Shown here in pieces: positions 1 through 64,000 of a stretch of 64,000 nt of DNA (position 1 is its first letter; the number at the start of each line of letters is the position of its first letter). The translations under genes and the position numbers were made by a program. This stretch comes from Bdellovibrio sp. GT3 (lineage in GTDB: Bacteria > Bdellovibrionota > Bdellovibrionia > Bdellovibrionales > Bdellovibrionaceae), in the NCBI RefSeq assembly GCF_037996765.1, contig NZ_JBBNAD010000004.1, positions 124,001 to 188,000 on the forward strand, written 5' to 3'. The notes under the pieces were generated by a model, which saw only the letters and a program-made list of their open reading frames with translations, was not told the DNA's origin and made no database searches.

Positions 1-896
1 CTGCCATCTATAAAGTCACCGATGAAATTGCCATGGTGCAGACATTGGATTTCTTTACTCCGATTGTCGACACGCCCAAATTGTTTGGACGAATTGCCGC
101 CGCCAATGCACTGAGCGACGTATATGCGATGGGTGGCTTGCCTAAGACGGCCATGGGGATACTGGCATTTCCTGTTGCGACGATGCCTGATTCGGTCATT
201 GTTGAAGTCATGCAGGGCGCCAGTGATGTAATCGCTGAAGCCGGTGCCAATTTTGTGGGTGGACATTCCATTGATGATGACACTTTGAAATTTGGTTTGT
301 CAGTGACGGGCTTTGTGAATCCCCAAAAAGTTTGGTCCAATGATAAAGCGAAACCGGGGGACGCGCTTATCCTGACGAAGGCTCTGGGCACCGGCACGAT
401 GACTGCCGCATTGAAGCGTCGGGAAGCCACTGAAGGCGATATTTCCGAAGCCACAGCCAGCATGGGGACTTTAAATAATATTCTGGATTATTTAAGCGAA
501 AACTCAAAAAATGCCATTAATGCCGCGACCGATATCACGGGATTTGCTTTTTCAGGACACAGCATGCAGTTGGCCAAGGCCAGTGAAGTCAGCTTGAAGG
601 TCAACTTCGACAGGCTACCGATATTCAATAATGTCATGGCTTTTTTAGAAAAAGGTTTTTTGACGAAAGCTCATCGCACGAATGCGCAATACACCGAAAA
701 TGACGTCAACTTCGGCGCATTGTCTTCATTGCAAAAAACCGTATTGCACGACCCACAGACCAGCGGGGGGTTGTTGTTGTCAGTGCATCCTGATCAGGCA
801 GAGGCTTTGATTGGCGAAATTAAATCCAAATTTGTCCATGCCAGTATCATCGGAGAAGTCGCGGCACCTTCTGCCGCAAGAGTTTCATTTGTCTAG
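1..896 (+). CDS. selD: Selenide, water dikinase (SelD), 5' end outside window
   Basis: Makes selenophosphate from selenide and ATP in the cytoplasm, the selenium donor for selenocysteine and for 2-selenouridine in tRNA. The frame is already open at base 3, so the gene starts before the window; the N-terminal loop with the catalytic Cys/Sec and Lys is not visible. Visible family signatures are LDFFTPIVD, the IAAANALSDVYAMGG block, GGHSIDD and the C-terminal DPQTSGGLL segment of the AIRS/PurM-like fold. The stop overlaps the start region of the next gene (selU), so the two are probably translationally coupled. This pairing is the usual minimal set for tRNA selenation. Whether the organism also makes selenocysteine cannot be seen here. 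Confidence 0.95.
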   Translation, partial: AIYKVTDEIAMVQTLDFFTPIVDTPKLFGRIAAANALSDVYAMGGLPKTAMGILAFPVATMPDSVIVEVMQGASDVIAEAGANFVGGHSIDDDTLKFGLSVTGFVNPQKVWSNDKAKPGDALILTKALGTGTMTAALKRREATEGDISEATASMGTLNNILDYLSENSKNAINAATDITGFAFSGHSMQLAKASEVSLKVNFDRLPIFNNVMAFLEKGFLTKAHRTNAQYTENDVNFGALSSLQKTVLHDPQTSGGLLLSVHPDQAEALIGEIKSKFVHASIIGEVAAPSAARVSFV

Positions 897-1980
897 GATT
901 GCGACGTCAGAACTTAGGAAATTGTTTCTTGATAAGACACCATTGGTGGATGTCAGAGCTCCCGTGGAGTTTTCTGAAGGATCATTGCCCGGCGCCGTGA
1001 ACCTGCCGATTATGGATGATGTTCAACGGGCCGCCGTCGGTACCACATATAAACGGGAAGGTCGGGAAGCAGCATTAGCTTTGGGACATCAGTTGGTATC
1101 TGGCGAAGTAAAAGAATCCCGTCTTCAACGTTGGGCCGCCTTTATTCGTGAAAACCCGGATACCGTGTTGTTCTGCTTTCGCGGGGGTCTAAGATCAAGG
1201 ATTACGCAGACCTGGCTATCAGAAATGGGTGTCAATCGGCCTCTTATTGAAGGCGGTTACAAGGTCGCCCGGCAATTTCTTCGCGAGGCGGTGGACCAGA
1301 GCTCGCAAAAGCCTTTGTTAATTCTTTCTGGTCCTACTGGCAGCGCAAAAACAAAAGTTCTGAATCAGGCGAAAAGCTTTTATCCGTCGATTGATATGGA
1401 ATCATTGGCCCATCATCGTGGATCTGCGTTTGGCGCGACGGCCAGCCCGCAGCCCACACAGATTGATTTTGAAAATTCGCTAGCCGTTGATTTCTTAAGA
1501 CTGACATCCGTGGCATCAACCACCGGAATATTGCTTGAAGACGAAAGCCGTCTGATTGGTCGTTGTGCAGTTCCAGAGAATTTATTTAACCAGATGCGGG
1601 CGTCTGCTTTGGTCTATCTGGAAGAGCCGTTTGAACAACGGGTGGAGAACATATTCAATGACTATGTTGCTGGCACTGCCATTGGCAAGCGGGACGTGGA
1701 AGCTGCGCTAGGTGAATTTACAAAGTTTAAAAACGCTGTGAAGACAATATCCCGCAAACTGGGTGGACTTAGAGCCCAGGAAATACTGAATGATCTTGAG
1801 TTCTGTGAGCAAGACTATCTAAAACACCAAAAGTTGGATCAGAATCGTGTCTGGATTGAAAAACTCTTGCGATACTATTACGACCCGGCTTATTCGCAAA
1901 GCTTTGCCAAACGAAACCCTAAGGTATTAATGCGAGGACGAGGCGAAGCGGTCCTAAGCTACATCCAGAATCTTAAATAA
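889..1980 (+). CDS. selU: tRNA 2-selenouridine synthase (SelU/MnmH)
   Basis: Replaces sulfur by selenium at the wobble 2-thiouridine of Lys/Glu/Gln tRNAs using selenophosphate from SelD. The N-terminal rhodanese domain carries the catalytic Cys in FCFRGGLRSR; the C-terminal P-loop domain carries GPTGSAKT. I chose the TTG at 889, which overlaps the selD stop by 8 bases and gives 363 residues with the same N-terminal spacing as E. coli SelU (about 364). An ATG at 838 or TTG at 811 would add residues not expected in the family. The start is not proved by a strong ribosome site. A terminator follows immediately. Confidence 0.93.
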   Translation: MSRIATSELRKLFLDKTPLVDVRAPVEFSEGSLPGAVNLPIMDDVQRAAVGTTYKREGREAALALGHQLVSGEVKESRLQRWAAFIRENPDTVLFCFRGGLRSRITQTWLSEMGVNRPLIEGGYKVARQFLREAVDQSSQKPLLILSGPTGSAKTKVLNQAKSFYPSIDMESLAHHRGSAFGATASPQPTQIDFENSLAVDFLRLTSVASTTGILLEDESRLIGRCAVPENLFNQMRASALVYLEEPFEQRVENIFNDYVAGTAIGKRDVEAALGEFTKFKNAVKTISRKLGGLRAQEILNDLEFCEQDYLKHQKLDQNRVWIEKLLRYYYDPAYSQSFAKRNPKVLMRGRGEAVLSYIQNLK

Positions 1981-2016
1981 AAAACCCAGCTTCTTTCGAG
2001 AGCTGGGTTTTTGTTT
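1981..2016 (+). terminator. Rho-independent terminator after selU
   Basis: AACCCAGCT pairs with AGCTGGGTT around a short loop and is followed by a T-rich run. It begins directly at the selU stop and also lies downstream of the convergent lipoprotein gene. Confidence 0.85.
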
Positions 2017-2040
2017 TGTAGGCTTTTAACGGGGACTAAA

Positions 2041-3015
2041 CTAGCGAGATACGTTTGCGCACTTCGCTGGGTAGTTTTGACCCTTTTTGAAGTACATTTG
2101 ACCTTCGATGCCGCCTTTAGCGTTCATGAAGTCAGCAGTGTATTCGCCGTTCGTCAAAGTACCTTTGAATACTGTGGAGTATCCGTTGTTTTGCGCAGGA
2201 TACGTACCAGTCAGGCTCAAAGTCGCTGGAATGAAATCACTGCGGTAGATACCGGACAAGTCCGCTTTCAAGAAATCATTCTTGTCGTAGTTTCTTGTGA
2301 AAGAGCCCACCAATGTTGGGATTGTCGTGTTGTCAGCCGGGTTGCTACCCACTTTTTGTTCAAAGATGGAAAGTTTGATTTTCCCTTTGTAGCTTGGGAT
2401 GCGCTGAGAAACTTCTTTAGTTGAAATCACGCAACCATAGTAAGTTCCAGAAATCGCTGTGTACTGTTCGCGCAGGCGATTGTAGTACTGCTCATCAGAA
2501 CCGTTGCCTTCATTTGAAGATCCACCAATTGTGAACTTCAAAGAGATTTGGCCGATGATACCAGTGCGGGATTTAACCGTACCAGTGATGACACCGTTTT
2601 TGATAGTCCCGATGATGGATTGAACGTCATCGTTGGTGATTGCTTTGGTATTCAGAATGTTCAAAGTTCCAGTTTCTGGAACGTAGGCAACATCAAGATC
2701 AGTCAACGGAGCAGAAGCCGGGGATACACGAGTGTAAGCCGCTTTTTGCATGTGCTGGATTTTTGCAGAACCGTCAGTGTTTGTGCCGGTGTTGATGTTC
2801 AAAAGCAGCAAAGAAATCTGAACGATTTCTGTCGCGCCATTTTCACGGATCATATTGCCTTGGTAGGAACCTTCCACTTTACGGAAGTTTTCAGCTGCAC
2901 GAATATTGTCTTCGTTCAATTTCTTGTTGAAATTGTCAGAGCCGTTGTTGTCGTTGTTAAATGCGCAAGCAGCAAGTGTAAGTACGCTTAGTGCTACGAT
3001 AAGTTTTTTCAACAT
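2041..3015 (-). CDS. Hypothetical lipoprotein, last gene of the TolC operon
   Basis: A 324-residue protein with a lipoprotein signal peptide (hydrophobic stretch ending LTLAAC, acylated Cys near residue 17), followed by an Asn/Asp-rich linker. The rest looks like extracytoplasmic beta-strand sequence with repeated GSYQG/GTYYG-type strands. I do not recognise a family. It has a good ribosome site (AGGGGAA) and starts 12 bases after the TolC-like gene, so it is co-transcribed with the outer-membrane genes upstream. It may be an accessory envelope lipoprotein of the efflux system; this is inference from position only. Confidence 0.8.
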   Translation of the reverse strand: MLKKLIVALSVLTLAACAFNNDNNGSDNFNKKLNEDNIRAAENFRKVEGSYQGNMIRENGATEIVQISLLLLNINTGTNTDGSAKIQHMQKAAYTRVSPASAPLTDLDVAYVPETGTLNILNTKAITNDDVQSIIGTIKNGVITGTVKSRTGIIGQISLKFTIGGSSNEGNGSDEQYYNRLREQYTAISGTYYGCVISTKEVSQRIPSYKGKIKLSIFEQKVGSNPADNTTIPTLVGSFTRNYDKNDFLKADLSGIYRSDFIPATLSLTGTYPAQNNGYSTVFKGTLTNGEYTADFMNAKGGIEGQMYFKKGQNYPAKCANVSR

Positions 3016-3027
3016 AAATTCCCCTGC

Positions 3028-4506
3028 CTATTTTTTTTCTTCTGACGTTTTTTCGTCAGGAATAAGTTCGTCTCTAGATGCAGCCCATTGGTTCAGCGCG
3101 ATGTGGTAGCTTCCTACCGCCGTGATGTATTTGATTTGCGCAGTGAACTGGTTGTTAAGGGCCTGGATCAAGTTATTAATATCGGTTCTACCTTGAGAGT
3201 AGGAGCGGGTTAATTCGCTCACTGCTTTCTCACTGTAGTTTTTTTGCTTCTCAGCACTTTGCGCGATGGTGTACGCCGCTTGTGCCCGGCGCTCTGCCTG
3301 AATGTTCGTGTCGACAACTTCCATTTGTTGGCGTTGCAAACGCGTTTGTTGCAGGTCGCGGTTTAATTTGTTGTATACGATGCGCTCATTTTGGAAATCA
3401 GAGCCAAAGTTATACGCAAACTTCAAACCCACGTAGTAGTCCGGACGGGAGCCACCAGTAAGCTCCGAATAGGAATCTTCTGATTTTTCGCCCACACCCG
3501 TCGTGTACGCCTTACCGACAACATTCAAAGTTGGATAAGACAGGGATTTGGCCGCTGTCAGATTTTCTTCAGCCGCAGATACCAAAAGTTTTTGCGAGCG
3601 GATCTGGCGCAGATCTTCAGTGTTGATCGGTGGCAAGCTTGGAATCGGCGGCAATGCCATCGTCATTTCAAATTTAACTTCGGATTTTGGATCCAAAGCT
3701 AAAGAAGTCAAAAGATTTTCAACTGATGCAAGATACTCAGTGGAAGTCGATTTTACGATCTGCTCACGTGCCTCAAGTTCAGCCTGAGCCTGTGGCAAGT
3801 CCCCTGGATTGGAATAACCCAAAGAAGTTTTTCTGCGAACTGTGTCCGTCAATTTTTTATAACGATCACGGGCCGCCACGGCTTCCTTGAAGTTTTCCTG
3901 AGCGATATAAGATGACCAGAATTGGCTGATGGAAGAAAGCACCACCTCTTCCAGATCATTCGCACGAAGGATCTCGGAAGCTTTGTACGTCTCTTCAGCG
4001 CCATTCACGATACCACGATCCGCCACACCAAAGAAGTTACCCAGGATGGCTTGTTCAAGGATGATCCCTGCGCGATCCAAAGTCTGGTTCCCCGGAGGAA
4101 CATTCGATCCCAATGCCGTGTCGTAGCTTGCGCTTTGGGAAAGGCGGTTCAATTCAAGTGTTGCCGCAGTTCCAGTTGTGAACTTCTTCCCGAACTGCAA
4201 CAAGGTGTCGTAGCGTTCAATTTTATTGTGTGGATCCAGGGTTTGCGACGTCAGAAGCTGGGCTCTTTTGTCGAGCTCATAACCAGTGGACGCAGTCAAA
4301 AGCCAGTCGTAAGTGGAAAGAGTTTGGACCAATGGAAACTTTTGCTGTTGGTATTGTAGATTTACTTCTTTAGTGCGGTAACCTTGTTGCAAAGCCAGCT
4401 CAGCCACTTTCTTTTGAGAAAGAGTGATGACGTTTGCCGGCGCCACTGGCTGTTGAGCCATCGCCGTCGAGGTTGCGCAAAGAAGAAGGATGATTTTTTT
4501 TACCAT
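3028..4506 (-). CDS. TolC-family outer membrane efflux protein
   Basis: A 492-residue protein with an N-terminal signal peptide (ends near AMAQ) and the repeated amphipathic helical layout of TolC/OprM outer-membrane channels. It contains heptad-rich segments, DLPQAQAELEAREQ in the first half and a matching helical block in the second half, separated by strand segments such as YVGLKFAYNFG. It would form the trimeric exit duct of an efflux or type I secretion system. It overlaps the upstream beta-barrel gene by 7 bases. The divergent RND pump at 5462 is the obvious inner-membrane partner, although no adaptor gene lies between them. Confidence 0.85.
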   Translation of the reverse strand: MVKKIILLLCATSTAMAQQPVAPANVITLSQKKVAELALQQGYRTKEVNLQYQQQKFPLVQTLSTYDWLLTASTGYELDKRAQLLTSQTLDPHNKIERYDTLLQFGKKFTTGTAATLELNRLSQSASYDTALGSNVPPGNQTLDRAGIILEQAILGNFFGVADRGIVNGAEETYKASEILRANDLEEVVLSSISQFWSSYIAQENFKEAVAARDRYKKLTDTVRRKTSLGYSNPGDLPQAQAELEAREQIVKSTSTEYLASVENLLTSLALDPKSEVKFEMTMALPPIPSLPPINTEDLRQIRSQKLLVSAAEENLTAAKSLSYPTLNVVGKAYTTGVGEKSEDSYSELTGGSRPDYYVGLKFAYNFGSDFQNERIVYNKLNRDLQQTRLQRQQMEVVDTNIQAERRAQAAYTIAQSAEKQKNYSEKAVSELTRSYSQGRTDINNLIQALNNQFTAQIKYITAVGSYHIALNQWAASRDELIPDEKTSEEKK

Positions 4507-5261
4507 GATACTTTAGTTCCTAATTCAAAGTTGTCTTTTTGCAGAGCGATCTCAGTTTGGTCACGCAATTCTCTTTGAGACCATTCTGTGAAGACCGACC
4601 ATTTTTTCGTCAAGCGGAAGTCTAAACCGTAATTAAGGGCGTTGTAAGAGGCTTGTTTGGAAAACTTCGCAAAATCATTATTGGAAGATTGCGTGTAGTT
4701 TACCGTGCCGTACTGCGGTGCCACAGTGACTGCCAACCAAGCAAGTTTGGCATGACGTACGCTTAGAACCACTCCACCGGAAAGTAGAGATGTGTTCAAA
4801 CGAGCATCGTCAACAACCACACCCGATGGCATAACAGCTGAAACACTTTGAGTTGCCAGGGAGCCGTTGAAACGAAGGCCACCGCTGATTAAAATATTTT
4901 TCAAGTTCAATTCAGAACTCATCACTCCCAACATCAAACCTGGCATGAATGTCTGATCATTTTGCGAAAGATCAAAAGTTCCTGCAGAGTCCGTCGTTAC
5001 CGTGCCTTTTGACTGGAATTGTTGGCCAGTGAAACCAGCGATGTATTGCCAAGGGCGTGACACGATTTCAGGTTTTGGATCTTTTAGAACCATCATGCCT
5101 GTTTGAGCATCAGTTGCTGAAGCCGTGGCGATACCTTTAGCTTTAGTTTCGTTCAAAGCGGCGTCACGCAAAGAGATAGAAGTGGATTGAGCCCAGCTGA
5201 CTGCTGCAAAAGTGGATAGGGAAACGAACAGGAATACATTCGTCGCGCGAGAGAATTTCAT
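4500..5261 (-). CDS. Putative outer-membrane beta-barrel protein
   Basis: A 253-residue protein with a cleavable signal peptide (SLSTFAAVSWAQ), alternating hydrophobic strands and a C-terminal aromatic residue (ending KVSW), as expected of a beta-barrel inserted by the Bam machinery. The ATG at 5261 has GGAG just upstream and gives a clean signal peptide; an in-frame upstream start at 5291 would put ten extra residues in front. It is the first gene of the minus-strand operon with the TolC-like and lipoprotein genes, divergent from the RND transporter. Function unknown. Confidence 0.8.
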   Translation of the reverse strand: MKFSRATNVFLFVSLSTFAAVSWAQSTSISLRDAALNETKAKGIATASATDAQTGMMVLKDPKPEIVSRPWQYIAGFTGQQFQSKGTVTTDSAGTFDLSQNDQTFMPGLMLGVMSSELNLKNILISGGLRFNGSLATQSVSAVMPSGVVVDDARLNTSLLSGGVVLSVRHAKLAWLAVTVAPQYGTVNYTQSSNNDFAKFSKQASYNALNYGLDFRLTKKWSVFTEWSQRELRDQTEIALQKDNFELGTKVSW

Positions 5262-5321
5262 AGAGTCTCCGAGGTTTTGAAGTGCGGTCATAAATAGTCT
5301 TCCAGACGAGGCATGTCAATG

Positions 5322-5360
5322 ATTGATTAGTCGCCTAAGTATTGATTAGTTGTCCTTAGG
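5322..5360. promoter_or_regulatory. Imperfect tandem direct repeat between divergent efflux genes
   Basis: ATTGATTAGT occurs at 5322 and again at 5341, each followed by a similar CCTAAG/CCTTAGG tail, giving two units of about 19 bases. The position between two divergent transcription units fits a regulator-binding site, but no regulator gene is adjacent. Confidence 0.4.
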
Positions 5361-5420
5361 AATCAGAGACGAATACGGGTCGTGAATTCACATTTGTTCA
5401 TGGTTGCTGCGACCTTGATT

Positions 5421-5429
5421 TGTTACACT
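5421..5429 (+). promoter_or_regulatory. Extended -10 promoter for the RND pump gene
   Basis: TGTTACACT matches an extended -10 element (TGn then TACACT), about 32 bases upstream of the start codon. No well-spaced -35 was found. Confidence 0.35.
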
Positions 5430-5461
5430 AGTTTGGATGATTTAGGACCAGGGAGTGGTTT

Positions 5462-8400
5462 ATGAGAATTTCAGATATTTCCATCAAGAATCCAGTATTT
5501 GCATGGATGTTGATGTTTGGCTTGATGATCTTTGGATTGATCTCGTTTTCAAGGATGGGGCTTAGCCAACTGCCGGATGTGGATTTTCCTACGGTTTCAG
5601 TGAGTGTGACTTTGGATGGCGCGGCCCCCGAAGTTATGGAGACTCAGGTTGTAGATGTTATAGAAAGTGCACTGATGGGAGTCGAAGGGGTCCAAAGTAT
5701 CACCTCGAGTTCCAAGACCGGATCGGCAACTATTACAGTGGAATTCTCCCTGGATCGGAACATTGATCTTGCTTTGCAAGACGTGCAAGCGAAGGTTTCC
5801 GGTGCGCAAAGACAGCTGCCGGATGAAGTTGATCCTCCGACAATCTCCAAAACCAATCCGGATGATCAGCCGATTCTGTGGCTTGCGCTTACTTACGACA
5901 AAGGCGATCTGGAATTCTTAATGAAGTATGCCCGTGACTATCTGAAAGATCGTTTTACGACAGTGGATGGCGTGGGTGATATCTTTTTGGGTGGTTATAC
6001 AGATCCGGTTTTGCGCGTGTTCGTGAACACCAAAAAACTTCCTCAGTACAATATCTCAGTCAATGACGTGATCGATGCGATCAAGGCCGAGCACTCGGAA
6101 GAGCCGGGTGGATACATTGAAACTGAAAAAAGCAATTACAATGTGCGCACCATGGGTGAGGCAAAAACCATCAATGAGTTTGAAAACATCGTGATCAGCA
6201 AGCGCGCCGGTCGTCAGATGTCAGACTCCATTAACATGGTAAAAATCGGCCAGGTGGCCGATGTCAGCATGGGGCTTGATAAGATCACACGCATTTCGCG
6301 CTTTAATGGCGAAACAGCGTTGGGTCTGGGTATTCGTAAGCAGCGTGGTACCAATGCGGTGGCGGTTGCCAAGGCGGTGAAAGCCAAAGCTGAAGAGATT
6401 CAATCACAATTGCCTGAGGGCATGAAGATTCATGTGAACTTTGACAGCACTCAGTTCATTGAAAAATCTGTGGGCGAGCTGACTCATCACTTGGTGTTGG
6501 CAGTCATCCTGACCTCGTTGGTGTGCTGGGCCTTTCTGGGTTCGTGGTCTGCGACCTTCAACGTTTTACTCTCTATCCCGACATCACTGTTGGGGGCCTT
6601 CATTGGTTTGTACTTCCTGGGTTACACACTAAATACATTCACTCTTTTGGGTTTAACTCTGGCGATTGGTATCGTCGTCGATGACGCCATCATGGTTCTG
6701 GAAAATATATTCAGGTACAACGAAGACGGGCGGGGGCAGATTGAGTCTGCGATCTTAGGGGCTCGCGAGATCTCATTTGCCGCGATGGCGGCAACCGCTG
6801 CGGTTATTGCGATCTTCCTTCCGGTGGCCTTCATGAAAGGCATCATCGGAGCTTTCTTCATGCAATTCGGGGTGACGATTTCCATTGCGGTATTCCTGTC
6901 GTTGGTGGAGTCATTGACAATCACACCAATGCGTTGTGCGGGTTTTGTTCATCACGGTGAGCGCTCGACAAAAATCGGCAAGGCCTTTGAAACTTTCATG
7001 GAAACTATGAAGGTCGGCTACGAAAAATGGCTGCGCAAATCTTTGAACCTGCGTTGGACTGTGATCCTGGCTTCTTTGGTGTTTGTGGCGATTTCGTTTG
7101 TGTCCATCAAGTTCCTGGTGAAGGAAATGTCACCTGCGCAGGATCAAAGTATTTTCCTGGCGCGCATTGTGCTTCCGGTGGGAAGCTCTTTGGCCTATAC
7201 AAATGGTCAAGTGAAACAAGCTGAAGCCTGGTTGAAGACTCGCCCGGAAGTTAAGCAGGTCTTTGCAAGTATTGGTGGATTCGGGGGCGGTATCTCTGAC
7301 GCCAACACGGCGATGATGTTTATCACCATGAAGGATTACAAAGATCGTCCGAAGGACGAAAAAACCGGTAAGCGTTTAAGTCAGCAGCAATTCATGCAAG
7401 TGACCCGTGAAGCGTTCAGCAAAATTAAAGACGTGCGTCCGATTTTGATGGATATGTCTCAGCGTGGTTTCTCAAGTGGTCGTGGTTACCCGATCGAGTT
7501 CACTGTTATGGGCTCAGATTGGGAGAAGCTTGCAGGTTATTCGCAAAAAATCATGGAAGAGATGACGAAGACAGGCATGATGGTCGATGTGGATTCCAAC
7601 TACTTGTTGGGTATGCCAGAGATCCAGGTGAAACCGGATCGCCTGGCGGCAGCTCAGCACGGTGTCAGCGTGGCTTCCATCGGAACAACGGTCAGTGCTT
7701 TGATTGGTGGAGTGAAAGCCGGGGAGTATCCTGAAGGTGGACATCGCTACGATATCAAAGTTCAGCTGGATACCAAAAAAGAAGATGCGATGGTCGAGAT
7801 CAAAAGACTTTTGATCGGAAACACGAATGCCAACTTGATTCCAATTGATCGTGTGACCAAGCAGGAAACTACCAAGGCGTTGCAAAGTATCTCGCGCTCC
7901 AACCGTCAGCGTGCGATTTCCATCACGGCCAATTTAAAGCCGGGTGCTTCGCAACAAGAGGCCATGGAAAGAATCGAGAAAATTGCCAAGAGCACGTTAG
8001 AGCCGGGTTACATGATTGAGCAACAGGGTTCTTCAAAGACTTTCCAAGAGTCTTTCCAAAGTTTGATCTTTGCGTTGATCATGGGTTTGGTGATTGCCTA
8101 CATGGTTCTGGCTTCGCAGTTCAATTCATTTATTGATCCAGTGACGATCCTGATGGCGCTGCCGTTCAGTTTCTCGGGGGCATTTTTTGCGCTTCTGATC
8201 ACGGGTCAGTCTTTGAATATGTACTCGATGATCGGATTGTTGCTTTTGATGGGTATCGTGAAAAAGAACTCGATCCTGTTAATCGAATTCACCAACACCG
8301 TTCGTGACCGCGGAACATCCGAGGCAAATGCGGCTTTGATTGAAGCGTGTCCGATCCGTTTGCGTCCGATCCTGATGACATCCATTGCGACCATCGCTGC

Positions 8401-8611
8401 CGCGGTTCCATCAGCAACTGCGACCGGTGCTGGTTCCGAAACCATGCGTCCGATGGCTTTGTGTCTGATCGGGGGCGTACTTGTATCGACGATCTTAACG
8501 TTGTTCGTGGTTCCATGTGTGTATTCACTGATGGATCGCTTCAGAAAACGTGATGAGGTCCGCGAAAAAACCCGCCAAGCCTTCGCCGCCGTCGGCGACG
8601 AAGCTCTTTAG
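5462..8611 (+). CDS. RND-family (HAE1-type) multidrug efflux permease
   Basis: A 1049-residue inner-membrane proton/drug antiporter of the AcrB/MexB type, which forms a trimer and pumps substrates from the periplasm. The two-fold RND layout is clear: transmembrane helix 1 at residues 12-32, a large periplasmic loop, a helical bundle, a second loop and a second bundle. Key proton-relay residues are visible: the Asp pair in GIVVDDAIMV (TM4) and the Lys in GIVKKNSILL (TM10). The start has GGGAG upstream. The gene stands alone and diverges from the TolC operon. A periplasmic adaptor gene is not adjacent. Confidence 0.95.
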   Translation: MRISDISIKNPVFAWMLMFGLMIFGLISFSRMGLSQLPDVDFPTVSVSVTLDGAAPEVMETQVVDVIESALMGVEGVQSITSSSKTGSATITVEFSLDRNIDLALQDVQAKVSGAQRQLPDEVDPPTISKTNPDDQPILWLALTYDKGDLEFLMKYARDYLKDRFTTVDGVGDIFLGGYTDPVLRVFVNTKKLPQYNISVNDVIDAIKAEHSEEPGGYIETEKSNYNVRTMGEAKTINEFENIVISKRAGRQMSDSINMVKIGQVADVSMGLDKITRISRFNGETALGLGIRKQRGTNAVAVAKAVKAKAEEIQSQLPEGMKIHVNFDSTQFIEKSVGELTHHLVLAVILTSLVCWAFLGSWSATFNVLLSIPTSLLGAFIGLYFLGYTLNTFTLLGLTLAIGIVVDDAIMVLENIFRYNEDGRGQIESAILGAREISFAAMAATAAVIAIFLPVAFMKGIIGAFFMQFGVTISIAVFLSLVESLTITPMRCAGFVHHGERSTKIGKAFETFMETMKVGYEKWLRKSLNLRWTVILASLVFVAISFVSIKFLVKEMSPAQDQSIFLARIVLPVGSSLAYTNGQVKQAEAWLKTRPEVKQVFASIGGFGGGISDANTAMMFITMKDYKDRPKDEKTGKRLSQQQFMQVTREAFSKIKDVRPILMDMSQRGFSSGRGYPIEFTVMGSDWEKLAGYSQKIMEEMTKTGMMVDVDSNYLLGMPEIQVKPDRLAAAQHGVSVASIGTTVSALIGGVKAGEYPEGGHRYDIKVQLDTKKEDAMVEIKRLLIGNTNANLIPIDRVTKQETTKALQSISRSNRQRAISITANLKPGASQQEAMERIEKIAKSTLEPGYMIEQQGSSKTFQESFQSLIFALIMGLVIAYMVLASQFNSFIDPVTILMALPFSFSGAFFALLITGQSLNMYSMIGLLLLMGIVKKNSILLIEFTNTVRDRGTSEANAALIEACPIRLRPILMTSIATIAAAVPSATATGAGSETMRPMALCLIGGVLVSTILTLFVVPCVYSLMDRFRKRDEVREKTRQAFAAVGDEAL

Positions 8612-8660
8612 GGTGCCAGGTCCTACTTACGGAAGCGGTACAGAACCGATATCGGTTCTG
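8612..8660. repeat. Intergenic repeat, copy A, ending in a perfect 20-bp palindrome
   Basis: Bases 8612-8648 match 18670-18706 at 34 of 37 positions, beginning GGTGCCAGGTCCTACTTACG. Both copies begin within two bases after the stop codon of a long plus-strand gene. In this copy the end runs into the perfect palindrome CAGAACCGATATCGGTTCTG (8641-8660). Confidence 0.75.
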
Positions 8661-8728
8661 CCTAATATTTTGACGATCGGGTAAATTTGAAAAAGTCATA
8701 ATTCGTAACGGGGTTAACTTTTTGATTC

Positions 8729-8737
8729 TGCTATATT
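8729..8737 (+). promoter_or_regulatory. Extended -10 promoter of the small secreted protein gene
   Basis: TGCTATATT gives an extended -10 (TGn plus TATATT) followed by a leader containing AGGAG, 27 bases before the ATG at 8764. Confidence 0.45.
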
Positions 8738-8763
8738 CGCGGTATCAAATAGGAGTATTCCAA

Positions 8764-9129
8764 ATGAAATCAATGATCTTTGCTTTGGCTTTTTTGATGG
8801 TTGGTACGGCGTCTGCTTCTGTAACTTCGGTTAAAGTGTGCAACCCTAATAACGGTGGCGAAGCTGCTTTGGTGGTTGTGAAGGGCGATGTTTTGTCAGT
8901 CACTTCTGAAGGTAAAAAACCGCATTCTGAAAAGGTTCTGGAAGTGCTGGAAGCCAGCGAGTCAGACTTGAAAGAAATGGCAAGTTTTTACGGCCTTGAA
9001 GGCAGCCTAGTTTCTGCAACATCTTATATTTTCGCGGAATCCGGAGTGGTGTTGGCAGTGGATAGCAAGGGCATCCAATACTTCCTTACTGCAATGGGCG
9101 TTGGCGGTACTTCTAAAAGCTGCAAATAG
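8764..9129 (+). CDS. Small secreted hypothetical protein
   Basis: A 121-residue protein with a typical signal peptide (hydrophobic core then GTASAS). The mature part has two Cys residues (VKVCNP and the last-but-one residue), which could form one disulfide. The ATG at 8764 is set by AGGAG a few bases upstream; an in-frame TTG at 8722 would precede the ribosome site and is rejected. It has its own promoter and terminator, so it is monocistronic. No family recognised. Confidence 0.75.
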   Translation: MKSMIFALAFLMVGTASASVTSVKVCNPNNGGEAALVVVKGDVLSVTSEGKKPHSEKVLEVLEASESDLKEMASFYGLEGSLVSATSYIFAESGVVLAVDSKGIQYFLTAMGVGGTSKSCK

Positions 9130-9160
9130 TAAGGTTCAGCGGCTTCGGAACTTTTAGATT

Positions 9161-9194
9161 AAAAGGCATTGGTTATATCCAATGCCTTTTTTTT
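9161..9194. terminator. Bidirectional terminator
   Basis: AAAAGGCATTGG pairs with CCAATGCCTTTT around TATAT, with A-run and T-run on either side. It serves both the gene ending at 9129 and the minus-strand operon ending at 9193. Confidence 0.85.
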
Positions 9195-9978
9195 ATAGAT
9201 ACAGCTTACCCGGAGATAGCACCTCAGGAATACCCAAGTGAGTCATCATCGAGTTCCCAAACTTCGAAAATGACCCGCCTTCCAGTTGAAAGTGACGAAT
9301 AAGATCGACCATCCAATAGGGGATTTTCTTTTCGCACTTAAGTTCCAGAATGACATTGCAATCGGGCTGCTCAAACGAAGCCGGATGATCATAATGACTT
9401 AATAGCTGTTCATCGGGTTTCACACACCAGTCGTTCATCTCCTGATAGCGCAAATCCCGATCAAATGTGACACGGGCGTAGTCATCAACCACAGACAGGT
9501 AAGCTTTGCGCCGGTATTGGGTCAAAATCACCGGGGCTGTATTGTAGGTCATTTTGACTCTTAGAAACTCTTCCAGATTTGCGCGTGAACTTCCCTTTAC
9601 GTGCTCTGGTATAGTTCCCCATTCTAATATCTCGGCCCAGTTTTCCTCGTGGACCAAGGCGCGCTTCTTGCGCACGAATTCTTGCAGCTTGTATTTGATT
9701 TCAAAGAAATAGGGCGGTTTGGGATTGTCACCGTAAGAGCGAATCCGCATATTGAAATTAAATGCGTTCGCAGATTCTTTGAAGCGCAGTAAATACAAAG
9801 AGGGCGTATCCAGATAAAGACTGTTGATGGTGTAGTGCTTGTCCGGAGATACCGTCGAGTAATAGTCCATCTCACAATAGGCTTCCAGGAAACGGGAAAT
9901 CGGCTCTACCATCGAGGCGGGAATTAGGTACTTTAATTCATACCGCTCCAACGCCAGCGGGGAAACGGGGCCGCTCAC
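9193..9978 (-). CDS. VTC-domain polyphosphate polymerase-like protein
   Basis: A 261-residue soluble protein consisting of one VTC domain, the tunnel-shaped fold that in yeast Vtc4 makes polyphosphate from ATP and belongs to the triphosphate-tunnel metalloenzymes. Seen here: ERYELKYLIP (residues 11-20), SLYLDT (53-58), the paired-Arg strand MRIRSYG (77-83), FEIKYK (92-97), KKR (104-106), a late strand VILELKCEKK and SFSKFGNS. These supply the basic residues and the C-terminal Glu/Lys expected of an active enzyme. There is no SPX domain. The GTG start overlaps the upstream stop as GTGA. Last gene of the five-gene operon; in many bacteria VTC proteins sit beside DUF4956 proteins, as here. Product length and whether the product is exported are unknown. 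Confidence 0.88.
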   Translation of the reverse strand: MSGPVSPLALERYELKYLIPASMVEPISRFLEAYCEMDYYSTVSPDKHYTINSLYLDTPSLYLLRFKESANAFNFNMRIRSYGDNPKPPYFFEIKYKLQEFVRKKRALVHEENWAEILEWGTIPEHVKGSSRANLEEFLRVKMTYNTAPVILTQYRRKAYLSVVDDYARVTFDRDLRYQEMNDWCVKPDEQLLSHYDHPASFEQPDCNVILELKCEKKIPYWMVDLIRHFQLEGGSFSKFGNSMMTHLGIPEVLSPGKLYL

Positions 9979-11135
9979 AGTTTAACCACTTTCAGGGATT
10001 TGCTAAGGTGATTTTTTTCTGGCTCCGCAGCCAGTCGTTCGCTTTCAAGCAGGTAGTCGACAAACAACGTCAGGATCTCCTGCTGCTGACTTAACAGATC
10101 CAATTCACCTTGCTCCTGCATTAACTTGTTTTCCAGCACAGATAAGGTGTCAGCACCCTTTACCTTGCCGCTTTCTTTCAAGCCGGCACTGGACATCTTG
10201 TAAAGCCCGGCTAAATTCAAAATTTGGTTCTTCAAATTCAGCAAACGGTCCTTACTGTCATCCACTTCTTTTTGCTTCAAGGCTTTTTTTAGAATCAGTT
10301 CATTCTGCTTTTGTCGGGAGAGGTCGTCGGACCCAAGATGCGGCAACTGCACGGTCACCTCAAACTTGTATCCGATCTCGTCCTCTTTGCGAGTTTGGGA
10401 AATATCCATTCCCTTGATCCACTGGTCCTCACGACCCCGCAGAATTTCAAGCTCGCGGCTGTAGTCGTTAAATTCGGTTTGCGAGATTCTTGCTGACAGG
10501 GAAGTTTCGGGTAGGGGAATGCTGCCGACCGAGTCCACCACTTCTTGCACACTGAGCAAATCAAAACCAGTCAAAGATTCATCCGACCAGGAGGGCACCC
10601 AGGATTTAATTTTTTTCGTGGCCACTTTGTTTTCCTGGGTAATAACGTTTTCAAGGCGTTTTAGCTTGTAGATGTCACCCTGTGCGCCCAAAAAAGATTT
10701 TGTGGAGGCACGGCCTGCACGCAGCGAAAGACTTTGCGCCTTTAGATATCCCTCTGACAGTTTGAGCGAGTTTTCCAGGACGGCCATTTTTTTATGACTG
10801 ATTTCATAGGAAACCAAATTCAGATAGCGTTCGTGCAAAGCCCAGGCAAGTGAAGCGTCTTTCAAAACTTTTCGACCGGCTTCTGGAGTGGAACCCAATT
10901 TCCATTCGGGCCAGGAGCGGAACTGAAACTTTACTCCCAGTTCGTACTCGTTCTTTTTGTCTTCGGTTTCAACACTGGCAAAACCCTCTACATTGCGCAG
11001 GGGATTGCGAGTGTCGGTGGTGCGCATTTCCTCCTGGGAAACAAAGGCCGAGTCGGACCAGGCGGTTTTCAATACCTGCTCGGGAGTCACGGCAAATGAA
11101 GAAATTCCCCCTAGAAGGAGCCAGCTTAGAAACAT
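9975..11135 (-). CDS. TolC-like outer-membrane channel/coiled-coil protein
   Basis: A 386-residue protein with a signal peptide (LLLGGISSFA) and a mostly helical body with long heptad-like stretches (residues about 110-190 and 290-375) and short strand segments such as YELGVKFQFRSW and YKFEVTVQLPHLG. This resembles the outer-membrane efflux protein fold but is shorter than TolC (about 470), so strand or helical pieces are reduced. The ATG at 11135 overlaps the preceding TGA and has AAGGA upstream. Lying between an HlyD-type protein and the VTC enzyme, it is a candidate exit duct or periplasmic scaffold of the same machine. Confidence 0.7.
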   Translation of the reverse strand: MFLSWLLLGGISSFAVTPEQVLKTAWSDSAFVSQEEMRTTDTRNPLRNVEGFASVETEDKKNEYELGVKFQFRSWPEWKLGSTPEAGRKVLKDASLAWALHERYLNLVSYEISHKKMAVLENSLKLSEGYLKAQSLSLRAGRASTKSFLGAQGDIYKLKRLENVITQENKVATKKIKSWVPSWSDESLTGFDLLSVQEVVDSVGSIPLPETSLSARISQTEFNDYSRELEILRGREDQWIKGMDISQTRKEDEIGYKFEVTVQLPHLGSDDLSRQKQNELILKKALKQKEVDDSKDRLLNLKNQILNLAGLYKMSSAGLKESGKVKGADTLSVLENKLMQEQGELDLLSQQQEILTLFVDYLLESERLAAEPEKNHLSKSLKVVKL

Positions 11136-12886
11136 CAAGGAGTTCCTTTTTCTGCACCCATGCTGACAACGGCATAGGGGCTGGAGCCTTTGCTATCAAA
11201 AACTGCAAATATCTGATGTGTTTCAGGATGAATAGCCAAGCCCTCCAGATGAGGCACTTGGAACTCATGAAGCAACTCGGTCTGAGTAGTGCGCGCATTC
11301 AACTTCCAGATGGCGCTGCAAGATGATTTCCGGCAACTGGAAGCCACGTAAAACGAATCCCCTTGTTTGATCAGATCGGTCAAAACCGATTCAACATCCT
11401 GATGGGGGAGCTTCATTTGAAAACGGGCGGCAAGGGTGACTTGCGCAGGCTTCAATGTTCCCGAAAAGACCGAGGCAAAGTCAGTAACCTTCAGAATCAT
11501 CCCTTCGTTGCGCTGAAGCACAGGTCCTTTCAGTGCCAGGTACAGGACATTCTTGTCTATGGTGTGTCCTTCGATTTCAAAACCCTCTTTGCCCGCCTGC
11601 AGATCCGCCTCATAGATGGATTTTAGGACTGGATCTTGAGAGTCGCGAAGTACCTGTAACAGAGGCGTGCGCAGATCCACATGATGTTCAATCTTGTAGC
11701 TGAGTCCGTGGCGCTTGATCTGTGCAAAAATGTGTCGTTCGTCTTTTAGCTTTCCTTTTTTTGTCTTCGACAGGGAGCTGAGCAAATACAAGTTGTCCCC
11801 TTCTGTGGACACGGACTCGATGTCGGCCATTGTGGGCATTCCCGGCAGCTGAATTTGATGCGGCTGAAGCTGACCTTGTTCATTCATCAAGAACAAGACC
11901 GGATGGTCCTCCGGATAGTCGTCAGAAATGAGCGCAAACTGTTTCAGTTCAGGGATAAAAACAATTCCCGACATCTCGGGCTTGAATGTTTCAACGATAT
12001 TCAACGGAATATCCATTTCACGTGGATCCTGTTGATTCAGATCTGAATTTGATAGGGCCTCGTCCGCGTAGGCACGGCTTAGCAATGACAGGCTCCATTT
12101 CTTCTGCACAAAAACTTTTTCTCCCAGAAGAAATTCATTATTGCGGGGGATCTTGATGACGACTTCGCGTCCCCAGGCAGCCAAGGTCTGAATCCGTAAC
12201 AGGCGCTCAGGAATCTGCACAATGCGTGAACCGATGCTAACCACAGAACCACGCGTGACCTTGCCTCCAGCGGAATTCACTTCGACCACTTGACCCACTT
12301 TCAGGGTCGAGGAAAGGTTTTCATTGATATATCCATTTACATAGGTGGGATTTAGGGGAACCAAAGTTATCAGCGGAGCAAAAGCAGGTGCTTTTTCGCC
12401 GTTTTTGAAATTCACGGCACCTACGGCGCCATCGACTTCGGCAAAGACGAAAAGATTTTTCATGCGACCTTCAATCAAAGCCATTTCTTTGCGTGCATCC
12501 TCGAGGTCCACCAATAAGGGGTCGGCCTGTGGAGCTAAATGACCCAGGTCCTTAACGACGCCGGCTAATTGCTGGCGCAGGTGCATTTCGGCGTTGAGTT
12601 TGTCATAGCGACTTTTTAGCACCCGCAACTGGGATTCCCACTCAGACTGACCCAATTCAGCAAGTAAATCGCCTTTGCGCACGATCTGACTGGGCAAAAC
12701 ATAGATGTGCTTGATTTCAACGGGACTGTCAAAATTGACTTGGAACTCACGGGATTCGGCGACTCCTAGAATACTCACAGGGTCCGATCCCAGAATGAAG
12801 CCTAAAATCAAAACCAGAAAAACGGCAGCACTCCAGCAGCCCAATAAGAATCGGTTCTCGGTTCCGACGACCTCAGAAAATTTCAC
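11135..12886 (-). CDS. HlyD-type membrane-fusion domain fused to a beta-propeller-like domain
   Basis: A 583-residue protein anchored by one transmembrane helix (residues about 14-34). Residues 40-270 read as an HlyD/MFP adaptor: a lipoyl-like half-motif (IYVLPSQIVRKGDLL), a coiled-coil hairpin (ESQLRVLKSRYDKL...), the second lipoyl half (FAEVDGAVGAVNFKNGE) and a beta-barrel segment (INENLSSTLKVGQVVEV). Residues about 300-580 are repeated beta-strand units resembling esterase-like/DUF3616 or SdiA-regulated propellers: SGIVFIPELKQFALISDD, ADIESVSTEGDNLYLLSS, EGFEIEGHTID, EGLAIHPETHQIFAVFD. I do not know a standard family with this fusion. GTG start with GAGGTG upstream, directly after the DUF4956 stop. 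Confidence 0.75.
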   Translation of the reverse strand: MKFSEVVGTENRFLLGCWSAAVFLVLILGFILGSDPVSILGVAESREFQVNFDSPVEIKHIYVLPSQIVRKGDLLAELGQSEWESQLRVLKSRYDKLNAEMHLRQQLAGVVKDLGHLAPQADPLLVDLEDARKEMALIEGRMKNLFVFAEVDGAVGAVNFKNGEKAPAFAPLITLVPLNPTYVNGYINENLSSTLKVGQVVEVNSAGGKVTRGSVVSIGSRIVQIPERLLRIQTLAAWGREVVIKIPRNNEFLLGEKVFVQKKWSLSLLSRAYADEALSNSDLNQQDPREMDIPLNIVETFKPEMSGIVFIPELKQFALISDDYPEDHPVLFLMNEQGQLQPHQIQLPGMPTMADIESVSTEGDNLYLLSSLSKTKKGKLKDERHIFAQIKRHGLSYKIEHHVDLRTPLLQVLRDSQDPVLKSIYEADLQAGKEGFEIEGHTIDKNVLYLALKGPVLQRNEGMILKVTDFASVFSGTLKPAQVTLAARFQMKLPHQDVESVLTDLIKQGDSFYVASSCRKSSCSAIWKLNARTTQTELLHEFQVPHLEGLAIHPETHQIFAVFDSKGSSPYAVVSMGAEKGTP

Positions 12887-12887
12887 T

Positions 12888-13571
12888 TTACACCTCGATC
12901 ACGGATTCTTGATTCATAAAATTCAAACCGCGCACTGAAGTAATGCGTCCCAGTTCTTCCACCAAATCCGCAGAAGTCTGACAGGGTTTTAAGCGTACTT
13001 GATAGGAATAATCCAGACGTTCTCCCTGACCCATTTCGCGGATCGTGGCCAATGCAAAATGTCGGCAGGATTTTTCAAGAACCCCTTCCACCTCACGCTG
13101 ATCTGATCCTGATCGCGACAAATTCAAACGCAGCAAACCATCAAACTGAGGTCCCGCAGCGAAGGGGGACTTTTGCAAAACTGTCAGAGCCAGAATAAAG
13201 CAGATCGTTCCCAGGATAGCGATGCCATAGGCGTGAACTCCGGAGGACAAACCCACCGCGAGCGAGGCAAAAATAAAGAACATATCACGGGGGTCTTTGA
13301 CATTGGTGCGAAAGCGCAACAAAGACAAAGCCCCGATCATACCAATACCTCGGGCCACATTATCACCAATCGCCTGCATGGCGATGGCAATCACAATCGG
13401 TAGCAGCACAAGGCCATGCAGAAAGTTCAGTGAATAGGAAAGCCCACGGAAGGTTTTCACATAAGCGACCGCCAAGGCCGTGCCCAGAATAAAGCTTAGC
13501 AGGAAGGCATAGATGATCGAAATCCACGTCGGGTTGGCAAAGGATGAATTAAGAACGGAAAAGTCCAACAT
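12888..13571 (-). CDS. DUF4956 integral membrane protein
   Basis: A 227-residue inner-membrane protein with about four transmembrane helices in the first 130 residues (SIIYAFLLSFILGTALAV, GLVLLPIVIAIAM, MFFIFASLAVGLSSGV, AILGTICFILALTVL). The conserved DUF4956 core GIGMIGALSLLRFRTNVKDPRD is recognisable (shown here only in part), followed by a soluble C-terminal domain. Members are repeatedly found next to VTC-domain polymerases and kinase-like CotH proteins. The ATG at 13571 follows the previous stop by one base, implying translational coupling; an upstream GTG at 13589 is possible. Likely the membrane platform for the VTC enzyme (inference). Confidence 0.85.
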   Translation of the reverse strand: MLDFSVLNSSFANPTWISIIYAFLLSFILGTALAVAYVKTFRGLSYSLNFLHGLVLLPIVIAIAMQAIGDNVARGIGMIGALSLLRFRTNVKDPRDMFFIFASLAVGLSSGVHAYGIAILGTICFILALTVLQKSPFAAGPQFDGLLRLNLSRSGSDQREVEGVLEKSCRHFALATIREMGQGERLDYSYQVRLKPCQTSADLVEELGRITSVRGLNFMNQESVIEV

Positions 13572-13572
13572 A

Positions 13573-15219
13573 CTAGAATTGACCCTCACACACGCCCGGT
13601 GTTGTTGTTAGCACGGGATTCGGATAGGCCGAGAAATAGTCCGCCATGTCCAAATCCAGAAACAGAGTTCCAGTTTTGCAACCACGATAGAGGGCACGGT
13701 AAAGACTTAGCAGGTTGTGTTTAAAGACTTTGTATTCACCCGAAGTAAACTGCAAAGTCGACATAAAATAGTCCTGCATAGCTGCCTGACTTTCTGCTGT
13801 GCCAAACACCTGTCCATAAAGCGCGATCACACCCTTGTAAGTACGGGGAGCGAAATGTCGCAACACCATGGTGGAATTCAAGTATAGATCTGCATTGTCC
13901 TTCCAGGTGTCATAGGTGGCAGACGTTTTTTTGACATCAGCGATCAAGTGATATTTTCTTGCAACGTTCAGATCAAAGCCACCATCGTTGTCTTTTAGAA
14001 GCATGACTTTCATGGAAACTCCGGTTTGCTTGATGGCATTCAGTTTTTCCACTTCCTCCGGTGTCAACGTGTTGGCAGGTTTCGCCAGAAGTTCTTTATA
14101 CTTTTTCTCGGACATATCATCCAAGGTGCCTTGTGCCGTTTTAAAGAACTGGCGACGTTTGAATGCTACATTACCGATACGATCAGACTGATTCATCAGG
14201 AAGTCCAAAACCAGCATGTTGGAGGTATCCTGCATGCCTTGCAGCTTTTGTCCTGATTTTGCCAAGTCTCTATTGCCCAGGATTTGTGTGATCGGACGAG
14301 CATCTTTCACCAATGGCCAGTAGACGCTGCTGTTACGGAACTGATCGATGCGGGTTTTGTACTGTTTTAATCCCGAAACTTCGCCGTAAGATTCTTCATT
14401 GCCAGGATTTTCCGCCAAAACACCAAAGACCTGTTGCTTGCCCTGGGTCAGGATCAGATTATTCCAATGCTCCGAAGAACTGTCCAAAAATCCGCGGCGC
14501 TTTCCAACACTGTAAAAGGATGGAGGCACAAGACTTAAGCCATGAGGTGGCTTGGTGTAGACGTCAGGGAGTTGGGATACGTTTCCATGTTTTGCGCGAA
14601 CCAGATGGCCAATCTGATAATGCCAGTAGCGATTGATGATGGTTTTGCCCATTTGCAAACTGAGGTAGCGACCGGCCAACGCCTGATCCAGAACCGTGTC
14701 TATATCAACCGTGCGCAGAACAACCGGCGGAATGTCGACCGCCTTAAAAAGCTGATTCAGACGGGAATAACCCAAAATACTACCCACGGAAACACCCGGA
14801 GATGCAAATTTGAATTTGGCCTCTTTATCCGGATATCCCGCGCGGGCTTTTAATTTCTTTTTATCAGGGCGGTTTAGAGTGCAGACGGTTTTTTGGAACT
14901 GCGCCTCACTCATGCCTTTTGGAATTTTAAAATATTCGATGGCGACCGAGGTGCTATTCACCTTAGGGCAGGCATAGAAGTTTTGATTTTTCGGGTGATC
15001 ACTGCTGGTGGCATAAAGATTCAGGCCGCAAAGTCCGTCTTCGTCCTTATCGATCTTTGGTTCAAGTCCCGGAAGTCTTTGCAGCAGATAACATTTTTCC
15101 GGAAGAGCCTTACCTGAAACTTCCAAGTTGTACGTTCTTACAGCGCGACTGTCGTAAGGATCCAGATAGCTGTGAGCGTAGTTACCAAAAAGCGCAATTG
15201 AAATGAATGCAGCAAGCAT
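13573..15219 (-). CDS. Secreted kinase-like protein (FAM20/PI4K-type motifs)
   Basis: A 548-residue protein with an N-terminal signal peptide (about residues 1-17), so probably periplasmic or surface-located. It shows a spaced set of motifs like those of FAM20/PI3-PI4-kinase-like folds: a Lys-containing strand AKFKFASPG (134-142, candidate ATP-binding Lys), LVLDFLMNQSDRIGN (336-350, candidate catalytic Asp346 and metal-binding Asn350) and VMLLKDNDGGF (405-415, candidate metal Asp). Several Cys residues suggest disulfides. It occupies the slot taken by CotH kinases in other VTC/DUF4956 clusters. First gene of the five-gene operon; GGAGG lies 7-8 bases before the ATG. The kinase assignment is motif-based and could be wrong. 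Confidence 0.6.
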   Translation of the reverse strand: MLAAFISIALFGNYAHSYLDPYDSRAVRTYNLEVSGKALPEKCYLLQRLPGLEPKIDKDEDGLCGLNLYATSSDHPKNQNFYACPKVNSTSVAIEYFKIPKGMSEAQFQKTVCTLNRPDKKKLKARAGYPDKEAKFKFASPGVSVGSILGYSRLNQLFKAVDIPPVVLRTVDIDTVLDQALAGRYLSLQMGKTIINRYWHYQIGHLVRAKHGNVSQLPDVYTKPPHGLSLVPPSFYSVGKRRGFLDSSSEHWNNLILTQGKQQVFGVLAENPGNEESYGEVSGLKQYKTRIDQFRNSSVYWPLVKDARPITQILGNRDLAKSGQKLQGMQDTSNMLVLDFLMNQSDRIGNVAFKRRQFFKTAQGTLDDMSEKKYKELLAKPANTLTPEEVEKLNAIKQTGVSMKVMLLKDNDGGFDLNVARKYHLIADVKKTSATYDTWKDNADLYLNSTMVLRHFAPRTYKGVIALYGQVFGTAESQAAMQDYFMSTLQFTSGEYKVFKHNLLSLYRALYRGCKTGTLFLDLDMADYFSAYPNPVLTTTPGVCEGQF

Positions 15220-15227
15220 GATTCGGC

Positions 15228-15248
15228 CTCCGTATATGAAATACGGAG
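15228..15248 (-). promoter_or_regulatory. Hairpin that buries the ribosome site of the kinase-like gene
   Basis: CTCCGTAT and ATACGGAG form a perfect 8-bp inverted repeat with a 5-base loop. On the minus strand the 3' arm contains the GGAG of the GGAGG ribosome site of the gene starting at 15219. A second A/T-rich inverted repeat (GTAATTT/AAATTAC) lies just upstream. Confidence 0.5.
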
Positions 15249-15296
15249 ACTAGAACCGTGTAATTTAAAATCCAAATTACTTTACTGCAAGCCTGA

Positions 15297-16433
15297 TTAG
15301 CGGACGTACTTCACGCCGTTTTTGGAATCAAGCGTAAGAGATGCTGGCAGGGAGCTGAGGCTTTGCTGTGTGCCGGAAGAATTGTAATAACGGATGCTGA
15401 GCTTGTTGGTTTCGGAGAAAAGCAGCTCGACATAGCCCACCGGAGTTTTGGTGCTGGTACCTACAAGATAACGGGGTGCACTTCCAGCGCACGGCATAGA
15501 AATAACCTGCAATTTCTTACCATCCGGATAGGTATAGTGACCGGAATAAAAACTATGGGAGTGGCCGAAGATGACCAAGTCGACATTGTTATTTAACAAG
15601 ATTGCTTCAAGAGTATTACTTCCAGCGGTGCGTCGTTCGCTCGTCAAAACACCATTTGAATAAACGGTAGAGCTGTTAGCTTTTGTGCTGACAATCGAAT
15701 ACAGCGGAATGTGACCATAGACCACACGGGCGCGAGCACCCTTGGCGCGGGTAGAGGTCAGCTGTGTTTTCAACCATGCAAGTTGAGTGGTGCGGTTATA
15801 AAGATTTGAATAATTGGCATCATCCAAAGAAACGAAAAAGACATCTTCCTGAACGAACGAATAGTAGAACGGGAAGTTGCTGTCGTCGACGAACTCGACT
15901 TTGCCTTTGTTGTTTCCCCAGAACGTTTTATATAGACGCCGTTCCTGGCTGTAATACGCGTCATGGTTTCCCGGCGTCGCCATGAATGGAATTCGCGCAT
16001 CACGCATGAGTGACATAACTTTTGTCGAAAACGCACTCCACATTTTCGTGTATGTGCTATCAGACAGACTTGTCTTTTCGCCATCGATGTAATCGCCAAC
16101 TCCCAGGATCACGGCGGGCTGCTTGGAGATCATATTCTTAACAATCGATATTGTGTTGCTGGAGTATGTGCCATCGGTGTCGATGTTCATGTCAGAGAAA
16201 GCGTGGATCCTAAGTGACTTGGCACTGTCGGTAATTCCATCATCTGTATCTGGAGTGGTCGGCACAGTCGTATCGCCCGTATCAGGAACAGACTGTGAGT
16301 TGTCAGTGTCCGAGTCGGTGCTTGGTAAGGCAGCGGCTTGGAAACCAGAGTTTGAAGGGGAGCAGGCAGCTAAAGTTGAAACGAGTAAAAAGCCCGCAAG
16401 GATAGTAGTTTTGGCGGCGACTTTTGTTTTCAT
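15297..16433 (-). CDS. Metallophosphoesterase lipoprotein
   Basis: A 378-residue calcineurin-like phosphoesterase exported as a lipoprotein (STLAAC, Cys24), with a Ser/Thr/Asp/Pro-rich linker to about residue 70. The dinuclear metal motifs are GDYID (113-117), GNHD (155-158), GHIP (240-243) and GHSH (290-293). The first motif is SDMN (80-83), so the usual D-x-H His is replaced by Asn83. It ends 78 bases before the kinase-like gene in the same direction, so it may belong to the same transcription unit. Substrate unknown; purple-acid-phosphatase-like enzymes are the closest general type. No ribosome site is evident before the ATG. Confidence 0.88.
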   Translation of the reverse strand: MKTKVAAKTTILAGFLLVSTLAACSPSNSGFQAAALPSTDSDTDNSQSVPDTGDTTVPTTPDTDDGITDSAKSLRIHAFSDMNIDTDGTYSSNTISIVKNMISKQPAVILGVGDYIDGEKTSLSDSTYTKMWSAFSTKVMSLMRDARIPFMATPGNHDAYYSQERRLYKTFWGNNKGKVEFVDDSNFPFYYSFVQEDVFFVSLDDANYSNLYNRTTQLAWLKTQLTSTRAKGARARVVYGHIPLYSIVSTKANSSTVYSNGVLTSERRTAGSNTLEAILLNNNVDLVIFGHSHSFYSGHYTYPDGKKLQVISMPCAGSAPRYLVGTSTKTPVGYVELLFSETNKLSIRYYNSSGTQQSLSSLPASLTLDSKNGVKYVR

Positions 16434-16573
16434 ACAGTATGTATCGTAACAATGGTCCCATTTATTAAGCCAAATTAATGCTGAACGTGAGTATGTAAAT
16501 TGGACTCAGGTCTAAGTTTGATTTCTTGCTGGATCTCTCGACAGTTTCCCCGACTTTTGGCAAGAATGACTGC

Positions 16574-18667
16574 ATGGCATTCTTAATACGATTTCAAAAG
16601 CTCCTGATCATTGGGGCTTTAATCATTCTTATATATACACTTTTTGGTTTTTTCCTGGTTCCGTGGATTGCAAAAAATCAGATGCAGAAATTTCTGCAAA
16701 CTCGATTTGGCAGCACCCCCACGATTGGGAAAATCTATTTCAATCCCTATACATTTCACTTTGAAATCACCGACTTTGATTTGCCCGATACCGCTGAAAA
16801 AACCACCGATAAAATAAGCCGCTTGAAGTTTGAAACCTTCGCCATGAACGGGGATTGGTGGAAACTTCTTAGACGGGAAGTCCATTTTAAGTACGTTGAT
16901 CTAAAAAAGGCCGAAGGGCAATTCATCATCTTCAGCAAAGGCAATACCAATTGGGAGCTGCTGCCGGACCCAGAGGCGGGCGCGAAAAAAAAGGATGATA
17001 GTAATTCAAGCGGGAAACCTTGGACCGTGACCTTTCGGAGACTGGCCATCGAGAACAGTGGTTTGGATGTCTGGGATCACACTCACGTCTCGCCTTTGCA
17101 TTTGCCGGTAGGTCCCTTGAGTTTAAACATCGAGAACTTTACGACCTCCATTGGGGAATCGTCGGAAATCGAAAGTTTGGTGTTTTCTGTCGGCGACAAG
17201 GGACGCATGGTAATTTCCGGCAGTGCGAACATGAAGCCAACCTCTGCCGACTTGAAGTTGGATTTCAAAGACCTGCCGATGGGTTTTGTTTCGGCCTATT
17301 TGTCCGACACCACGTATTTGCGGCTGTCCAAAGGAACCTTGAATTTTCAGGGAAGTCTTATTTATCGGGACGGTATTGTTACACTGAACGGTGACCCGGA
17401 AATTCACGACCTGGCGATAGAACAAGAAGAAGTGGAGTTGCCGGTTTTAAAGTGGAAAACTCTGATCGCCGAAAAGCTGCAGTTTAAATCCCAGCCCCTG
17501 GGGATGACGGTTGAGAACGTCAATGTGGATGGGCTGGTTACGACGCTGGCTTTGCGCGCTGATGGAACCTTGAACGTGAAAGAGATGATGCGTACTGGGA
17601 AGAAAGCAGATCCGGTCCCTCAATCAGCATCAACACCTGCCGGGTCGCCGGCGGCAGCGGAGCAGAAAGAGTCTGCGCCAGGATTTCAATACCTGGTAAA
17701 GGTTTTGAAGATTGAAAACGGTGGTTTGGATTATTCAGATCAACAAATCAGACCGCGCTTTGTGGCTCGTATCCACAGCCTCAATGGTTCTTTGGGTCCG
17801 ATTTCATCTGAACTTGGCCAAAAAATGAATATTGATCTAAACGGAATGGTTGAGCAGTACGGAAAATTTAAAGGCAAGGGCAGTTTCATTATGAAAAAAC
17901 CGTGGCCTAACTTGGATTTCACCTCGAGCTTTCAAAACATTGAAATGACGACATTTACGCCCTACGCCGGGAAATTTGCGGGCTATGAGATCAGCAAGGG
18001 GAAGTTGTTTCTAGATGTGAAGTACACTTTGGTGAATCATCGAATCAAAGGCGATAACAATGTGTTCCTGGATCAATTTACCCTAGGGAAAAAAGTCGAA
18101 GGCGGCAAACAAAGCAATTGGCCGATCAAATTTGCTCTGGCCATTATGAAAGATAGGAAGGGGCAAATTAAATTCAAGCTTCCGATCGAAGGGGATGTAA
18201 GCTCTCCGGATTTTTCCGTGGGCAGCATTGTTTGGACGGCGATTAAGAACCTGGTGGTCAAAATCGCAATGTCGCCCTTTGATTTCATTTCGAGCTTGGT
18301 GGATGGCGGTCCTGAATTGCAAAACATTTTCTTTGAACCCGGCCAACGAACTTTGACAGCCGAGGAGGCTGTGAAGGTGTCTAAAATTGCTGAAGCCTTA
18401 AAGGATCGACCGCAGCTGGCCCTTGAAATTACGGGACAGTACCAGCAAGCAGATTTGGCGGAGATGCTGCGTTCTGCTTCGCAGGGAAAAAAGAATCAGG
18501 AATTTACCGTCGATGATCTGAAAGCATTGGCCCTGGCCCGCAGTAATCTGATCATGGGAGAGTTAAATACCCTGGGTATTGAGCCGAATCGGATGTTTAT
18601 TCTGGCGGCCACTCCCGGAGAAGCGGGCAAGAAGCCCCAGGTCTATCTGACATTAAAAGAAAAATAA
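16574..18667 (+). CDS. DUF748 (AsmA-like) envelope protein
   Basis: A 697-residue protein with one N-terminal transmembrane helix (LLIIGALIILIYTLFGFFLVP) and a long periplasmic part of repeating beta-strand units typical of the DUF748/AsmA group (VPWIAKNQM, FNPYTFHFEITDFDL, LSLNIENFTT, KGDNNVFLDQFTLG). The C-terminus (TLTAEEAVKVSKIAEALKD and RSNLIMGELNTLGI) is typical of DUF748. AsmA-like proteins are thought to bridge the periplasm in lipid transport. A linker rich in Ala/Pro/Ser is near residues 365-385. The ATG at 16574 directly precedes the membrane helix; the in-frame TTG at 16526 has no support. Confidence 0.85.
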   Translation: MAFLIRFQKLLIIGALIILIYTLFGFFLVPWIAKNQMQKFLQTRFGSTPTIGKIYFNPYTFHFEITDFDLPDTAEKTTDKISRLKFETFAMNGDWWKLLRREVHFKYVDLKKAEGQFIIFSKGNTNWELLPDPEAGAKKKDDSNSSGKPWTVTFRRLAIENSGLDVWDHTHVSPLHLPVGPLSLNIENFTTSIGESSEIESLVFSVGDKGRMVISGSANMKPTSADLKLDFKDLPMGFVSAYLSDTTYLRLSKGTLNFQGSLIYRDGIVTLNGDPEIHDLAIEQEEVELPVLKWKTLIAEKLQFKSQPLGMTVENVNVDGLVTTLALRADGTLNVKEMMRTGKKADPVPQSASTPAGSPAAAEQKESAPGFQYLVKVLKIENGGLDYSDQQIRPRFVARIHSLNGSLGPISSELGQKMNIDLNGMVEQYGKFKGKGSFIMKKPWPNLDFTSSFQNIEMTTFTPYAGKFAGYEISKGKLFLDVKYTLVNHRIKGDNNVFLDQFTLGKKVEGGKQSNWPIKFALAIMKDRKGQIKFKLPIEGDVSSPDFSVGSIVWTAIKNLVVKIAMSPFDFISSLVDGGPELQNIFFEPGQRTLTAEEAVKVSKIAEALKDRPQLALEITGQYQQADLAEMLRSASQGKKNQEFTVDDLKALALARSNLIMGELNTLGIEPNRMFILAATPGEAGKKPQVYLTLKEK

Positions 18668-18669
18668 AA

Positions 18670-18706
18670 GGTGCCAGGTCCTACTTACGGAAGCAGCGCA
18701 GAACCG
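18670..18706. repeat. Intergenic repeat, copy B
   Basis: Matches 8612-8648 at 34 of 37 positions and, like that copy, begins right after a stop codon. The palindrome found at the end of copy A is only partly kept here (AGAACCGTTCT). Confidence 0.75.
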
Positions 18707-18748
18707 TTCTTGGATTTAGGAAGCTAGCGCAACGCTTATTTTAAAAGA

Positions 18749-18775
18749 AAAGGGCCAGCAAACGGCCCTTCTTTG
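18749..18775 (+). terminator. Terminator downstream of the DUF748 gene
   Basis: AAGGGCC pairs with GGCCCTT around AGCAAAC, followed by CTTTGTT. The T-tract is short, so strength is uncertain. The rest of the gap to 18944 holds no gene I can support. Confidence 0.6.
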
Positions 18776-18944
18776 TTAAATTCTGACTTACCACAGAAAG
18801 AAGTTAACAATGAAACAAACTGCGAACCGGGTATCTAAGGTTTCTCAAATGTCGGTCGTCCAGCTGTCATGAAAGTTTGTTTTACTCTGCCTCAATCGAT
18901 GTTAAATAAATATATTCATAACTTCGAACTGGAGACGAGCATCT

Positions 18945-19814
18945 GTGAAATTGGTTTTGAGTGTAATTTTATTGGCCGGTGCACTTTGCGCAAACACTAG
19001 TTTGGCAAACGATGCGTCCCAAACCGTTACCTGGATTCGCTGGGACGACCCACCGATATTTATCTTTTCAGGGCCCTTTCAGGGGCAGGGGCTTCTCGAC
19101 AATACGCAAAGAATTCTTATTAAGAATCTCCCGCAATACACTCACAAGACCACTCAAGGAAGTGTTCCCGAAGTCGTACAAAAGGGAAAAGATAAATCCC
19201 CAATTTGCAATGCCGGGTGGCTCGAAACTCCCGAGTGGAGCAAGATTTTCTATTTCTCCAAACCTGTATTTGTTATCCCTACCAACGGTCTGCTAACAAA
19301 GCATGACAATCTGATGGAGCTCAAAAGTCTGGTGCCGCTCTCACTGCAAAAGGTGATCGATCAAAAGCCTCAATGGACGCTGGGTGTGGGCAGACTTTAT
19401 GGAGAAGGAATCGATGACGTTCTGATTAAGAACAACTACAAAAAGAATCCGAAAATTAAGGTGGTCGACAACAGTTTACTTGCACATCAGATGCTTCATA
19501 CGGGTCGCATTCAATACACTCTCGGTTATCCCTTTGAAGCATTTTACTACAATAAACTTCTTAAGTCCCCTGGATCGGTAGAGTATCTGCCTCTCAAAGA
19601 CAACGGTGATTTCGTATATGTTGTGGTTGCATGTCCTAAAATCGAATGGGGCAAAAAAGTCATCGAGTCTGTTGATTTGGTTCTAAACAGTCGTAAAGTC
19701 CTAGAGGATATTCGTCACGGTGTCGATCGTTGGCTCAGTATTAATGACCAAAATGGCTTGATTGAGGCCCGTCGTAAAATGGTCGAAAAGTACTATCCCG
19801 ACCTTACCAAATAA
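18945..19814 (+). CDS. Periplasmic solute-binding-like protein (TIGR02285 type)
   Basis: A 289-residue protein with a signal peptide (LLAGALCANTSLA) and the layout of family-3-like extracellular solute-binding proteins, in particular the uncharacterised TIGR02285 group. WIRWDDPPIF near the N-terminus, CNAGWLETPEW, LGVGRLYGEGID and LGYPFEAFYY are the features I used. No transporter genes are adjacent, so it may act as a stand-alone periplasmic sensor or ligand scavenger. GTG start with GGAG about ten bases upstream. Confidence 0.7.
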   Translation: MKLVLSVILLAGALCANTSLANDASQTVTWIRWDDPPIFIFSGPFQGQGLLDNTQRILIKNLPQYTHKTTQGSVPEVVQKGKDKSPICNAGWLETPEWSKIFYFSKPVFVIPTNGLLTKHDNLMELKSLVPLSLQKVIDQKPQWTLGVGRLYGEGIDDVLIKNNYKKNPKIKVVDNSLLAHQMLHTGRIQYTLGYPFEAFYYNKLLKSPGSVEYLPLKDNGDFVYVVVACPKIEWGKKVIESVDLVLNSRKVLEDIRHGVDRWLSINDQNGLIEARRKMVEKYYPDLTK

Positions 19815-19824
19815 CTCAAAAGTC

Positions 19825-20595
19825 CTAAGAGCCCCACATCACCGTGCGCATCGATAGTGAGCCCATCTCGAAGCCCTCGTAAGGATACGAGATCTTGTCC
19901 TTATCATCCGAAGCGCCGAAAGCGTAAAGTAGTGGCCAATAATGTTCAGGCGTTGGAACGGAAAGTTCTGCGGCGGAGCCAAACTTTTCAATATGCGCCA
20001 GGGATTTTTCATCCCTTTGCTCGAGTGCTTGCTTGATCGCAGAATCAAACTCCACCGCCCAGGGGGTGGAGGAGTCAGGTTCGCGCCATTTGATTTCACG
20101 CAGATTATGCACGATATTTCCACTCGCCAAAATCAACACACCTTGTTCGCGAAGGCTGCGCAAGTGTTTACCCATCTCGATGTGCTTTTCAGGAGGAGCA
20201 TGCACATCCAAACTTAGTTGAAACACTGGAATATCAGCCTTCGGAAACATGTGCACCAGAACAGACCAGGTGCCGTGATCCAGGCCCCATTTTTCAGTCA
20301 GCTCCGAGCCCGGAATCAGTTTTTGCGTGGTCTGTGCCAGGCTTAAAGGTCCGCGGGCAGGGTACTGAACATCAAACAGGGCTTTGGGAAATCCATAAAA
20401 ATCATGAATCGTTTGCGGAGTCGCCGTGTACAGAACTTTGGTTCCTTCTGTTTCCCAATGTGCCGACACCACAAGGATTGCCTGTGGGTGCGGCACGCGT
20501 TCACCCAATGCTGTCAAAGCATCCGTGAACGGAGTCTTTGCCAAAGCATTCATCGGGGAGCCATGAGCTGCAAAAATCACAGGCATGCGTTTCAT
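19825..20595 (-). CDS. ygiD: Extradiol dioxygenase-like protein (YgiD/DODA type)
   Basis: A 256-residue class III (LigB-type) extradiol dioxygenase of the YgiD/4,5-DOPA dioxygenase family. Candidate metal and catalytic His residues are in AAHGSPMNAL, VVSAHWET, GLDHGTW, DVHAPPEKH and SGNIVHNL. It starts 6 bases after the yceI stop and is co-transcribed with it. This yceI-ygiD pair beside a LysR-type regulator is a common arrangement. Physiological substrate unknown. Confidence 0.88.
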   Translation of the reverse strand: MKRMPVIFAAHGSPMNALAKTPFTDALTALGERVPHPQAILVVSAHWETEGTKVLYTATPQTIHDFYGFPKALFDVQYPARGPLSLAQTTQKLIPGSELTEKWGLDHGTWSVLVHMFPKADIPVFQLSLDVHAPPEKHIEMGKHLRSLREQGVLILASGNIVHNLREIKWREPDSSTPWAVEFDSAIKQALEQRDEKSLAHIEKFGSAAELSVPTPEHYWPLLYAFGASDDKDKISYPYEGFEMGSLSMRTVMWGS

Positions 20596-20601
20596 AAATT
20601 C

Positions 20602-21207
20602 TTAACCCTTCTTATCCACAGGTCTGTTGCCTTGGATTTTGATATTCAAAGTGATCTCGTCACCAACTACGGGACCGGCTTCAACAGCCTGGCTCCATGT
20701 CAGACCGAATTCCTGACGATTGATTTTACCTGTCGCTGTGAAGGCGATCTTTTGGTTGCCGTAAGCATCCTTCACATCACCCAGGTATTTCACTGCCAGA
20801 GTGATTTCTTTGGTTTTGCCTTTGATCGTCAAGTCGCCTACCAATTTTAAGTCATCAGCCGTGCCGATCACTTTTTTGGTTACGAACTTCATTGTAGGAT
20901 TTTTTGCGACGTCAAAAAAGTCCGGGCTCTTTAAATGTTTGTCACGATCAGCATTGGACGTATCGATACTGTTGATATCGACATTCAAATTGGCTTTGGA
21001 CTTTTCCAGTTTTGGATCAATCGTGATGGAGCCGTCAAATTTAGTGAAGCGGCCGTCAACGGAAGAAATCACCAAATGGGGAACTTCAAAACCAACTTGC
21101 GAATGGGCAGAATCCAGGGTGTAAGTGCCTGCTGGGATTGTTTTGGCAAAAGCCGCCGTGCTGAGTAACGTAATAATTGTAGCTGTGGTTGCGGTCATCA
21201 TTTTCAT
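20602..21207 (-). CDS. yceI: YceI-family periplasmic lipid-binding protein
   Basis: A 201-residue secreted lipocalin-like protein: signal peptide (LLSTAAFA) followed by the YceI signature GTYTLDSAHSQVGFEVPHL, then SKANLNVDINSIDTSNADRD, KHLKSPDFFDVAKNPT and the NRQEFGLTW strand. Members bind isoprenoid-like lipids in a beta-barrel pocket. Strong ribosome site AAAGGAGAG. First gene of the yceI-ygiD operon, divergent from the LysR gene at 21303. Confidence 0.93.
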   Translation of the reverse strand: MKMMTATTATIITLLSTAAFAKTIPAGTYTLDSAHSQVGFEVPHLVISSVDGRFTKFDGSITIDPKLEKSKANLNVDINSIDTSNADRDKHLKSPDFFDVAKNPTMKFVTKKVIGTADDLKLVGDLTIKGKTKEITLAVKYLGDVKDAYGNQKIAFTATGKINRQEFGLTWSQAVEAGPVVGDEITLNIKIQGNRPVDKKG

Positions 21208-21224
21208 GGTTCTCTCCTTTAATA

Positions 21225-21258
21225 GTTAATGAACACTCATATAGTTTCGGGCATTAAC
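21225..21258. promoter_or_regulatory. Inverted repeat in the yceI/LysR divergent region
   Basis: GTTAATG (21225-21231) and CATTAAC (21252-21258) form a 7-bp inverted repeat in the intergenic region where a LysR-type protein would be expected to bind. Confidence 0.35.
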
Positions 21259-21263
21259 TGGTG

Positions 21264-21293
21264 TTGCGGTAGGAGACATATTCACGATATACT
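21264..21293 (+). promoter_or_regulatory. Promoter of the LysR gene, probably leaderless
   Basis: TTGCGG (21264-21269), an 18-base spacer and TATACT (21288-21293). A start about 7 bases after the -10 falls at about 21300, 3 bases before the ATG at 21303, which has no ribosome site. Confidence 0.45.
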
Positions 21294-21302
21294 GTTGCAC
21301 AT

Positions 21303-22205
21303 ATGGAACAATTAGATCTCAATCAAATACGCACATTCGTCAAACTGGTTCAAGCAGGCAGCTTCACCAAAGCCGCCGAGGTCTTGCATCAGCCCAAATC
21401 CAGAGTCAGTCGTAGACTGGCCGCCTTAGAGCGAGACTTGGGCATTCAGCTGGTGTATCGAACCACGCGTCAGTTTCAGCTGACCGATGCCGGTCGGGCT
21501 TATTATGAGCGTTCTCGAGGTTTGGTAGAAGGGCTGGAAAGCCTTAGTGCAGAACTCAGTGAGGAAGTGGCTGATGTTTCCGGTTGGTTGCGTATTACGG
21601 CCTCTGATGATCTGGGTGTCTTGCACCTGCCGGATGTTTTGGCGGAGTTTTCAAAACAGCATCCCCGAGTCCGTTTCGAAGTTTTGTTGAGTCAGGCCTA
21701 TGTGGATTTGGTGAAGGAATCCATCGATGTTGCAGTTCGTATCGGGATTTTGAAGGACAGCTCACTAAGAGTCAAAAAAGTGGCAACGCTAAAAAGTATT
21801 TTGGTGGCAAGCCCCGGCTTCCTTGAGCGCTATCGTCAAGCGGAGGACATTGATAGCTTGGGTTCAGTGCCGTTTTTAGGATTGGGATCGCAGCCAAAGC
21901 TGGAATTGTGGCGTTTGAGTGATGGTAAAAAAGTTTCTGTGAAAGTTGAGCCCGTATTTTTGGCCAACAATCCGAACATGGTTTTACAAATGGCTGTGCA
22001 GGGGCGGGGAATTGCAATGATACCGGAGTTCATCGCAGCGGAGCAGATTCGCCAAGGGCGTTTGGTTCATATTCATCGTGGTCTGCGTGGTCAGGAAATC
22101 CCGGTCAGTCTGGTTTCACCGGAACAAAGGGAAGTGTCATTGAAAACAAAGAAATTCATCGACTTTGCAGCCAAAAGACTTAAAGAGAAGTTTGAACAAT
22201 TTTAA
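21303..22205 (+). CDS. LysR-family transcriptional regulator
   Basis: A 300-residue LysR-type regulator. The N-terminal winged helix-turn-helix is clear (LNQIRTFVKLVQAGSFTKAA, then KSRVSRRLAALERDLGIQL) and is followed by a periplasmic-binding-protein-like effector domain (about residues 90-295). It is transcribed divergently from yceI-ygiD and is the likely regulator of that operon, a standard LysR layout. It overlaps the convergent PilZ gene by 4 bases at the 3' end. Effector unknown. Confidence 0.93.
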   Translation: MEQLDLNQIRTFVKLVQAGSFTKAAEVLHQPKSRVSRRLAALERDLGIQLVYRTTRQFQLTDAGRAYYERSRGLVEGLESLSAELSEEVADVSGWLRITASDDLGVLHLPDVLAEFSKQHPRVRFEVLLSQAYVDLVKESIDVAVRIGILKDSSLRVKKVATLKSILVASPGFLERYRQAEDIDSLGSVPFLGLGSQPKLELWRLSDGKKVSVKVEPVFLANNPNMVLQMAVQGRGIAMIPEFIAAEQIRQGRLVHIHRGLRGQEIPVSLVSPEQREVSLKTKKFIDFAAKRLKEKFEQF

Positions 22206-22741
22206 AAGATGCCAGCGAAGAATGAAAAGATATCTTCGTACTGAAATTTCAGTGAACTAAAGATCACCGCACCCCAAAGAAGTGCCACAACCCCCATCAT
22301 CATCAGTTGCGGGAAGTGCAGCAAACTCATGGGGCCGGGTTGTTTGTTCAGCATTTCATCGATTTGCCCACGTTCCTGGTTTTCACGGAATCGACGGGCC
22401 AAACCTTGCGCCAATACGATTCTTTGGGTCATTTCCATTTTATAGAAATGAACGCCAACCAGTGTTTGAGAATTTGCAATGCTATCCAGACGAGTAACAA
22501 TGGCGTAACACGCCATTTGACGTGAACCCGGTGGAGTGAATTGGATCTTGATGACTTCGCCTAAAATAGGGCATAGGTCGTCGGGAGCCGTGAATGCCAG
22601 TCCCGTCAGTGACACATTCTTGATCGAAGTTCCTTCTTCCCAAGGGACTTGCTTCGGACCCGCTACACGTACGATGCTCTCATCCTCTGTTTGAAGAATA
22701 AATCGGGGAGATCTGCCGTGATAGCGTGCGAGTGATGTCAT
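22202..22741 (-). CDS. PilZ-domain protein with C-terminal membrane helix
   Basis: A 179-residue protein with a PilZ c-di-GMP-binding domain: the RxxxR motif is in RYHGR (near residue 6) and the NxSxxG motif in NVSLTG (near residue 44). The C-terminus holds one transmembrane helix (LMMMGVVALLWGAVIFSSL), so the sensor is membrane-tethered. Both motifs being intact suggests it binds c-di-GMP. I chose the ATG at 22741, which places RxxxR close to the N-terminus; a TTG at 22780 is less likely. Monocistronic. Confidence 0.85.
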   Translation of the reverse strand: MTSLARYHGRSPRFILQTEDESIVRVAGPKQVPWEEGTSIKNVSLTGLAFTAPDDLCPILGEVIKIQFTPPGSRQMACYAIVTRLDSIANSQTLVGVHFYKMEMTQRIVLAQGLARRFRENQERGQIDEMLNKQPGPMSLLHFPQLMMMGVVALLWGAVIFSSLKFQYEDIFSFFAGIF

Positions 22742-22829
22742 ACTGTTCTTTTCGGACGAAAAGCCGGGTGTCTTAACCAAGCGGCACCAAAAAACAGTAT
22801 ATCAATTTGAGACTGTGGCTCTGTGGGGC

Positions 22830-23804
22830 CTAAAAGTGCTTCCAGCCTTTGAATGTGGAAATTTCTTCCTTACCATCGCCGTGGATCAGAAAGACTCCAG
22901 GGCTTTCTGTGAACTGGCCAACTTCTGTCCACTCCGGAAAAAGAGTTCGATTTTCAGGATTCACAGAAATCAGAAGTTCATAATCCTCTCCACCCCACAA
23001 AGCATATTCGTAGGCTTTGGACAAATGAGCCATACGTAAAGTTTCATCATGCAGTGGAAATTGATCGGGAAATAAATGAACTCCGCCAATATGGGGAGAG
23101 TGGCCGTTGCCGTAAGGTTTTTTTGATAAAATCAAAGCATCATTGACCAAGCCATCGCTGCAATCCATCAAGGCGTGAATCTTATCTGCGTGCTGCCGCA
23201 ATTGTGGGAGTAGATCCAGGCGCGGAAGTGGGCGAAGGTGTCGAGCTGTCGCCTCTGGAAAATCCCCGGTGCGATCTTCATTCAGCGCGCGAAGTCCCGT
23301 GGTGGATAAGCCCAGGGGGCCACTGCTAAGTAGGATGTCACCGGCTTGTGTCCCATGGCGTGTGATTGGCTTATCACAGGAGCCATGTACACTGACATCG
23401 ATGATCACACCGCGCGGAGAGGCACATAGATCACCTCCGGCAATTTCGACACCGAATTTGTCGGCCAGAGTTGTCATGCCCTGATAGAATTCGTCAAGCC
23501 AGGTTTCTGTTATTTCTTTGGGAATCGCCAAGGACACTTGCGCAAAGCGCGGGTCCGCTCCCATAGCCGCCAAATCACTTAAGTTAACTGCCAGTGCTTT
23601 GTGTCCCAGATCAAATGCACAGGAGTAATCAAGGCGAAAATGCACGTCTTCCACCATCATATCCTGCGCGATCACGGAATAGCCGGGGAAGTTTTTGAAA
23701 ACAAAGGCATCATCACCCAAAGGAACTATGGTGTTTGGATTATGACGCTGGACCTTATTTCGGATGTTCTTCAGAACCTGCCACTCTTTGGGAGTATTTT
23801 GCAT
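22830..23804 (-). CDS. thiL: Thiamine-monophosphate kinase (ThiL)
   Basis: Phosphorylates thiamine monophosphate to thiamine diphosphate, the last step of thiamine cofactor synthesis. A 324-residue PurM/AIRS-fold enzyme with the family blocks PLGDDAFVF, QDMMVEDVHF, KALAVNLSDLAAMGADP, GGDLCASP, MDCSDGLVNDALIL and WGGEDYELL. The ATG at 23804 has AAGGA upstream. It diverges from ppk1 with 80 bases between the start codons. No other thiamine genes are in the window. Confidence 0.95.
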   Translation of the reverse strand: MQNTPKEWQVLKNIRNKVQRHNPNTIVPLGDDAFVFKNFPGYSVIAQDMMVEDVHFRLDYSCAFDLGHKALAVNLSDLAAMGADPRFAQVSLAIPKEITETWLDEFYQGMTTLADKFGVEIAGGDLCASPRGVIIDVSVHGSCDKPITRHGTQAGDILLSSGPLGLSTTGLRALNEDRTGDFPEATARHLRPLPRLDLLPQLRQHADKIHALMDCSDGLVNDALILSKKPYGNGHSPHIGGVHLFPDQFPLHDETLRMAHLSKAYEYALWGGEDYELLISVNPENRTLFPEWTEVGQFTESPGVFLIHGDGKEEISTFKGWKHF

Positions 23805-23884
23805 GTCGTTGTTCCTTGAGGTAGGCATTGCCAAGAATAAGTCTTTATTGTGAAATATACATCCAGGGAGTCAAGGAGGATTCT

Positions 23885-26044
23885 TTGAACACACCAAAGG
23901 CAGGAACGCCTAAAAGAACGTCTAAGAAAAAAGCTGCCACACGTAAGGTCAAGGTCATCGAGCATCCCTTGTCATCTGAAAGTCTTTTCACCAGCCGCGA
24001 AATTGGTTGGTTGAATTTCAATCGCCGTGTTTTGACAGAAGCAGAGGATGCAAGCAATCCGCTTTTGGAAAGAGTGAAGTTCCTAAGTATCTCGGGATCC
24101 AATCTGGATGAGTTCTTCATGAAACGCGTGGGCGGACTGAAACGACACGTGGCTTATGGCGTATCGCCGAAATCAGCTGATGGAAAAACCCCGATGGCGC
24201 AATTGCTGGAGATTCGCCAAGTCGTCTTGCCGATGCTGCAGGATCAGGGCAACTGTCATAAAAAACTTTTGAAAGCCTTGGAGAAAGAACACATTCATCT
24301 TCTTGCGTGGAAAGACCTGACTGAAAAAGAGCAGGAGCACGTAAAGAAGTACTACAGCAAGAATGTGTTTCCGGTGTTAACGCCGCTCTCGGTGGACCCG
24401 GGGCATCCGTTTCCGTTTATTTCGAATTTGTCGGTTTCCTTGGGACTGACTTTAAAGCATCCAAATTCAGAGGATAAACTTTTTGCGCGGGTTAAGATTC
24501 CAAAAGTTTTACCGCAATGGATTCGCGTCGATGCTGATACCAGCGTAAATCGTTTTGTAAGTCTGCTTGAAGTGATCAAAGCCAACTTGGCTGATTTGTT
24601 CCCATCCATGCAAGTGTTGGAGTCGATGGCATTTCGCCTGACTCGTAACGCGGATTCAGATCAGGATCAAGAAGACGCCGAAGACTTGTTGGAAGCGATC
24701 GAAGAGGAATTGCGTCAGCGTCGTTTTGCCGAAGTGGTGCGCTTGGAGCATGGGCCCAAGCCTGATCCGTGGATGTTAAAGTTCCTGATGGAGGAGCTTG
24801 AACTGACCGAAGAGGATATCTACGAAATTCCAGGAGAGCTGGATTACGGCGACTTGGGAATGATTTCAGATCTACCGTTGCCAAAGCTGAAATTTGAACC
24901 GTACATTCCCGTGGTTTCGCCGGCATTTGCAGAGGAAGGCACCGGGATTTTCAATGCGATTCGCGCCAACGATCAGTTGATTCATAATCCGTTTGAAAGT
25001 TTCTCGGCCTCAGTTGAAACTTTCATTCGCATTGCCAGCGAAGATCCCAAAGTTCTAGCGATTAAAATGACGTTGTATCGCACGGGTGACAACAGTCCGT
25101 TCATTCGGTCCTTGATTCGCGCGGCGGCTCAAGGCAAGCAAGTGGTGTGTCTGGTTGAACTCAAAGCCCGCTTTGACGAAGAAAGAAATATCTATTGGGC
25201 CAATGAGTTGGAAAATGCCGGCGTTCACGTCGTGTATGGTGTCGTGGGTTTGAAAACTCATGCTAAAACAGCCCTGGTCGTCCGTCAGGAGCAAGAGGGC
25301 TTGCGCTGTTACGTTCATATCGGAACTGGGAACTATAACGTCACGACTTCCAGATTTTATACGGATTTGGGACTTCTGACTGCCAGAGAGGAAATCACCA
25401 ATGACGTGGTGGACTTCTTCCACTATCTGACGGGAATCAGTTTGAAGGGGAGTTACAATCACCTGCTGATTGCTCCGGTGAATATGTTCTCGACTTTCCG
25501 GACCATGATTGATCGCGAAGCCGCCCATGCGAAGGCCGGGAAGCCCGCTCATATAGTGGCTAAGTTCAATAATTTTGAGGAGAATGATATCGGTGCGGCA
25601 CTTTACTCTGCCTCACAAAAAGGTGTCGACATCGAGATGATCGTGCGGGGCTTCTGCTGTCTTCGTCCCGGGGTTCCGGGGATGAGTGAAAATATCAAAG
25701 TCACATCCGTGATCGGCAGATTCCTGGAGCACTCGCGATTGTTCTATTTCCGCAACGGCCAGGAAAATCCGGTGGATGGCGACTTCTTCCTGGGTTCTGC
25801 TGATTGGATGTACCGCAATCTTCATGCGCGCGTGGAGGCGATTGTTCCCGTTTTGGATCGCAGTCTGAAAGAAAAATTATGGGAGATCCTTCAGTTTTAC
25901 CTTAAAGAATCCCGTCAGGCGTGGTCTATGAACTCCGATGGCAGCTATACCAAAAAAACCTTCAAATCTGATGACGTCGGAATTCATCAAACGCTGATGC
26001 AATTGGCGAAATCCCGGGTTAAGATGGTCGAAGATTCGGAGTAA
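23885..26044 (+). CDS. ppk1: Polyphosphate kinase 1 (PPK1)
   Basis: Reversibly makes polyphosphate from the gamma phosphate of ATP. A 719-residue protein with the four PPK1 domains: the N domain starts at SREIGWLNFNRRVL, and two phospholipase-D-like C domains follow. The first includes KTHAKTALVV with the autophosphorylated His and YVHIGTGNYN; the second includes FLEHSRLFYF and SADWMYRNLHARVE. The basic N-terminal tail (PKRTSKKKAATRK) is extra. The TTG at 23885 has a strong AAGGAGGA site 5 bases upstream; no in-frame ATG exists nearby. sixA follows after one base, so the two are coupled. Confidence 0.96.
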   Translation: MNTPKAGTPKRTSKKKAATRKVKVIEHPLSSESLFTSREIGWLNFNRRVLTEAEDASNPLLERVKFLSISGSNLDEFFMKRVGGLKRHVAYGVSPKSADGKTPMAQLLEIRQVVLPMLQDQGNCHKKLLKALEKEHIHLLAWKDLTEKEQEHVKKYYSKNVFPVLTPLSVDPGHPFPFISNLSVSLGLTLKHPNSEDKLFARVKIPKVLPQWIRVDADTSVNRFVSLLEVIKANLADLFPSMQVLESMAFRLTRNADSDQDQEDAEDLLEAIEEELRQRRFAEVVRLEHGPKPDPWMLKFLMEELELTEEDIYEIPGELDYGDLGMISDLPLPKLKFEPYIPVVSPAFAEEGTGIFNAIRANDQLIHNPFESFSASVETFIRIASEDPKVLAIKMTLYRTGDNSPFIRSLIRAAAQGKQVVCLVELKARFDEERNIYWANELENAGVHVVYGVVGLKTHAKTALVVRQEQEGLRCYVHIGTGNYNVTTSRFYTDLGLLTAREEITNDVVDFFHYLTGISLKGSYNHLLIAPVNMFSTFRTMIDREAAHAKAGKPAHIVAKFNNFEENDIGAALYSASQKGVDIEMIVRGFCCLRPGVPGMSENIKVTSVIGRFLEHSRLFYFRNGQENPVDGDFFLGSADWMYRNLHARVEAIVPVLDRSLKEKLWEILQFYLKESRQAWSMNSDGSYTKKTFKSDDVGIHQTLMQLAKSRVKMVEDSE

Positions 26045-26045
26045 A

Positions 26046-26549
26046 ATGGAAATTATCATCGTCCGTCATGCATTAGCTGAAGAACGCGAAGACTTTGCCA
26101 AAAAAGGACTGGAGGATCAGTTTCGTCCTTTGACCCTGAAGGGCCGTAAGCGCATGCAAAAAGTTTGTCTGCGTATGAAGGATTTCGTGAAAGACGTGGA
26201 CGTGATTGTGACCAGTCCCTTTACCCGGGCCGCGCAAACCGCGCAGATTCTGACGCAAAGCTATCCGGGTGTGAAAACCATCGAGGTTCCCGAGATGGTT
26301 CCGCAAAGTCCGCCGCAAGCTCTGTTAAAATGGATTCGTACCCAGGGCAGGAACTATAAGCGCATTTTGATTGTGGGGCATGAGCCGCACCTAAGCACAT
26401 TTGCGAGTTACATGCTGACCGGTAAGGCTGAAAGTTTCATTGATCTGCGCAAAAGTGGAATTCTTTCCCTCGAACTGGAATCTTTTGCGCAGGCTGAAGC
26501 CGGCGGGGCAGAGTTGATGTATTCAATCCCGCCCAAAATCTTTGATTAA
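26046..26549 (+). CDS. sixA: SixA-type phosphohistidine phosphatase
   Basis: A 167-residue histidine-phosphatase-superfamily protein with the catalytic RHA motif (IIIVRHALAE, His8), the TSPFTRAAQTA block and the second His in IVGHEPHLS. SixA removes phosphate from phosphohistidine on phosphotransfer proteins. It lies one base after ppk1, whose mechanism uses a phosphohistidine, and converges on ppx with a 4-base overlap. A direct action on PPK1 is speculation; a role within the phosphate regulon is likely from context. Confidence 0.85.
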   Translation: MEIIIVRHALAEEREDFAKKGLEDQFRPLTLKGRKRMQKVCLRMKDFVKDVDVIVTSPFTRAAQTAQILTQSYPGVKTIEVPEMVPQSPPQALLKWIRTQGRNYKRILIVGHEPHLSTFASYMLTGKAESFIDLRKSGILSLELESFAQAEAGGAELMYSIPPKIFD

Positions 26550-27457
26550 ACCATCGACCAAATCAAGCCGTCACGCAAGCCCACAGCGGGGATGACGATC
26601 TTTTCCACCTCTGCCTGGCGCATGATTGTTTCAACCAGAACCGAGGCGGGCATAATAACGTCGGCGCGGTCAGGGCGAAGTTCCAACTTATCGATACGCT
26701 CTTTAACTGACATTGCTTTTAGACGCGCAATGATTTCACCCAATTCTAGTAAAGTGACAAAAGTATTGGGAGTTTTTTTAAGCAGGCGCACCTTAAGTTC
26801 AGCCATGCATTCAAGGTTTCCCCCGGTCCCAATGGCGAAATCAACGGGTTCATTTTCTGTGTTCGGATAAATGTGGGGCCCTAGGTCTTTTAAAAACTCG
26901 CCCATGATGATTCCCAGGTGGCTTTCGTTCATACGGCGTTTGCTTAAGTTTTCCAAAACCCGCACCGTTCCCATGGGAAAGGATTTGGTGGCCAGAAGTT
27001 TACCGCCTTTTGAGAAGGTCACTTCCACGCTGCCGCCACCAATATCGATGAGCATGGTTTTTTTATTGTCCAATTCGACTTCCTTGCGAACCGCAAGATG
27101 GATCAAGCGACCCTCTTCGGTGCCATCAATGATTTCGATTTCAATGCCGGAAACCTTGCGGATCATTTCCACAAATTCCTTGCTGTTTTTGGCTTCGCGG
27201 CAGGCGCTGGTCGCGACGGCCCGGCATTTTTGCACCTGAAGTTTCTTATTGGTTTCGGCGAAGCGATGAAAAGTCGATCTGGCCAGCTCCATGGTTTCGG
27301 GGCTGATGATGCCTGTGGTGAAAACGTCATGACCCAGGCGCACCGGGGCACGCAGCTTTTTATCAACTTTGATAAAGGGGGCTGTTTCATTGATGTCGGC
27401 GACCATCATGCGGATGGCGTTGGACCCAATATCGATGGCAGAAACTCGACGTGACAC
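26546..27457 (-). CDS. ppx: Exopolyphosphatase/GppA-family phosphatase (short form)
   Basis: A 303-residue ASKHA-fold phosphatase that hydrolyses polyphosphate ends or pppGpp. Visible: AIDIGSNAIRMMVADI (first phosphate loop), ATSACREAKN, IDGTEEGRLIH, IDIGGGSVEVTF (second loop) and AIGTGGNLECMAEL. It has only the two N-terminal actin-like domains; the C-terminal HD-like domains of E. coli Ppx/GppA are absent, as in many short bacterial forms. GTG start with AAGGAG upstream. Opposite strand to ppk1, so synthesis and breakdown genes can be controlled separately. Confidence 0.9.
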   Translation of the reverse strand: MSRRVSAIDIGSNAIRMMVADINETAPFIKVDKKLRAPVRLGHDVFTTGIISPETMELARSTFHRFAETNKKLQVQKCRAVATSACREAKNSKEFVEMIRKVSGIEIEIIDGTEEGRLIHLAVRKEVELDNKKTMLIDIGGGSVEVTFSKGGKLLATKSFPMGTVRVLENLSKRRMNESHLGIIMGEFLKDLGPHIYPNTENEPVDFAIGTGGNLECMAELKVRLLKKTPNTFVTLLELGEIIARLKAMSVKERIDKLELRPDRADVIMPASVLVETIMRQAEVEKIVIPAVGLRDGLIWSMV

Positions 27458-27508
27458 GGCTAAAGATCTCCTTTGGCAACAGTATATAAAAATGCGAGCA
27501 TCTTAGAC

Positions 27509-28573
27509 ATGAAAAAATCATTTTTGACAGTGTTCTTGAGCGTTTTTGTTTGTGGGCAGGCTTTCGCATTGAGTGATATCGAAATCAGCGGGGAAGCTGA
27601 TATGAATGCTTTGGTGAATTTGCTGCCTTCTGGAGAGGCCGGGGAGTCAGAGTTTCGTATTCCATCCCTGCTGTTAAACTTCAGTGTGCCGTTGAAGGAC
27701 GACAACCTTTTGTACGTCTCATTTGAAGGCGCACAGAAACGCAATGATGATACGAATACTGAAAGCTTCATCGTAAACACTCGTGAGGCGTATTTGGATT
27801 TGGTCAGTATTTTTGAAGGAGCACACAGTCTGCGCATGGGGGTGATTCCTCAGGCGTGGTTGGAGTCGCAGTACGAAGATACGAACTATCGCTTTTTGGG
27901 CGAAACCGCATGGGGGTTGACTGAAAAGTGGAAGTACCAGAACTATTCCGATCTGGGAATGTCTTTCATGTCGGAGCTTCCAGCCAATTTGGGTGAGTGG
28001 AGTCTGACAGTGGTGAATGGCGAGGGCCGCGAGCAAGACTCTGCCGGTCCTCACAAGGAAGGATCTTTGTATTTCAGATTCACCAGCTGGACACCGTTTG
28101 TGATTTCTTTGCAGTACATCCATGGAACCTATGAGCAATATGGTGAGGATGTTTCTGCCAAGGAGCGTATTCAGGCAGCGTTTCTGTACAAGCCGGAGGA
28201 CTCCAACGTGAGAATGGGGCTGGAACTTCTTGATACCCATGATCCCGCTGATGCCGTTAATGATTTGAAAATGGCGGATGGTGTGGATGTGACGGACATG
28301 TTGGGTGAAGCAGTGCATGGTTTGGGTGGCAGTGCCTACGTGTTGCTGTCAACAGGGCCTAAAGCGGAGTTGATGCTTCGCTATGATTATCTTGATGCGG
28401 TGGCCGATAAAGATGGCCGTGACATGCAGACGGGGATCATTTCTTTGGCTTACCAAGTTACGCCGGATGTGAAAACGGCCCTTGCGGTGGACCGCACTTC
28501 GTATGCAGAAAACTATGGCCCGGGCATTCGTGACACCTCAAAGGTGGAATTGGCTGCTCAAGTACTGTTTTAG
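27509..28573 (+). CDS. Porin-like outer-membrane protein, possibly phosphate-related
   Basis: A 354-residue beta-barrel protein with a signal peptide (FVCGQAFA) and a C-terminal Phe (AAQVLF), typical of outer-membrane barrels. Strand pairs such as LRMGVIPQAWLE, WSLTVVNGEGRE and KAELMLRYDYLDAV recall phosphate-selective O/P-type porins. It lies between ppx and phoU, supporting a phosphate-uptake role by context. The ATG at 27509 starts the signal peptide; a TATATA -10-like element is at 27483. Substrate selectivity cannot be read from sequence. Confidence 0.75.
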   Translation: MKKSFLTVFLSVFVCGQAFALSDIEISGEADMNALVNLLPSGEAGESEFRIPSLLLNFSVPLKDDNLLYVSFEGAQKRNDDTNTESFIVNTREAYLDLVSIFEGAHSLRMGVIPQAWLESQYEDTNYRFLGETAWGLTEKWKYQNYSDLGMSFMSELPANLGEWSLTVVNGEGREQDSAGPHKEGSLYFRFTSWTPFVISLQYIHGTYEQYGEDVSAKERIQAAFLYKPEDSNVRMGLELLDTHDPADAVNDLKMADGVDVTDMLGEAVHGLGGSAYVLLSTGPKAELMLRYDYLDAVADKDGRDMQTGIISLAYQVTPDVKTALAVDRTSYAENYGPGIRDTSKVELAAQVLF

Positions 28574-28614
28574 TGTGTTAAGATTGTGTTAGTTTTGCTT
28601 TAATTGCCGTGTTA
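28574..28614 (+). promoter_or_regulatory. Pho-box-like array of direct repeats before phoU
   Basis: TGTGTTA at 28574, TGTGTTA at 28585 and TGCTTTA at 28596 are spaced exactly 11 bases apart, and a fourth TGTTA lies at 28610. Eleven-base direct repeats are the hallmark of PhoB binding sites. A weak -10-like TTACTC follows at about 28626. Confidence 0.6.
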
Positions 28615-28669
28615 AGCGGTGTTTTTTACTCTGAAAACCCTTATACAACCATTTAAACGGGGAATACGT

Positions 28670-29335
28670 ATGGAACGTGCCATCGACACTCAGCTCGAAG
28701 ATCTAAAGAAAATGATTCTGGTAATGGGTGGTCATGTTGAAAAAGCCCTCTCGCAAGTGACTTCTGCTCTTTTATCCCGTGATGCTTCAGCATTCCAGGA
28801 AGTCCACGAGATCGAAAAACGTATCAACGAAGATCATATTCGCGTGGATAACGTGTGTATGCATATCTTGGCCAAGCAAGGTCCGGTTGCAAAGGACCTG
28901 CGTTTGATCATTTCAGTTCTAAAAATCAACAACGACCTGGAACGTATGGGTGATCAAACCGTGAATATTTCTTATTCCGGCAAAGACTATCTGGGGCGCA
29001 AGCCTATCGCAGCGGCAACCGCTGATATTCAAAGAATGTCAGAGATCGCTGGTAACATGGTTAAAGGTTCGTTGGATTGTTTTGTTCGTGGCGACGCTGT
29101 CGAGGCGAAAAACATCCTGTTGATGGACGACGAAATTGATACTTTGAAAAACAAAGTCTTTAAAGATGCAATTCAACATATGAAATCCAACCCGGATGAT
29201 GTTGAGGCAAGCATGGATTTCATTTTAATCGCGCGAAACCTGGAGCGTTTGGGTGACCACGCGACCAATATCGCCGAAGACGTGATCTTCGCATATACGG
29301 GTAAAGACGTTCGACATGGGGGCAAGTTTGGCTGA
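28670..29335 (+). CDS. phoU: Phosphate transport regulator PhoU
   Basis: A 221-residue protein made of two PhoU three-helix repeats. The metal-binding signature occurs twice: NNDLERMGDQTVNI (first repeat) and ARNLERLGDHATNI (second repeat). PhoU links the phosphate transporter Pst to the PhoR kinase and keeps the Pho regulon off when phosphate is high. The ATG at 28670 has GGGGA upstream and follows the Pho-box-like array. phoB overlaps its 3' end by 20 bases. No pstSCAB genes are in the window, so the transporter it serves is elsewhere. Confidence 0.94.
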   Translation: MERAIDTQLEDLKKMILVMGGHVEKALSQVTSALLSRDASAFQEVHEIEKRINEDHIRVDNVCMHILAKQGPVAKDLRLIISVLKINNDLERMGDQTVNISYSGKDYLGRKPIAAATADIQRMSEIAGNMVKGSLDCFVRGDAVEAKNILLMDDEIDTLKNKVFKDAIQHMKSNPDDVEASMDFILIARNLERLGDHATNIAEDVIFAYTGKDVRHGGKFG

Positions 29336-30032
29336 GAATTCAGTTCAGGTGATGGTGGTAGAGGATGAACAGGAGATTCGTGAACTGATGGCGTTGCATT
29401 TGCTACGTCAAGGTTACCGAGTGACTGAATGTGGTTCTGCCGAAGAAGCCCTCGCTGAAATGAATGCCAAAAACTACCAGGTCTTTATTCTGGATTGGAT
29501 GCTTCCCGGACTTCACGGCGTCGACATCCTGGAACGAATCAAAGCAAAAAATAAAAACTCCTCAGTCCTGATGGTGACTGCGAAAACTGAACCGCAGGAT
29601 ATTGTTATGGGTTTGGAGCGTGGTGCGGATGATTATCTGACCAAGCCGTTCAATCCCTCAGTGCTGATGGCAAGGGTAAAAGCCCTGCTTCGTCGGGCAA
29701 ATCCCAAAGCCGAGGAAGTGATCAAAGACGACAGCGAAGTTAACATTCACGGTCTTAAGATGAATTTCAAAACTTACGAAATTTCCTATAACGGCGAGAC
29801 TCTGCATTTGACTCCTTCCGAGTTCAAGCTGCTGGGGACTTTGGTTCAGAATCATGGCGTGGTTTTGACTCGTGAAAAGCTGATCGAATACATCCAGGGT
29901 GAGGGCATCAGCGTTGTGGGTCGTACAATTGACACCCATGTCTTCGGTTTGCGGAAAAAACTGGGTGGCTGGGGTGATCGCATTGAAACCATCCGTGGCG
30001 TGGGCTACCGGGTAAAAATGGATCAAGCATGA
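29316..30032 (+). CDS. phoB: PhoB-type response regulator
   Basis: An OmpR/PhoB-family two-component regulator of about 235 residues. The receiver domain shows the acidic pair VVEDEQ, the phosphoacceptor Asp in FILDWMLPG, the TAKTEP switch residue and the Lys in YLTKPF. The C-terminal winged helix shows LTPSEFKLLGTL, VGRTIDTHVFGLRKKL and ETIRGVGYRV. It overlaps phoU by 20 bases and phoR by 4 (ATGA), a coupled phoU-phoB-phoR operon. A TTG at 29328 preceded by GGGGG is an alternative start to the ATG at 29316. Confidence 0.92.
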   Translation: MGASLAENSVQVMVVEDEQEIRELMALHLLRQGYRVTECGSAEEALAEMNAKNYQVFILDWMLPGLHGVDILERIKAKNKNSSVLMVTAKTEPQDIVMGLERGADDYLTKPFNPSVLMARVKALLRRANPKAEEVIKDDSEVNIHGLKMNFKTYEISYNGETLHLTPSEFKLLGTLVQNHGVVLTREKLIEYIQGEGISVVGRTIDTHVFGLRKKLGGWGDRIETIRGVGYRVKMDQA

Positions 30033-31459
30033 CCAGTTTCATTCGTTTTCCGTGGCGTCTATTTTGGAAGCTGCTGATCTATCAGGTTCTGGTATTCAAT
30101 TTGTTGGCGTTCATTGTGGCGGCGTCACTGGACACCCAGCATCGCATGCCGGACTTTGTCTATAGTGATTTCCTGCTGAACTTTTTAATATTCAGTATCC
30201 TGATTGCAACCATCCTTGCGTATCGTTTTGTTCGACCAATCCATAAAGTTATTTTGAAAGCTTTGCGCATTTCCAACAAGCGCGCTTACGGTGAGTTGGT
30301 GTCTTCGGAATCTGAAGACCTGCTGGATGACGATGGGGATGACCTGTCCGAACTTGAAGTGGCATTGGATAAGATTCACAAAAAGATGAAACGCCGTAAG
30401 GCGAACTTCCTGCAGGCGCAAGAAGAGTCCCAGGCTTTCATGAGCTCTGTTTCAGAAGGTCTGGTGAGCATCAGCCTTGATGAAAAGATTTTGTATTTCA
30501 ATTCTCAGTTTGCAGCTCAATTTCTAAAAGGCCCGCAGTTGTCCATGGAGAATCTGCGACTGAAGGATGCGATTCGCTCTTCAGATGTTCTGGAGGGTTT
30601 TGAAAAAACCATCAAGACCGGTAAAGTGAACCGTTTCACCGTCAAATTACCGACGTTGATTGATAATCAGCCGCGCTTTTTCTCGGTGTCCGTGAATCCG
30701 ATTCGCAATGAAAAAACCCGTGAAGTTTACGGAATCGTCGGGATCTTCCATGATATCTCCGAACTAAAAAAAGCCGAACAGATCCGCATCGAGTTTGTCG
30801 GCAATGCCTCTCACGAACTGCGTACGCCTCTAACTTCAATCAAAGGTTATGTGGATACCTTGAAGGAAGATATCAACAACGGTCAGATGGACCAGGCGGG
30901 GAAATTTATCAATATCGTTTCCCGCAACATTGATCGCTTGATGGACTTGGTGAACGACCTGTTGTCTTTGACTTCTATGGAAGCCAGCAATTCTGAATTA
31001 AGACTTGAAATGATTCATCCACTGCAAATTTCCGAGCACGTGGTTTCAGAGATGGCTGTGCTTGCAGCAGAAAAGAACATCGCCATCCGCGTGGTGGGGG
31101 AAGTACCGCCATTCAAAGCTGATGCCCGCAAGGTCGAGCAGGTTCTGCGCAACCTGGTTTCGAACGCTGTTAAGTTTATTCCAAATAATAAAACAATCCA
31201 GATCCGCTGGGAGCGCGACATAAAGGAATACATTATTCTAAGAGTGATCGATGACGGCCCGGGGATTCCAAACGAGCATTTGGATCGTCTGTTTGAACGC
31301 TTCTATCGTATCGACAAGGGTCGCACCCGCGACGCAGGCGGTACGGGGTTGGGCTTAGCCATTGTTAAACACATCATGCAAAGTCATGGTGGTACGGTGG
31401 CGGTGAAATCCCAGTTGGATGTCGGCACGGAATTTATTTGTGCCTTTCCGATTCGTTGA
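30029..31459 (+). CDS. phoR: PhoR-type sensor histidine kinase
   Basis: A 476-residue membrane sensor kinase. Two transmembrane helices near the N-terminus (about residues 9-32 and 46-66) enclose only a short periplasmic loop, as in PhoR, so sensing is probably through PhoU/Pst rather than a periplasmic ligand. Then come a linker region with an acidic stretch, a PAS domain (about 135-245), the phosphoacceptor His in FVGNASHELRTPLTS, the N box (VLRNLVSNAVKFI), G1 (DDGPGIP) and G2 (GGTGLGLAIV). Partner of PhoB encoded just upstream. Confidence 0.93.
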   Translation: MTSFIRFPWRLFWKLLIYQVLVFNLLAFIVAASLDTQHRMPDFVYSDFLLNFLIFSILIATILAYRFVRPIHKVILKALRISNKRAYGELVSSESEDLLDDDGDDLSELEVALDKIHKKMKRRKANFLQAQEESQAFMSSVSEGLVSISLDEKILYFNSQFAAQFLKGPQLSMENLRLKDAIRSSDVLEGFEKTIKTGKVNRFTVKLPTLIDNQPRFFSVSVNPIRNEKTREVYGIVGIFHDISELKKAEQIRIEFVGNASHELRTPLTSIKGYVDTLKEDINNGQMDQAGKFINIVSRNIDRLMDLVNDLLSLTSMEASNSELRLEMIHPLQISEHVVSEMAVLAAEKNIAIRVVGEVPPFKADARKVEQVLRNLVSNAVKFIPNNKTIQIRWERDIKEYIILRVIDDGPGIPNEHLDRLFERFYRIDKGRTRDAGGTGLGLAIVKHIMQSHGGTVAVKSQLDVGTEFICAFPIR

Positions 31460-31481
31460 TTCTTTTTAGATAATTTAGAAT

Positions 31482-31515
31482 AAAAAAAGACCAGCCGAAG
31501 CTGGTCTTTTTTTTT
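31482..31515. terminator. Bidirectional terminator after phoR
   Basis: AAGACCAGC pairs with GCTGGTCTT around CGAA, flanked by long A and T runs. It ends the phoU-phoB-phoR operon and the convergent gene at 31520. Confidence 0.92.
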
Positions 31516-31519
31516 GAGA

Positions 31520-32104
31520 TTAGTATCTCTCGATTGCGAATACTCCGCGGCAACCGCGATCTACCCAAACATAATTTCTTGCGAAACCAAATGATCTTCC
31601 AGCGACGCAAGCAGAGTCAGAACGCTGTCTTGCCAAGTAGAAGTTACGAATGCCGTATGGATTGATGTAGCAAGTGTTGTAACGGTTGCCATGGGACTCA
31701 CACGTTACGTACTCGATAGTTGGGCGGTGTGGAGGAGGGTAACCTGGGCCACCATGACCGGGACCACCGTGTCCTGGAGGACGTGGATGAGGGCGTGGGC
31801 CGGGACCTGGGCGTGGACCGGGACGAGGACCCGGGCCTGGGCGAGGTGCTGGGTGTGGGCCCCAGTGACCATCATCGCGACCGCGGCCTGGATTGCCGCG
31901 ACCTGGGCCATCATGACGACCACCACGGCCACCGCGACCGAAAGCAGTGATGTCTTCGTTTAGCTCCATGCCGTCAGTATATGCGGACGCATCCATTTGT
32001 TCGCTGAATGCAGCGTCTTCGTTTTCATACAATTCAAATTCATTTGCGTGAGCAACATGTGCAAAAGCGCAAACAGTAACCAAGGACAACAAGAGTGTTT
32101 TCAT
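31520..32104 (-). CDS. Secreted Gly/Pro/His/Arg-rich protein with DUF3011-like domain
   Basis: A 194-residue exported protein: signal peptide (VCAFAHVAHA), an acidic segment, then about 75 residues of low-complexity Gly/Arg/Pro/His repeats (GRGGRGG, PRPGPGPRPGP, GHGGPGHGGPG), then a compact C-terminal domain with four Cys (TCESHG, NTCYI, SACVAG, RGCRGVF) resembling DUF3011. The Cys spacing and the WVDRGCRGVF end are the basis of that call. The low-complexity tract might bind metal or polyanions through His/Arg. Ribosome site GAAGGAAA. Single gene. Confidence 0.75.
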   Translation of the reverse strand: MKTLLLSLVTVCAFAHVAHANEFELYENEDAAFSEQMDASAYTDGMELNEDITAFGRGGRGGRHDGPGRGNPGRGRDDGHWGPHPAPRPGPGPRPGPRPGPGPRPHPRPPGHGGPGHGGPGYPPPHRPTIEYVTCESHGNRYNTCYINPYGIRNFYLARQRSDSACVAGRSFGFARNYVWVDRGCRGVFAIERY

Positions 32105-32249
32105 AAACTTTTCCTTCTTAAGTGGTGTCGTTTTGACATTTCGTTTGTTCCGGTAACTAATAATGCGAGGATCATGCCTGATTTATCTGGAGCCACTAAG
32201 GCCCTTTTTCTGCGTGACGCACAGTGAAAAATGTCTTATCTAATACACC

Positions 32250-33137
32250 ATGCAACCGACCCATCCGTTTTACTTACATTTTCATAAGGTTTATGGCGAC
32301 CGCTGGCCTGCACTTTTTGCTGCGCTACAAAATTCCGAGCAGCAAGTGGCTCGCGTAAATTATTTGGGGAGCCAAGATGCGACTGCTAAATCTTGGCAGG
32401 GTTTAGAAACCAAAGAACAGCTTCCGGGTTGTTTTTGGATTCCCGTGGATCAGGGAAGTCATCCCGAGCGTCGTCAGGACGAGTTGCTGGATACTTATGT
32501 GATGGATCCGGCAAGTGTGATGGTGGCGCGTGCCCTTGAAGCACAGCCTGGTGATCGTTTACTGGATATGTGTGCGGCTCCGGGGGGGAAGAGTTTGATT
32601 TTGATCGAAGCCATCGCTGACGAAGGTGAGATCTTTTGCAACGACCTTTCACCAGAACGCCGCGAGCGTTTGAAAAAAGTCATTCAACAATACGTTCCGC
32701 GCAGTGTGCGTGATCGCGTGTGGGTGACTGGCAAGGACGGCGTGCAGTTTGGATTGAAAGAAGCCAACGGCTTTGATCGCATTCTTTTGGATGCCCCTTG
32801 TTCCGGTGAACGCCACATTTTAGAAAATCCCAAAGCACAAGAGGAGTGGAGTCCGCGCAGAACAGAACATCTGGCGACTCGTCAGTACTCGTTGCTGGCG
32901 GCAGCTTTGCTTGCTGTAAAACCCGGTGGGCGCATTGTCTATTCCACATGCTCTATCAGTCCGACAGAAAACGACGATGTCATTCGCAAACTTTTGAAAA
33001 AGAAAAAAGACGCCGTCAAACTTTTGCCAGCCGATCCCGGTGTTGGTGGCGAATCCACGGAATTTGGTGTGGCCTACATGCCGGATCGCTGTGGGTTTGG
33101 TCCGCTTTATTTTGCAGTGATTGAAAAATCTGAGTAG
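32250..33137 (+). CDS. RsmB/RsmF/NSUN-type RNA cytosine-C5 methyltransferase
   Basis: A 295-residue SAM-dependent enzyme that methylates cytosine C5 in rRNA or tRNA. Visible motifs: SAM-binding LLDMCAAPGGKS, acidic CNDLSPERR, motif IV LLDAPCSGE with one catalytic Cys, and motif VI YSTCSISPTEND with the second Cys. The N-terminal part is short, with no NusB-like or PUA domain, so it resembles NSUN4-size proteins. The exact target base is not predictable. A TAATAC/TATCTA element sits just before the ATG and no ribosome site is evident. Confidence 0.9.
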   Translation: MQPTHPFYLHFHKVYGDRWPALFAALQNSEQQVARVNYLGSQDATAKSWQGLETKEQLPGCFWIPVDQGSHPERRQDELLDTYVMDPASVMVARALEAQPGDRLLDMCAAPGGKSLILIEAIADEGEIFCNDLSPERRERLKKVIQQYVPRSVRDRVWVTGKDGVQFGLKEANGFDRILLDAPCSGERHILENPKAQEEWSPRRTEHLATRQYSLLAAALLAVKPGGRIVYSTCSISPTENDDVIRKLLKKKKDAVKLLPADPGVGGESTEFGVAYMPDRCGFGPLYFAVIEKSE

Positions 33138-33199
33138 CACCTCGTGTACGAGTGAGCTGACTTGACCCTTTTCAAGAAAGTGGTAAAATATTAATTACT

Positions 33200-33292
33200 G
33201 GAAATCGCAGACTGGTTTGGTTAGCCCAGACACTCTCAATCAGGGAGCAGAGATTCGCTTTATGCGGAACACCCTCAGAAGAAGGGTGTTCT
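33200..33292 (+). ncRNA. Structured 5' leader of the SMR transporter gene
   Basis: The leader can form CTGG/CCAG, CTCT/GGAG and TTCGC/GCGGAA helices, ending in a strong 9-bp hairpin (GAACACCCT with AGGGTGTTC, 33272-33289) directly before the ATG at 33293. The AAGGG ribosome site lies at the loop and 3' arm of that last hairpin. There is no T-tract, so translational rather than transcriptional control is suggested. It does not match the guanidine riboswitch signatures I know. Confidence 0.4.
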
Positions 33293-33622
33293 ATGTCTTA
33301 TCTACAGCTGGCTATTGCAATTATTTTTGAGCTTGTTGGTACCACTTTGTTGAAAAAGTCCGAGGGGTTTTCCCACGTCGGCTTTTCTATTGCATCGGTT
33401 CTTTGTTATGGCGTCGCATTTTATTTTTTAAGTAAAGTGATGGTCGTGATTCCTGTGGGAATTGCCTATGCAATCTGGTCCGGAGTGGGACTGTTCCTGT
33501 TGACCTTGATCGGCTATTTTGTGTGGAAGGAAAAATTGGATCTTCCAGCAATTGTCGGGATGGTGCTGATTGTTTCTGGAGTTCTTGTTATCAACGTTTT
33601 CTCGAAAACTGCTGGGCATTAA
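33293..33622 (+). CDS. Small multidrug resistance (SMR) family transporter
   Basis: A 109-residue, four-helix inner-membrane transporter of the EmrE type. The essential membrane Glu is in IAIIFELVGTT (residue 13), with KKSEGF after helix 1 and the signature IPVGIAYAIWSGVG in helix 3. Such proteins act as antiparallel dimers exporting cationic compounds or guanidinium derivatives. The gene stands alone behind a structured leader. The sequence looks closer to the drug-exporting (EmrE/Qac) than the Gdx/SugE subtype, but that split is not certain by eye. Confidence 0.92.
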   Translation: MSYLQLAIAIIFELVGTTLLKKSEGFSHVGFSIASVLCYGVAFYFLSKVMVVIPVGIAYAIWSGVGLFLLTLIGYFVWKEKLDLPAIVGMVLIVSGVLVINVFSKTAGH

Positions 33623-33641
33623 ACGCAAGATGAATCGTGGC

Positions 33642-33725
33642 CAAAGTTGGCAGTTTGTACACCCGTAGCGGGTGTGGAAATTGCCGGGAATTAAAAAAAG
33701 CCTGCTTTTAGGAGCAGGCTTTTTT
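33642..33725 (-). repeat. 3'-end module copy 1: terminator plus conserved tail
   Basis: Contains the tail CAAAGTTGGCAGTTTGTACA (33642-33661), a small hairpin (ACACCC/GGGTGT) and the terminator GCCTGCTTTTAGGAGCAGGC flanked by A and T runs (33692-33725). The tail and the terminator recur at 34640-34698. It lies 3' of the SPFH gene on the minus strand and also downstream of the SMR gene. Confidence 0.75.
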
Positions 33726-33744
33726 ATTAAACTTAGATCTATAA

Positions 33745-34536
33745 CTAGCGAACATTCACCATGCCCTTAAAATCAGAAGGGATCACGATCGTATTCACTT
33801 TGCCGTTGGCAATCGCTTCGGCAATTTTCATGTTGGCCATGGCTGCCATATATTCGATAGCCCCTTTGTTGGAATTCAAAGCTGCAATACGTTCTGCCTC
33901 TTTTTTCGCAGTTTGCACTTCAACTTCTTTCTGCTTGTATTCATTCTTGGCGCGAACCAGCTCATTGGCTGAAGCCACGACCGAATCTGCAGGCAGAATT
34001 ACGCGTACCAGAACCTGGCTGACGGTGATGGATGTATCCAATTTTTCTTCTGCCAAAGTGTGAATGATTAGCTCTTTGACTTCAGTTTCGATAGCCTGGC
34101 GGTTGTCATTCATATCCAAAGCTTCGTACTTGCGCGCAGATTTATAAATGGCATTTCTGGCCGCTTGGTGAACGTAGTTGTACATCAAATAGATGTCGCC
34201 ATCGTGCTCAGCATGAAATGATCTGTTCTTTTTAACGTAAAGTTCACTTACCGCCTGCGGATTGATGTTGTACACCACCATCGCATCAAAGTCCTTCATG
34301 GTGCTGTTGTCTTTGGCAAGGGGAGTGATGTCGTCCACGCGCACGCTGACATCTTTTACCGGGAAGGTCAGAACGCTGCCGACGAAAGTTTGATTGAAGC
34401 TGCCCGGAAGCAGTTCGCCGGGACTGATTTGTTTGTCGAATCCGATGCGAACACCGACTTCGCCGGTTTCAATACGAGTGCAAGCGACAAGAGTGGAGAG
34501 AGTTGAAACAAGGAGAAGGGCGCAGCTGGGTTTCAC
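33745..34536 (-). CDS. SPFH/Band-7-domain lipoprotein
   Basis: A 263-residue protein with a lipoprotein signal peptide (TLSTLVAC) rather than the usual N-terminal membrane hairpin, followed by an SPFH/prohibitin-like domain (ETGEVGVRIGFDKQISPGEL, DVSVRVDDI, VVYNINPQAV, IETEVKELIIHTLAEEKLD) and a charged helical region (NEYKQKEVEVQTAKKEAERI), ending in a strand region (VIPSDFKGMV). SPFH proteins form ring- or cage-like scaffolds on membranes. Here the lipid anchor would place it on the periplasmic side, which is uncommon for the family. Function unknown. Confidence 0.8.
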   Translation of the reverse strand: MKPSCALLLVSTLSTLVACTRIETGEVGVRIGFDKQISPGELLPGSFNQTFVGSVLTFPVKDVSVRVDDITPLAKDNSTMKDFDAMVVYNINPQAVSELYVKKNRSFHAEHDGDIYLMYNYVHQAARNAIYKSARKYEALDMNDNRQAIETEVKELIIHTLAEEKLDTSITVSQVLVRVILPADSVVASANELVRAKNEYKQKEVEVQTAKKEAERIAALNSNKGAIEYMAAMANMKIAEAIANGKVNTIVIPSDFKGMVNVR

Positions 34537-34639
34537 GTGGGGCTCCTATAAAGTTGAGTTACTCTATTTCGCCACATCCAATATCGTAATTTAAGGTAAA
34601 TAGACGAAGCTGTACCTTGGGCTTAAATCATTTTGAGGT

Positions 34640-34698
34640 CAAAGTTGGCAGTTTGTACAACCGGAGAAAAAAAAGCCTGCTTTTAGGAGCAGGCTTTT
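34640..34698 (-). repeat. 3'-end module copy 2: terminator plus conserved tail
   Basis: Repeats CAAAGTTGGCAGTTTGTACA (34640-34659) followed by the same hairpin GCCTGCTTTTAGGAGCAGGC (34674-34693) with A and T runs. It lacks the 29-base insert present in copy 1. It lies 3' of the small gene at 34713-34982. Confidence 0.75.
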
Positions 34699-34712
34699 GT
34701 TAAAGCATTAAT

Positions 34713-34982
34713 CTAGTTATCGTTCTTTTGACGGAACTTATGGCGGCGATAGTCTTCCAACGTCAAAAAGCCGTAGGTTTTTTTGCGGTAGATTTCGATT
34801 GTCTCTGCTTCGACGTCTTCCATCACTTCTTCCATAAAATCGATAGGGATGTTGCCTAGTCCCATCAATTGCAGCGTGTAGATGTGCACCACGCGATTGA
34901 TGAAATCCGGGGTTTTTTCCCGCATGTTTTTGGTTTCTAGAAGTTGGGTCTCAACGATTTTCAGCAAAGCATCATTTTTCAT
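34713..34982 (-). CDS. Small conserved-looking hypothetical protein
   Basis: An 89-residue, mostly helical, acidic protein without a signal peptide or membrane helix (MEEVMEDVEAETIEIYRKK; C-terminal DYRRHKFRQKNDN). No family recognised. The ATG at 34982 is preferred to the in-frame TTG at 34988. It is divergent from the NFACT gene with an 87-base gap and is followed by a terminator. It could be cytoplasmic and interact with a partner through its amphipathic helices. Confidence 0.6.
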   Translation of the reverse strand: MKNDALLKIVETQLLETKNMREKTPDFINRVVHIYTLQLMGLGNIPIDFMEEVMEDVEAETIEIYRKKTYGFLTLEDYRRHKFRQKNDN

Positions 34983-35069
34983 ATTCAATTTATCGGAATG
35001 CGAAATCGGAACCTAAGTACTTGTTGGAAATTTGGCCCAAAGAATGACACAATCAGCAGGATGAAAGCC

Positions 35070-36326
35070 ATGACCCAACAAGAACTTAACAACTTTGTGA
35101 ATCACTTTGAGCAGGTGCTCATGGGGGCACAGTTGCAGGACGTGTTGGCTAACGACCGTGGTCTGGCTTTGTCATTTCATAATAGAACACAGTTCTGGCT
35201 GATACTGGACCTTGTGCCTAACACCCCTATGATGCTGGTTTTTGAAAATCAGTGTCCCTTTAAGAAGGGTCCCAAGCCCAAACCGGTAGGGTTGTTTTTG
35301 AATTCCAACGCCAAAAATCTTTATGTGTCGGGATTTAAAGTACTCAGTGAGTTCGGCCGCGTGGCAGTGCTGACTTTGTCCAACACCACCATCACCTGTG
35401 AGCTTGAAGTTCGTTTGATTCCCAAGCAATGCAATCTTCTGGTGCGTGCCGAAGGTAAAACCATCGCTTGGGAAAAGCCCATGGATTTGAAGCCGGCACC
35501 AACGGTGGAAAATCCACCTGAGCCAAGAGGGTTGGTTGAAATCCATCAAGAATGGCTGGGTGAGCAAAGACAGGACAAGAAACCGTCGTTGGATCCGGTC
35601 GCGCAATGGGAAAAACAAAAGCAAAAGGATCTTGAGAAAAAGCGCAAGGCCCTTGATGAGATCCAAAAGCAGATCGAGAATGAAAAACATCTGGAGTGGC
35701 AGGAGACAGGAAATTTCCTGGTGGCCAATCGCACTTTGGAAGTTCCCGAACATTTGGTAAGTTTTGTGAACCCGCGGGAATCCTTAAGCTGGAATATTGA
35801 AAATACGTTTTCAAAATCCAAACAGTTGGTGGCCAAAAAAGATGGAGCCCGGGAACGCTTGGGGGAGCTGCAAAAAGAAATTGCGACTCTTGAAAAGTCC
35901 CAATATCGCGAAAAACAGTCAGGCAAATCCGGTCTTGTGGATTTGATGCACAAGGCAGAGGCGCGAGGGCGTAAGTTTGTTCTGGAGTCCGGAGCATTGG
36001 CTTATTGTGGAAAATCAGCGGCTGATAATTTAGCACTGCTTCGTCAAGCCAAAGCTTGGGACTATTGGCTGCATTTGAAGGACTATCCAGGGGCTCATGC
36101 CATTATTCACCGTCAGCGCGAGCAGGAAATCAGTCAGGCCGACATTCAGGAAGTGGCTTCGTGGGTCGCACGTGAGTCGCTTTCCTCAAAATCGCTGATG
36201 GTGGGGCAAAAAGTCGCTGTCGTCATGGTGGAGTGCCGTTTTGTACGTCCCATCAAGGGCGATAAATTGGGAAGAGTCACCTATCATTCGGAAAAGACAT
36301 TTCATTTTTCTTTGCGTCAATCCTGA
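35070..36326 (+). CDS. NFACT-domain protein (RqcH/Fbp-like)
   Basis: A 418-residue protein of the RqcH/Tae2/fibronectin-binding family, which recognises obstructed large ribosomal subunits and adds alanine tails to stalled peptides. Domain order: an abbreviated NFACT-N-like region (to about 140), a long Lys/Glu-rich coiled coil (about 170-215 and 255-290) and an NFACT-R domain (GRKFVLESGALAYCGKSAADN, then DYWLHLKDYPGAHAIIHR). It is shorter than B. subtilis RqcH (about 570), so parts of the N domain or HhH region are reduced. The ATG at 35070 has AGGA upstream. Confidence 0.8.
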   Translation: MTQQELNNFVNHFEQVLMGAQLQDVLANDRGLALSFHNRTQFWLILDLVPNTPMMLVFENQCPFKKGPKPKPVGLFLNSNAKNLYVSGFKVLSEFGRVAVLTLSNTTITCELEVRLIPKQCNLLVRAEGKTIAWEKPMDLKPAPTVENPPEPRGLVEIHQEWLGEQRQDKKPSLDPVAQWEKQKQKDLEKKRKALDEIQKQIENEKHLEWQETGNFLVANRTLEVPEHLVSFVNPRESLSWNIENTFSKSKQLVAKKDGARERLGELQKEIATLEKSQYREKQSGKSGLVDLMHKAEARGRKFVLESGALAYCGKSAADNLALLRQAKAWDYWLHLKDYPGAHAIIHRQREQEISQADIQEVASWVARESLSSKSLMVGQKVAVVMVECRFVRPIKGDKLGRVTYHSEKTFHFSLRQS

Positions 36327-36332
36327 CGAGTC

Positions 36333-36360
36333 TTGACTGACACTCTGTGCAGTCTAAAAT
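36333..36360 (+). promoter_or_regulatory. Sigma70 promoter of the Gld-type ABC operon, apparently leaderless
   Basis: TTGACT (36333-36338), a 16-base spacer and TAAAAT (36355-36360). A start 7 bases after the -10 falls exactly on the ATG at 36367, and no ribosome site precedes that ATG. Confidence 0.6.
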
Positions 36361-36366
36361 TTTCAC

Positions 36367-37305
36367 ATGATAACTGTAAAAGATCTCACCAAAGATTACG
36401 GTCCCCGCAGAGCCATTGATCATTTGAATTTTTCAGTGAACAAGGGCGATGTTGTGGGTTTCTTAGGTCCCAATGGCGCCGGCAAGTCCACCACAATGAA
36501 AATCATCACAGGATTCATGGCTCCAAGTCATGGGTCGGCATCCGTCGCTGGATATGATGTTTTTGAAAACCCATTGGAAGTAAAAAAGCGCATCGGCTAC
36601 TTGCCGGAAACTCCACCTGTGTATGGTGACATGTATGTGCGCGATTATCTGCGCTATGTGGCAGCTCTCAAGCAAGTGCCCAAAGAGAAAATTGAAAAGT
36701 CCGTCGACATGGCGATCGAAAAAACCAATTTGGGAGAAGTGCAAAAGCGTTTGATTCAACACTTGTCCAAAGGGTTTAAACAACGTGTGGGTATCGCCCA
36801 GGCGATTGTGTCGGATCCTGAAGTTTTGATTTTGGATGAGCCGACCGTAGGTTTGGATCCAAAACAAGTGGCCGAGATCCGGGATCTGATCAAAGCCTTG
36901 CGCGGTCAGCACACGATTATTCTTTCCACGCACATTCTGCCGGAAGTGCAGGCGACGTGCGAAAAGATCATCATCATCAATAAAGGTAAAATCGTCATCG
37001 AGGACAGTATTCATCATTTGGCCACTATGGAACAGGGGCAAAGCCGCCTGACGATCCGTGTGGCCAAGGATGTTTCCGATATGAAATCCGTTTTAGGGGA
37101 CATGTCAGAAATCCTTTCAGTGCAAATGGGGAAATCCCACAAAGAGTGGCGCATCGATGTTCGTGGTGGCGATGAAATCGTTGCTGCGGTTTCTTCAAGA
37201 CTGGTGAATCAAGGTTTAGGACTGCTTGAATTCAGTCCAAGTAAAATGGATTTGGAAGATGTGTTCCTAAGGCTCACATACGGCAAAGACGGAGGTGGGC
37301 GATGA
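36367..37305 (+). CDS. ABC transporter ATP-binding protein, GldA-type
   Basis: A 312-residue nucleotide-binding subunit. Walker A GPNGAGKST, Q-loop region YLPETPPVYGDM, signature LSKGFKQRVGIAQA, Walker B VLILDEPTVGLDP and the switch His in LSTHILPEV are all intact. The C-terminal 80 residues form the extra domain typical of ABC-2 exporters. It starts a coupled operon (permease, GldG-like, DUF4340) matching the Gld ABC architecture known from gliding Bacteroidetes but widespread elsewhere. Substrate unknown. Confidence 0.93.
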   Translation: MITVKDLTKDYGPRRAIDHLNFSVNKGDVVGFLGPNGAGKSTTMKIITGFMAPSHGSASVAGYDVFENPLEVKKRIGYLPETPPVYGDMYVRDYLRYVAALKQVPKEKIEKSVDMAIEKTNLGEVQKRLIQHLSKGFKQRVGIAQAIVSDPEVLILDEPTVGLDPKQVAEIRDLIKALRGQHTIILSTHILPEVQATCEKIIIINKGKIVIEDSIHHLATMEQGQSRLTIRVAKDVSDMKSVLGDMSEILSVQMGKSHKEWRIDVRGGDEIVAAVSSRLVNQGLGLLEFSPSKMDLEDVFLRLTYGKDGGGR

Positions 37306-38075
37306 ATGGGGCTTGGATTATTTTGAAAAAGGAACTGAAAGGTTTCTTCTTCAATCCGACGTATTGGATCATCTGCTTTTTGGTAAGTCTGGTGTTCAGC
37401 TGGATTTATCCATTGCAGCTGTGGGGTTTTGCCCAATTGTTGATGAACTATGTGGCGCAACAGGGGATTCCCGCAAATCAATTGAACATTCACTATGGAG
37501 TGTTCCTGCGACAGTTGTCCTATTTAAATTTGATTTTGATTTTCGTGGTGCCGGCTTTGACCATGAAGCTGTTTGCTGAAGAAAAAAAGATGCGCACCTT
37601 TGATTTGCTTTTAACTTCGCCAGTGACCTCGACACAGATTGTGGTCGGTAAATATCTGGCGGCTTTGGGTGCCGTTGGTGGGATTGTGCTTCTGGCACTG
37701 TCTTATCCTGTAGCGACGGCGACTTTGGCGAAAATCAACTGGGGTCCGTTGTTTGTGGCGTTCTTCGGAATTTTCGTTGTGGGTTCTGTCTACACGGCCA
37801 TGAATTTGTTTTGTTCAGCCCTGACCGAGAACAGCTTGGTGGCCTATGTGATGTCCGTCATTCTGAATGTATCCATCTGGTTTGTCGGAATAGGTGCTGA
37901 AGTGGTGGATAGCGAGATCGCACGCAAAATTTTTGAGCACGTTTCATTAAGCACGCATCTTTCAACTTTGGTTGAAGGCACGATTCGCACAAATGGGCTG
38001 GTCTTCTTTGGCAGTCTAATTTTGTTGTTCTGCTTTTTGTCAGAGCGCGTGGTTGAATCTTCCCGTTGGAGATAG
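37302..38075 (+). CDS. ABC-2-type permease, GldF-type
   Basis: A 257-residue inner-membrane protein with about six transmembrane helices (e.g. WIICFLVSLVFSWIYPL, LNLILIFVVPALTMKLFAEE, LAALGAVGGIVLLALSYPV). The segment LFAEEKKMRTFDLLLTSPVT is the cytoplasmic coupling motif typical of GldF-like ABC-2 permeases. ATGA overlap of 4 bases with the ATPase gene. It forms the transport channel together with the GldA-like ATPase. Confidence 0.9.
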   Translation: MNGAWIILKKELKGFFFNPTYWIICFLVSLVFSWIYPLQLWGFAQLLMNYVAQQGIPANQLNIHYGVFLRQLSYLNLILIFVVPALTMKLFAEEKKMRTFDLLLTSPVTSTQIVVGKYLAALGAVGGIVLLALSYPVATATLAKINWGPLFVAFFGIFVVGSVYTAMNLFCSALTENSLVAYVMSVILNVSIWFVGIGAEVVDSEIARKIFEHVSLSTHLSTLVEGTIRTNGLVFFGSLILLFCFLSERVVESSRWR

Positions 38076-38077
38076 TG

Positions 38078-39610
38078 ATGAGCAAGTTAAGTAAGATTTC
38101 ATTTTTGATGGCGGGTATTTCACTGGTGTGTATGTCAATCACACGCTACATCCTGGGACAATGGGTGCCGTTTTGCTGGCTCGCCCTGGGGATGTCCGTA
38201 TTGTTCGTGGCAATCGGAATTATCAAGGACCGTGCGTTCTTTAAAGAATTCCTGACCATGAAGACCACCAAAGAAGGCATGAGCATGGGAGTTTTGATCC
38301 TGTTGATGCTGGCGGTGCTTTCAGTGGTGAACTACCTGGGGGTTCGCCACTATGCGACCTGGGATTTCTCAACGGCGCAGTCCAATACATTGGCAGAGCA
38401 GTCCATCAAGCTTGTGAAAAGCCTGGATTCTGAATTGAAAGTCTACTTCTTCTATAAAAAGGGTGTCGAGGGCAACGAAGAGAACCGTCGTTCCTTCCGG
38501 GATCTGATCAAGAAGTACCAGGATATCAACACCAACATTCAATTGAACTTTGTCGAAGTGAACGAGCGCCCGGATCTGGCCAAAGAGTTTGGCGTTGATA
38601 AGGGCAGTGGAACTGCGTTTGTCGAATACAAAGGACGCCGCAATCTTCTGCAAAAAATTGACGAACAGGAATTCACAAGTTCACTGGTTAAAGTGACTCG
38701 CGAAAAAAACAAGACAATTTATTTTACCATCGGGCATGGTGAGGCTGCGATTGACGATGCCAAAGAGGGATTGGGACTGAATGCTTTGAAGGTTATTTTG
38801 GAGCGCAACCGTTACACGGTGAAGCTTTTGCCTTTGATTCAGGATCCTGTGGTCCCGGCGGACGCGGATGTTGTGGTGATTGCCGGTCCGATTCAGAATT
38901 TTCTGGCACATGAAATTGAGGCCTTGGAAGCGTACCTAAGAAAAGGTGGCAGTCTGTTTATTGCCCTGGAATCCCAGAACACTGCAAACCTGGATAAGCT
39001 GGTTGCGAAAATGGGTATCGAACTGGGTAACAACTATATTTTCAATATCGTTGATACCGTGATGGGCCAGGGGGTTAATCAAGGACCGGTGATGGGGTCG
39101 GTGTTTTCACCGATGAATGAAATCACCAAATCTTTTGGTGCGAGCGAAGTGACATTGTTCCGTCATCCTCAGTCATTGAAGGCCAAGGAAATTCCGGGCA
39201 TGGCTGTTGATGAGCTGGTCAGAACCAATCCCAAGTCCATGGCCTTTACAAGTCTGGCATTGAAAGATGATGGCCCGGTGGGAAGTTTTGCCTTGGTGGA
39301 TCAAGTGATCGGTCAATGGGATTCGGATCCCAAGAATAAGCAATTCTCGGCGATCATCGCCGGCGATGTGGATTTCATGACCAATCAGATGCTGTATCAA
39401 AATCTGAATCGTGACTTGGTTTTGAACTCCATCGCCTCGTTGGCAAAAGAGGAGAATCTGATCAGCATTTCTCCGAAAGAAGCCCAGGCAACACAGCTGG
39501 TTTTGACTGAAACTAAATTTGGTATTTTCTTGTTCGCCTTTTTAATCCCGTTGCCATTGGTGCTTTTGGGCGCTGGTGTCACGCTTTACATGAGACGGAG
39601 AAACGCATGA
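38078..39610 (+). CDS. GldG-like auxiliary protein of the ABC module
   Basis: A 510-residue protein with N-terminal transmembrane helices (about residues 8-50 and 70-90), a large extracytoplasmic region and one C-terminal helix (FGIFLFAFLIPLPLVLLGAGV). The extracytoplasmic part has the GldG/intraflagellar-transport-52-like fold signatures: RHYATWDFS, NTLAEQSIKLVKSL, TIYFTIGHGEAAIDD and LEAYLRKGGSLFIALE. GGAG lies 6 bases before the ATG at 38078, two bases after the permease stop. It overlaps the next gene by 4 bases. Confidence 0.88.
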   Translation: MSKLSKISFLMAGISLVCMSITRYILGQWVPFCWLALGMSVLFVAIGIIKDRAFFKEFLTMKTTKEGMSMGVLILLMLAVLSVVNYLGVRHYATWDFSTAQSNTLAEQSIKLVKSLDSELKVYFFYKKGVEGNEENRRSFRDLIKKYQDINTNIQLNFVEVNERPDLAKEFGVDKGSGTAFVEYKGRRNLLQKIDEQEFTSSLVKVTREKNKTIYFTIGHGEAAIDDAKEGLGLNALKVILERNRYTVKLLPLIQDPVVPADADVVVIAGPIQNFLAHEIEALEAYLRKGGSLFIALESQNTANLDKLVAKMGIELGNNYIFNIVDTVMGQGVNQGPVMGSVFSPMNEITKSFGASEVTLFRHPQSLKAKEIPGMAVDELVRTNPKSMAFTSLALKDDGPVGSFALVDQVIGQWDSDPKNKQFSAIIAGDVDFMTNQMLYQNLNRDLVLNSIASLAKEENLISISPKEAQATQLVLTETKFGIFLFAFLIPLPLVLLGAGVTLYMRRRNA

Positions 39611-40584
39611 AGATCAAAGGTCGCGGCATTTTAGTAATGTGTCTGCTTTTATTTGGTGGATACGCTCTGTATGACTATCTGGCGCAAAAGAAGTCGGACG
39701 AACGGAAAGTTGCTGACGCCAAGCTTTTTACCATGAACGTGGACCAGATCGATTTCATTGAACTTAAAAAAGGCGAGAAGGTGATCACCCTTAAGCGTTC
39801 GGTTGAAGGGTGGAATTTGGAGCAGCCTCTGAAGGATTTGGGGGATGATTCTGCTGCCGAAGATCTGATTAAGATGACCTCTTCTGAAAAAGTTCAGGAT
39901 ATCGCAGCCGATGGCGGCAATATCGACTGGACAGTCTACGGTCTGGATCAGCCCTATGGATCAGTGACGTTTGCAAACGCTGCCGGCGAAAAGACCACGC
40001 TGTTTGTTTCCAGCAAAAGTAATTTTGAAAACTTCCCCTTTGCCCGTCGTGATGACGACAACCGTGTGTTGGTTGTGAACACGAACTGGACGGAGCGTTT
40101 GGATAAACCGGTGGTGGAGTTCCGTGACAGACGATTCTTGCGCCATAAAATGGGATCCATCGAGAACTTCCGTTTAAAAAATAAAAACGGAGTTTTGGAG
40201 ATCGCCAACAAAGACGGAAAATGGGTGGCTGTTGGTTCCGCTAATGTGGAGTTGGATCAGCAAAAGGTTCGCGAGACCTTCCGTAATATCGCCGACGCCA
40301 AAGGCGCGGACTATGTTGAGGGCACATTGCCGTCTTTGAAGCCGCTTTTCACCCTGGACCTGAAACTTGGCGATAAAAAATGGCAGGCCCAAGTGGGGCA
40401 GGCGGCAACCGGTAAGATCTATGCCTCTGTTTCTGATCCCAAGCTGCAAATGATGATGGAGCCTGGGGCTTTGGACAATTTGATCGAGCTTAAAATAGAA
40501 GACTTGAAAGTTGGGGCGACTCCGAAGCAAGATAATAAAGAGCAAAATGGTGCGCAACTCGCCCAAGAGAAAGACAGCAAGTAA
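39607..40584 (+). CDS. DUF4340 extracytoplasmic protein
   Basis: A 325-residue protein with one N-terminal membrane helix (ILVMCLLLFGGYALYDYL) and repeated DUF4340 beta-rich units (DQIDFIELKKGEKVITLKR, VEGWNLEQPL, NIDWTVYGLDQPYGSVTF, VEFRDRRFLRHKMGSIENF). DUF4340 proteins commonly follow GldG-like genes, so this is the fourth part of the same envelope machine. ATGA overlap with the preceding gene. The C-terminus is a Gln/Lys-rich tail. Confidence 0.85.
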   Translation: MKIKGRGILVMCLLLFGGYALYDYLAQKKSDERKVADAKLFTMNVDQIDFIELKKGEKVITLKRSVEGWNLEQPLKDLGDDSAAEDLIKMTSSEKVQDIAADGGNIDWTVYGLDQPYGSVTFANAAGEKTTLFVSSKSNFENFPFARRDDDNRVLVVNTNWTERLDKPVVEFRDRRFLRHKMGSIENFRLKNKNGVLEIANKDGKWVAVGSANVELDQQKVRETFRNIADAKGADYVEGTLPSLKPLFTLDLKLGDKKWQAQVGQAATGKIYASVSDPKLQMMMEPGALDNLIELKIEDLKVGATPKQDNKEQNGAQLAQEKDSK

Positions 40585-40585
40585 G

Positions 40586-41578
40586 ATGCAGAAAATTATC
40601 GTTAAATCGCCGACGCGCGTGGATCTGGCTGGGGGCACATTGGATTTGTGGCCCCTTTATCTATTTATCAATGGGGCATCCACGGTGAATGTGGCGATCG
40701 ATGTGTTCACGAATGTGGAGCTGACTCCGCATACGGATTCCACAATTGTTTTGGAATCAGTGGATTTGAAAGTTCGCAAGGCGTATTCCAATCTGGTGGA
40801 GGCACTTTCTGATCCGGATCCGATGATGATCCTGTTGCAAACTCAGTTGCGCTATTGGATGCCAACCAAGGGCTTCACATTGAAGACGTCCTCTGACAGT
40901 CCGGTCGGTGGAGGGCTGGGTGGCAGCTCCAGTCTGACAATTGGTTTGATGAAGGCCTTTGCTCAGTTCTGTGAAAAGCCTTTCCGTAACGTTCACCACA
41001 TGGTTCATTCCGCTCATAATATTGAGGCCGAGATTTTGAATACGCCGACGGGAACTCAGGATTATTATCCTGCGGCTTCGGGTGGCTTGAATATTCTTAG
41101 ATATGGATACGATGGCATCGAGCAGGAAGTGATGAATGTCACAAACACGCCGCTGTCTGAAAAGTTCATGCTGATTTATACCGGCAAAGCCCATCACTCT
41201 GGTTTGAATAATTTCGAAGTGATGAAAGATGCAGTGACCAAGGATCCCGGCACCATTCAGGCGCTTCGTGATCTGAAAGTGATTGCCATCGAAACTGAGC
41301 ACGCTGTCCGCAGCGGAAACTGGGATGAGTTGGGACCACTTTTCAAACGTGAGTTTGAAGCACGTGTGCGTCTGGCACCTGAATTTTCAAGTCCGGAGAT
41401 TCGCCGCTTGTCTGAACTCTCTTTGCAGAATGGGGCTGAGGCTGTTAAGATTTGTGGAGCTGGGGGCGGAGGCTGCGTGTTAGTCTGGTGTCCACCTGAA
41501 AAGAAAAAAGGAGTCGCAGACGCATGCCAAAAAGCCGGATTCCAAGTCATGGACGCAAAACCGGTAAATCCACTTTAA
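40586..41578 (+). CDS. GHMP-family sugar or heptose kinase
   Basis: A 330-residue GHMP kinase. Motifs: N-terminal SPTRVDLAGGTLDLWP, the ATP loop DSPVGGGLGGSSSL, and motif 3 KICGAGGGGCVL. The overall layout resembles sugar-1-kinases or D-glycero-D-manno-heptose-7-phosphate kinase (HddA). It could make a nucleotide-sugar precursor for surface polysaccharide, but no other sugar genes are adjacent. The start follows the DUF4340 stop by one base, so it is co-transcribed with the ABC module. Confidence 0.85.
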   Translation: MQKIIVKSPTRVDLAGGTLDLWPLYLFINGASTVNVAIDVFTNVELTPHTDSTIVLESVDLKVRKAYSNLVEALSDPDPMMILLQTQLRYWMPTKGFTLKTSSDSPVGGGLGGSSSLTIGLMKAFAQFCEKPFRNVHHMVHSAHNIEAEILNTPTGTQDYYPAASGGLNILRYGYDGIEQEVMNVTNTPLSEKFMLIYTGKAHHSGLNNFEVMKDAVTKDPGTIQALRDLKVIAIETEHAVRSGNWDELGPLFKREFEARVRLAPEFSSPEIRRLSELSLQNGAEAVKICGAGGGGCVLVWCPPEKKKGVADACQKAGFQVMDAKPVNPL

Positions 41579-42501
41579 AAAAGAAAGTGGTGAAAAAGAC
41601 GACAAAGAAGGTTGCCGCCAAAAACGCGAAAAATCGAAATGTCGTCAAGGGCACTGCCGTATCCAACGTTACACACTCCGGGGAAGTCCACCGTTTCATC
41701 GGTATCTCCCTGGGTGGCGGCAAGACCGACAAAGCCTGTGTCGCTGTTATCGAGTATTTCCCCAAGCACCGAAAAGTTTTTCTATCCCGCTTGGTCGAGA
41801 AAATCAAAAGCGACGAAGTGCATTCTGCTGATTTCAAAATTCACGAAATTATTGATCAATACCGCGGTGAGATCGAATCCATCGCATTCGATGTGCCATT
41901 TCGGTTCCCGGTGTGCTTAAGGGAAAACTGCTGTGGCGGCATCGAGGATTGTCCCAAACCACATATCAAGTGGATGTGGGACTACACCCGCAAACTGCAT
42001 AAGAAAAAGAAACCACGCAAGCTCTTCACACCCTACACCCAGCGCTGTGTGGAGATGTATTTGTCTTCCGAGTTGGAAGAGCCTTTCATTATGCAACATG
42101 CTTTGGGTGCCAACTGTGCACCGTTACTGGCGCGAGCAATGTATTTGCGTCGTCGTTTGAAATTCGATTGTCTTGAGGTTTTCCCCAAGCTTTCCCTATG
42201 GCGCATCGGTCGCTCGTTGCATGTGATGAAGAGTCATCTGTTGTTTCATAAGCACGCCATCGGTGGGGATGAAAGCCGTCGTGCAATTCTGCATGCATTG
42301 AGCACTCACAATATTGCTTTCGTGTATGATCAGGATGTGAAGTTGATGATTGAAAACAATCACGCCTTCGAAGCATTTATTTGTGCACTAACAGGCTTTT
42401 TAAGCTTTAAAGGTCTTACCGAACCACGCCCTGCCAATTTTCCTGAAGAAGAGGACTGGGTCGAGTTTCCTGTGCCATCTATCAAGTGGAGTTCCTTTTA
42501 A
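41524..42501 (+). CDS. DUF429-family protein with Lys-rich N-terminus
   Basis: A 325-residue protein. The first 45 residues are very basic (KKKVVKKTTKKVAAK), followed by a DUF429 domain, a predicted RNase H-like fold: RFIGISLGGGKTDKA (first acidic strand changed, see findings), ESIAFDVPFRFP, LEVFPKLSLW and NNHAFEAFICALTG. Several Cys near LRENCCGGIEDCP could bind metal. AAGGAG lies 10 bases before the ATG at 41524, inside the GHMP kinase gene, giving a 55-base gene overlap. Substrate unknown; nucleic-acid binding is plausible from the basic tail. Confidence 0.75.
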   Translation: MPKSRIPSHGRKTGKSTLKKKVVKKTTKKVAAKNAKNRNVVKGTAVSNVTHSGEVHRFIGISLGGGKTDKACVAVIEYFPKHRKVFLSRLVEKIKSDEVHSADFKIHEIIDQYRGEIESIAFDVPFRFPVCLRENCCGGIEDCPKPHIKWMWDYTRKLHKKKKPRKLFTPYTQRCVEMYLSSELEEPFIMQHALGANCAPLLARAMYLRRRLKFDCLEVFPKLSLWRIGRSLHVMKSHLLFHKHAIGGDESRRAILHALSTHNIAFVYDQDVKLMIENNHAFEAFICALTGFLSFKGLTEPRPANFPEEEDWVEFPVPSIKWSSF

Positions 42502-42508
42502 AATGTCC

Positions 42509-42514
42509 TAATCT
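42509..42514 (+). promoter_or_regulatory. -10 element placed for leaderless start
   Basis: TAATCT ends 6 bases before the ATG at 42521 and there is no ribosome site, so the predicted transcript would begin at the start codon. No clear -35 was found. Confidence 0.3.
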
Positions 42515-42520
42515 GAAACC

Positions 42521-43336
42521 ATGGCTGGTGATTTTCCTTACCTACATGGTTTTAGTAAAGAAGAACAGGATCGGTTGCGCAAGCAGGCGCGCTTCGGTGA
42601 ATTTACTGTTTACCAGAACATCAATCTTGGCAACGTGAAAAATCTTTTGGAAGTCGGTTGCGGTGTTGGGGCGCAAAGTGAAATCATTCTGCGCCGATTT
42701 CCTGATCTGCATCTGACCGGAATTGATTTAAGCACCAACCAATTAAGTTCCGCCCGGCATCGGCTGGCGGCATTGCCGGGATTTGGCGGACGATTTGAAA
42801 TGAAACAGATGGATGCGACCAATATGGAGTTTGGTGCCAACTCTTTTGATGGAGCATTTCTATGCTGGATTCTGGAACACGTTCCAGATCCGATTCGCAC
42901 TCTTTCAGAGGTGCGCCGGGTTTTGCGCCCGGGATCTCCCATTTATATAACAGAAGTTATGAACTCGTCGTTCTTTCTGGATCCCTATTCTCCGAATGTC
43001 TGGAAGTACTGGATGGCTTTTAACGAATACCAATTGAAACAAAAGGGTGATCCCTTTGTGGGAGCCAAACTGGGTAACTTCCTGATGCAACTGGGTTATC
43101 ACGATATTCAAACAGAAGTGAAGACCTGGTTCCTGGATAGTCGCCAACCTCAGGCCCGCAAGGATTGTGTCGAGTACTGGACTGAGCTACTATTAAGTGC
43201 AAGTGACCAGTTGGTGAAGGCCCATTGCGTTTCCAAAGAAGTCGTCGAAGGCATGACTCTGGAAATGGCGACTGTGGCGAATGATCCCAATGCGGTCTTT
43301 TACTATAGCTTTGTGCAGGCTCACGCGCGCACTTGA
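42521..43336 (+). CDS. Class I SAM-dependent methyltransferase
   Basis: A 271-residue methyltransferase with the Rossmann SAM-binding order: motif I LLEVGCGVGAQSE (about 44-56), acidic LTGIDLSTNQL, motif DATNMEFGANSFDGAFLCWILEHVPDP and the RRVLRPGSPIYITE strand. This is the UbiE/COQ5-like Methyltransf_11 type; the acceptor (small molecule, lipid or polyketide) cannot be told. It is followed after 15 bases by the ankyrin gene. Confidence 0.88.
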   Translation: MAGDFPYLHGFSKEEQDRLRKQARFGEFTVYQNINLGNVKNLLEVGCGVGAQSEIILRRFPDLHLTGIDLSTNQLSSARHRLAALPGFGGRFEMKQMDATNMEFGANSFDGAFLCWILEHVPDPIRTLSEVRRVLRPGSPIYITEVMNSSFFLDPYSPNVWKYWMAFNEYQLKQKGDPFVGAKLGNFLMQLGYHDIQTEVKTWFLDSRQPQARKDCVEYWTELLLSASDQLVKAHCVSKEVVEGMTLEMATVANDPNAVFYYSFVQAHART

Positions 43337-43351
43337 AATCAAAGGACGTGA

Positions 43352-43690
43352 ATGTCGGCAGGTGATTGGAAAGAAATGTACGGCGCAGCTGTCGCTGGGA
43401 ATCTGGAGCTGGTTCGCTATCACATTAAAAATGGTGTGAATCCCAACTATCAGCATCCTGAAATTATGTCGACGGCACTGGTGGCCAGTATTATTGCCAA
43501 TCACATGGAGATTGCTTTATTCCTGCTGGAAAACGGCGCCGATCCAGCTCTGCTTTCAGAATTTGATAACATGACACCGATGCAGGCCGCAAAGTTGTTC
43601 AAACGGTCTGAGATGATTCGCATCCTGTCGAATATGATTTCCCCGCCAACTTTGATGGAGCGAATCCGCTCCATATTCAAAGCTCGTTAA
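43352..43690 (+). CDS. Ankyrin-repeat protein
   Basis: A 112-residue protein made of about three ankyrin repeats (AAVAGNLELVRYHIKNGVNPN, then ALVASIIANHMEIALFLLENGADP, then MTPMQAAKLFKRSEMIRIL), with no signal peptide. Ankyrin repeats mediate protein-protein contacts. Good ribosome site (AAAGGA). Its close position after the methyltransferase suggests co-transcription. It overlaps the convergent corA gene by 4 bases. Confidence 0.85.
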   Translation: MSAGDWKEMYGAAVAGNLELVRYHIKNGVNPNYQHPEIMSTALVASIIANHMEIALFLLENGADPALLSEFDNMTPMQAAKLFKRSEMIRILSNMISPPTLMERIRSIFKAR

Positions 43691-44613
43691 AAATCCTCTT
43701 TGGAAAGCCAGCCTTTGCGCCACACCCAGGTCAGAATTCCCAAAGCGATCACAACCATTATTCCCAAGACCACATAGTAGCCATTGTGGTGATCAAGCTC
43801 CGGCATGTATTTGAAGTTCATGCCATACAATCCCGCCAGGAAATTCAGCGGCAGGAAGAAGATCGAAACCACCGTCAGAATGCGCATGATCTCGTTGGTT
43901 TTGAAAGAGGCTTCATTGGTTTTCTGTGACATCAAGGCCAGATGCAAATTCAGAAGACCGTTGATTTCCTCGACAATGTTGTCGCAGTCAAAAATTAAAA
44001 TGGAGAGCGGATCGCGCAGATAATCATAGTTGAGCTTTGTGATTTTCTCGTGCTGTTGCAGATTGGTCAGCACGGCGTCAGTGAACTTGAAGATCTTTTT
44101 AAATCCAGAAGCGCGGCGCTTGACCAGATAACCTTCACGCAAAATGTGCTTTCTTTTCAGTGCATAAATGCGTTCTTCAATGGTGTCCATCTTGTTGATC
44201 AGCTCCTCCTGAGGAGCTTCAAAACTTTCCATCGTTTTTAAAAAAAGACGTCCCAACAGCTGGGCCATGCTCAGTTGTTCGAAATTCACTTTTTCTTTTT
44301 TGTCGTCGATGCAGGGCAGGGGTTTGCGGTGCAAAGTCAGCACGAATTTCTTGCCAACATAAACGACCAGCTTGGTTGATAATTCCTGAATGGTCCCCGC
44401 AGTGGGTTCTGCCTGACTATCAAAGTGTCGCAAGGTCACCACTGCGATATGATCAAGATACTCCACTCGCGGAAGATGCTCTGGATCCATGCAGGTGACC
44501 AAATTCTGAAACGGAATTTCAAACTCCTCCGCCAGATCGACGAAGGTTTCCTTGTTGGGGTCTTCGATATCAATCCACTTAAACTCTTGCCATTGATGTT
44601 CAAATCGTTTCAT
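43687..44613 (-). CDS. corA: CorA-family magnesium/cobalt channel
   Basis: A 308-residue pentameric divalent-cation channel. The long cytoplasmic domain with helical stalk is followed by two C-terminal transmembrane helices; the universal pore motif is in LYGMNFKYMPEL, with the first helix in VSIFFLPLNFLAGL and the second in YYVVLGIMVVIALGILTWV. The basic C-terminal end (WRKGWLSKEDF) is typical. It is transcribed divergently from the hydrolase with only 9 bases between the two start codons. Confidence 0.94.
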   Translation of the reverse strand: MKRFEHQWQEFKWIDIEDPNKETFVDLAEEFEIPFQNLVTCMDPEHLPRVEYLDHIAVVTLRHFDSQAEPTAGTIQELSTKLVVYVGKKFVLTLHRKPLPCIDDKKEKVNFEQLSMAQLLGRLFLKTMESFEAPQEELINKMDTIEERIYALKRKHILREGYLVKRRASGFKKIFKFTDAVLTNLQQHEKITKLNYDYLRDPLSILIFDCDNIVEEINGLLNLHLALMSQKTNEASFKTNEIMRILTVVSIFFLPLNFLAGLYGMNFKYMPELDHHNGYYVVLGIMVVIALGILTWVWRKGWLSKEDF

Positions 44614-44622
44614 GATTCCAGT

Positions 44623-45459
44623 ATGGCGAAGTTGCAGTCTCTGTGCTTTAAAATTCTAAGCTTCAGCGCGTTGTTGTTCTCTCTGACTGCATGCCAATCT
44701 GTTTTTTATCATCCTACTGACATCAAATATTACGATCCTGCACGACTGAATTTATCTTACGAGGACGTGCGTTTTAAAACCGCCTCAGGGAATGAAATTC
44801 ACGCTTGGTATTTTGCGACTCCGCAAAAACAAAGCAAAGGCACGGTTTTGTTCTTTCATGGGAATGCTCAAAATCTAAGCTCTCACTTCATGATGCTCTA
44901 CTGGCTGCCGCAAGAGGGCTATAATTACATGATTTTTGATTACCCGGGTTATGGACAGAGCCCTGGCTCGCCCAATCCTAAAAACACGGTGGAGGCGGGG
45001 ACAGCTGCGGCCGCTTGGTTAAGGGAAAACAAGGATCAAAGGCCTTTGATCATCTATGGTCAAAGCCTTGGGGGCATCATCGCAATGCAAACAGTCATTG
45101 AGATCAAGGACCGCCAACCGGTGCGCAATGTGATCATAGATGGGAGCTTTTCCTCATATCGTAAAATGGGGAGAAGGGCTTTATCTCGATCCTGGTTGAC
45201 TTGGTGGCTTCAGCCCCTAACTTATGTGGTTCTGAGCGACTCCCAATCCCCCGAGCCCATAGAGAGAATCTCCCCGATTCCAATGCTTTTTATTCACGGC
45301 GCTAACGATCCTATAATTGAATCTGAGAGCTCAGAAGAGATGTTCGCAGCGGCGCGTGAACCCAAGCAATTCTGGCTGATTCCCGGTGGCCACCATGGGG
45401 ATCTGTTCGAGATCAATAACAGAGAACTCCGTCAAAAGTTTCTCAATTATTTGCAATAG
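44623..45459 (+). CDS. Alpha/beta-hydrolase lipoprotein
   Basis: A 278-residue alpha/beta hydrolase anchored as a lipoprotein (LFSLTAC). The nucleophile elbow is YGQSLGG (Ser), the oxyanion strand VLFFHGNAQN, the acidic residue is in HGANDPI and the catalytic His in GGHHGDL. It resembles the BEM46/YfhR-like serine hydrolase group. The ATG at 44623 gives a proper lipoprotein signal peptide. Substrate unknown; likely an esterase or peptidase at the membrane surface. Confidence 0.85.
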   Translation: MAKLQSLCFKILSFSALLFSLTACQSVFYHPTDIKYYDPARLNLSYEDVRFKTASGNEIHAWYFATPQKQSKGTVLFFHGNAQNLSSHFMMLYWLPQEGYNYMIFDYPGYGQSPGSPNPKNTVEAGTAAAAWLRENKDQRPLIIYGQSLGGIIAMQTVIEIKDRQPVRNVIIDGSFSSYRKMGRRALSRSWLTWWLQPLTYVVLSDSQSPEPIERISPIPMLFIHGANDPIIESESSEEMFAAAREPKQFWLIPGGHHGDLFEINNRELRQKFLNYLQ

Positions 45460-45617
45460 TAATTTTAGGTTTGATTCTTTTTACCAACCTGACTAGAAAC
45501 TCCTACAAACTCGCAACCTTGAGATTCAATACAGAGGCCTAAACGATGGCACCGAGTATGCACACATGGGGAAGTGCACGAATCTTTCCGGGGTTGTGAA
45601 ATCCAAAAGGAGTTCCT

Positions 45618-47795
45618 ATGAAGTGGGGTAAGATAGGTTTAGCAGTGATCACTGCGATTCAATGTCAGGGCGCTTTCGCAGCACCTGCGAGCTTTAATCC
45701 GAGCCTGTTTCCAATCGATATCGCAACATCTTCTACGACTTCTGTGGATGAATTGTTTCCAACTCAGCCTCGTATTGGTGGTCAACAAGGTGTCGTTCCA
45801 CCTCCAATTACAATCAATCCAGTTACTGGCCAACCAGGTTCTGGTCTTCCAAATGTACCAGCTCAACCAACTCAGCCGGGTCAAAACCCAGCTAATCCGG
45901 GTCTTGGGGTAGGTCTTCCAGTTATCGTTAAAGATGCAACTGGGGTACCTGAAGCATTCAAATGTAACTTGTTTACTAACTCCGACAGCCAAGGTTACGC
46001 AGAAATCCTTTCTGCAGTGAACTCTTTGAACGCAGCAGTGAGCTCTCCTTCCTGCGCGGGCAACCAAGTCAACCAACAAGCTGTGGTTGATAATAATAAA
46101 AAAATCTCAGATGCGATCGCCAAGATCCAGCCGTTCTTGAACTCAACTGAAGAAATCCCTAAGGAAAAAGTTCCTGAAATCGTGGCGAACGTGGACATTG
46201 CGATTCGTGCAGCAAGCACATTGGCAGCGTCTTTCTCCAGCACGGATTTGATGAACAAATCCTGCCGTGAGCAAATGAACGGTGGTCAAATTGCTTTGGC
46301 AATCAATGACATGATCAACGGTTTGACTCCGTACGCTTTGATGGCAGCATCAATGACTGGCGGTACAGCAGCAATCCCATTCATCGTGGGTGGTCAGGTT
46401 TTGACCAGCGCTATCGGCAGCATGGAAAAAATCGTGAACGAAAACTCCACGAAGATCCAAGACCCATTGGTTCGCCGTGCAGTTTTGGAAAACACATGCC
46501 AATACATCCGTCTTGAGCAAAAATACCGTTTCTTGACTAAAAACCGTGACGAGCAAATCGCTAAAATCTCCAAAGAGATGACTGTTGCACGTAACTACTC
46601 CATGAAGCTTTCCGGTGTTTCCAAGAACACCAACTCTTTGATGGTTCGTAAGAACGCTCTTAGCCAGGCTTCTTTGGAATTGAATACGACTTTGACTGCA
46701 GCTTCTGCACAATCCGAGTTGGACAAAGTTTTCGTACAAAGCACGACTGCTGATGCAATGATCTGTGAGTTGGGTGTTAACCTTGCTGCTACAGCTCAAG
46801 ACAGCACTTCTTACGTTTCTCAACTTTTGAGCAGCGTAAACTACTCTTTGACAGCGACTGGCTACAAAGCGACTCCGATCACGAACACATTGAAAAGCTC
46901 CGGCGCACTTTATGTTCAAACTTTGCAAAAAGTTGCAGCTCGCGCAAATCCAGCGACTTGTGCAGCAACGACGAAGTACTTGCTTGAGGCTATGGACAAA
47001 TCCGCAATCGCAGCTCGTGATATCATGAAGCAAGCGCAAAAAGATTTGGATACAGAGCTAAGAAAATCTCCAGAGTACAACCAAATCCAGGCTCGTCTTA
47101 CGGTTTTGGCTGAAAAACAAGCTCAAGCAGCTCGTATCACAAACTCTTTGGATAACTTGAGAAAATACGCGAACTCTTTCAGCCAGTCTGAAATCGACGC
47201 TGAAATGGCTCGTTTGAGAAGAGGTCTGTTCGAGACTCGTACTTTGGGTATCAACTCTCCGGTAATGGCTTGGTTTGACTACACGTCTGGCTTGCACAGA
47301 GCGTCTGTTTCCAAGTTCAAAGCTGGTTTGGCTTCTTTGCAAGAGCGTGCATTCCGCATGACTGAAGCAGGGCAGTTCATCCAAACTTATCAAGGTCCAA
47401 AATTGAATCCAAAAATCATGGCTCGTGACCGTGCAGCGGCTAACAACCTTGAGACATTGGTTCCATCCTTGTTGGTTAAAAACACTCAACTTTACGCTGA
47501 CACTTGCCGTGAAACGCAAGACGTATGGAACCGTTGGGTTTCTGCAGTAGACCACTTGGCAGCCATCGAATCTTTCTGCCAAATGATCAACAACTACGTA
47601 TACGACAACCGTTCTGAAGATCAGGACATGGTTCAAATGTGCCGTGGTATGCAAGCCGCTCGTGGCGTTGGTGCTTACCAATCCACTTTGGGTCGCATGA
47701 AATCAGACTTGGTGAACCAGTACACAAACAACTGGGCAATTTTGATCAAGAAAAGAATCGATGCTCTTGGCTGCGAAGCTGTGACAGCGTTCTAA
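45618..47795 (+). CDS. Large secreted Cys-containing protein of unknown function
   Basis: A 725-residue exported protein: signal peptide (ITAIQCQGAFA), a Pro/Gly/Gln/Asn-rich linker (about residues 50-105), then a long mostly helical body with about ten spaced Cys residues (FKCNLF, PSCAG, KSCREQ, ENTCQY, MICELG, ATCAAT, DTCRET, SFCQM, MCRGM, LGCEAV), suggesting disulfides. Codon use is strongly biased towards a few codons, a sign of high expression. Strong ribosome site AAAAGGAG, a TTGATT/TAGAAA promoter candidate at 45471-45499, and a strong terminator. No family recognised. Confidence 0.85.
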   Translation: MKWGKIGLAVITAIQCQGAFAAPASFNPSLFPIDIATSSTTSVDELFPTQPRIGGQQGVVPPPITINPVTGQPGSGLPNVPAQPTQPGQNPANPGLGVGLPVIVKDATGVPEAFKCNLFTNSDSQGYAEILSAVNSLNAAVSSPSCAGNQVNQQAVVDNNKKISDAIAKIQPFLNSTEEIPKEKVPEIVANVDIAIRAASTLAASFSSTDLMNKSCREQMNGGQIALAINDMINGLTPYALMAASMTGGTAAIPFIVGGQVLTSAIGSMEKIVNENSTKIQDPLVRRAVLENTCQYIRLEQKYRFLTKNRDEQIAKISKEMTVARNYSMKLSGVSKNTNSLMVRKNALSQASLELNTTLTAASAQSELDKVFVQSTTADAMICELGVNLAATAQDSTSYVSQLLSSVNYSLTATGYKATPITNTLKSSGALYVQTLQKVAARANPATCAATTKYLLEAMDKSAIAARDIMKQAQKDLDTELRKSPEYNQIQARLTVLAEKQAQAARITNSLDNLRKYANSFSQSEIDAEMARLRRGLFETRTLGINSPVMAWFDYTSGLHRASVSKFKAGLASLQERAFRMTEAGQFIQTYQGPKLNPKIMARDRAAANNLETLVPSLLVKNTQLYADTCRETQDVWNRWVSAVDHLAAIESFCQMINNYVYDNRSEDQDMVQMCRGMQAARGVGAYQSTLGRMKSDLVNQYTNNWAILIKKRIDALGCEAVTAF

Positions 47796-47819
47796 TCTGA
47801 ACTGAAATCAAAAATTCAA

Positions 47820-47854
47820 AAGACCGATCCCCCAAAGGATCGGTCTTTTTTTTT
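47820..47854 (+). terminator. Rho-independent terminator
   Basis: AAGACCGATCC pairs with GGATCGGTCTT around CCCAAA, followed by nine T residues. It follows the large secreted-protein gene. Confidence 0.95.
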
Positions 47855-47876
47855 GTCTGAAATTCCGCGAATTTGG

Positions 47877-47916
47877 TCCCCTGTATAACTTTTGGACAGG
47901 GGAGATTGTCTATATT
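47877..47916 (+). promoter_or_regulatory. Inverted repeat overlapping the promoter of the MepA-like gene
   Basis: TCCCCTGT (47877-47884) and ACAGGGGA (47896-47903) form a perfect 8-bp inverted repeat with an 11-base spacer. A -10-like TATATT (47911-47916) follows, 25 bases before the ATG. The repeat covers the -35 position and could be an operator. Confidence 0.4.
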
Positions 47917-47941
47917 CCAGTAGGGCGTCTTTTGGTGGAGC

Positions 47942-49549
47942 ATGGTTCGTGCACCTACAAGTTCAGCTATGGGAAGATTACTGTCATCTCTACTTATTTT
48001 AGGTTTAATAGTTTCAGGGTGTGCCCCTCGCGGCAACAATATGCCTTCCTTGGTTCAGGATACGGCAAAAGCCCCTGAGACTCCGCAAGTTCGTCAGGCC
48101 GGCGCTTATGAAGTAATCGAAGGCTCTACACAGCTTCAAGGGATGGAAGTTAAGTTTGATAAGACCAATGCAAGAGTGACTTTGCAGGGACAAATGCAGT
48201 TGAAAACCCTGGATTCCCATCAAACGATTCCTCTCAACGTTGAATTGCAAGGTACGGCCGACGACAATGGCTTCGCGATCCTTAAGCCCGTAGGCTCTGT
48301 GGGTGTGGCAGATCTGCAATTGGCAGCCAAGGCCACGTGTTTGGGAGTGGGCAGTGATTGCTCCAGTAATTTCATTGATATCTATATCGCTTACGAAGAC
48401 CGAATTTATCACCACCAGGTTGAATCCATAGAAGACACATTGGAAATGCCAGAGGCTCCTCAGGAACCGGCACAACCGACTGTGGGCGAGCAAGGTGATT
48501 CCCATGGGGATGATAACTTTGCCGATGAAGACGGCGAAGAGGGCGAAGAAGACGGCCACGACGAGATGGTGCCACCTGAAGGTATGGGTCAGTACGTGGG
48601 TGACGTTGAAAATGATATCGAAAAAGTCCTGGATGTAAAACCTAAGGCGAAGGAAGAAACTCCTAAGAAGGAAGAACCGAAGAAATCGGAAGAGCCTAAA
48701 AAGGAATCCCCTAAGCAGGAGCCACCTAAAAAAGAGGAACCAAAAAAAGTGCCTCCTAAAAAGGAAACTCCAAAGAAGGATCCTCCAAAAAAAGAGGAGC
48801 CTAAGAAATCAGAACCGAAAAAGTCTGAACCAAAAAAAGATGACAAACAGGACGATAAAAAGTCCGAAGTCGCAGAACTTCCAAAAGCTTCCACACCGCC
48901 GCAATTCAATTTGTTGGCGAAGATGGATCAGGCAGTGGGTCCTGTAAGTGCGGGCCATTTGGAAAATGCGACAGATATTTTGAGTTACCAAAAAGCATAT
49001 CCAGAGACGAACTTGAATATTCTGCGTCCTACGCGCATGACTCACTTCGGTACTGTCGAACTGGCTTACCTGGTTGCGAGAATGGGCAAGTACACTCGTG
49101 CCATCGCGCCAAGCCACAGTCTGCGTCTGGGAGATCTATCCAAAAAGAATGGTGGTACGCTGGGCAGTCATAAATCCCACAAGACGGGATTGGATGCTGA
49201 CATTGCTTACTATTTCAAAGCGGATAAAAACATGGCGGGCTTCTCTTCTGCATTGAAAGGTGGAAAACCCATCGGTGAATGGATGGTTTCACAACAATGG
49301 AAATTGTTTAAGTACGCGGTGAGCTCCAAGTTCGTGGACCGCATCTTTATCCATCCAACATTGAAAAAGTCCATGTGTACTCACGCCCGCAGCCAAGGTG
49401 ATTTTGACACTGAGGCGGGTAAAGAGGTCCTGCGTCGTCTGGTCTCTGAGGTAAATCACTATAATCACTTCCACTTGCGCATCAAGTGTTCAAAAAGTCA
49501 GGTGCGCTGTCGCCAAATGGCAGATCCGGCTCCAGGTACAGGCTGCTAG
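47942..49549 (+). CDS. MepA-like murein endopeptidase lipoprotein with Pro/Lys linker
   Basis: A 535-residue lipoprotein (GLIVSGC). An N-terminal beta-rich domain (about 30-165) is followed by an acidic stretch (ADEDGEEGEEDGHDE) and about 90 residues of PKKEEPKK-type repeats. The C-terminal 200 residues form a MepA/M74 penicillin-insensitive murein endopeptidase-like domain: GSHKSHKTGLDADI supplies His/His/Asp zinc ligands and VNHYNHFHLRI the C-terminal His residues. E. coli MepA is about 270 residues and lacks the linker. Such enzymes cut D-Ala-diaminopimelate cross-links. GTGGAG precedes the ATG at 47942. Confidence 0.85.
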   Translation: MVRAPTSSAMGRLLSSLLILGLIVSGCAPRGNNMPSLVQDTAKAPETPQVRQAGAYEVIEGSTQLQGMEVKFDKTNARVTLQGQMQLKTLDSHQTIPLNVELQGTADDNGFAILKPVGSVGVADLQLAAKATCLGVGSDCSSNFIDIYIAYEDRIYHHQVESIEDTLEMPEAPQEPAQPTVGEQGDSHGDDNFADEDGEEGEEDGHDEMVPPEGMGQYVGDVENDIEKVLDVKPKAKEETPKKEEPKKSEEPKKESPKQEPPKKEEPKKVPPKKETPKKDPPKKEEPKKSEPKKSEPKKDDKQDDKKSEVAELPKASTPPQFNLLAKMDQAVGPVSAGHLENATDILSYQKAYPETNLNILRPTRMTHFGTVELAYLVARMGKYTRAIAPSHSLRLGDLSKKNGGTLGSHKSHKTGLDADIAYYFKADKNMAGFSSALKGGKPIGEWMVSQQWKLFKYAVSSKFVDRIFIHPTLKKSMCTHARSQGDFDTEAGKEVLRRLVSEVNHYNHFHLRIKCSKSQVRCRQMADPAPGTGC

Positions 49550-49587
49550 GACTTGCCAACGAGTGCCATTATTGATGAAATATCAGG

Positions 49588-50664
49588 ATGGCAGACTGGC
49601 GTGAATTAAGCGAAATGAATGGCGATGTGGTGTTTTTTCGATATGTCTCTGAGGGCATGGAGAAATCTCACGACGAAGTCTTTTTGTGGGATTTGGATAA
49701 AACCTATCTTGATACAACCATCGATTCACTTTCAGGTTTGCTGACGACAGTTCTGGAACGCGCCCTGAACAAAAAAAACGTTCCAGGGACAAATACACTT
49801 TTGCAGACGCTGTCAGAGTACCGCAAGGCCCAGAAGGGCTATATGTACTTTCCGATTTATTTCATCACAGCATCACCGCCGCAGATGGAAGAAAGAATCT
49901 CTGAAAAATTCGCACTGGATAACATCAGACCGTTTGGTTGTTTTTATAAAGACAATCTTGCGAATCTTCGTCCCGGCAGATTTTGGCGGCTGACCAAGCA
50001 AGTGGGTTTCAAGCTGCAGGCCCTTATGCAACTGCGCACACGTCTGGCGGAAAATGTTCGTCAGATTTGCTGGGGGGATGACAGTGAAACCGACGCGATT
50101 ATTTATAATCTGTATTCAGATATTTGTTCGCGCCGTCTGGGGCCTCATGATATCCGCACGACACTTGAAAAGTTGAACGTCACGGGTGAGCAGGTCGACA
50201 CGATCCTGGAGCTACAGGCGCAGATTCCTGAAAATGATCCGGTGGAAAAGATCTACATCAATCTTGCGACTGACACCGATCCCGATTACTACCTGAAATT
50301 TGGTCGCCGAACTTTGGCGACCTATAACACCTTTCAAGTCGCCATCGACATGTTCCAGGATGGACGCCTAAGTCTTGAAGGTGTTTATGCGGTTATTCAG
50401 GATATGATCTATAACTACAGCTATACTCCTGAAGAGTTGATGAAAAGCTTTGACGAGTTCATCCGTCGTGGAGTGATCGGGCAGGCGGCCTACGAAGCCG
50501 CACGCGCCTTCTTTATCGAAAAAGGTTTGTTGTATCCGTCTTATCAACCCACAGTGGCTCCCTTAAAAGAGAAAACCGTGGTCGAAGGCCGCGTCTATGA
50601 GATGGAAGGTCTGCATGAACCGTGGATTCCTGATCGCATCGATTATCTGCACGACTATCGCTAG
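49588..50664 (+). CDS. HAD-like phosphatase, APP1/DUF2183-like
   Basis: A 358-residue cytoplasmic protein. The first HAD motif is FLWDLDKTYLDT (about 32-43, two Asp), the Thr motif is IYFITASPPQ, and the acidic motif is CWGDDSETDA (about 165-175), an order resembling APP1 phosphatidate-phosphatase catalytic domains (DUF2183). The C-terminal half is helical with no clear match. The ATG at 49588 lacks a strong ribosome site and an ATG at 49615 is possible. It is followed nine bases later by the TPR gene. Substrate unknown. Confidence 0.7.
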   Translation: MADWRELSEMNGDVVFFRYVSEGMEKSHDEVFLWDLDKTYLDTTIDSLSGLLTTVLERALNKKNVPGTNTLLQTLSEYRKAQKGYMYFPIYFITASPPQMEERISEKFALDNIRPFGCFYKDNLANLRPGRFWRLTKQVGFKLQALMQLRTRLAENVRQICWGDDSETDAIIYNLYSDICSRRLGPHDIRTTLEKLNVTGEQVDTILELQAQIPENDPVEKIYINLATDTDPDYYLKFGRRTLATYNTFQVAIDMFQDGRLSLEGVYAVIQDMIYNYSYTPEELMKSFDEFIRRGVIGQAAYEAARAFFIEKGLLYPSYQPTVAPLKEKTVVEGRVYEMEGLHEPWIPDRIDYLHDYR

Positions 50665-50673
50665 GATTTGAAT

Positions 50674-51222
50674 ATGGATAGCAGAACTGAAATGAAAGAA
50701 GATGAAAATCTAAGATCCATACCTGTCGATCCTGTCGGATTGCGAAAGTATGTCATCGAACTATTGGATTCTCTTTCCTCAGTAAAAAGTCATGGCAAAC
50801 GTGCGAGCATCCTGGGTGAGGCCGGCGTTCATCTAAGATGCCTGGGGGATCTGAAGGAAGCAGAGCAGGTTTTGCGCGAGGCGCTTCGCATTGTGGGTGA
50901 AGAACAGTTGGGGGCTCGTCGGGAGTTTCAGAATAAAATCCGCTTGGGCCATGTCTTGCAATATCAGGGGAAGTTCAAAGTCAGCAATGCACTGTTTGAA
51001 GAAGTTGTCGCAGCCTGCCGGGTGAACGAAGAGCTATCAAGCCTGTTGCCGTTCGCCCTTCAGCACGCCGGTAAAAACCTGTTTGACCAAAATAGATTCA
51101 GCGAAGCCCTGCCATTTTTCGCCGAAGCGATGGAGCTTAGACTGAAAAGCGATGCTCCCCAGGATCAGATCAAATCATCCGCGAGAGCAATTGAAAGAAC
51201 CAAGGCACTTCTGCAGAATTAA
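50674..51222 (+). CDS. TPR-repeat protein
   Basis: A 182-residue soluble protein with about three tetratricopeptide repeats: AGVHLRCLGDLKEAEQVLREAL, IRLGHVLQYQGKFKVSNALFEEV and AGKNLFDQNRFSEALPFFAEAM. TPRs are protein-interaction scaffolds. The ATG at 50674 has AGGA 7 bases upstream; an in-frame TTG at 50668 is less likely. Probably co-transcribed with the HAD-like gene. It is the last gene before the A/T-richer island. Confidence 0.85.
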   Translation: MDSRTEMKEDENLRSIPVDPVGLRKYVIELLDSLSSVKSHGKRASILGEAGVHLRCLGDLKEAEQVLREALRIVGEEQLGARREFQNKIRLGHVLQYQGKFKVSNALFEEVVAACRVNEELSSLLPFALQHAGKNLFDQNRFSEALPFFAEAMELRLKSDAPQDQIKSSARAIERTKALLQN

Positions 51223-51341
51223 ACTGCACCTTAGCTGAAGCGCTCCAAAGCGATCAGGCTTGAGAGGTGGATTTTTGCGAGGAGAGGTCGTTTACGTCAG
51301 GAATCTCTAAGCCTTTTTCTGTAAATACCGATGTATTTATT

Positions 51342-53042
51342 ATGAAGAAGTATCCTGTAATCCAACCTGCCGCGATTCTCAATATGATACAGAAAGAGAC
51401 TAAAGCTGAATACTGGCGCCATCGCAACGAGGCGGAAGGAATACTCAGTGAAATTGTCGACAGCGGAAGTGCATTGGGACCTCTTTTGTTCGTTAAAGCC
51501 CCTTCATTTACGACAGTCCTTCTAAGAGGGGATATTAGTTATTCGCGATTTCGACCTGGAGATCGAGTTGATCTTCGTATTCAAAATAGTAAGAGTGATG
51601 CTTCGGCGCTATTGTCGGAAAATGGCATAGTTAAAAAAATCATTTATCCTTCTCCTGGGCGAATTGAGGTTCTAGTTGAATGCAAGCCATTTGAATTGGA
51701 TGGTGTTAGGGAAGTTTTCTTATTCCAAAGTTCATCTGAAGTATTTGGTAAAATTTTAAGAAAAAGAATTGCTGAAAAAGTGAGTTCAGAGCCAGCGATT
51801 CTTGGCAATGGTCGATATGACCTTAATGACTCTGGTGCCAAATTCCGAGACCTTTTCGAGCAATTGAATCCTCCCCAAAAAGAAGCACTGAGATATTTAA
51901 TGGAAAACAATTTATCAGGAGCTATACAGGGGCCTCCAGGGACGGGCAAAACCCATCTATTAAAAACCGTCGTTGAACTTGCAGTAAACTCTGGCATGAA
52001 AGTCTGTTTGGCGTCTTTTACCAATGCTGCTGTGGATAACTTGCTGTCGAGAATTGTTGGAAGCGGTGTGAAGTTTAATTGGTGGCGAGTGGGTGATATA
52101 ACAAAAGTTCGTTGGGACTTATATAGTGAAAATGTGAGGGAGAACGACTTCATATCAACCATTTTTAATGAAGAGATCAACGAAGCTCAGTTAGTCGGTT
52201 CTACTTTGCACAAGCTTGCCTTCAATAAATCAGTTCCTAAATTTGACCTGTTGATTGTAGATGAAGCTGGTCAAGTTCCAATTTACTTCTGGCCTTATAT
52301 TGAACGAATAGCCAATCGAGTAGTTTTAGTTGGTGACCAGCATCAGCTTTCTCCAGTTTTGGTTGCGGAACACAATGATCTTCCCTGTGATGATGTATTC
52401 TCGTTTATCGTTGGCAGTGATTCACCAATGCTGGAAATCCAGTATAGAATGCGCAGTGAAATCCAAGCGTGGTCTTCAGAAAAATTTTATCGAGGGAAAC
52501 TTACTCCGAGTTCATCAAATGCCGACCGTGATTTCTTTCAGGGCAATCCTGCATTGTATACCGATGGGTTTGTCGTGCCTAAGAGATTTGATGGTGATGG
52601 GCGCGGGAATTCCTCAATAAAGGAAGCTAACTATATCTCTGATAAGGTTGAAAGACTGATTAAGAATGGTGTGGACCTCAGTAAAGTTGGAGTTATTTGC
52701 CCGTATAGGGCGCAAGCGGGGCTCGTTAACTCAACCCTGCAAACCAGGTTTGGGGTTGAGCTGGCCTCTCAGGTGTTGATCGATACTGTGGAGAGGTTTC
52801 AAGGGCAGGAGCGAGAAGCGATATTCTTGTCGTTTGGAAGCACTAGTCGAAATCCAACTGATTTAAAGTTCTTGGCAAATGCAAAACGACTGAATGTTTC
52901 AGTCACGCGCGCAAAATCCAGATTTTATTGCCTTTACGACACTCAGCTTTGGGAGAACTCGCATAATCGTGTTTCAGCCGATTTAAACGAGTTCTTACGC
53001 TGGGTAAATTTTGGGAAAACCACGATTCGTAGAGCTGCGTAG
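51342..53042 (+). CDS. SF1 DNA/RNA helicase (Upf1/Dna2-like) in an A/T-rich island
   Basis: About 566 residues. The N-terminal 170 residues include a beta-rich region; the helicase core follows with Walker A GPPGTGKTH (197-205), LASFTNAAVDNLL (motif Ia), Walker B VDEAG (306-310), GDQHQLSPV (motif III), QYRM (367-370, motif IV), DTVERFQGQERE (motif V) and NVSVTRAKS (motif VI). No nuclease domain is visible. Base composition is visibly more A/T-rich than the genes before it. The start is uncertain: ATG at 51342 lacks a ribosome site, and a GTG at 51267 is in frame. Could act in repair, RNA processing or phage defence. Confidence 0.85.
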   Translation: MKKYPVIQPAAILNMIQKETKAEYWRHRNEAEGILSEIVDSGSALGPLLFVKAPSFTTVLLRGDISYSRFRPGDRVDLRIQNSKSDASALLSENGIVKKIIYPSPGRIEVLVECKPFELDGVREVFLFQSSSEVFGKILRKRIAEKVSSEPAILGNGRYDLNDSGAKFRDLFEQLNPPQKEALRYLMENNLSGAIQGPPGTGKTHLLKTVVELAVNSGMKVCLASFTNAAVDNLLSRIVGSGVKFNWWRVGDITKVRWDLYSENVRENDFISTIFNEEINEAQLVGSTLHKLAFNKSVPKFDLLIVDEAGQVPIYFWPYIERIANRVVLVGDQHQLSPVLVAEHNDLPCDDVFSFIVGSDSPMLEIQYRMRSEIQAWSSEKFYRGKLTPSSSNADRDFFQGNPALYTDGFVVPKRFDGDGRGNSSIKEANYISDKVERLIKNGVDLSKVGVICPYRAQAGLVNSTLQTRFGVELASQVLIDTVERFQGQEREAIFLSFGSTSRNPTDLKFLANAKRLNVSVTRAKSRFYCLYDTQLWENSHNRVSADLNEFLRWVNFGKTTIRRAA

Positions 53043-53350
53043 TTGCCCGACGGGCCCAGTAGGACCCGCCCTTTAAGGATAAATCGAGACTTCAAGTTTT
53101 TCGATGAACTTCCAGAATTTTTTTGTATCGTATTTTTCGCCAAATACAAATCTGTTCAGGGATCGGGCTTTGACGGAGTCGGTGGTTTAATGCGTCATCA
53201 GCGCAGTTAAAAAGCGAATTCAAAACTGGCTAGGCTACGGAGAGAAGGTCAGCTCGTCCCAAATAATAATTGGTGACTCTTGAGAGCCACCGTACTTCGC
53301 TGGCAACGCAACCTTTTGAAGGCTATGTCGCTTGAGGCAAATATTGGGAT
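53043..53350. other. Intergenic region between helicase and membrane protein gene
   Basis: About 308 bases without an intact gene. It holds a possible minus-strand gene remnant (53073-53186); I see no tRNA, terminator with a T-tract or repeat in the remainder. Confidence 0.5.
53073..53186 (-). pseudogene. Possible remnant of the 3' end of a gene
   Basis: A 37-codon open stretch on the minus strand reads like the C-terminus of a real protein, containing VKARSLNRFVFGEKYD and KKFWKFIEKLEVSIYP before a TAA stop. It is preceded in frame by a TAA and has no good start codon. It may be what is left of a displaced island gene; origin not recognised. Confidence 0.35.
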
Positions 53351-53866
53351 CTATTGAAACTCAGGGAATGCTGTTACTTCTTTCCTTTTAACATTTGAAA
53401 CATTCCATGAAGCAATGGCAATTGGAGAGGTTGTAGCAACTGGATTTCTGGTTGCGCTAATATTTGTTATCCATTTTCTTCCGAGGGAATCTTCATAATA
53501 TAGTTCAATAGAAACTTTAGATGTACCGTTTGTAGGTAGATCAATGTGGTATATGTTGCTAGACTTCGCTAAAACTGTGCCATTGGCGGAGTATTTAGAG
53601 TCATTAAAGAAATAACCTTTTAAGTAAATGTTCACTGTTCCGACATTTTGAAGTGCGACTATTGGCACGGTTGCAAAGGGCGCTTGGGAGTCCAGAACTT
53701 TCTCTTTTTGTCCAGGGGTTGCTACGATTTCAACTACATCCTGCAGGTTTTTAAGGTCTTCATTTATACTGTTTTGCACAATTCCGATATAAATCGCAGC
53801 TATCAGGGCGAACGCTGCAATTATAGTTTGGGGGTCAGTCCATTTATTGCTAGGCATATTTCTCAT
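53351..53866 (-). CDS. Hypothetical membrane-anchored protein in the island
   Basis: A 171-residue protein with one transmembrane helix near the N-terminus (TIIAAFALIAAIYIGIVQ) and a soluble beta-rich domain (VPIVALQNVGTVNIYLKGYFF, KVSIELYYEDSLGRKWI), resembling small membrane-tethered domains common in accessory regions. No family recognised. Low G+C like its neighbours. It is on the same strand as the Mom-like operon, 117 bases downstream of it. Confidence 0.6.
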   Translation of the reverse strand: MRNMPSNKWTDPQTIIAAFALIAAIYIGIVQNSINEDLKNLQDVVEIVATPGQKEKVLDSQAPFATVPIVALQNVGTVNIYLKGYFFNDSKYSANGTVLAKSSNIYHIDLPTNGTSKVSIELYYEDSLGRKWITNISATRNPVATTSPIAIASWNVSNVKRKEVTAFPEFQ

Positions 53867-53983
53867 TTCTTTGACGAATCAAATCGATGACATTGTCGTA
53901 ACCGAGTTTCATTTTTTTTGCAAAAGAATCAAGTAATAGAGTGCATGCGCCTTAGGTAGTTAGGCTTGGTATTGTTTATGTTA

Positions 53984-54709
53984 CTATTTATTTGTGTTCA
54001 TTGGAGATGATGCAGTTCGTTTTGGGTAAGGGCTGATTTTCTTTGCAAAGAGTTTGAGGATTTCATGCTGATTGCTTCCTAAAATAAATACATAACGGTG
54101 TTTTTTGTGAATTGGAATTGCTTTTACCGACAAACCTTTTTCCGTGAGAGTTGTGATATTTCTTGTCCCGTATATCCTGTAAACTTTTCGAGGATGGAAC
54201 AGTATTCCGTTGATGTCGAGATACTTTGCACCTCCAGGATCAGTTAATCCCAAGTAGACAGCGCCGCACGCTTGATAAATTGTTCCGACTTCTCCAGCTT
54301 GGGGGTCTGCATAGCAAAATACCAAACTACTATTGTAAATGCGTTGGATTTCCTTCAAGGATCTTCTGATTAAGTAGCTTGGACCCCATGTGGGACAATT
54401 AGGTGCGCTGGCGCCTCGATGTAATTGGAATGCTTTCGCTATTTTTTTTGTGCCTTTCGAGTTTAAATTAATCGTTCGTCCTAGGTGACTTCCAAAAACC
54501 ACAACTGCGATTAGTTTTGTTTCGTGCCGCAGGCCAAAACAAATATTTCCCCAGCCCATATTTCCAAGCCATTCATACTCCAATATGAAATCCTTTGCTT
54601 CTTGATATGAAATCGGCTCGACGCACACGTTACTCGATAGTATGGGATTTGATTGAAAATTCTGATGTTGGGATTTTTCTTTTTTAATTAGGTATTGCCA
54701 GCATTCCAT
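53984..54709 (-). CDS. Mom-like DNA-modification protein (GNAT-fold)
   Basis: A 241-residue protein resembling the phage Mu Mom family, which converts adenine in DNA to N6-carbamoylmethyladenine and so protects it from restriction. Matching features in order: ILEYEWLGNMGWGNICFGL, the strand LIAVVVFGSHLG, the PTWGPSYLIRRSLK helix, the hallmark FCYADPQAGEVGTIYQACG (Mu Mom has a YADP...GTIY segment), YLGLTDPGG, and a C-terminal KKHRYVFILG that recalls the K-F-R-F-V-Y strand of Mu Mom. The ATG at 54709 lies one base after the upstream stop, so it is coupled to that gene. Family membership is from motif memory and needs a profile search; activity is inferred. Confidence 0.65.
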   Translation of the reverse strand: MECWQYLIKKEKSQHQNFQSNPILSSNVCVEPISYQEAKDFILEYEWLGNMGWGNICFGLRHETKLIAVVVFGSHLGRTINLNSKGTKKIAKAFQLHRGASAPNCPTWGPSYLIRRSLKEIQRIYNSSLVFCYADPQAGEVGTIYQACGAVYLGLTDPGGAKYLDINGILFHPRKVYRIYGTRNITTLTEKGLSVKAIPIHKKHRYVFILGSNQHEILKLFAKKISPYPKRTASSPMNTNK

Positions 54710-54710
54710 A

Positions 54711-55673
54711 TCAACTAATTTTCTCGCGGAACTTGTATGCAGCAGACACAAGAAAGGTTGCTTGAAGTGTAGTAATGCAATGTTCGATGATATTCGAACT
54801 TGTTGTACCAATCATTATTGCCTTTAGAAACACAATTGTGAGAGTCATTGCCAAAATTGAGCAATAGACTTCCAAGTAGTCCATTTTGTAAAAAATTGAA
54901 ATTGTTGGAGTTTTGAAACAGTTACTTTTGCTACTTATTACTATGCTGCCAAGCGGGTGATCTTTTATAGAGCTGAAATTTAGTGGAATAACTGTGCGGT
55001 TGCATTTGCTGGAGATGACGATTTCTTTCATGTGATGGGAACCTGCTTGTGTTGGGATATCCACCGAGAAAGTTGGGCAATTGCTATTTCCAGTATATGA
55101 TGGAAACAAACAAACAATGTTAATATAGTAGTCGATATTTGCCTTTGGCTGATATATCGAGTGACAATTTGAGTTTTTAGGAGACAGCCGTTTTTCATCG
55201 AAGTGGCAGTTGTCTTCCGAGTCACTGGCGAAGATTTCTAGGTGCAAGAAACAACAGGTCCCTAGCCCTTTATTTTTAATTATGTCTGATAAGTGTGAAA
55301 GGTGGTTGCTCCAATCGGTACTCCGAACTGAGATTTCTTTGTAATTAGCCGTGCATTGGAAAGCTAAATGTTCGAGTGAAGTTTTGGATAGCTCTGCATG
55401 AGAGATAAAATTTCCAAGCTGAACGTTAAAAAAATGAAAGTCCCCGAAATTGTTTATATCCAGCACCTTTCCAGTGCGAATTGGGATAAACGTTTCATCT
55501 AACTCTATCCCATAAATAACGTCATTTTGATTCTTGTTTGTGAGATCAATTTCGGCGGAGATGAATTTTGTCTCGTAGCGGTACTCATTGCAGTGGCCAA
55601 TTGGAGCAGCAATTGTATTAAGTAAATTCTTTAAGTGTAGTTCGTGTTTAAGTTTGGATTTGAGAATTAACAT
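54711..55673 (-). CDS. Orphan protein with C-terminal membrane helices, partner of the Mom-like gene
   Basis: A 320-residue protein with no recognised family. The N-terminal 240 residues are soluble and contain many Cys, His and Asn residues; the C-terminus has two hydrophobic segments (YCSILAMTLTIVFLKAIMI and a weaker one near TTLQATFLVSAAY). It is first in a two-gene operon with the Mom-like gene and starts 8 bases from a perfect 13-bp palindrome. Strongly A/T-rich, with rare codons compared with flanking genes, pointing to horizontal transfer. Confidence 0.6.
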   Translation of the reverse strand: MLILKSKLKHELHLKNLLNTIAAPIGHCNEYRYETKFISAEIDLTNKNQNDVIYGIELDETFIPIRTGKVLDINNFGDFHFFNVQLGNFISHAELSKTSLEHLAFQCTANYKEISVRSTDWSNHLSHLSDIIKNKGLGTCCFLHLEIFASDSEDNCHFDEKRLSPKNSNCHSIYQPKANIDYYINIVCLFPSYTGNSNCPTFSVDIPTQAGSHHMKEIVISSKCNRTVIPLNFSSIKDHPLGSIVISSKSNCFKTPTISIFYKMDYLEVYCSILAMTLTIVFLKAIMIGTTSSNIIEHCITTLQATFLVSAAYKFREKIS

Positions 55674-55680
55674 GCAAAGA

Positions 55681-55712
55681 TAGTATCAATAAATAAAACT
55701 TTATTGATACTA
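55681..55712. promoter_or_regulatory. Perfect 13-bp palindrome upstream of the Mom-like operon
   Basis: TAGTATCAATAAA (55681-55693) and its exact reverse complement TTTATTGATACTA (55700-55712) are separated by 6 bases. It sits 8 bases upstream of the start codon of the orphan gene, the position of an operator or a ribosome-site-blocking hairpin. Confidence 0.65.
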
Positions 55713-55739
55713 GACGAAAGGTCAGAATAGACGATTCAA

Positions 55740-56546
55740 TTATTCAAATTTAAGAGGGAAAACCGTCGAGATCGGATTGCCGGAGAAGCTTTTGAAGTCC
55801 ACACGGCGAATGGCCTCGGTCAGGCATTTTTTAAATGAAACATCGCTGATTGTGGAGTTGGTCACAGAAGGGTTGCTGACCTTACCGCTGCGTTCGATGG
55901 TGAAGCCAACAGAGGCCTGGCCCACGACGCCTGGAGTTTTTTGCAACAGCTGTGTATAGCACTTAAAGAAGGAATTACGGTGTGTGCGTAGAGTTTCCTG
56001 GATGAATTCAGAAGTCAGGCCCTCGCCCGCGGATTTAGCTCCGGCAAAACCTTCCGTGGAAGGTGCCATGTCGGGCAGGTTTCCGCTGGCCGCTTGTTTG
56101 CGATAGTTTGCTTCGTAGTCATTCGCCGTCCAGCGAACACCATCGCGTGAAATCATCACGGACCCATCGCGGCCCGCGGTTTCCATTTGCACATCACCGC
56201 GCTTGATCAGAATCACCTGGCGTCCGTACTCTTCATCCAGAGTGATCAGGGAATTTTCCTGAATGCGAATGCGATAGGCGGAATCAAACGTCATAGTGGC
56301 ATCGCCATCAGGACCTGTTTCCACGGAGTCCAATGGATACAAGGAGGCCGTGCGTGTCAGGTTTTCTTTTTGAGTCATGTTTTTGCGAAGTACGAAGACG
56401 GTCCCCATGTTGAGATCAACACGTGCCAAGGGGCGAACTGAGACTTTTTGTTTTTCAGTGAAATTGGAGACAAGGAGAGAGAGTGCGACACTCAATACAC
56501 CAAGACCGATAAGAGATGGAATCAACAAGCTGTTCTTCTTCGCCAT
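55740..56546 (-). CDS. FecR-like/AgmX C-terminal domain protein
   Basis: A 268-residue inner-membrane-anchored protein (one helix, PSLIGLGVLSVALSLLVSNF). A FecR-like beta segment follows (GTVFVLRKN, VETGPDGDATMTF, RIQENSLITLDEEYGRQVILIKRGDVQ), then a linker and a C-terminal AgmX/PglI (TonB-like) domain: RNSFFKCYTQLLQK, GVVGQASVGFTIERSGKV, SFKKCLTEAIRRVDF with the typical Cys pair. Such proteins occur with gliding and envelope-energisation systems in myxobacteria and Bdellovibrio. It is separate from secG by 36 bases and could share its transcript. Confidence 0.8.
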   Translation of the reverse strand: MAKKNSLLIPSLIGLGVLSVALSLLVSNFTEKQKVSVRPLARVDLNMGTVFVLRKNMTQKENLTRTASLYPLDSVETGPDGDATMTFDSAYRIRIQENSLITLDEEYGRQVILIKRGDVQMETAGRDGSVMISRDGVRWTANDYEANYRKQAASGNLPDMAPSTEGFAGAKSAGEGLTSEFIQETLRTHRNSFFKCYTQLLQKTPGVVGQASVGFTIERSGKVSNPSVTNSTISDVSFKKCLTEAIRRVDFKSFSGNPISTVFPLKFE

Positions 56547-56582
56547 AGAGAAACTATAGCGAAGAAGTTAAAAGATGACAGC

Positions 56583-56978
56583 TTATTTTGCAGGAGTTGC
56601 AGTAGCTGCTGGGCTTGCTGCAGGTGTAGCTGCTGCTTCAACTGGCATCGCCGTAGTTGCTGCTGCCGCTGCATCAGTTGGAGCCGGAGTTGCTGCTGGA
56701 GCAACTGGAGCCGTCACAGGCAAAGAATCAACAACAGATTTAGAATGAGTAGAAGAAGTAAATACAGACAAAGCCAGGCAAGTTACTGCGAAAATAACTG
56801 CAGCCCAAACTGTCATTTTACCAGCCAATGATTGAGCGCCCGTAGCACCCAACAAGCTGTTTGAACCTGAGCTTCCGCCCATGCCCAATGCGCCGTTGCT
56901 TTTTGAATCTTGGATCAAAACTAGAACGATCAAAACAAGTGCAACGATGATATGGATAATTCCAACAAAAGTAGTCAT
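56583..56978 (-). CDS. secG: Preprotein translocase subunit SecG with extended C-terminus
   Basis: A 131-residue Sec translocon subunit. Two transmembrane helices (IIHIIVALVLIVLVLIQD and MTVWAAVIFAVTCLALSVF) flank the SecG signature GALGMGGSSGSNSLLGATGA. The C-terminal 45 residues are an Ala/Pro/Thr-rich tail (PVTAPVAPAATPAPTDAAAA...), well beyond the usual length of about 75-110. The ATG at 56978 matches the family N-terminus. It would assist SecYE in protein export. Confidence 0.92.
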   Translation of the reverse strand: MTTFVGIIHIIVALVLIVLVLIQDSKSNGALGMGGSSGSNSLLGATGAQSLAGKMTVWAAVIFAVTCLALSVFTSSTHSKSVVDSLPVTAPVAPAATPAPTDAAAAATTAMPVEAAATPAASPAATATPAK

Positions 56979-57116
56979 TTCAAGTATCTCCCAAAGTCCC
57001 ACAATATAGGGATAAAGCAGACCCTTCGTCCACCCAAAACACGGTTTCCCGGGGTTATAACGCATAATGTCGTGAGCGGTTGTGTTTAATCCCGGCTCGT
57101 TCGTACACTGAAAGTC

Positions 57117-57584
57117 ATGAAAAAACTCATTCTGCCCCTGCTTCTCGTGATGTCCTGTTTGGTTGCCTGCACCTCGGATGAAAAGTCTCTAAAAAAGGCG
57201 GCGGAGGCGGCAGCTGCTGCTCAATTCAAGAGCACCATCGAAGAAGAGGCCAAAGGTTATCTGACCCAGTCGGATTCCTTCCTGAATGCGTATGTGAGCT
57301 TTATGGTGAAATTCGCGGAATTTTCTGCTGAAGACATCAAACTGAATGGCGGAGTTATGGGCAGCACCACGGTCTACATCACGTCTTATCCACCAGATGT
57401 CCGAAAGGGTATGTTAAAGGTTGCCGCGACCGTGTCGCCGGCGGCAGTGAATCGATTCAATTTCGCCAACGCTTACCAGTTGATCGCCAAGGAAACCGGC
57501 CGGCCCGGTGAACCCATGAAATATCTCTTTGTGGTTTATAATTTAAGAAAAGACACCCACGGGGATTGGGTGGTTCAAAAATAG
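57117..57584 (+). CDS. Small hypothetical lipoprotein
   Basis: A 155-residue lipoprotein (LVMSCLVAC) with an Ala-rich helical segment after the Cys and a compact C-terminal part (VVYNLRKDTHGDWVVQK). No family recognised. It sits between secG (divergent) and tmk, with its own short upstream region, and may be co-transcribed with tmk. Confidence 0.75.
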   Translation: MKKLILPLLLVMSCLVACTSDEKSLKKAAEAAAAAQFKSTIEEEAKGYLTQSDSFLNAYVSFMVKFAEFSAEDIKLNGGVMGSTTVYITSYPPDVRKGMLKVAATVSPAAVNRFNFANAYQLIAKETGRPGEPMKYLFVVYNLRKDTHGDWVVQK

Positions 57585-57653
57585 ACTGATTGCTGCCCCT
57601 TGTTGAGAGTCCTTTAGTTGACCGGGCTCCACGAATATCTGACAAAACAAGGC

Positions 57654-58289
57654 ATGTCTTTTTTGGTATTTGAAGGCCTTGATGGCTCCGGCAAAAGCTC
57701 ACTGATGAAGGCTCTGGAAGCAGAGCTGCAAAAACGTGGAATTCCCACATACATGACTCGTGAACCGGGTGGCACTCCATTGGGGGATGAAATCCGTCAC
57801 ATGATTTTGCGTAAAGAAGGCCCGGCGCCGACCGCACGCACTGAGTTGCTTTTGTACGAAGCCAGCCGCTCCCAACACGTGGATCAAGTGATCCGTCCAC
57901 AACTTGAAAAAGGCAGTTGGGTTTTGTGTGATCGCTTTGCAGCAAGTTCCGTTGCTTTTCAAAGCGGTGGCCGCGAGATTTCTGAAAATGAAGTTGTGAT
58001 GTTGAATAACTTTGCAACCGGTGGGCTGAAGGCACACCTGACAATTCTGCTGGATCTTCCGGTCGAGGAGTCCCGCAAACGTCGTCAAGGTCGTGGCGAG
58101 CAAAATGGAGAAAGCGAAGACCGCATCGAATCTGAAGCGGATACTTTCCATGAAAAAGTAAGACAAAGTTTTTTGGCGCAAGCGAAAGCGGATGCTGCCG
58201 CTTGGTTGGTTCTGGATGCCAAAGAAACTCCGGCTGTGTTGTTTGAGCAATTGATCAAAGCACTGACCGACAAAAAGATTTTGAAATAA
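57654..58289 (+). CDS. tmk: Thymidylate kinase (Tmk)
   Basis: Phosphorylates dTMP to dTDP. Residues from the ATG at 57654: P-loop FEGLDGSGKSS, TREPGGTPLGDEIR (DRX-like substrate motif region), LLLYEASRSQHVDQVI, the DRFAASSVAFQ motif and the LID region RRQGRGEQNGE. The LID region contains Arg residues as in type-II-like enzymes. About 211 residues, the normal size. An in-frame TTG at 57618 would lengthen it. It is followed by holB with a normal ribosome site. Confidence 0.95.
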   Translation: MSFLVFEGLDGSGKSSLMKALEAELQKRGIPTYMTREPGGTPLGDEIRHMILRKEGPAPTARTELLLYEASRSQHVDQVIRPQLEKGSWVLCDRFAASSVAFQSGGREISENEVVMLNNFATGGLKAHLTILLDLPVEESRKRRQGRGEQNGESEDRIESEADTFHEKVRQSFLAQAKADAAAWLVLDAKETPAVLFEQLIKALTDKKILK

Positions 58290-58301
58290 GGAAGCAAACA
58301 A

Positions 58302-59258
58302 GTGGCAAGGCTGCTGGATTTTATCCTGGGACACCAGGAGACGATAAAAAAAATGACGGATTCCTTCGAAGCAGGGAAGCCCGGGCAGACTTTTTTATTT
58401 GTGGGTCCGGCGGGAGTCGGTAAAAAAATGACGGCCATTGGTTTGGCGCAGGCCTTGATGTGCCCGCAAAGCGCCCGTGGTTGTGGTCGTTGTCCTTCAT
58501 GTTTCCGTGTGGCGCAAAAAGATCATGCGCATGAAAACCTGCGCATCATTGCTCCATCCGGGGCGAATATCAAAATTGAACAAGCCAAAGAAGTTCTGGA
58601 ATTTTTAAGTCTGAAAAGCCTGGGCGGAAACCGCGTGATCATCATCGATCAGGCTCAGTTGCTAAACCCTCAGGCCGCAAATTCACTGCTTAAAACGTTG
58701 GAAGAACCACCAGATGGAACTTTCTTCTTTCTTATTGCTCCAAGTGTCGCGGGCATTATGCCAACGATTCGTTCGCGTTCCCGCATTGTGCAGTTTAAGC
58801 CTTTGTCGATGGAAGAACTGGGTAAGCGCGTGAAGGCACCAACCTGGGCGCTGAAATCGGCGGGTGGCAGTTTTGAAAAACTGGCGCAGCTGCAGGATGG
58901 TCCGGAACTGGAGCTTCGTGAGAAGTCCGTGGAAATTTTGAATGTCTTTTTGAAAGACAAAGATTTCCTGTTGAACGAGATGTGGCGCGCGGAATTCAAA
59001 GACCGTCAACAGGGGCAAAGACTGCTGTCCTATTGGGTGAGCTACTTCCGTGATGCCATCGTTTATCAGGAAGGTGCCAAATCCCAGATTGCGAATCTGG
59101 ATCAGGCCCCTTTAATTAAGACCTTGGCCGAAGAGTCCCGCGAAAAACTGCTCGTATTGATTCAAAAAGCCCTGCAGTCGGAACAAGCTTTGGGAGCCAA
59201 CAGGGATTCGCAATTGGTGATGGAAGAATACTTCATTACCAGCCAGGATATAGTGTAG
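58302..59258 (+). CDS. holB: DNA polymerase III delta' subunit (HolB)
   Basis: A 318-residue clamp-loader subunit. AAA+ domain with modified Walker A GPAGVGKKMTA, the zinc-binding Cys set CPQSARGCGRCPSC, Walker-B-like VIIIDQAQLLNPQAANSLLKTLEEPP and the SRCR-like IRSRSRIV sensor-1 region. GTG start with AAGGAAG 7 bases upstream. The tmk-holB-tatD order is a common bacterial cluster. Confidence 0.94.
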   Translation: MARLLDFILGHQETIKKMTDSFEAGKPGQTFLFVGPAGVGKKMTAIGLAQALMCPQSARGCGRCPSCFRVAQKDHAHENLRIIAPSGANIKIEQAKEVLEFLSLKSLGGNRVIIIDQAQLLNPQAANSLLKTLEEPPDGTFFFLIAPSVAGIMPTIRSRSRIVQFKPLSMEELGKRVKAPTWALKSAGGSFEKLAQLQDGPELELREKSVEILNVFLKDKDFLLNEMWRAEFKDRQQGQRLLSYWVSYFRDAIVYQEGAKSQIANLDQAPLIKTLAEESREKLLVLIQKALQSEQALGANRDSQLVMEEYFITSQDIV

Positions 59259-59267
59259 AATAAGACC

Positions 59268-60041
59268 ATGACTGAATGGATTGATGTTCACTGCCATCTG
59301 AATATGCTCGAAGAGGGCGTCGAAGCCGCAATACAAAATGCGAAGGCTGCGGGCGTTCGCAAAATCATCACGATCGGCACAGAGCTGAATGATCTGCCTT
59401 TGGTTTTGGATCTGGCTCATAAATACGCGCCGGACGTGTATTGCACTTTGGGGATTCATCCCCATGACGGCAAAACTTATACCGATGAAGTTGGTAAATT
59501 CATTTTGGAAAATGCACAGGATCCGGCCGTGGTCGCGATCGGTGAAATCGGTCTGGATTATTACTACGATCAATCACCTCGCGATGAACAGCAACACGCG
59601 TTCCGTGAACAATTGAAAATCGCAAAGCAGACAGGGTTGCCAGTCGAGATCCACACTCGCGACGCGGAAGAGGACACAATCGCTATCTTGAAGGAATTCA
59701 AAGGCGAAGTGACAGGAATCATTCACTGCTTCACGGGGACATCCTGGTTGGCAAAAGAAGCGCTGGATTTGGGTTTCAATATCTCTATCAGTGGTGTGGT
59801 GACTTTTAAAAACGCAGATGATTTGCGCAACACAGTTCGTGGCTTGCCTTTGGATCGCATCCACGTTGAAACAGATGCGCCATTCCTGGCGCCGATTCCG
59901 ATGCGTGGGAAAAAGAATACTGCGGCTTACGTCGTTCACACCGCCAAATTCGTGGCTGATTTAAAAGGTGTGACCGTCGAACAATTGGCTGAACAGACAA
60001 AAGCCAATGCCTTGAAAATGTTCCCCAAAATTTCCTGGTAG
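59268..60041 (+). CDS. tatD: TatD-family deoxyribonuclease
   Basis: A 257-residue metal-dependent DNase of the amidohydrolase fold. Metal-binding residues: DVHCHLNML (HxH), IGEIGLDYYYD (Glu), EIHTRDAEED (His), IIHCFTG (His) and VETDAPFLAP (Asp). TatD enzymes process 3' ends or hydrolyse DNA in repair. It follows holB by 10 bases, completing the tmk-holB-tatD operon. Confidence 0.95.
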   Translation: MTEWIDVHCHLNMLEEGVEAAIQNAKAAGVRKIITIGTELNDLPLVLDLAHKYAPDVYCTLGIHPHDGKTYTDEVGKFILENAQDPAVVAIGEIGLDYYYDQSPRDEQQHAFREQLKIAKQTGLPVEIHTRDAEEDTIAILKEFKGEVTGIIHCFTGTSWLAKEALDLGFNISISGVVTFKNADDLRNTVRGLPLDRIHVETDAPFLAPIPMRGKKNTAAYVVHTAKFVADLKGVTVEQLAEQTKANALKMFPKISW

Positions 60042-60179
60042 TTTGATTACAATGCATTTAGCAATACATCTTATGTGCTGAGTTCCCGTGGGAATTGGAC
60101 AATGGTCTTGTTCTTAAGCCGAGTTTCTCTCCGATAAATTGTTAAGAAATTTTATTTAACATCCCATAGGAGCAGAGGC

Positions 60180-60806
60180 TTGAGATCGTTCGGCGTCGTC
60201 TTGTTATTAACACTTTTTTCGATCGTGTCGATCGTACCGGGCCTTTCCAGAGCTTCTGGTCCGGGGGGATTTCGCACGACAAAAATGGGTTTGTTCCAAA
60301 CGGTGTTTTCAGGCGACGAGGGAAAGTCTTTGGCGAAAGGCTCTCCTGCCGTAGGGGTTGAGTTTCTTCGCGATGCTGGTGGCGATATACTTCGGGGCTA
60401 TATCAGAGGCCGATTTGGTAGTTCGTCAGGACAGCAGAATTTTTTGGATGGAACTGACGAGGTTTTATCTCCGTATACATTTTATTTCGGCCAAGGGGAG
60501 TTGGGTGGAATGTTCTTTCCCGTTCCGCGCAGGGATTCCGGAACAAATCTTTATTTGAGCTGCGGAGGATATGTCAGTTACAACCAGCTCAGTCTGAGTA
60601 CTTCAGCCACGGTCAGCTCATTGAAGACTCATCAAACAGCGCCCGGCTATGGGTACAGTGCTGCTGTAGGAGTTGAAATGCTTTTTGGAATGAGTAAGAA
60701 ACTTTTGAATTTTGAAATGAGCTATCGCCAGGAATCCGCACAACTAGCCGGTCAGACACGATTTGATCTTACCGGTCTGACGTTTTGTTTAAGTTACGGG
60801 TGGTAG
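60180..60806 (+). CDS. Putative outer-membrane beta-barrel protein
   Basis: A 208-residue protein with a signal peptide (TLFSIVSIVPGLSRA), strand-rich mature sequence and a C-terminal aromatic (LSYGW), typical of small outer-membrane barrels. The TTG at 60180 is supported by AGGAG upstream. Strands include YTFYFGQGELGGMFF, LYLSCGGYVSYNQL and FEMSYRQESAQLAG. No family recognised. Terminated by a strong hairpin. Confidence 0.7.
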   Translation: MRSFGVVLLLTLFSIVSIVPGLSRASGPGGFRTTKMGLFQTVFSGDEGKSLAKGSPAVGVEFLRDAGGDILRGYIRGRFGSSSGQQNFLDGTDEVLSPYTFYFGQGELGGMFFPVPRRDSGTNLYLSCGGYVSYNQLSLSTSATVSSLKTHQTAPGYGYSAAVGVEMLFGMSKKLLNFEMSYRQESAQLAGQTRFDLTGLTFCLSYGW

Positions 60807-60810
60807 GAAC

Positions 60811-60843
60811 GAAAAAAGCCCCTTCGCAGGGGCTTTATTTATT
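60811..60843. terminator. Terminator shared by convergent genes
   Basis: GCCCCT pairs with AGGGGC around TCGC, flanked by AAAAAA and a T-rich run. Serves the barrel gene and the convergent gene ending at 60839. Confidence 0.88.
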
Positions 60844-61630
60844 TTGGCCATGGATTGTTGAATCTCCAGTCCTGAGCGAAAGTGAAATTGGGAACCCAGT
60901 AAACTTTGACGGTGTAGTTCATACCGCGGAACTGTTTGCTGCGAATCTCAATAATCGCTCTGGTGCCGCCGACGGTGCGCTCATCAATACTCCAGTTGCC
61001 GTTAGTGCCGTCGTGCCAGTTGCTGATCACTTCGTAACCAACAATCGTTGCGTAGTTGGTGTTGAAGACCACATCGTGTTCAGTCACACCGAAACCGCTG
61101 TTTTCCTTAACTTCGTATGTTTCCTCGAATACATCAGCGTATGGGAATGATTTCGTACCGAACATCCAGTTATTCAGGGATTTCGATGATTTTTGCAAAG
61201 TGTAGGGTTTTGGTTCTGGCATATTTAGTAAAGAACCGTAGGCATTCTTCAAATCCTGAATGCGGTATACATGACATTTTAATCCGAACATATTTTGTTC
61301 AGCGCCACGCAGGGAAATATCCTGCTCATGATCAATGGTCACGTCCTGTTGCCACTGAAGAATATTGATGTGAAGTGTGGGTGTTGCGCCACCATCGTCA
61401 GTGATTGATACAGTTCCCCAGTCGCGGGAACGATCATCCCGGAACTTTATCACTGAATTGCTTTCGATAAAATTGTATGAGTTGCCTGTAATTTGTAAGG
61501 CGATGTCGTCGCTGTTGGGCAGGTAATAGGTGAACTGACATTGTAGTTGCGGTTTCATCGCAGCTTGCGCTTCGGAATTTAGCAAAAGGCTTGAAGCTAG
61601 TAGCAGGGAAGCGAGTATTAGATTTTTCAT
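60839..61630 (-). CDS. Secreted hypothetical protein
   Basis: A 263-residue exported protein with a signal peptide (LLNSEAQAA) and a beta-rich mature part containing LQCQFTYYLPNSDDI, LKCHVYRIQD, and WSIDERTVGGTRAIIEI. Two Cys may pair. No family recognised. Good ribosome site (AATAGGAG). Downstream terminator is shared with the convergent gene. Confidence 0.75.
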   Translation of the reverse strand: MKNLILASLLLASSLLLNSEAQAAMKPQLQCQFTYYLPNSDDIALQITGNSYNFIESNSVIKFRDDRSRDWGTVSITDDGGATPTLHINILQWQQDVTIDHEQDISLRGAEQNMFGLKCHVYRIQDLKNAYGSLLNMPEPKPYTLQKSSKSLNNWMFGTKSFPYADVFEETYEVKENSGFGVTEHDVVFNTNYATIVGYEVISNWHDGTNGNWSIDERTVGGTRAIIEIRSKQFRGMNYTVKVYWVPNFTFAQDWRFNNPWPK

Positions 61631-61758
61631 GGGAACTCCTATTTGGTGTTTCTTGCAGGCATCAGCGCCTCACACAAATAGGTATCGTCTTTTTATTCCA
61701 AATGCTCCATCAGCACCTTTAAGGCATCAAAATTTGATACCCAGGCGCCATCAGGGGA

Positions 61759-62610
61759 TCATTGCCGCCCCAAAGCCAGTCTTTCTTCGCGCTTAAACCA
61801 AGCGTAATTTGGTGCGACCTTGGCCGCCTGCGAGTGCTCCATGCAGGAGTGCTGACCGTTTTCCAGCATTCGACCGAAGTTTGCAGAGGTGACGCCAACG
61901 ATTTTGGTGACGCCTTTATTGGTGTAAAACTGCGGTCCACCAGAATCACCTTGGCAAATGTGCGCGGTGGAGCTGGCTTTCAACAAATACAAATCATCCA
62001 GCTTGTCGTAGTTGCTATGCACCTGAACGATTCCTCGATGCAGGACTCCGACAGAGTCGCGCAGATTTTCACCTGGCTTGCCGGTGTAGTCGCGGGATCT
62101 GCCGTAACCATAGACGTACAGGGTTTTGCCGCCGTAGTTGGCATTGATGTCTGAATCCATCACCGCCGGCACAAAGCCTGAAGGTGCAGTGCCTTCAAAG
62201 ACCGCCATGGCAAAGTCATAGTTGTAAAGGTTGTTGGAGTTGTACAGAGGATGCTTTTTGAAAACTACTCCACGACGGATCAGTGCAGGGCTTCTGGTTC
62301 CGAATTGATTCGCGAACACAACCTGAAAACCAACGAAGTTTTTAACGTGTTTCGTGTCAAAGCAGTGAGCGGCGGTAAGTATTGAGCGAGGCCCCACCAG
62401 GGCTGCTGAACAGGCGGTGCGAACTGTCCCCTGGGGAGTTAGTAGTTCGATAAACACCAAGCTTTTTGATGCCGGGGTGTTACGAGAAATAACGGGCGTT
62501 CCATTGATGACAGCGGAATCCTGGGCGGCCGTAACCGAAGATGTGTGGCCACCTTGGCAAGCAGCCACGGTCGTAAGTGATAACGCAACGAGAAGCAGTC
62601 TGTATTTCAT
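61759..62610 (-). CDS. Trypsin-like serine protease lipoprotein
   Basis: A 283-residue S1-family (chymotrypsin-fold) protease exported as a lipoprotein (TTVAAC). Catalytic triad: His in LTAAHCFD, Asp in YNYDFAMAVF and Ser in CQGDSGGPQF. There is a propeptide-like region with VINGTPV at the mature N-terminus region, resembling zymogen activation sites (IxGG-like). Trypsin-like proteases are abundant in Bdellovibrio. No partner genes adjacent. Confidence 0.9.
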   Translation of the reverse strand: MKYRLLLVALSLTTVAACQGGHTSSVTAAQDSAVINGTPVISRNTPASKSLVFIELLTPQGTVRTACSAALVGPRSILTAAHCFDTKHVKNFVGFQVVFANQFGTRSPALIRRGVVFKKHPLYNSNNLYNYDFAMAVFEGTAPSGFVPAVMDSDINANYGGKTLYVYGYGRSRDYTGKPGENLRDSVGVLHRGIVQVHSNYDKLDDLYLLKASSTAHICQGDSGGPQFYTNKGVTKIVGVTSANFGRMLENGQHSCMEHSQAAKVAPNYAWFKREERLALGRQ

Positions 62611-62717
62611 AGCGCGTATTTATCGAACTCAGAAAACTTGGCAACTAAATTCGAAAATAGACCAGATTGCATTGAAGATCCTTGCGCAGTTTTACTTAAG
62701 GGTTTTAAGCTTAGGAT

Positions 62718-63353
62718 GTGGAACGTCTTTTATCTGTGCAGCACGGTGAAAAATTTAATACTTTTAGCCACTTACTGGGGGCGTTGATCGCCTTTGTGGG
62801 AGTGGGTTTCCTGATGCACACGGCCTTCATTCGCCAAGACATGCCGCGCATTATTACATTTACGATATACGGCGTTTCGACCGTTTTAATTTATATTTTG
62901 TCGGTACTTTATCATTCTGCCAAAGGCGAGCAAAAGCGCACTTTTCAAAAGCTCGATTACATCGGCATTTATTTTAAAATTGCCGGAAACTATACGCCTT
63001 ACATGATTTTGGCGATCAGTGGTGTCGCTGGGTACTCAGTTCTGTTGGTGGTTTGGGGTTTGGCTTTGCTCGGTATATATCTGGAGGTTTTCAGGAAACC
63101 GAAGGGTGCCACCTTGCGTAATATTTTGTATGTCACAATGAGTGCTTCTGTGATCCCTGTTCTGAGTGACCTCTATCAAGCGGTCTCAATGTGGGGATTC
63201 ACTCTGATCATGGTGGGCTTTTTGGCCTATGTGATTGGTTTCATTTTCTTTTTATTCGATGAAAAAATTAAACATGGCCATGGAATCTGGCACATGTTCG
63301 TGATCACCGGAAGTATGTGTCAGCTGATTTGTCTGCTGATGTTCGTAGCCTAA
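62718..63353 (+). CDS. Hemolysin III (PAQR-like) family membrane protein
   Basis: A 211-residue integral membrane protein with seven predicted helices. Family residues include FNTFSHLLGALIAF, SVLYHSAKG, FKIAGNYTPYMI and GHGIWHMFVITGSM, where conserved His/Asp residues would bind zinc. Often annotated YqfA/hlyIII; lipid-hydrolase-like activity is proposed for the superfamily. GTG start at 62718 with AGGA upstream. Confidence 0.9.
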   Translation: MERLLSVQHGEKFNTFSHLLGALIAFVGVGFLMHTAFIRQDMPRIITFTIYGVSTVLIYILSVLYHSAKGEQKRTFQKLDYIGIYFKIAGNYTPYMILAISGVAGYSVLLVVWGLALLGIYLEVFRKPKGATLRNILYVTMSASVIPVLSDLYQAVSMWGFTLIMVGFLAYVIGFIFFLFDEKIKHGHGIWHMFVITGSMCQLICLLMFVA

Positions 63354-63408
63354 AGGTTTCCGTTTAAAAATACGTAATAAAAATTGGAATTTCTTTTCAG
63401 TGGAATTA

Positions 63409-63430
63409 GGGCCAGTATGGCCCCGATTTT
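63409..63430 (+). terminator. Possible terminator after the hemolysin III gene
   Basis: GGGCC pairs with GGCCC around AGTAT, followed by CGATTTTA. The stem is short and the T-tract weak. Confidence 0.4.
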
Positions 63431-63494
63431 AGTGGCACGAACTTTGTTATAGGGTTCATTGCGACTTAAAACTCCTATCGAAAGGGAACCACTT

Positions 63495-64000
63495 ATGAAA
63501 ACAAATCACCTGATTCTTGGCGCGGCACTCTTCGCCTCTGTCATGCAAACTTCAACTGTAGCTCACGCGGCTTTCGATAAGGGAGATGTGGGCACAATCA
63601 TCGGTGGTGTTATCGGGGGCGTTGCTGGTTCCGGTTTTGGAAAAGGCAACGGCAAAACGGCGGCAACTATTATCGGTGCAATCGCAGGTTCTGTGATCGG
63701 TAACAAACTTGGTCAAAACATGGAAGACAACGATCGCCGCGCTTATGGCGAGGCTCAACGTCGTTCTCTTGAGGGTAACATCGGTGAGAATTGCGGTTGG
63801 GATGGTGGCCAATATGGTTCTCGTTCCGGCGCGCGTGGATCTTTCAACTCCACTCGCGAAGGTTATAACTCTCGTGGTGAATACTGCCGTGAATATGTCA
63901 GCGTTATTGAAATGCGTGGCCGTTCGGAAAGAACTCAAGGCATTGCCTGCCAAGGTCACAATGGTTCCTGGTCAGAAACTCGCTCTTCAGATGTAAGCTG
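63495..64000 (+). CDS. Glycine-zipper outer-membrane-type protein, 3' end outside window
   Basis: At least 168 residues, open at the window end. A signal peptide (VAHAA) is followed by a glycine-zipper region (IIGGVIGGVAGSGFGKGNGK, then IIGAIAGSVIGNKLGQNMEDNDR), as in 17-kDa surface antigen/SlyB-like proteins, then a Gly/Ser/Arg-rich segment with Cys residues (NCGWDGG, EYCREY, IACQGHNG). Ribosome site AAGGGAA; an extended -10 candidate TGTTATAGG is at 63445-63453. Truncated by the window edge, not by mutation. Confidence 0.85.
   Translation, partial: MKTNHLILGAALFASVMQTSTVAHAAFDKGDVGTIIGGVIGGVAGSGFGKGNGKTAATIIGAIAGSVIGNKLGQNMEDNDRRAYGEAQRRSLEGNIGENCGWDGGQYGSRSGARGSFNSTREGYNSRGEYCREYVSVIEMRGRSERTQGIACQGHNGSWSETRSSDVS

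Follow-up and report, generated by a model that had tools for sequence, protein, structure and literature searches.

The window, by which we mean the whole 64,000-nucleotide stretch of Bdellovibrio sp. GT3 DNA that was analysed, contains five consecutive minus-strand genes encoding a secreted kinase-like protein, a DUF4956 membrane protein, an HlyD-type adaptor, a TolC-type outer membrane factor (OMF), and a VTC-domain polyphosphate polymerase (Table 1). Their order and stop-to-start coupling, reported in an earlier sequence-only reading of this DNA, proved exact. The stop of the kinase-like gene is separated by 1 base from the DUF4956 ATG at 13571, and the DUF4956 stop at 12888 by 1 base from the HlyD GTG at 12886. 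The HlyD stop (TGA, 11137–11135) overlaps the OMF gene by 1 base if this begins with the ATG at 11135 or by 4 bases if it begins with the TTG at 11138, and 4 bases are shared between the end of the OMF gene and the VTC gene, which begins with the GTG at 9978. A GTG at 13589, upstream of the ATG at 13571, is an alternative start for DUF4956; the ATG, giving 227 aa, is the start in most congeners. The coupling is far from chance, since 28 other loci have the last four genes in this order, and within the genus the short overlaps are the same. The terminator-like hairpin at the 3' end of the operon is symmetric and could also serve the minus strand.

Table 1. Features of the VTC operon and its immediate surroundings (positions in the window).
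Feature	Position	Strand	Basis
VTC-domain polyphosphate polymerase	9193..9978	-	PF09359, Vtc4 alignment
Divergent TolC-type outer membrane factor (OMF), likely signal peptide	9975..11138	-	AF2, Foldseek and hhalign
HlyD/MFP-type periplasmic adaptor with C-terminal domain	11135..12886	-	Pfam, TIGR01730, MacA/EmrA profiles
DUF4956 polytopic inner-membrane protein (MgtC-like)	12888..13571	-	PF16316, MgtC match
Secreted kinase-like protein, accessory	13573..15219	-	Motif only
Calcineurin-like phosphoesterase, lipobox-like N-terminus, possible accessory	15297..16433	-	PF00149, E 1e-20
Intrinsic-terminator-like hairpin at operon 3' end	9161..9190	+	12-pair stem, T runs

The VTC protein has 261 aa and is cytoplasmic, without TM helices or an SPX domain. 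It matches PF09359 at E 1e-50 (173 bits against a curated cut-off of 23), and its profile aligns with yeast Vtc4 (3g3q, alignment E 8.5e-8). R78, R80, and E212 fall on the catalytic residues of Vtc4, the basic R264 and R266 and the glutamate E426, and all three are invariant in 19 homologues. Family match and catalytic residues thus bear out the earlier call of a putative VTC polymerase. The genome has its own PPK1, encoded inside the window, so VTC would not be needed for ordinary cytoplasmic polyphosphate.

The DUF4956 call likewise holds, with PF16316 matched above its cut-off (E 7e-13, 49.2 bits against 30.6). The protein is polytopic with a soluble C-terminal domain, carries a conserved basic motif (RFRxNxKDPRDMFF), and matches MgtC at E 9e-5. 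No ABC, RND, or MFS pump was found in the operon of the window (the flanks of homologous loci are partly annotated), so that DUF4956 is probably the protein with which the adaptor and OMF pair in the inner membrane to form a tripartite assembly.

The adaptor has one N-terminal TM helix, an HlyD/MFP part (residues about 40–280), and a C-terminal domain of 290 aa. HlyD_3 scores above its Pfam cut-off and HlyD_D23 is also matched; TIGR01730 is hit at E 3e-12, yet below the family cut-off, and the profile matches the structures of MacA (4dk1, E 1e-6) and EmrA. The barrel-sandwich and beta-barrel domains and the N-terminal anchor of such adaptors are all found. The C-terminal domain matches DUF3616 above cut-off and WD40 profiles weakly, and stand-alone secreted homologues of it exist. 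From the earlier description as an HlyD-propeller protein we therefore keep the HlyD part as it was and regard the beta-propeller as probable only. The domain is present in Bdellovibrionota adaptors and absent from those of Bacteroidota.

The OMF has no Pfam or NCBIfam match, OEP included, at E values up to 1, and is absent from the OEP matches of its own genome. The AlphaFold (AF2) monomer (pLDDT 85.5) nevertheless has two beta-hairpins with long helices between them, and its secondary structure contains the two helix-strand-strand-helix repeats of the TolC fold. Foldseek matches the model to TolC, OprM, and CusC, the best hit being Klebsiella TolC (E 2.3e-11, probability 1.0), and hhalign against the OEP-family OMFs of the same genome gives E 1.9e-8, with negative controls at 0.028 and 0.44. 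The TolC-like call is thereby upheld although Pfam misses it, and both conduit assignments survive the profile and structure comparison by which they could have been refuted.

With these assignments, four of the five proteins belong to a known class. The kinase call for the fifth was not confirmed and goes back to a motif (D..NQ.DR.GN ... KDND) conserved in 13 homologues. A Pfam search of 13 members and PDB profile searches gave no match, nor did CotH (PF08757; hhalign E 0.19) or hhalign comparison with large secreted proteins of other families, and the AF2 model (pLDDT 44) is unusable. In 12 congeners, homologues with 28–30% identity are encoded downstream in the opposite orientation; judged by gene order, the kinase-like gene varies between loci and is an accessory outside the conserved cassette. 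Homologues of the calcineurin-like phosphoesterase occur near VTC or kinase-like genes in 10 congener loci.

The sequence-only reading had treated all five genes as a single machine, to be abandoned if homologous VTC genes in relatives lacked these neighbours. The neighbours are retained: as far as contigs allow, 20 of the 22 VTC-bearing genomes of the same family keep the cassette, and DUF4956-HlyD-OMF-VTC forms one coupled unit, mostly with overlaps, in 28 other loci from several Bdellovibrionota families. The proposal of one machine is thus well supported for four genes and not for the kinase-like gene. In Bacteroidota, the order DUF4956-HlyD-OMF is found in 23 of 25 loci with VTC beside none of the 25, and no VTC was detected in 21 of 33 genomes with this gene set, many of them probably incomplete MAGs. 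As far as gene order can tell, the indivisible core is therefore DUF4956-HlyD-OMF, smaller than the four-gene cassette. One Bdellovibrionota locus (L122) also has the conduit without an adjoining VTC, and a decayed locus in another genome (G118) has an HlyD-VTC fusion and no OMF, as a single deletion would leave it. CotH is enriched near the core but not obligatory (found at 5 of 20 loci, where 0.45 genes would be expected). A named scan also returned loci L083–L109, which have ordinary-looking MFPs, most of them beside a gene of ~1000 aa, and do not belong to this system.

Phylogenetic analysis of DUF4956 revealed that conduit-type members cluster together (fork support 88/98), separately from the DUF4956 of ordinary VTC/CotH loci; the two seeming exceptions come from contigs that stop short of the OMF. 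VTC/DUF4956 loci are consequently split into distinct lineages, which annotation should keep separate. Modules of CotH, VTC, and DUF4956 have been described beside pel in streptococci, clostridia, and bifidobacteria (PMC7112168). Like the operon in the window, they place VTC beside DUF4956 with a secreted kinase near, but they lack HlyD and OMF, and in Bdellovibrionota such modules carry a DUF4956 from another part of the tree than the conduit type; the kinase-like protein of the window is, moreover, not recognisably CotH.

The operon shares with AcrAB-TolC, MacAB-TolC, and HlyBD-TolC an HlyD/MFP adaptor and a TolC-fold OMF; it differs from these efflux and type I secretion systems in having DUF4956 instead of an RND, ABC, or MFS pump, and in encoding a polymerase. 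In synthase-dependent secretion of cellulose, Pel, and alginate, a polymerase in the cytoplasm pushes its product through inner- and outer-membrane parts dedicated to this task. The same logic may apply here, except that there is no glycosyltransferase, the polymer would be inorganic phosphate, and an OMF takes the place of a beta-barrel/TPR exporter. The eukaryotic VTC complex (Vtc1/Vtc3/Vtc4), with which the polymerase has the catalytic TTM/VTC domain family and its catalytic residues in common, passes nascent polyphosphate through a basic TM channel and so couples synthesis on the cytoplasmic side to translocation (PMC9911596), as we propose for this operon. The operon VTC differs in lacking SPX and Vtc1-type TM domains, and the proposed channel would be the unrelated DUF4956, from which the path would continue through the adaptor and an outer membrane duct. 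In favour of such a channel, the conserved motif of DUF4956 is basic, as is the channel of yeast VTC.

The joint occurrence of genes for VTC and for a trans-envelope channel suggests a machine that makes and exports a phosphate polymer. By analogy with yeast VTC, the best explanation, held tentatively and with somewhat less than even confidence, is synthesis-coupled polyphosphate export by the products of the four genes. DUF4956, the HlyD/propeller protein, the OMF, and VTC would form one envelope-spanning machine in which DUF4956 fills the inner-membrane place usual for an ABC, RND, or MFS transporter, HlyD serves as adaptor in the periplasm, and the TolC-like protein provides the outer-membrane exit. 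In Bdellovibrionota, soluble VTC would dock at the cytoplasmic face of this conduit and polymerise the gamma-phosphate of ATP into polyphosphate, and the growing chain would pass by way of DUF4956 and the conduit into the periplasm, onto the surface, or into the medium, export thus being driven by synthesis. Two accessories, the phosphoesterase and the secreted kinase-like protein, may use or trim the product.

Export of polyphosphate or a phosphorylated polymer had already been put forward from the sequence; we still infer it, and as a general function it is opposed by the VTC-free cores of Bacteroidota. There the conduit must have a VTC-independent purpose, because the core occurs without VTC, and this is the main counter-argument to export. 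Whole-protein net charges in the window (OMF -3, HlyD -10) also give no sign of a polyanion path. The core could be a tripartite system of general use that exports or imports another, probably anionic, solute or polymer, with VTC added in Bdellovibrionota as a regulator or as a local supplier of polyphosphate as an energy or metal-buffering cofactor. Such a role, in keeping with the Bacteroidota counts and with a CotH association short of obligatory, is possible but on balance unlikely: the position of VTC directly after the OMF in 28 Bdellovibrionota loci, with start/stop overlap in the genus, would be unusual for a mere modulator, and incomplete MAGs may account for part of the VTC absences. 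It is less probable again that the machine supplies a phosphate donor, polyphosphate or nucleotide, to extracytoplasmic kinases (CotH, the kinase-like protein) that then modify proteins or polymers of the envelope. CotH or secreted kinase-like proteins do recur near conduit and VTC loci, and CotH, VTC, and DUF4956 are a recurrent set in Gram-positive pel loci too (PMC7112168), but several conduit loci have no recognised kinase nearby and the identity of the window protein is at motif level.

MgtC belongs to a regulatory protein family. The resemblance of DUF4956 to it, and a propeller added in Bdellovibrionota to an adaptor that lacks it in Bacteroidota, would suit an envelope-spanning scaffold or sensor whose propeller binds a ligand or the cell wall and signals to VTC; we regard this as improbable, as the TolC topology, complete in the OMF model, makes a duct in all solved relatives. 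Least probable is that VTC makes an intracellular store while the conduit performs unrelated efflux. VTC and conduit are indeed found apart in other taxa, but several families of the phylum retain the coupled order, with what may be a case of joint decay, and PPK1 is already present.

The literature searched, which included few subscription papers, yielded no description of this system, nor any paper that connects DUF4956 to HlyD/TolC or VTC to Bdellovibrio. Synthesis-coupled export as favoured above leads to a broader and more tentative proposal: the operon may represent an undescribed tripartite class with a DUF4956 inner-membrane component, shared by Bdellovibrionota and Bacteroidota, which in Bdellovibrionota would carry out synthesis-driven secretion of polyphosphate, the first dedicated double-membrane route known to us. 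The stable DUF4956-HlyD-OMF core makes the role of DUF4956 as inner-membrane partner of a tripartite assembly testable, and the fixed attachment of VTC in a predator leads to a specific prediction, namely extracellular or periplasmic polyphosphate in Bdellovibrio.

The operon claimed in the sequence-only reading was borne out: five genes at 9193-15219 on the reverse strand are coupled stop-to-start throughout, and a strong terminator-like hairpin follows directly after the VTC gene at the 3' end. An RND-like pump gene and an OEP-family outer membrane factor (OMF) lie just outside; they look like ordinary efflux components and do not belong to the operon's cassette.

Genes of the VTC operon and further features of the window
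Feature	Position	Strand	Remark
Kinase-like gene	15219-13573	-	operon gene 1
DUF4956 gene	13571-12888	-	operon gene 2
HlyD gene with extra C-terminal domain	12886-11135	-	operon gene 3
TolC-like gene	11138-9975	-	operon gene 4
VTC gene	9978-9193	-	operon gene 5
Calcineurin phosphoesterase gene, lipoprotein-like	16433-15297	-	77 bases upstream of operon, same strand
RND-like pump gene	5462-8611	+	
OEP-family OMF gene	3082-3606	-	
PPK1 polyphosphate kinase gene	23828-26044	+	
Histidine-phosphatase gene (SixA-like; phosphohistidine-phosphatase-like)	26046-26549	+	
Ppx/GppA gene	26546-27457	-	

Assignment of the last gene to VTC is clear from its Pfam match (PF09359, E 1e-50); the family profile aligns to yeast Vtc4, and the residues matching R264, R266 and E426, the positions at which yeast VTC was changed to abolish its activity (PMC9911596), are invariant in 19 VTC homologues. 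The DUF4956 protein scores above the family cut-off, has a second match to MgtC and conserves a basic segment, RFRxNxKDPRDMFF. The HlyD protein matches membrane fusion protein families and MacA/EmrA structures, and its last 290 residues, which probably form a propeller, match DUF3616 above cut-off and WD40 and phytase-like profiles weakly. Homologues of this domain also occur as separate, secreted-looking proteins; five stand-alone examples (L135-L139, 305-321 residues, N-termini mostly signal-peptide-like) come from genomes both with and without the cassette. The TolC-like protein has no Pfam or NCBIfam match, but its AlphaFold model (pLDDT 85.5) has the topology of an OMF. A Foldseek search with the model gave 42 matches at E up to 0.001, TolC, OprM and CusC among them, and a profile of 63 homologues matched the OEP-family OMFs of its own genome at E 1.9e-8, against 0.028 and 0.44 for negative controls. 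All four of these calls therefore survived comparison.

VTC was searched for in 141 genomes of the order and the neighbourhoods were retrieved. Within the same family, 20 of 22 VTC-bearing genomes carry the cassette, within the limits set by contig ends, and a HlyD family search of 369 genomes of the phylum added further families to its range. The order DUF4956-HlyD-OMF-VTC recurs at 28 loci besides the window, a conserved co-occurrence of VTC with HlyD/TolC-like genes; overlaps of 1-4 bases between cassette genes are the rule within the genus. Of the remaining conduit loci in Bdellovibrionota, all but three run off the end of a contig. Among these three, L047 lacks DUF4956 directly upstream, in L122 VTC is not next to the conduit, and in L068 (genome G118) a 357-residue ORF (4498-5568) fuses part of HlyD/propeller with the C-terminal half of VTC while the OMF gene is missing, which would reflect either decay of the cassette or an error of assembly. 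Other VTC loci of the order have no conduit; most have DUF4956 near VTC and several have CotH, and CotH, VTC and DUF4956 are known beside pel in Gram-positives (PMC7112168). At two conduit-free loci of the same family (L060 and L061, in G060 and G061) a gene of about 750 codons, DUF4956, a protein of 220-240 residues and VTC follow in order; the first resembles RND/MMPL-type transporters as read from its sequence, so that a different transporter may be wired to VTC there. Our search of the open-access literature returned nothing on DUF4956 with HlyD/TolC or on VTC in Bdellovibrio, which is weak evidence of absence.

The scan of named genomes also returned Bacteroidota (Saprospiraceae, Cyclobacteriaceae, Bacteroidales), in which DUF4956 lies immediately upstream and an OMF immediately downstream of HlyD in 23 of 25 loci. 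The HlyD of these loci has no propeller, and VTC adjoins none of the 25; elsewhere in the genome VTC was found in only 12 of 33 conduit-bearing Bacteroidota, whose completeness is not given and several of which are MAGs, so single absences weigh little. CotH is present in 5 of 20 core neighbourhoods versus 0.45 expected in total from its genome-wide density (153 matches per about 101 Mb; P about 7e-5). Judged by gene order, the indivisible core is DUF4956-HlyD-OMF. When 67 DUF4956 sequences were placed in a maximum-likelihood tree, all conduit-linked ones grouped together (fork support 88/98) apart from those linked to VTC/CotH; the two sequences whose labels do not fit come from contigs that stop short of the OMF, and several VTC/CotH-linked sequences have very long branches and hence uncertain placement.

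HlyD-type adaptors and OMFs usually require an inner-membrane partner. Because the window operon contains no RND, ABC or MFS gene and DUF4956 is present, the simplest reading is that DUF4956, nearly always the first gene of the conduit operon, would serve as that partner, a VTC polymerase having been added in Bdellovibrionota as the last gene of this coupled operon. Yeast VTC couples synthesis to translocation, the nascent polyphosphate (polyP) chain being pulled into a membrane channel of basic character (PMC9911596). On the same pattern, polyP made by VTC would enter DUF4956 and leave through adaptor and OMF. Gene content, protein classes, co-inheritance and the catalytic residues are established, whereas assembly of the machine, the channel, the substrate and the direction of transport are inferred. 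Genes for PPK1, a histidine-phosphatase and Ppx/GppA cluster 14-18 kb from VTC, and with these conventional polyP enzymes in the window it is plausible that VTC is a second polymerase dedicated to export.

Since Bacteroidota conduits stand without VTC, the core has a function that does not need it. Either polyP is a cargo specific to Bdellovibrionota conduits, or those of Bacteroidota carry PPK-made polyP or another anion, or VTC modulates the conduit. The conserved joining of VTC to the conduit favours the earlier proposal that a polymer is exported; the VTC-free core and the net charges of OMF and HlyD, which show nothing that points to a route for a polyanion, weigh against it, and we therefore rate polyP export by the cassette as a serious possibility that falls somewhat short of even.

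The kinase-like gene, previously counted into a single five-gene machine, is an accessory outside the conserved cassette. Its protein conserves D..NQ.DR.GN and, further on, KDND, which we take to resemble the catalytic and metal-binding parts of kinases of the secreted Fam20/CotH type; the protein had no match in Pfam or the PDB and none to a CotH profile, and its AlphaFold model reached a pLDDT of 44, so the kinase call did not hold beyond the motif. It is single-copy in the window genome, and 12 congeners have a homologue (28-30% identity) downstream on the opposite strand, often accompanied by the phosphoesterase. As the adjoining HlyD is 83-84% identical in the closest relatives, the kinase-like gene probably represents a replacement and not a vertically inherited orthologue. 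Another family has a secreted protein of 800-1300 residues in the corresponding neighbourhood; profile comparison found no relation among these proteins. Straight after VTC lie a secreted protein of the DUF2252 family that weakly matches APH phosphotransferase, at L043, from another family of the order (1472-2587, reverse strand), and, at L050 (4243-5292, reverse strand), a secreted 350-residue protein with no Pfam match and a Fam20-like motif (DLLCGQWDRWSGGN ... ARDNGG). At L057 and L058, in two genomes, VTC is adjoined by a secreted protein of 556-590 residues that, on reading its sequence, looks like an arylsulfotransferase-type propeller.
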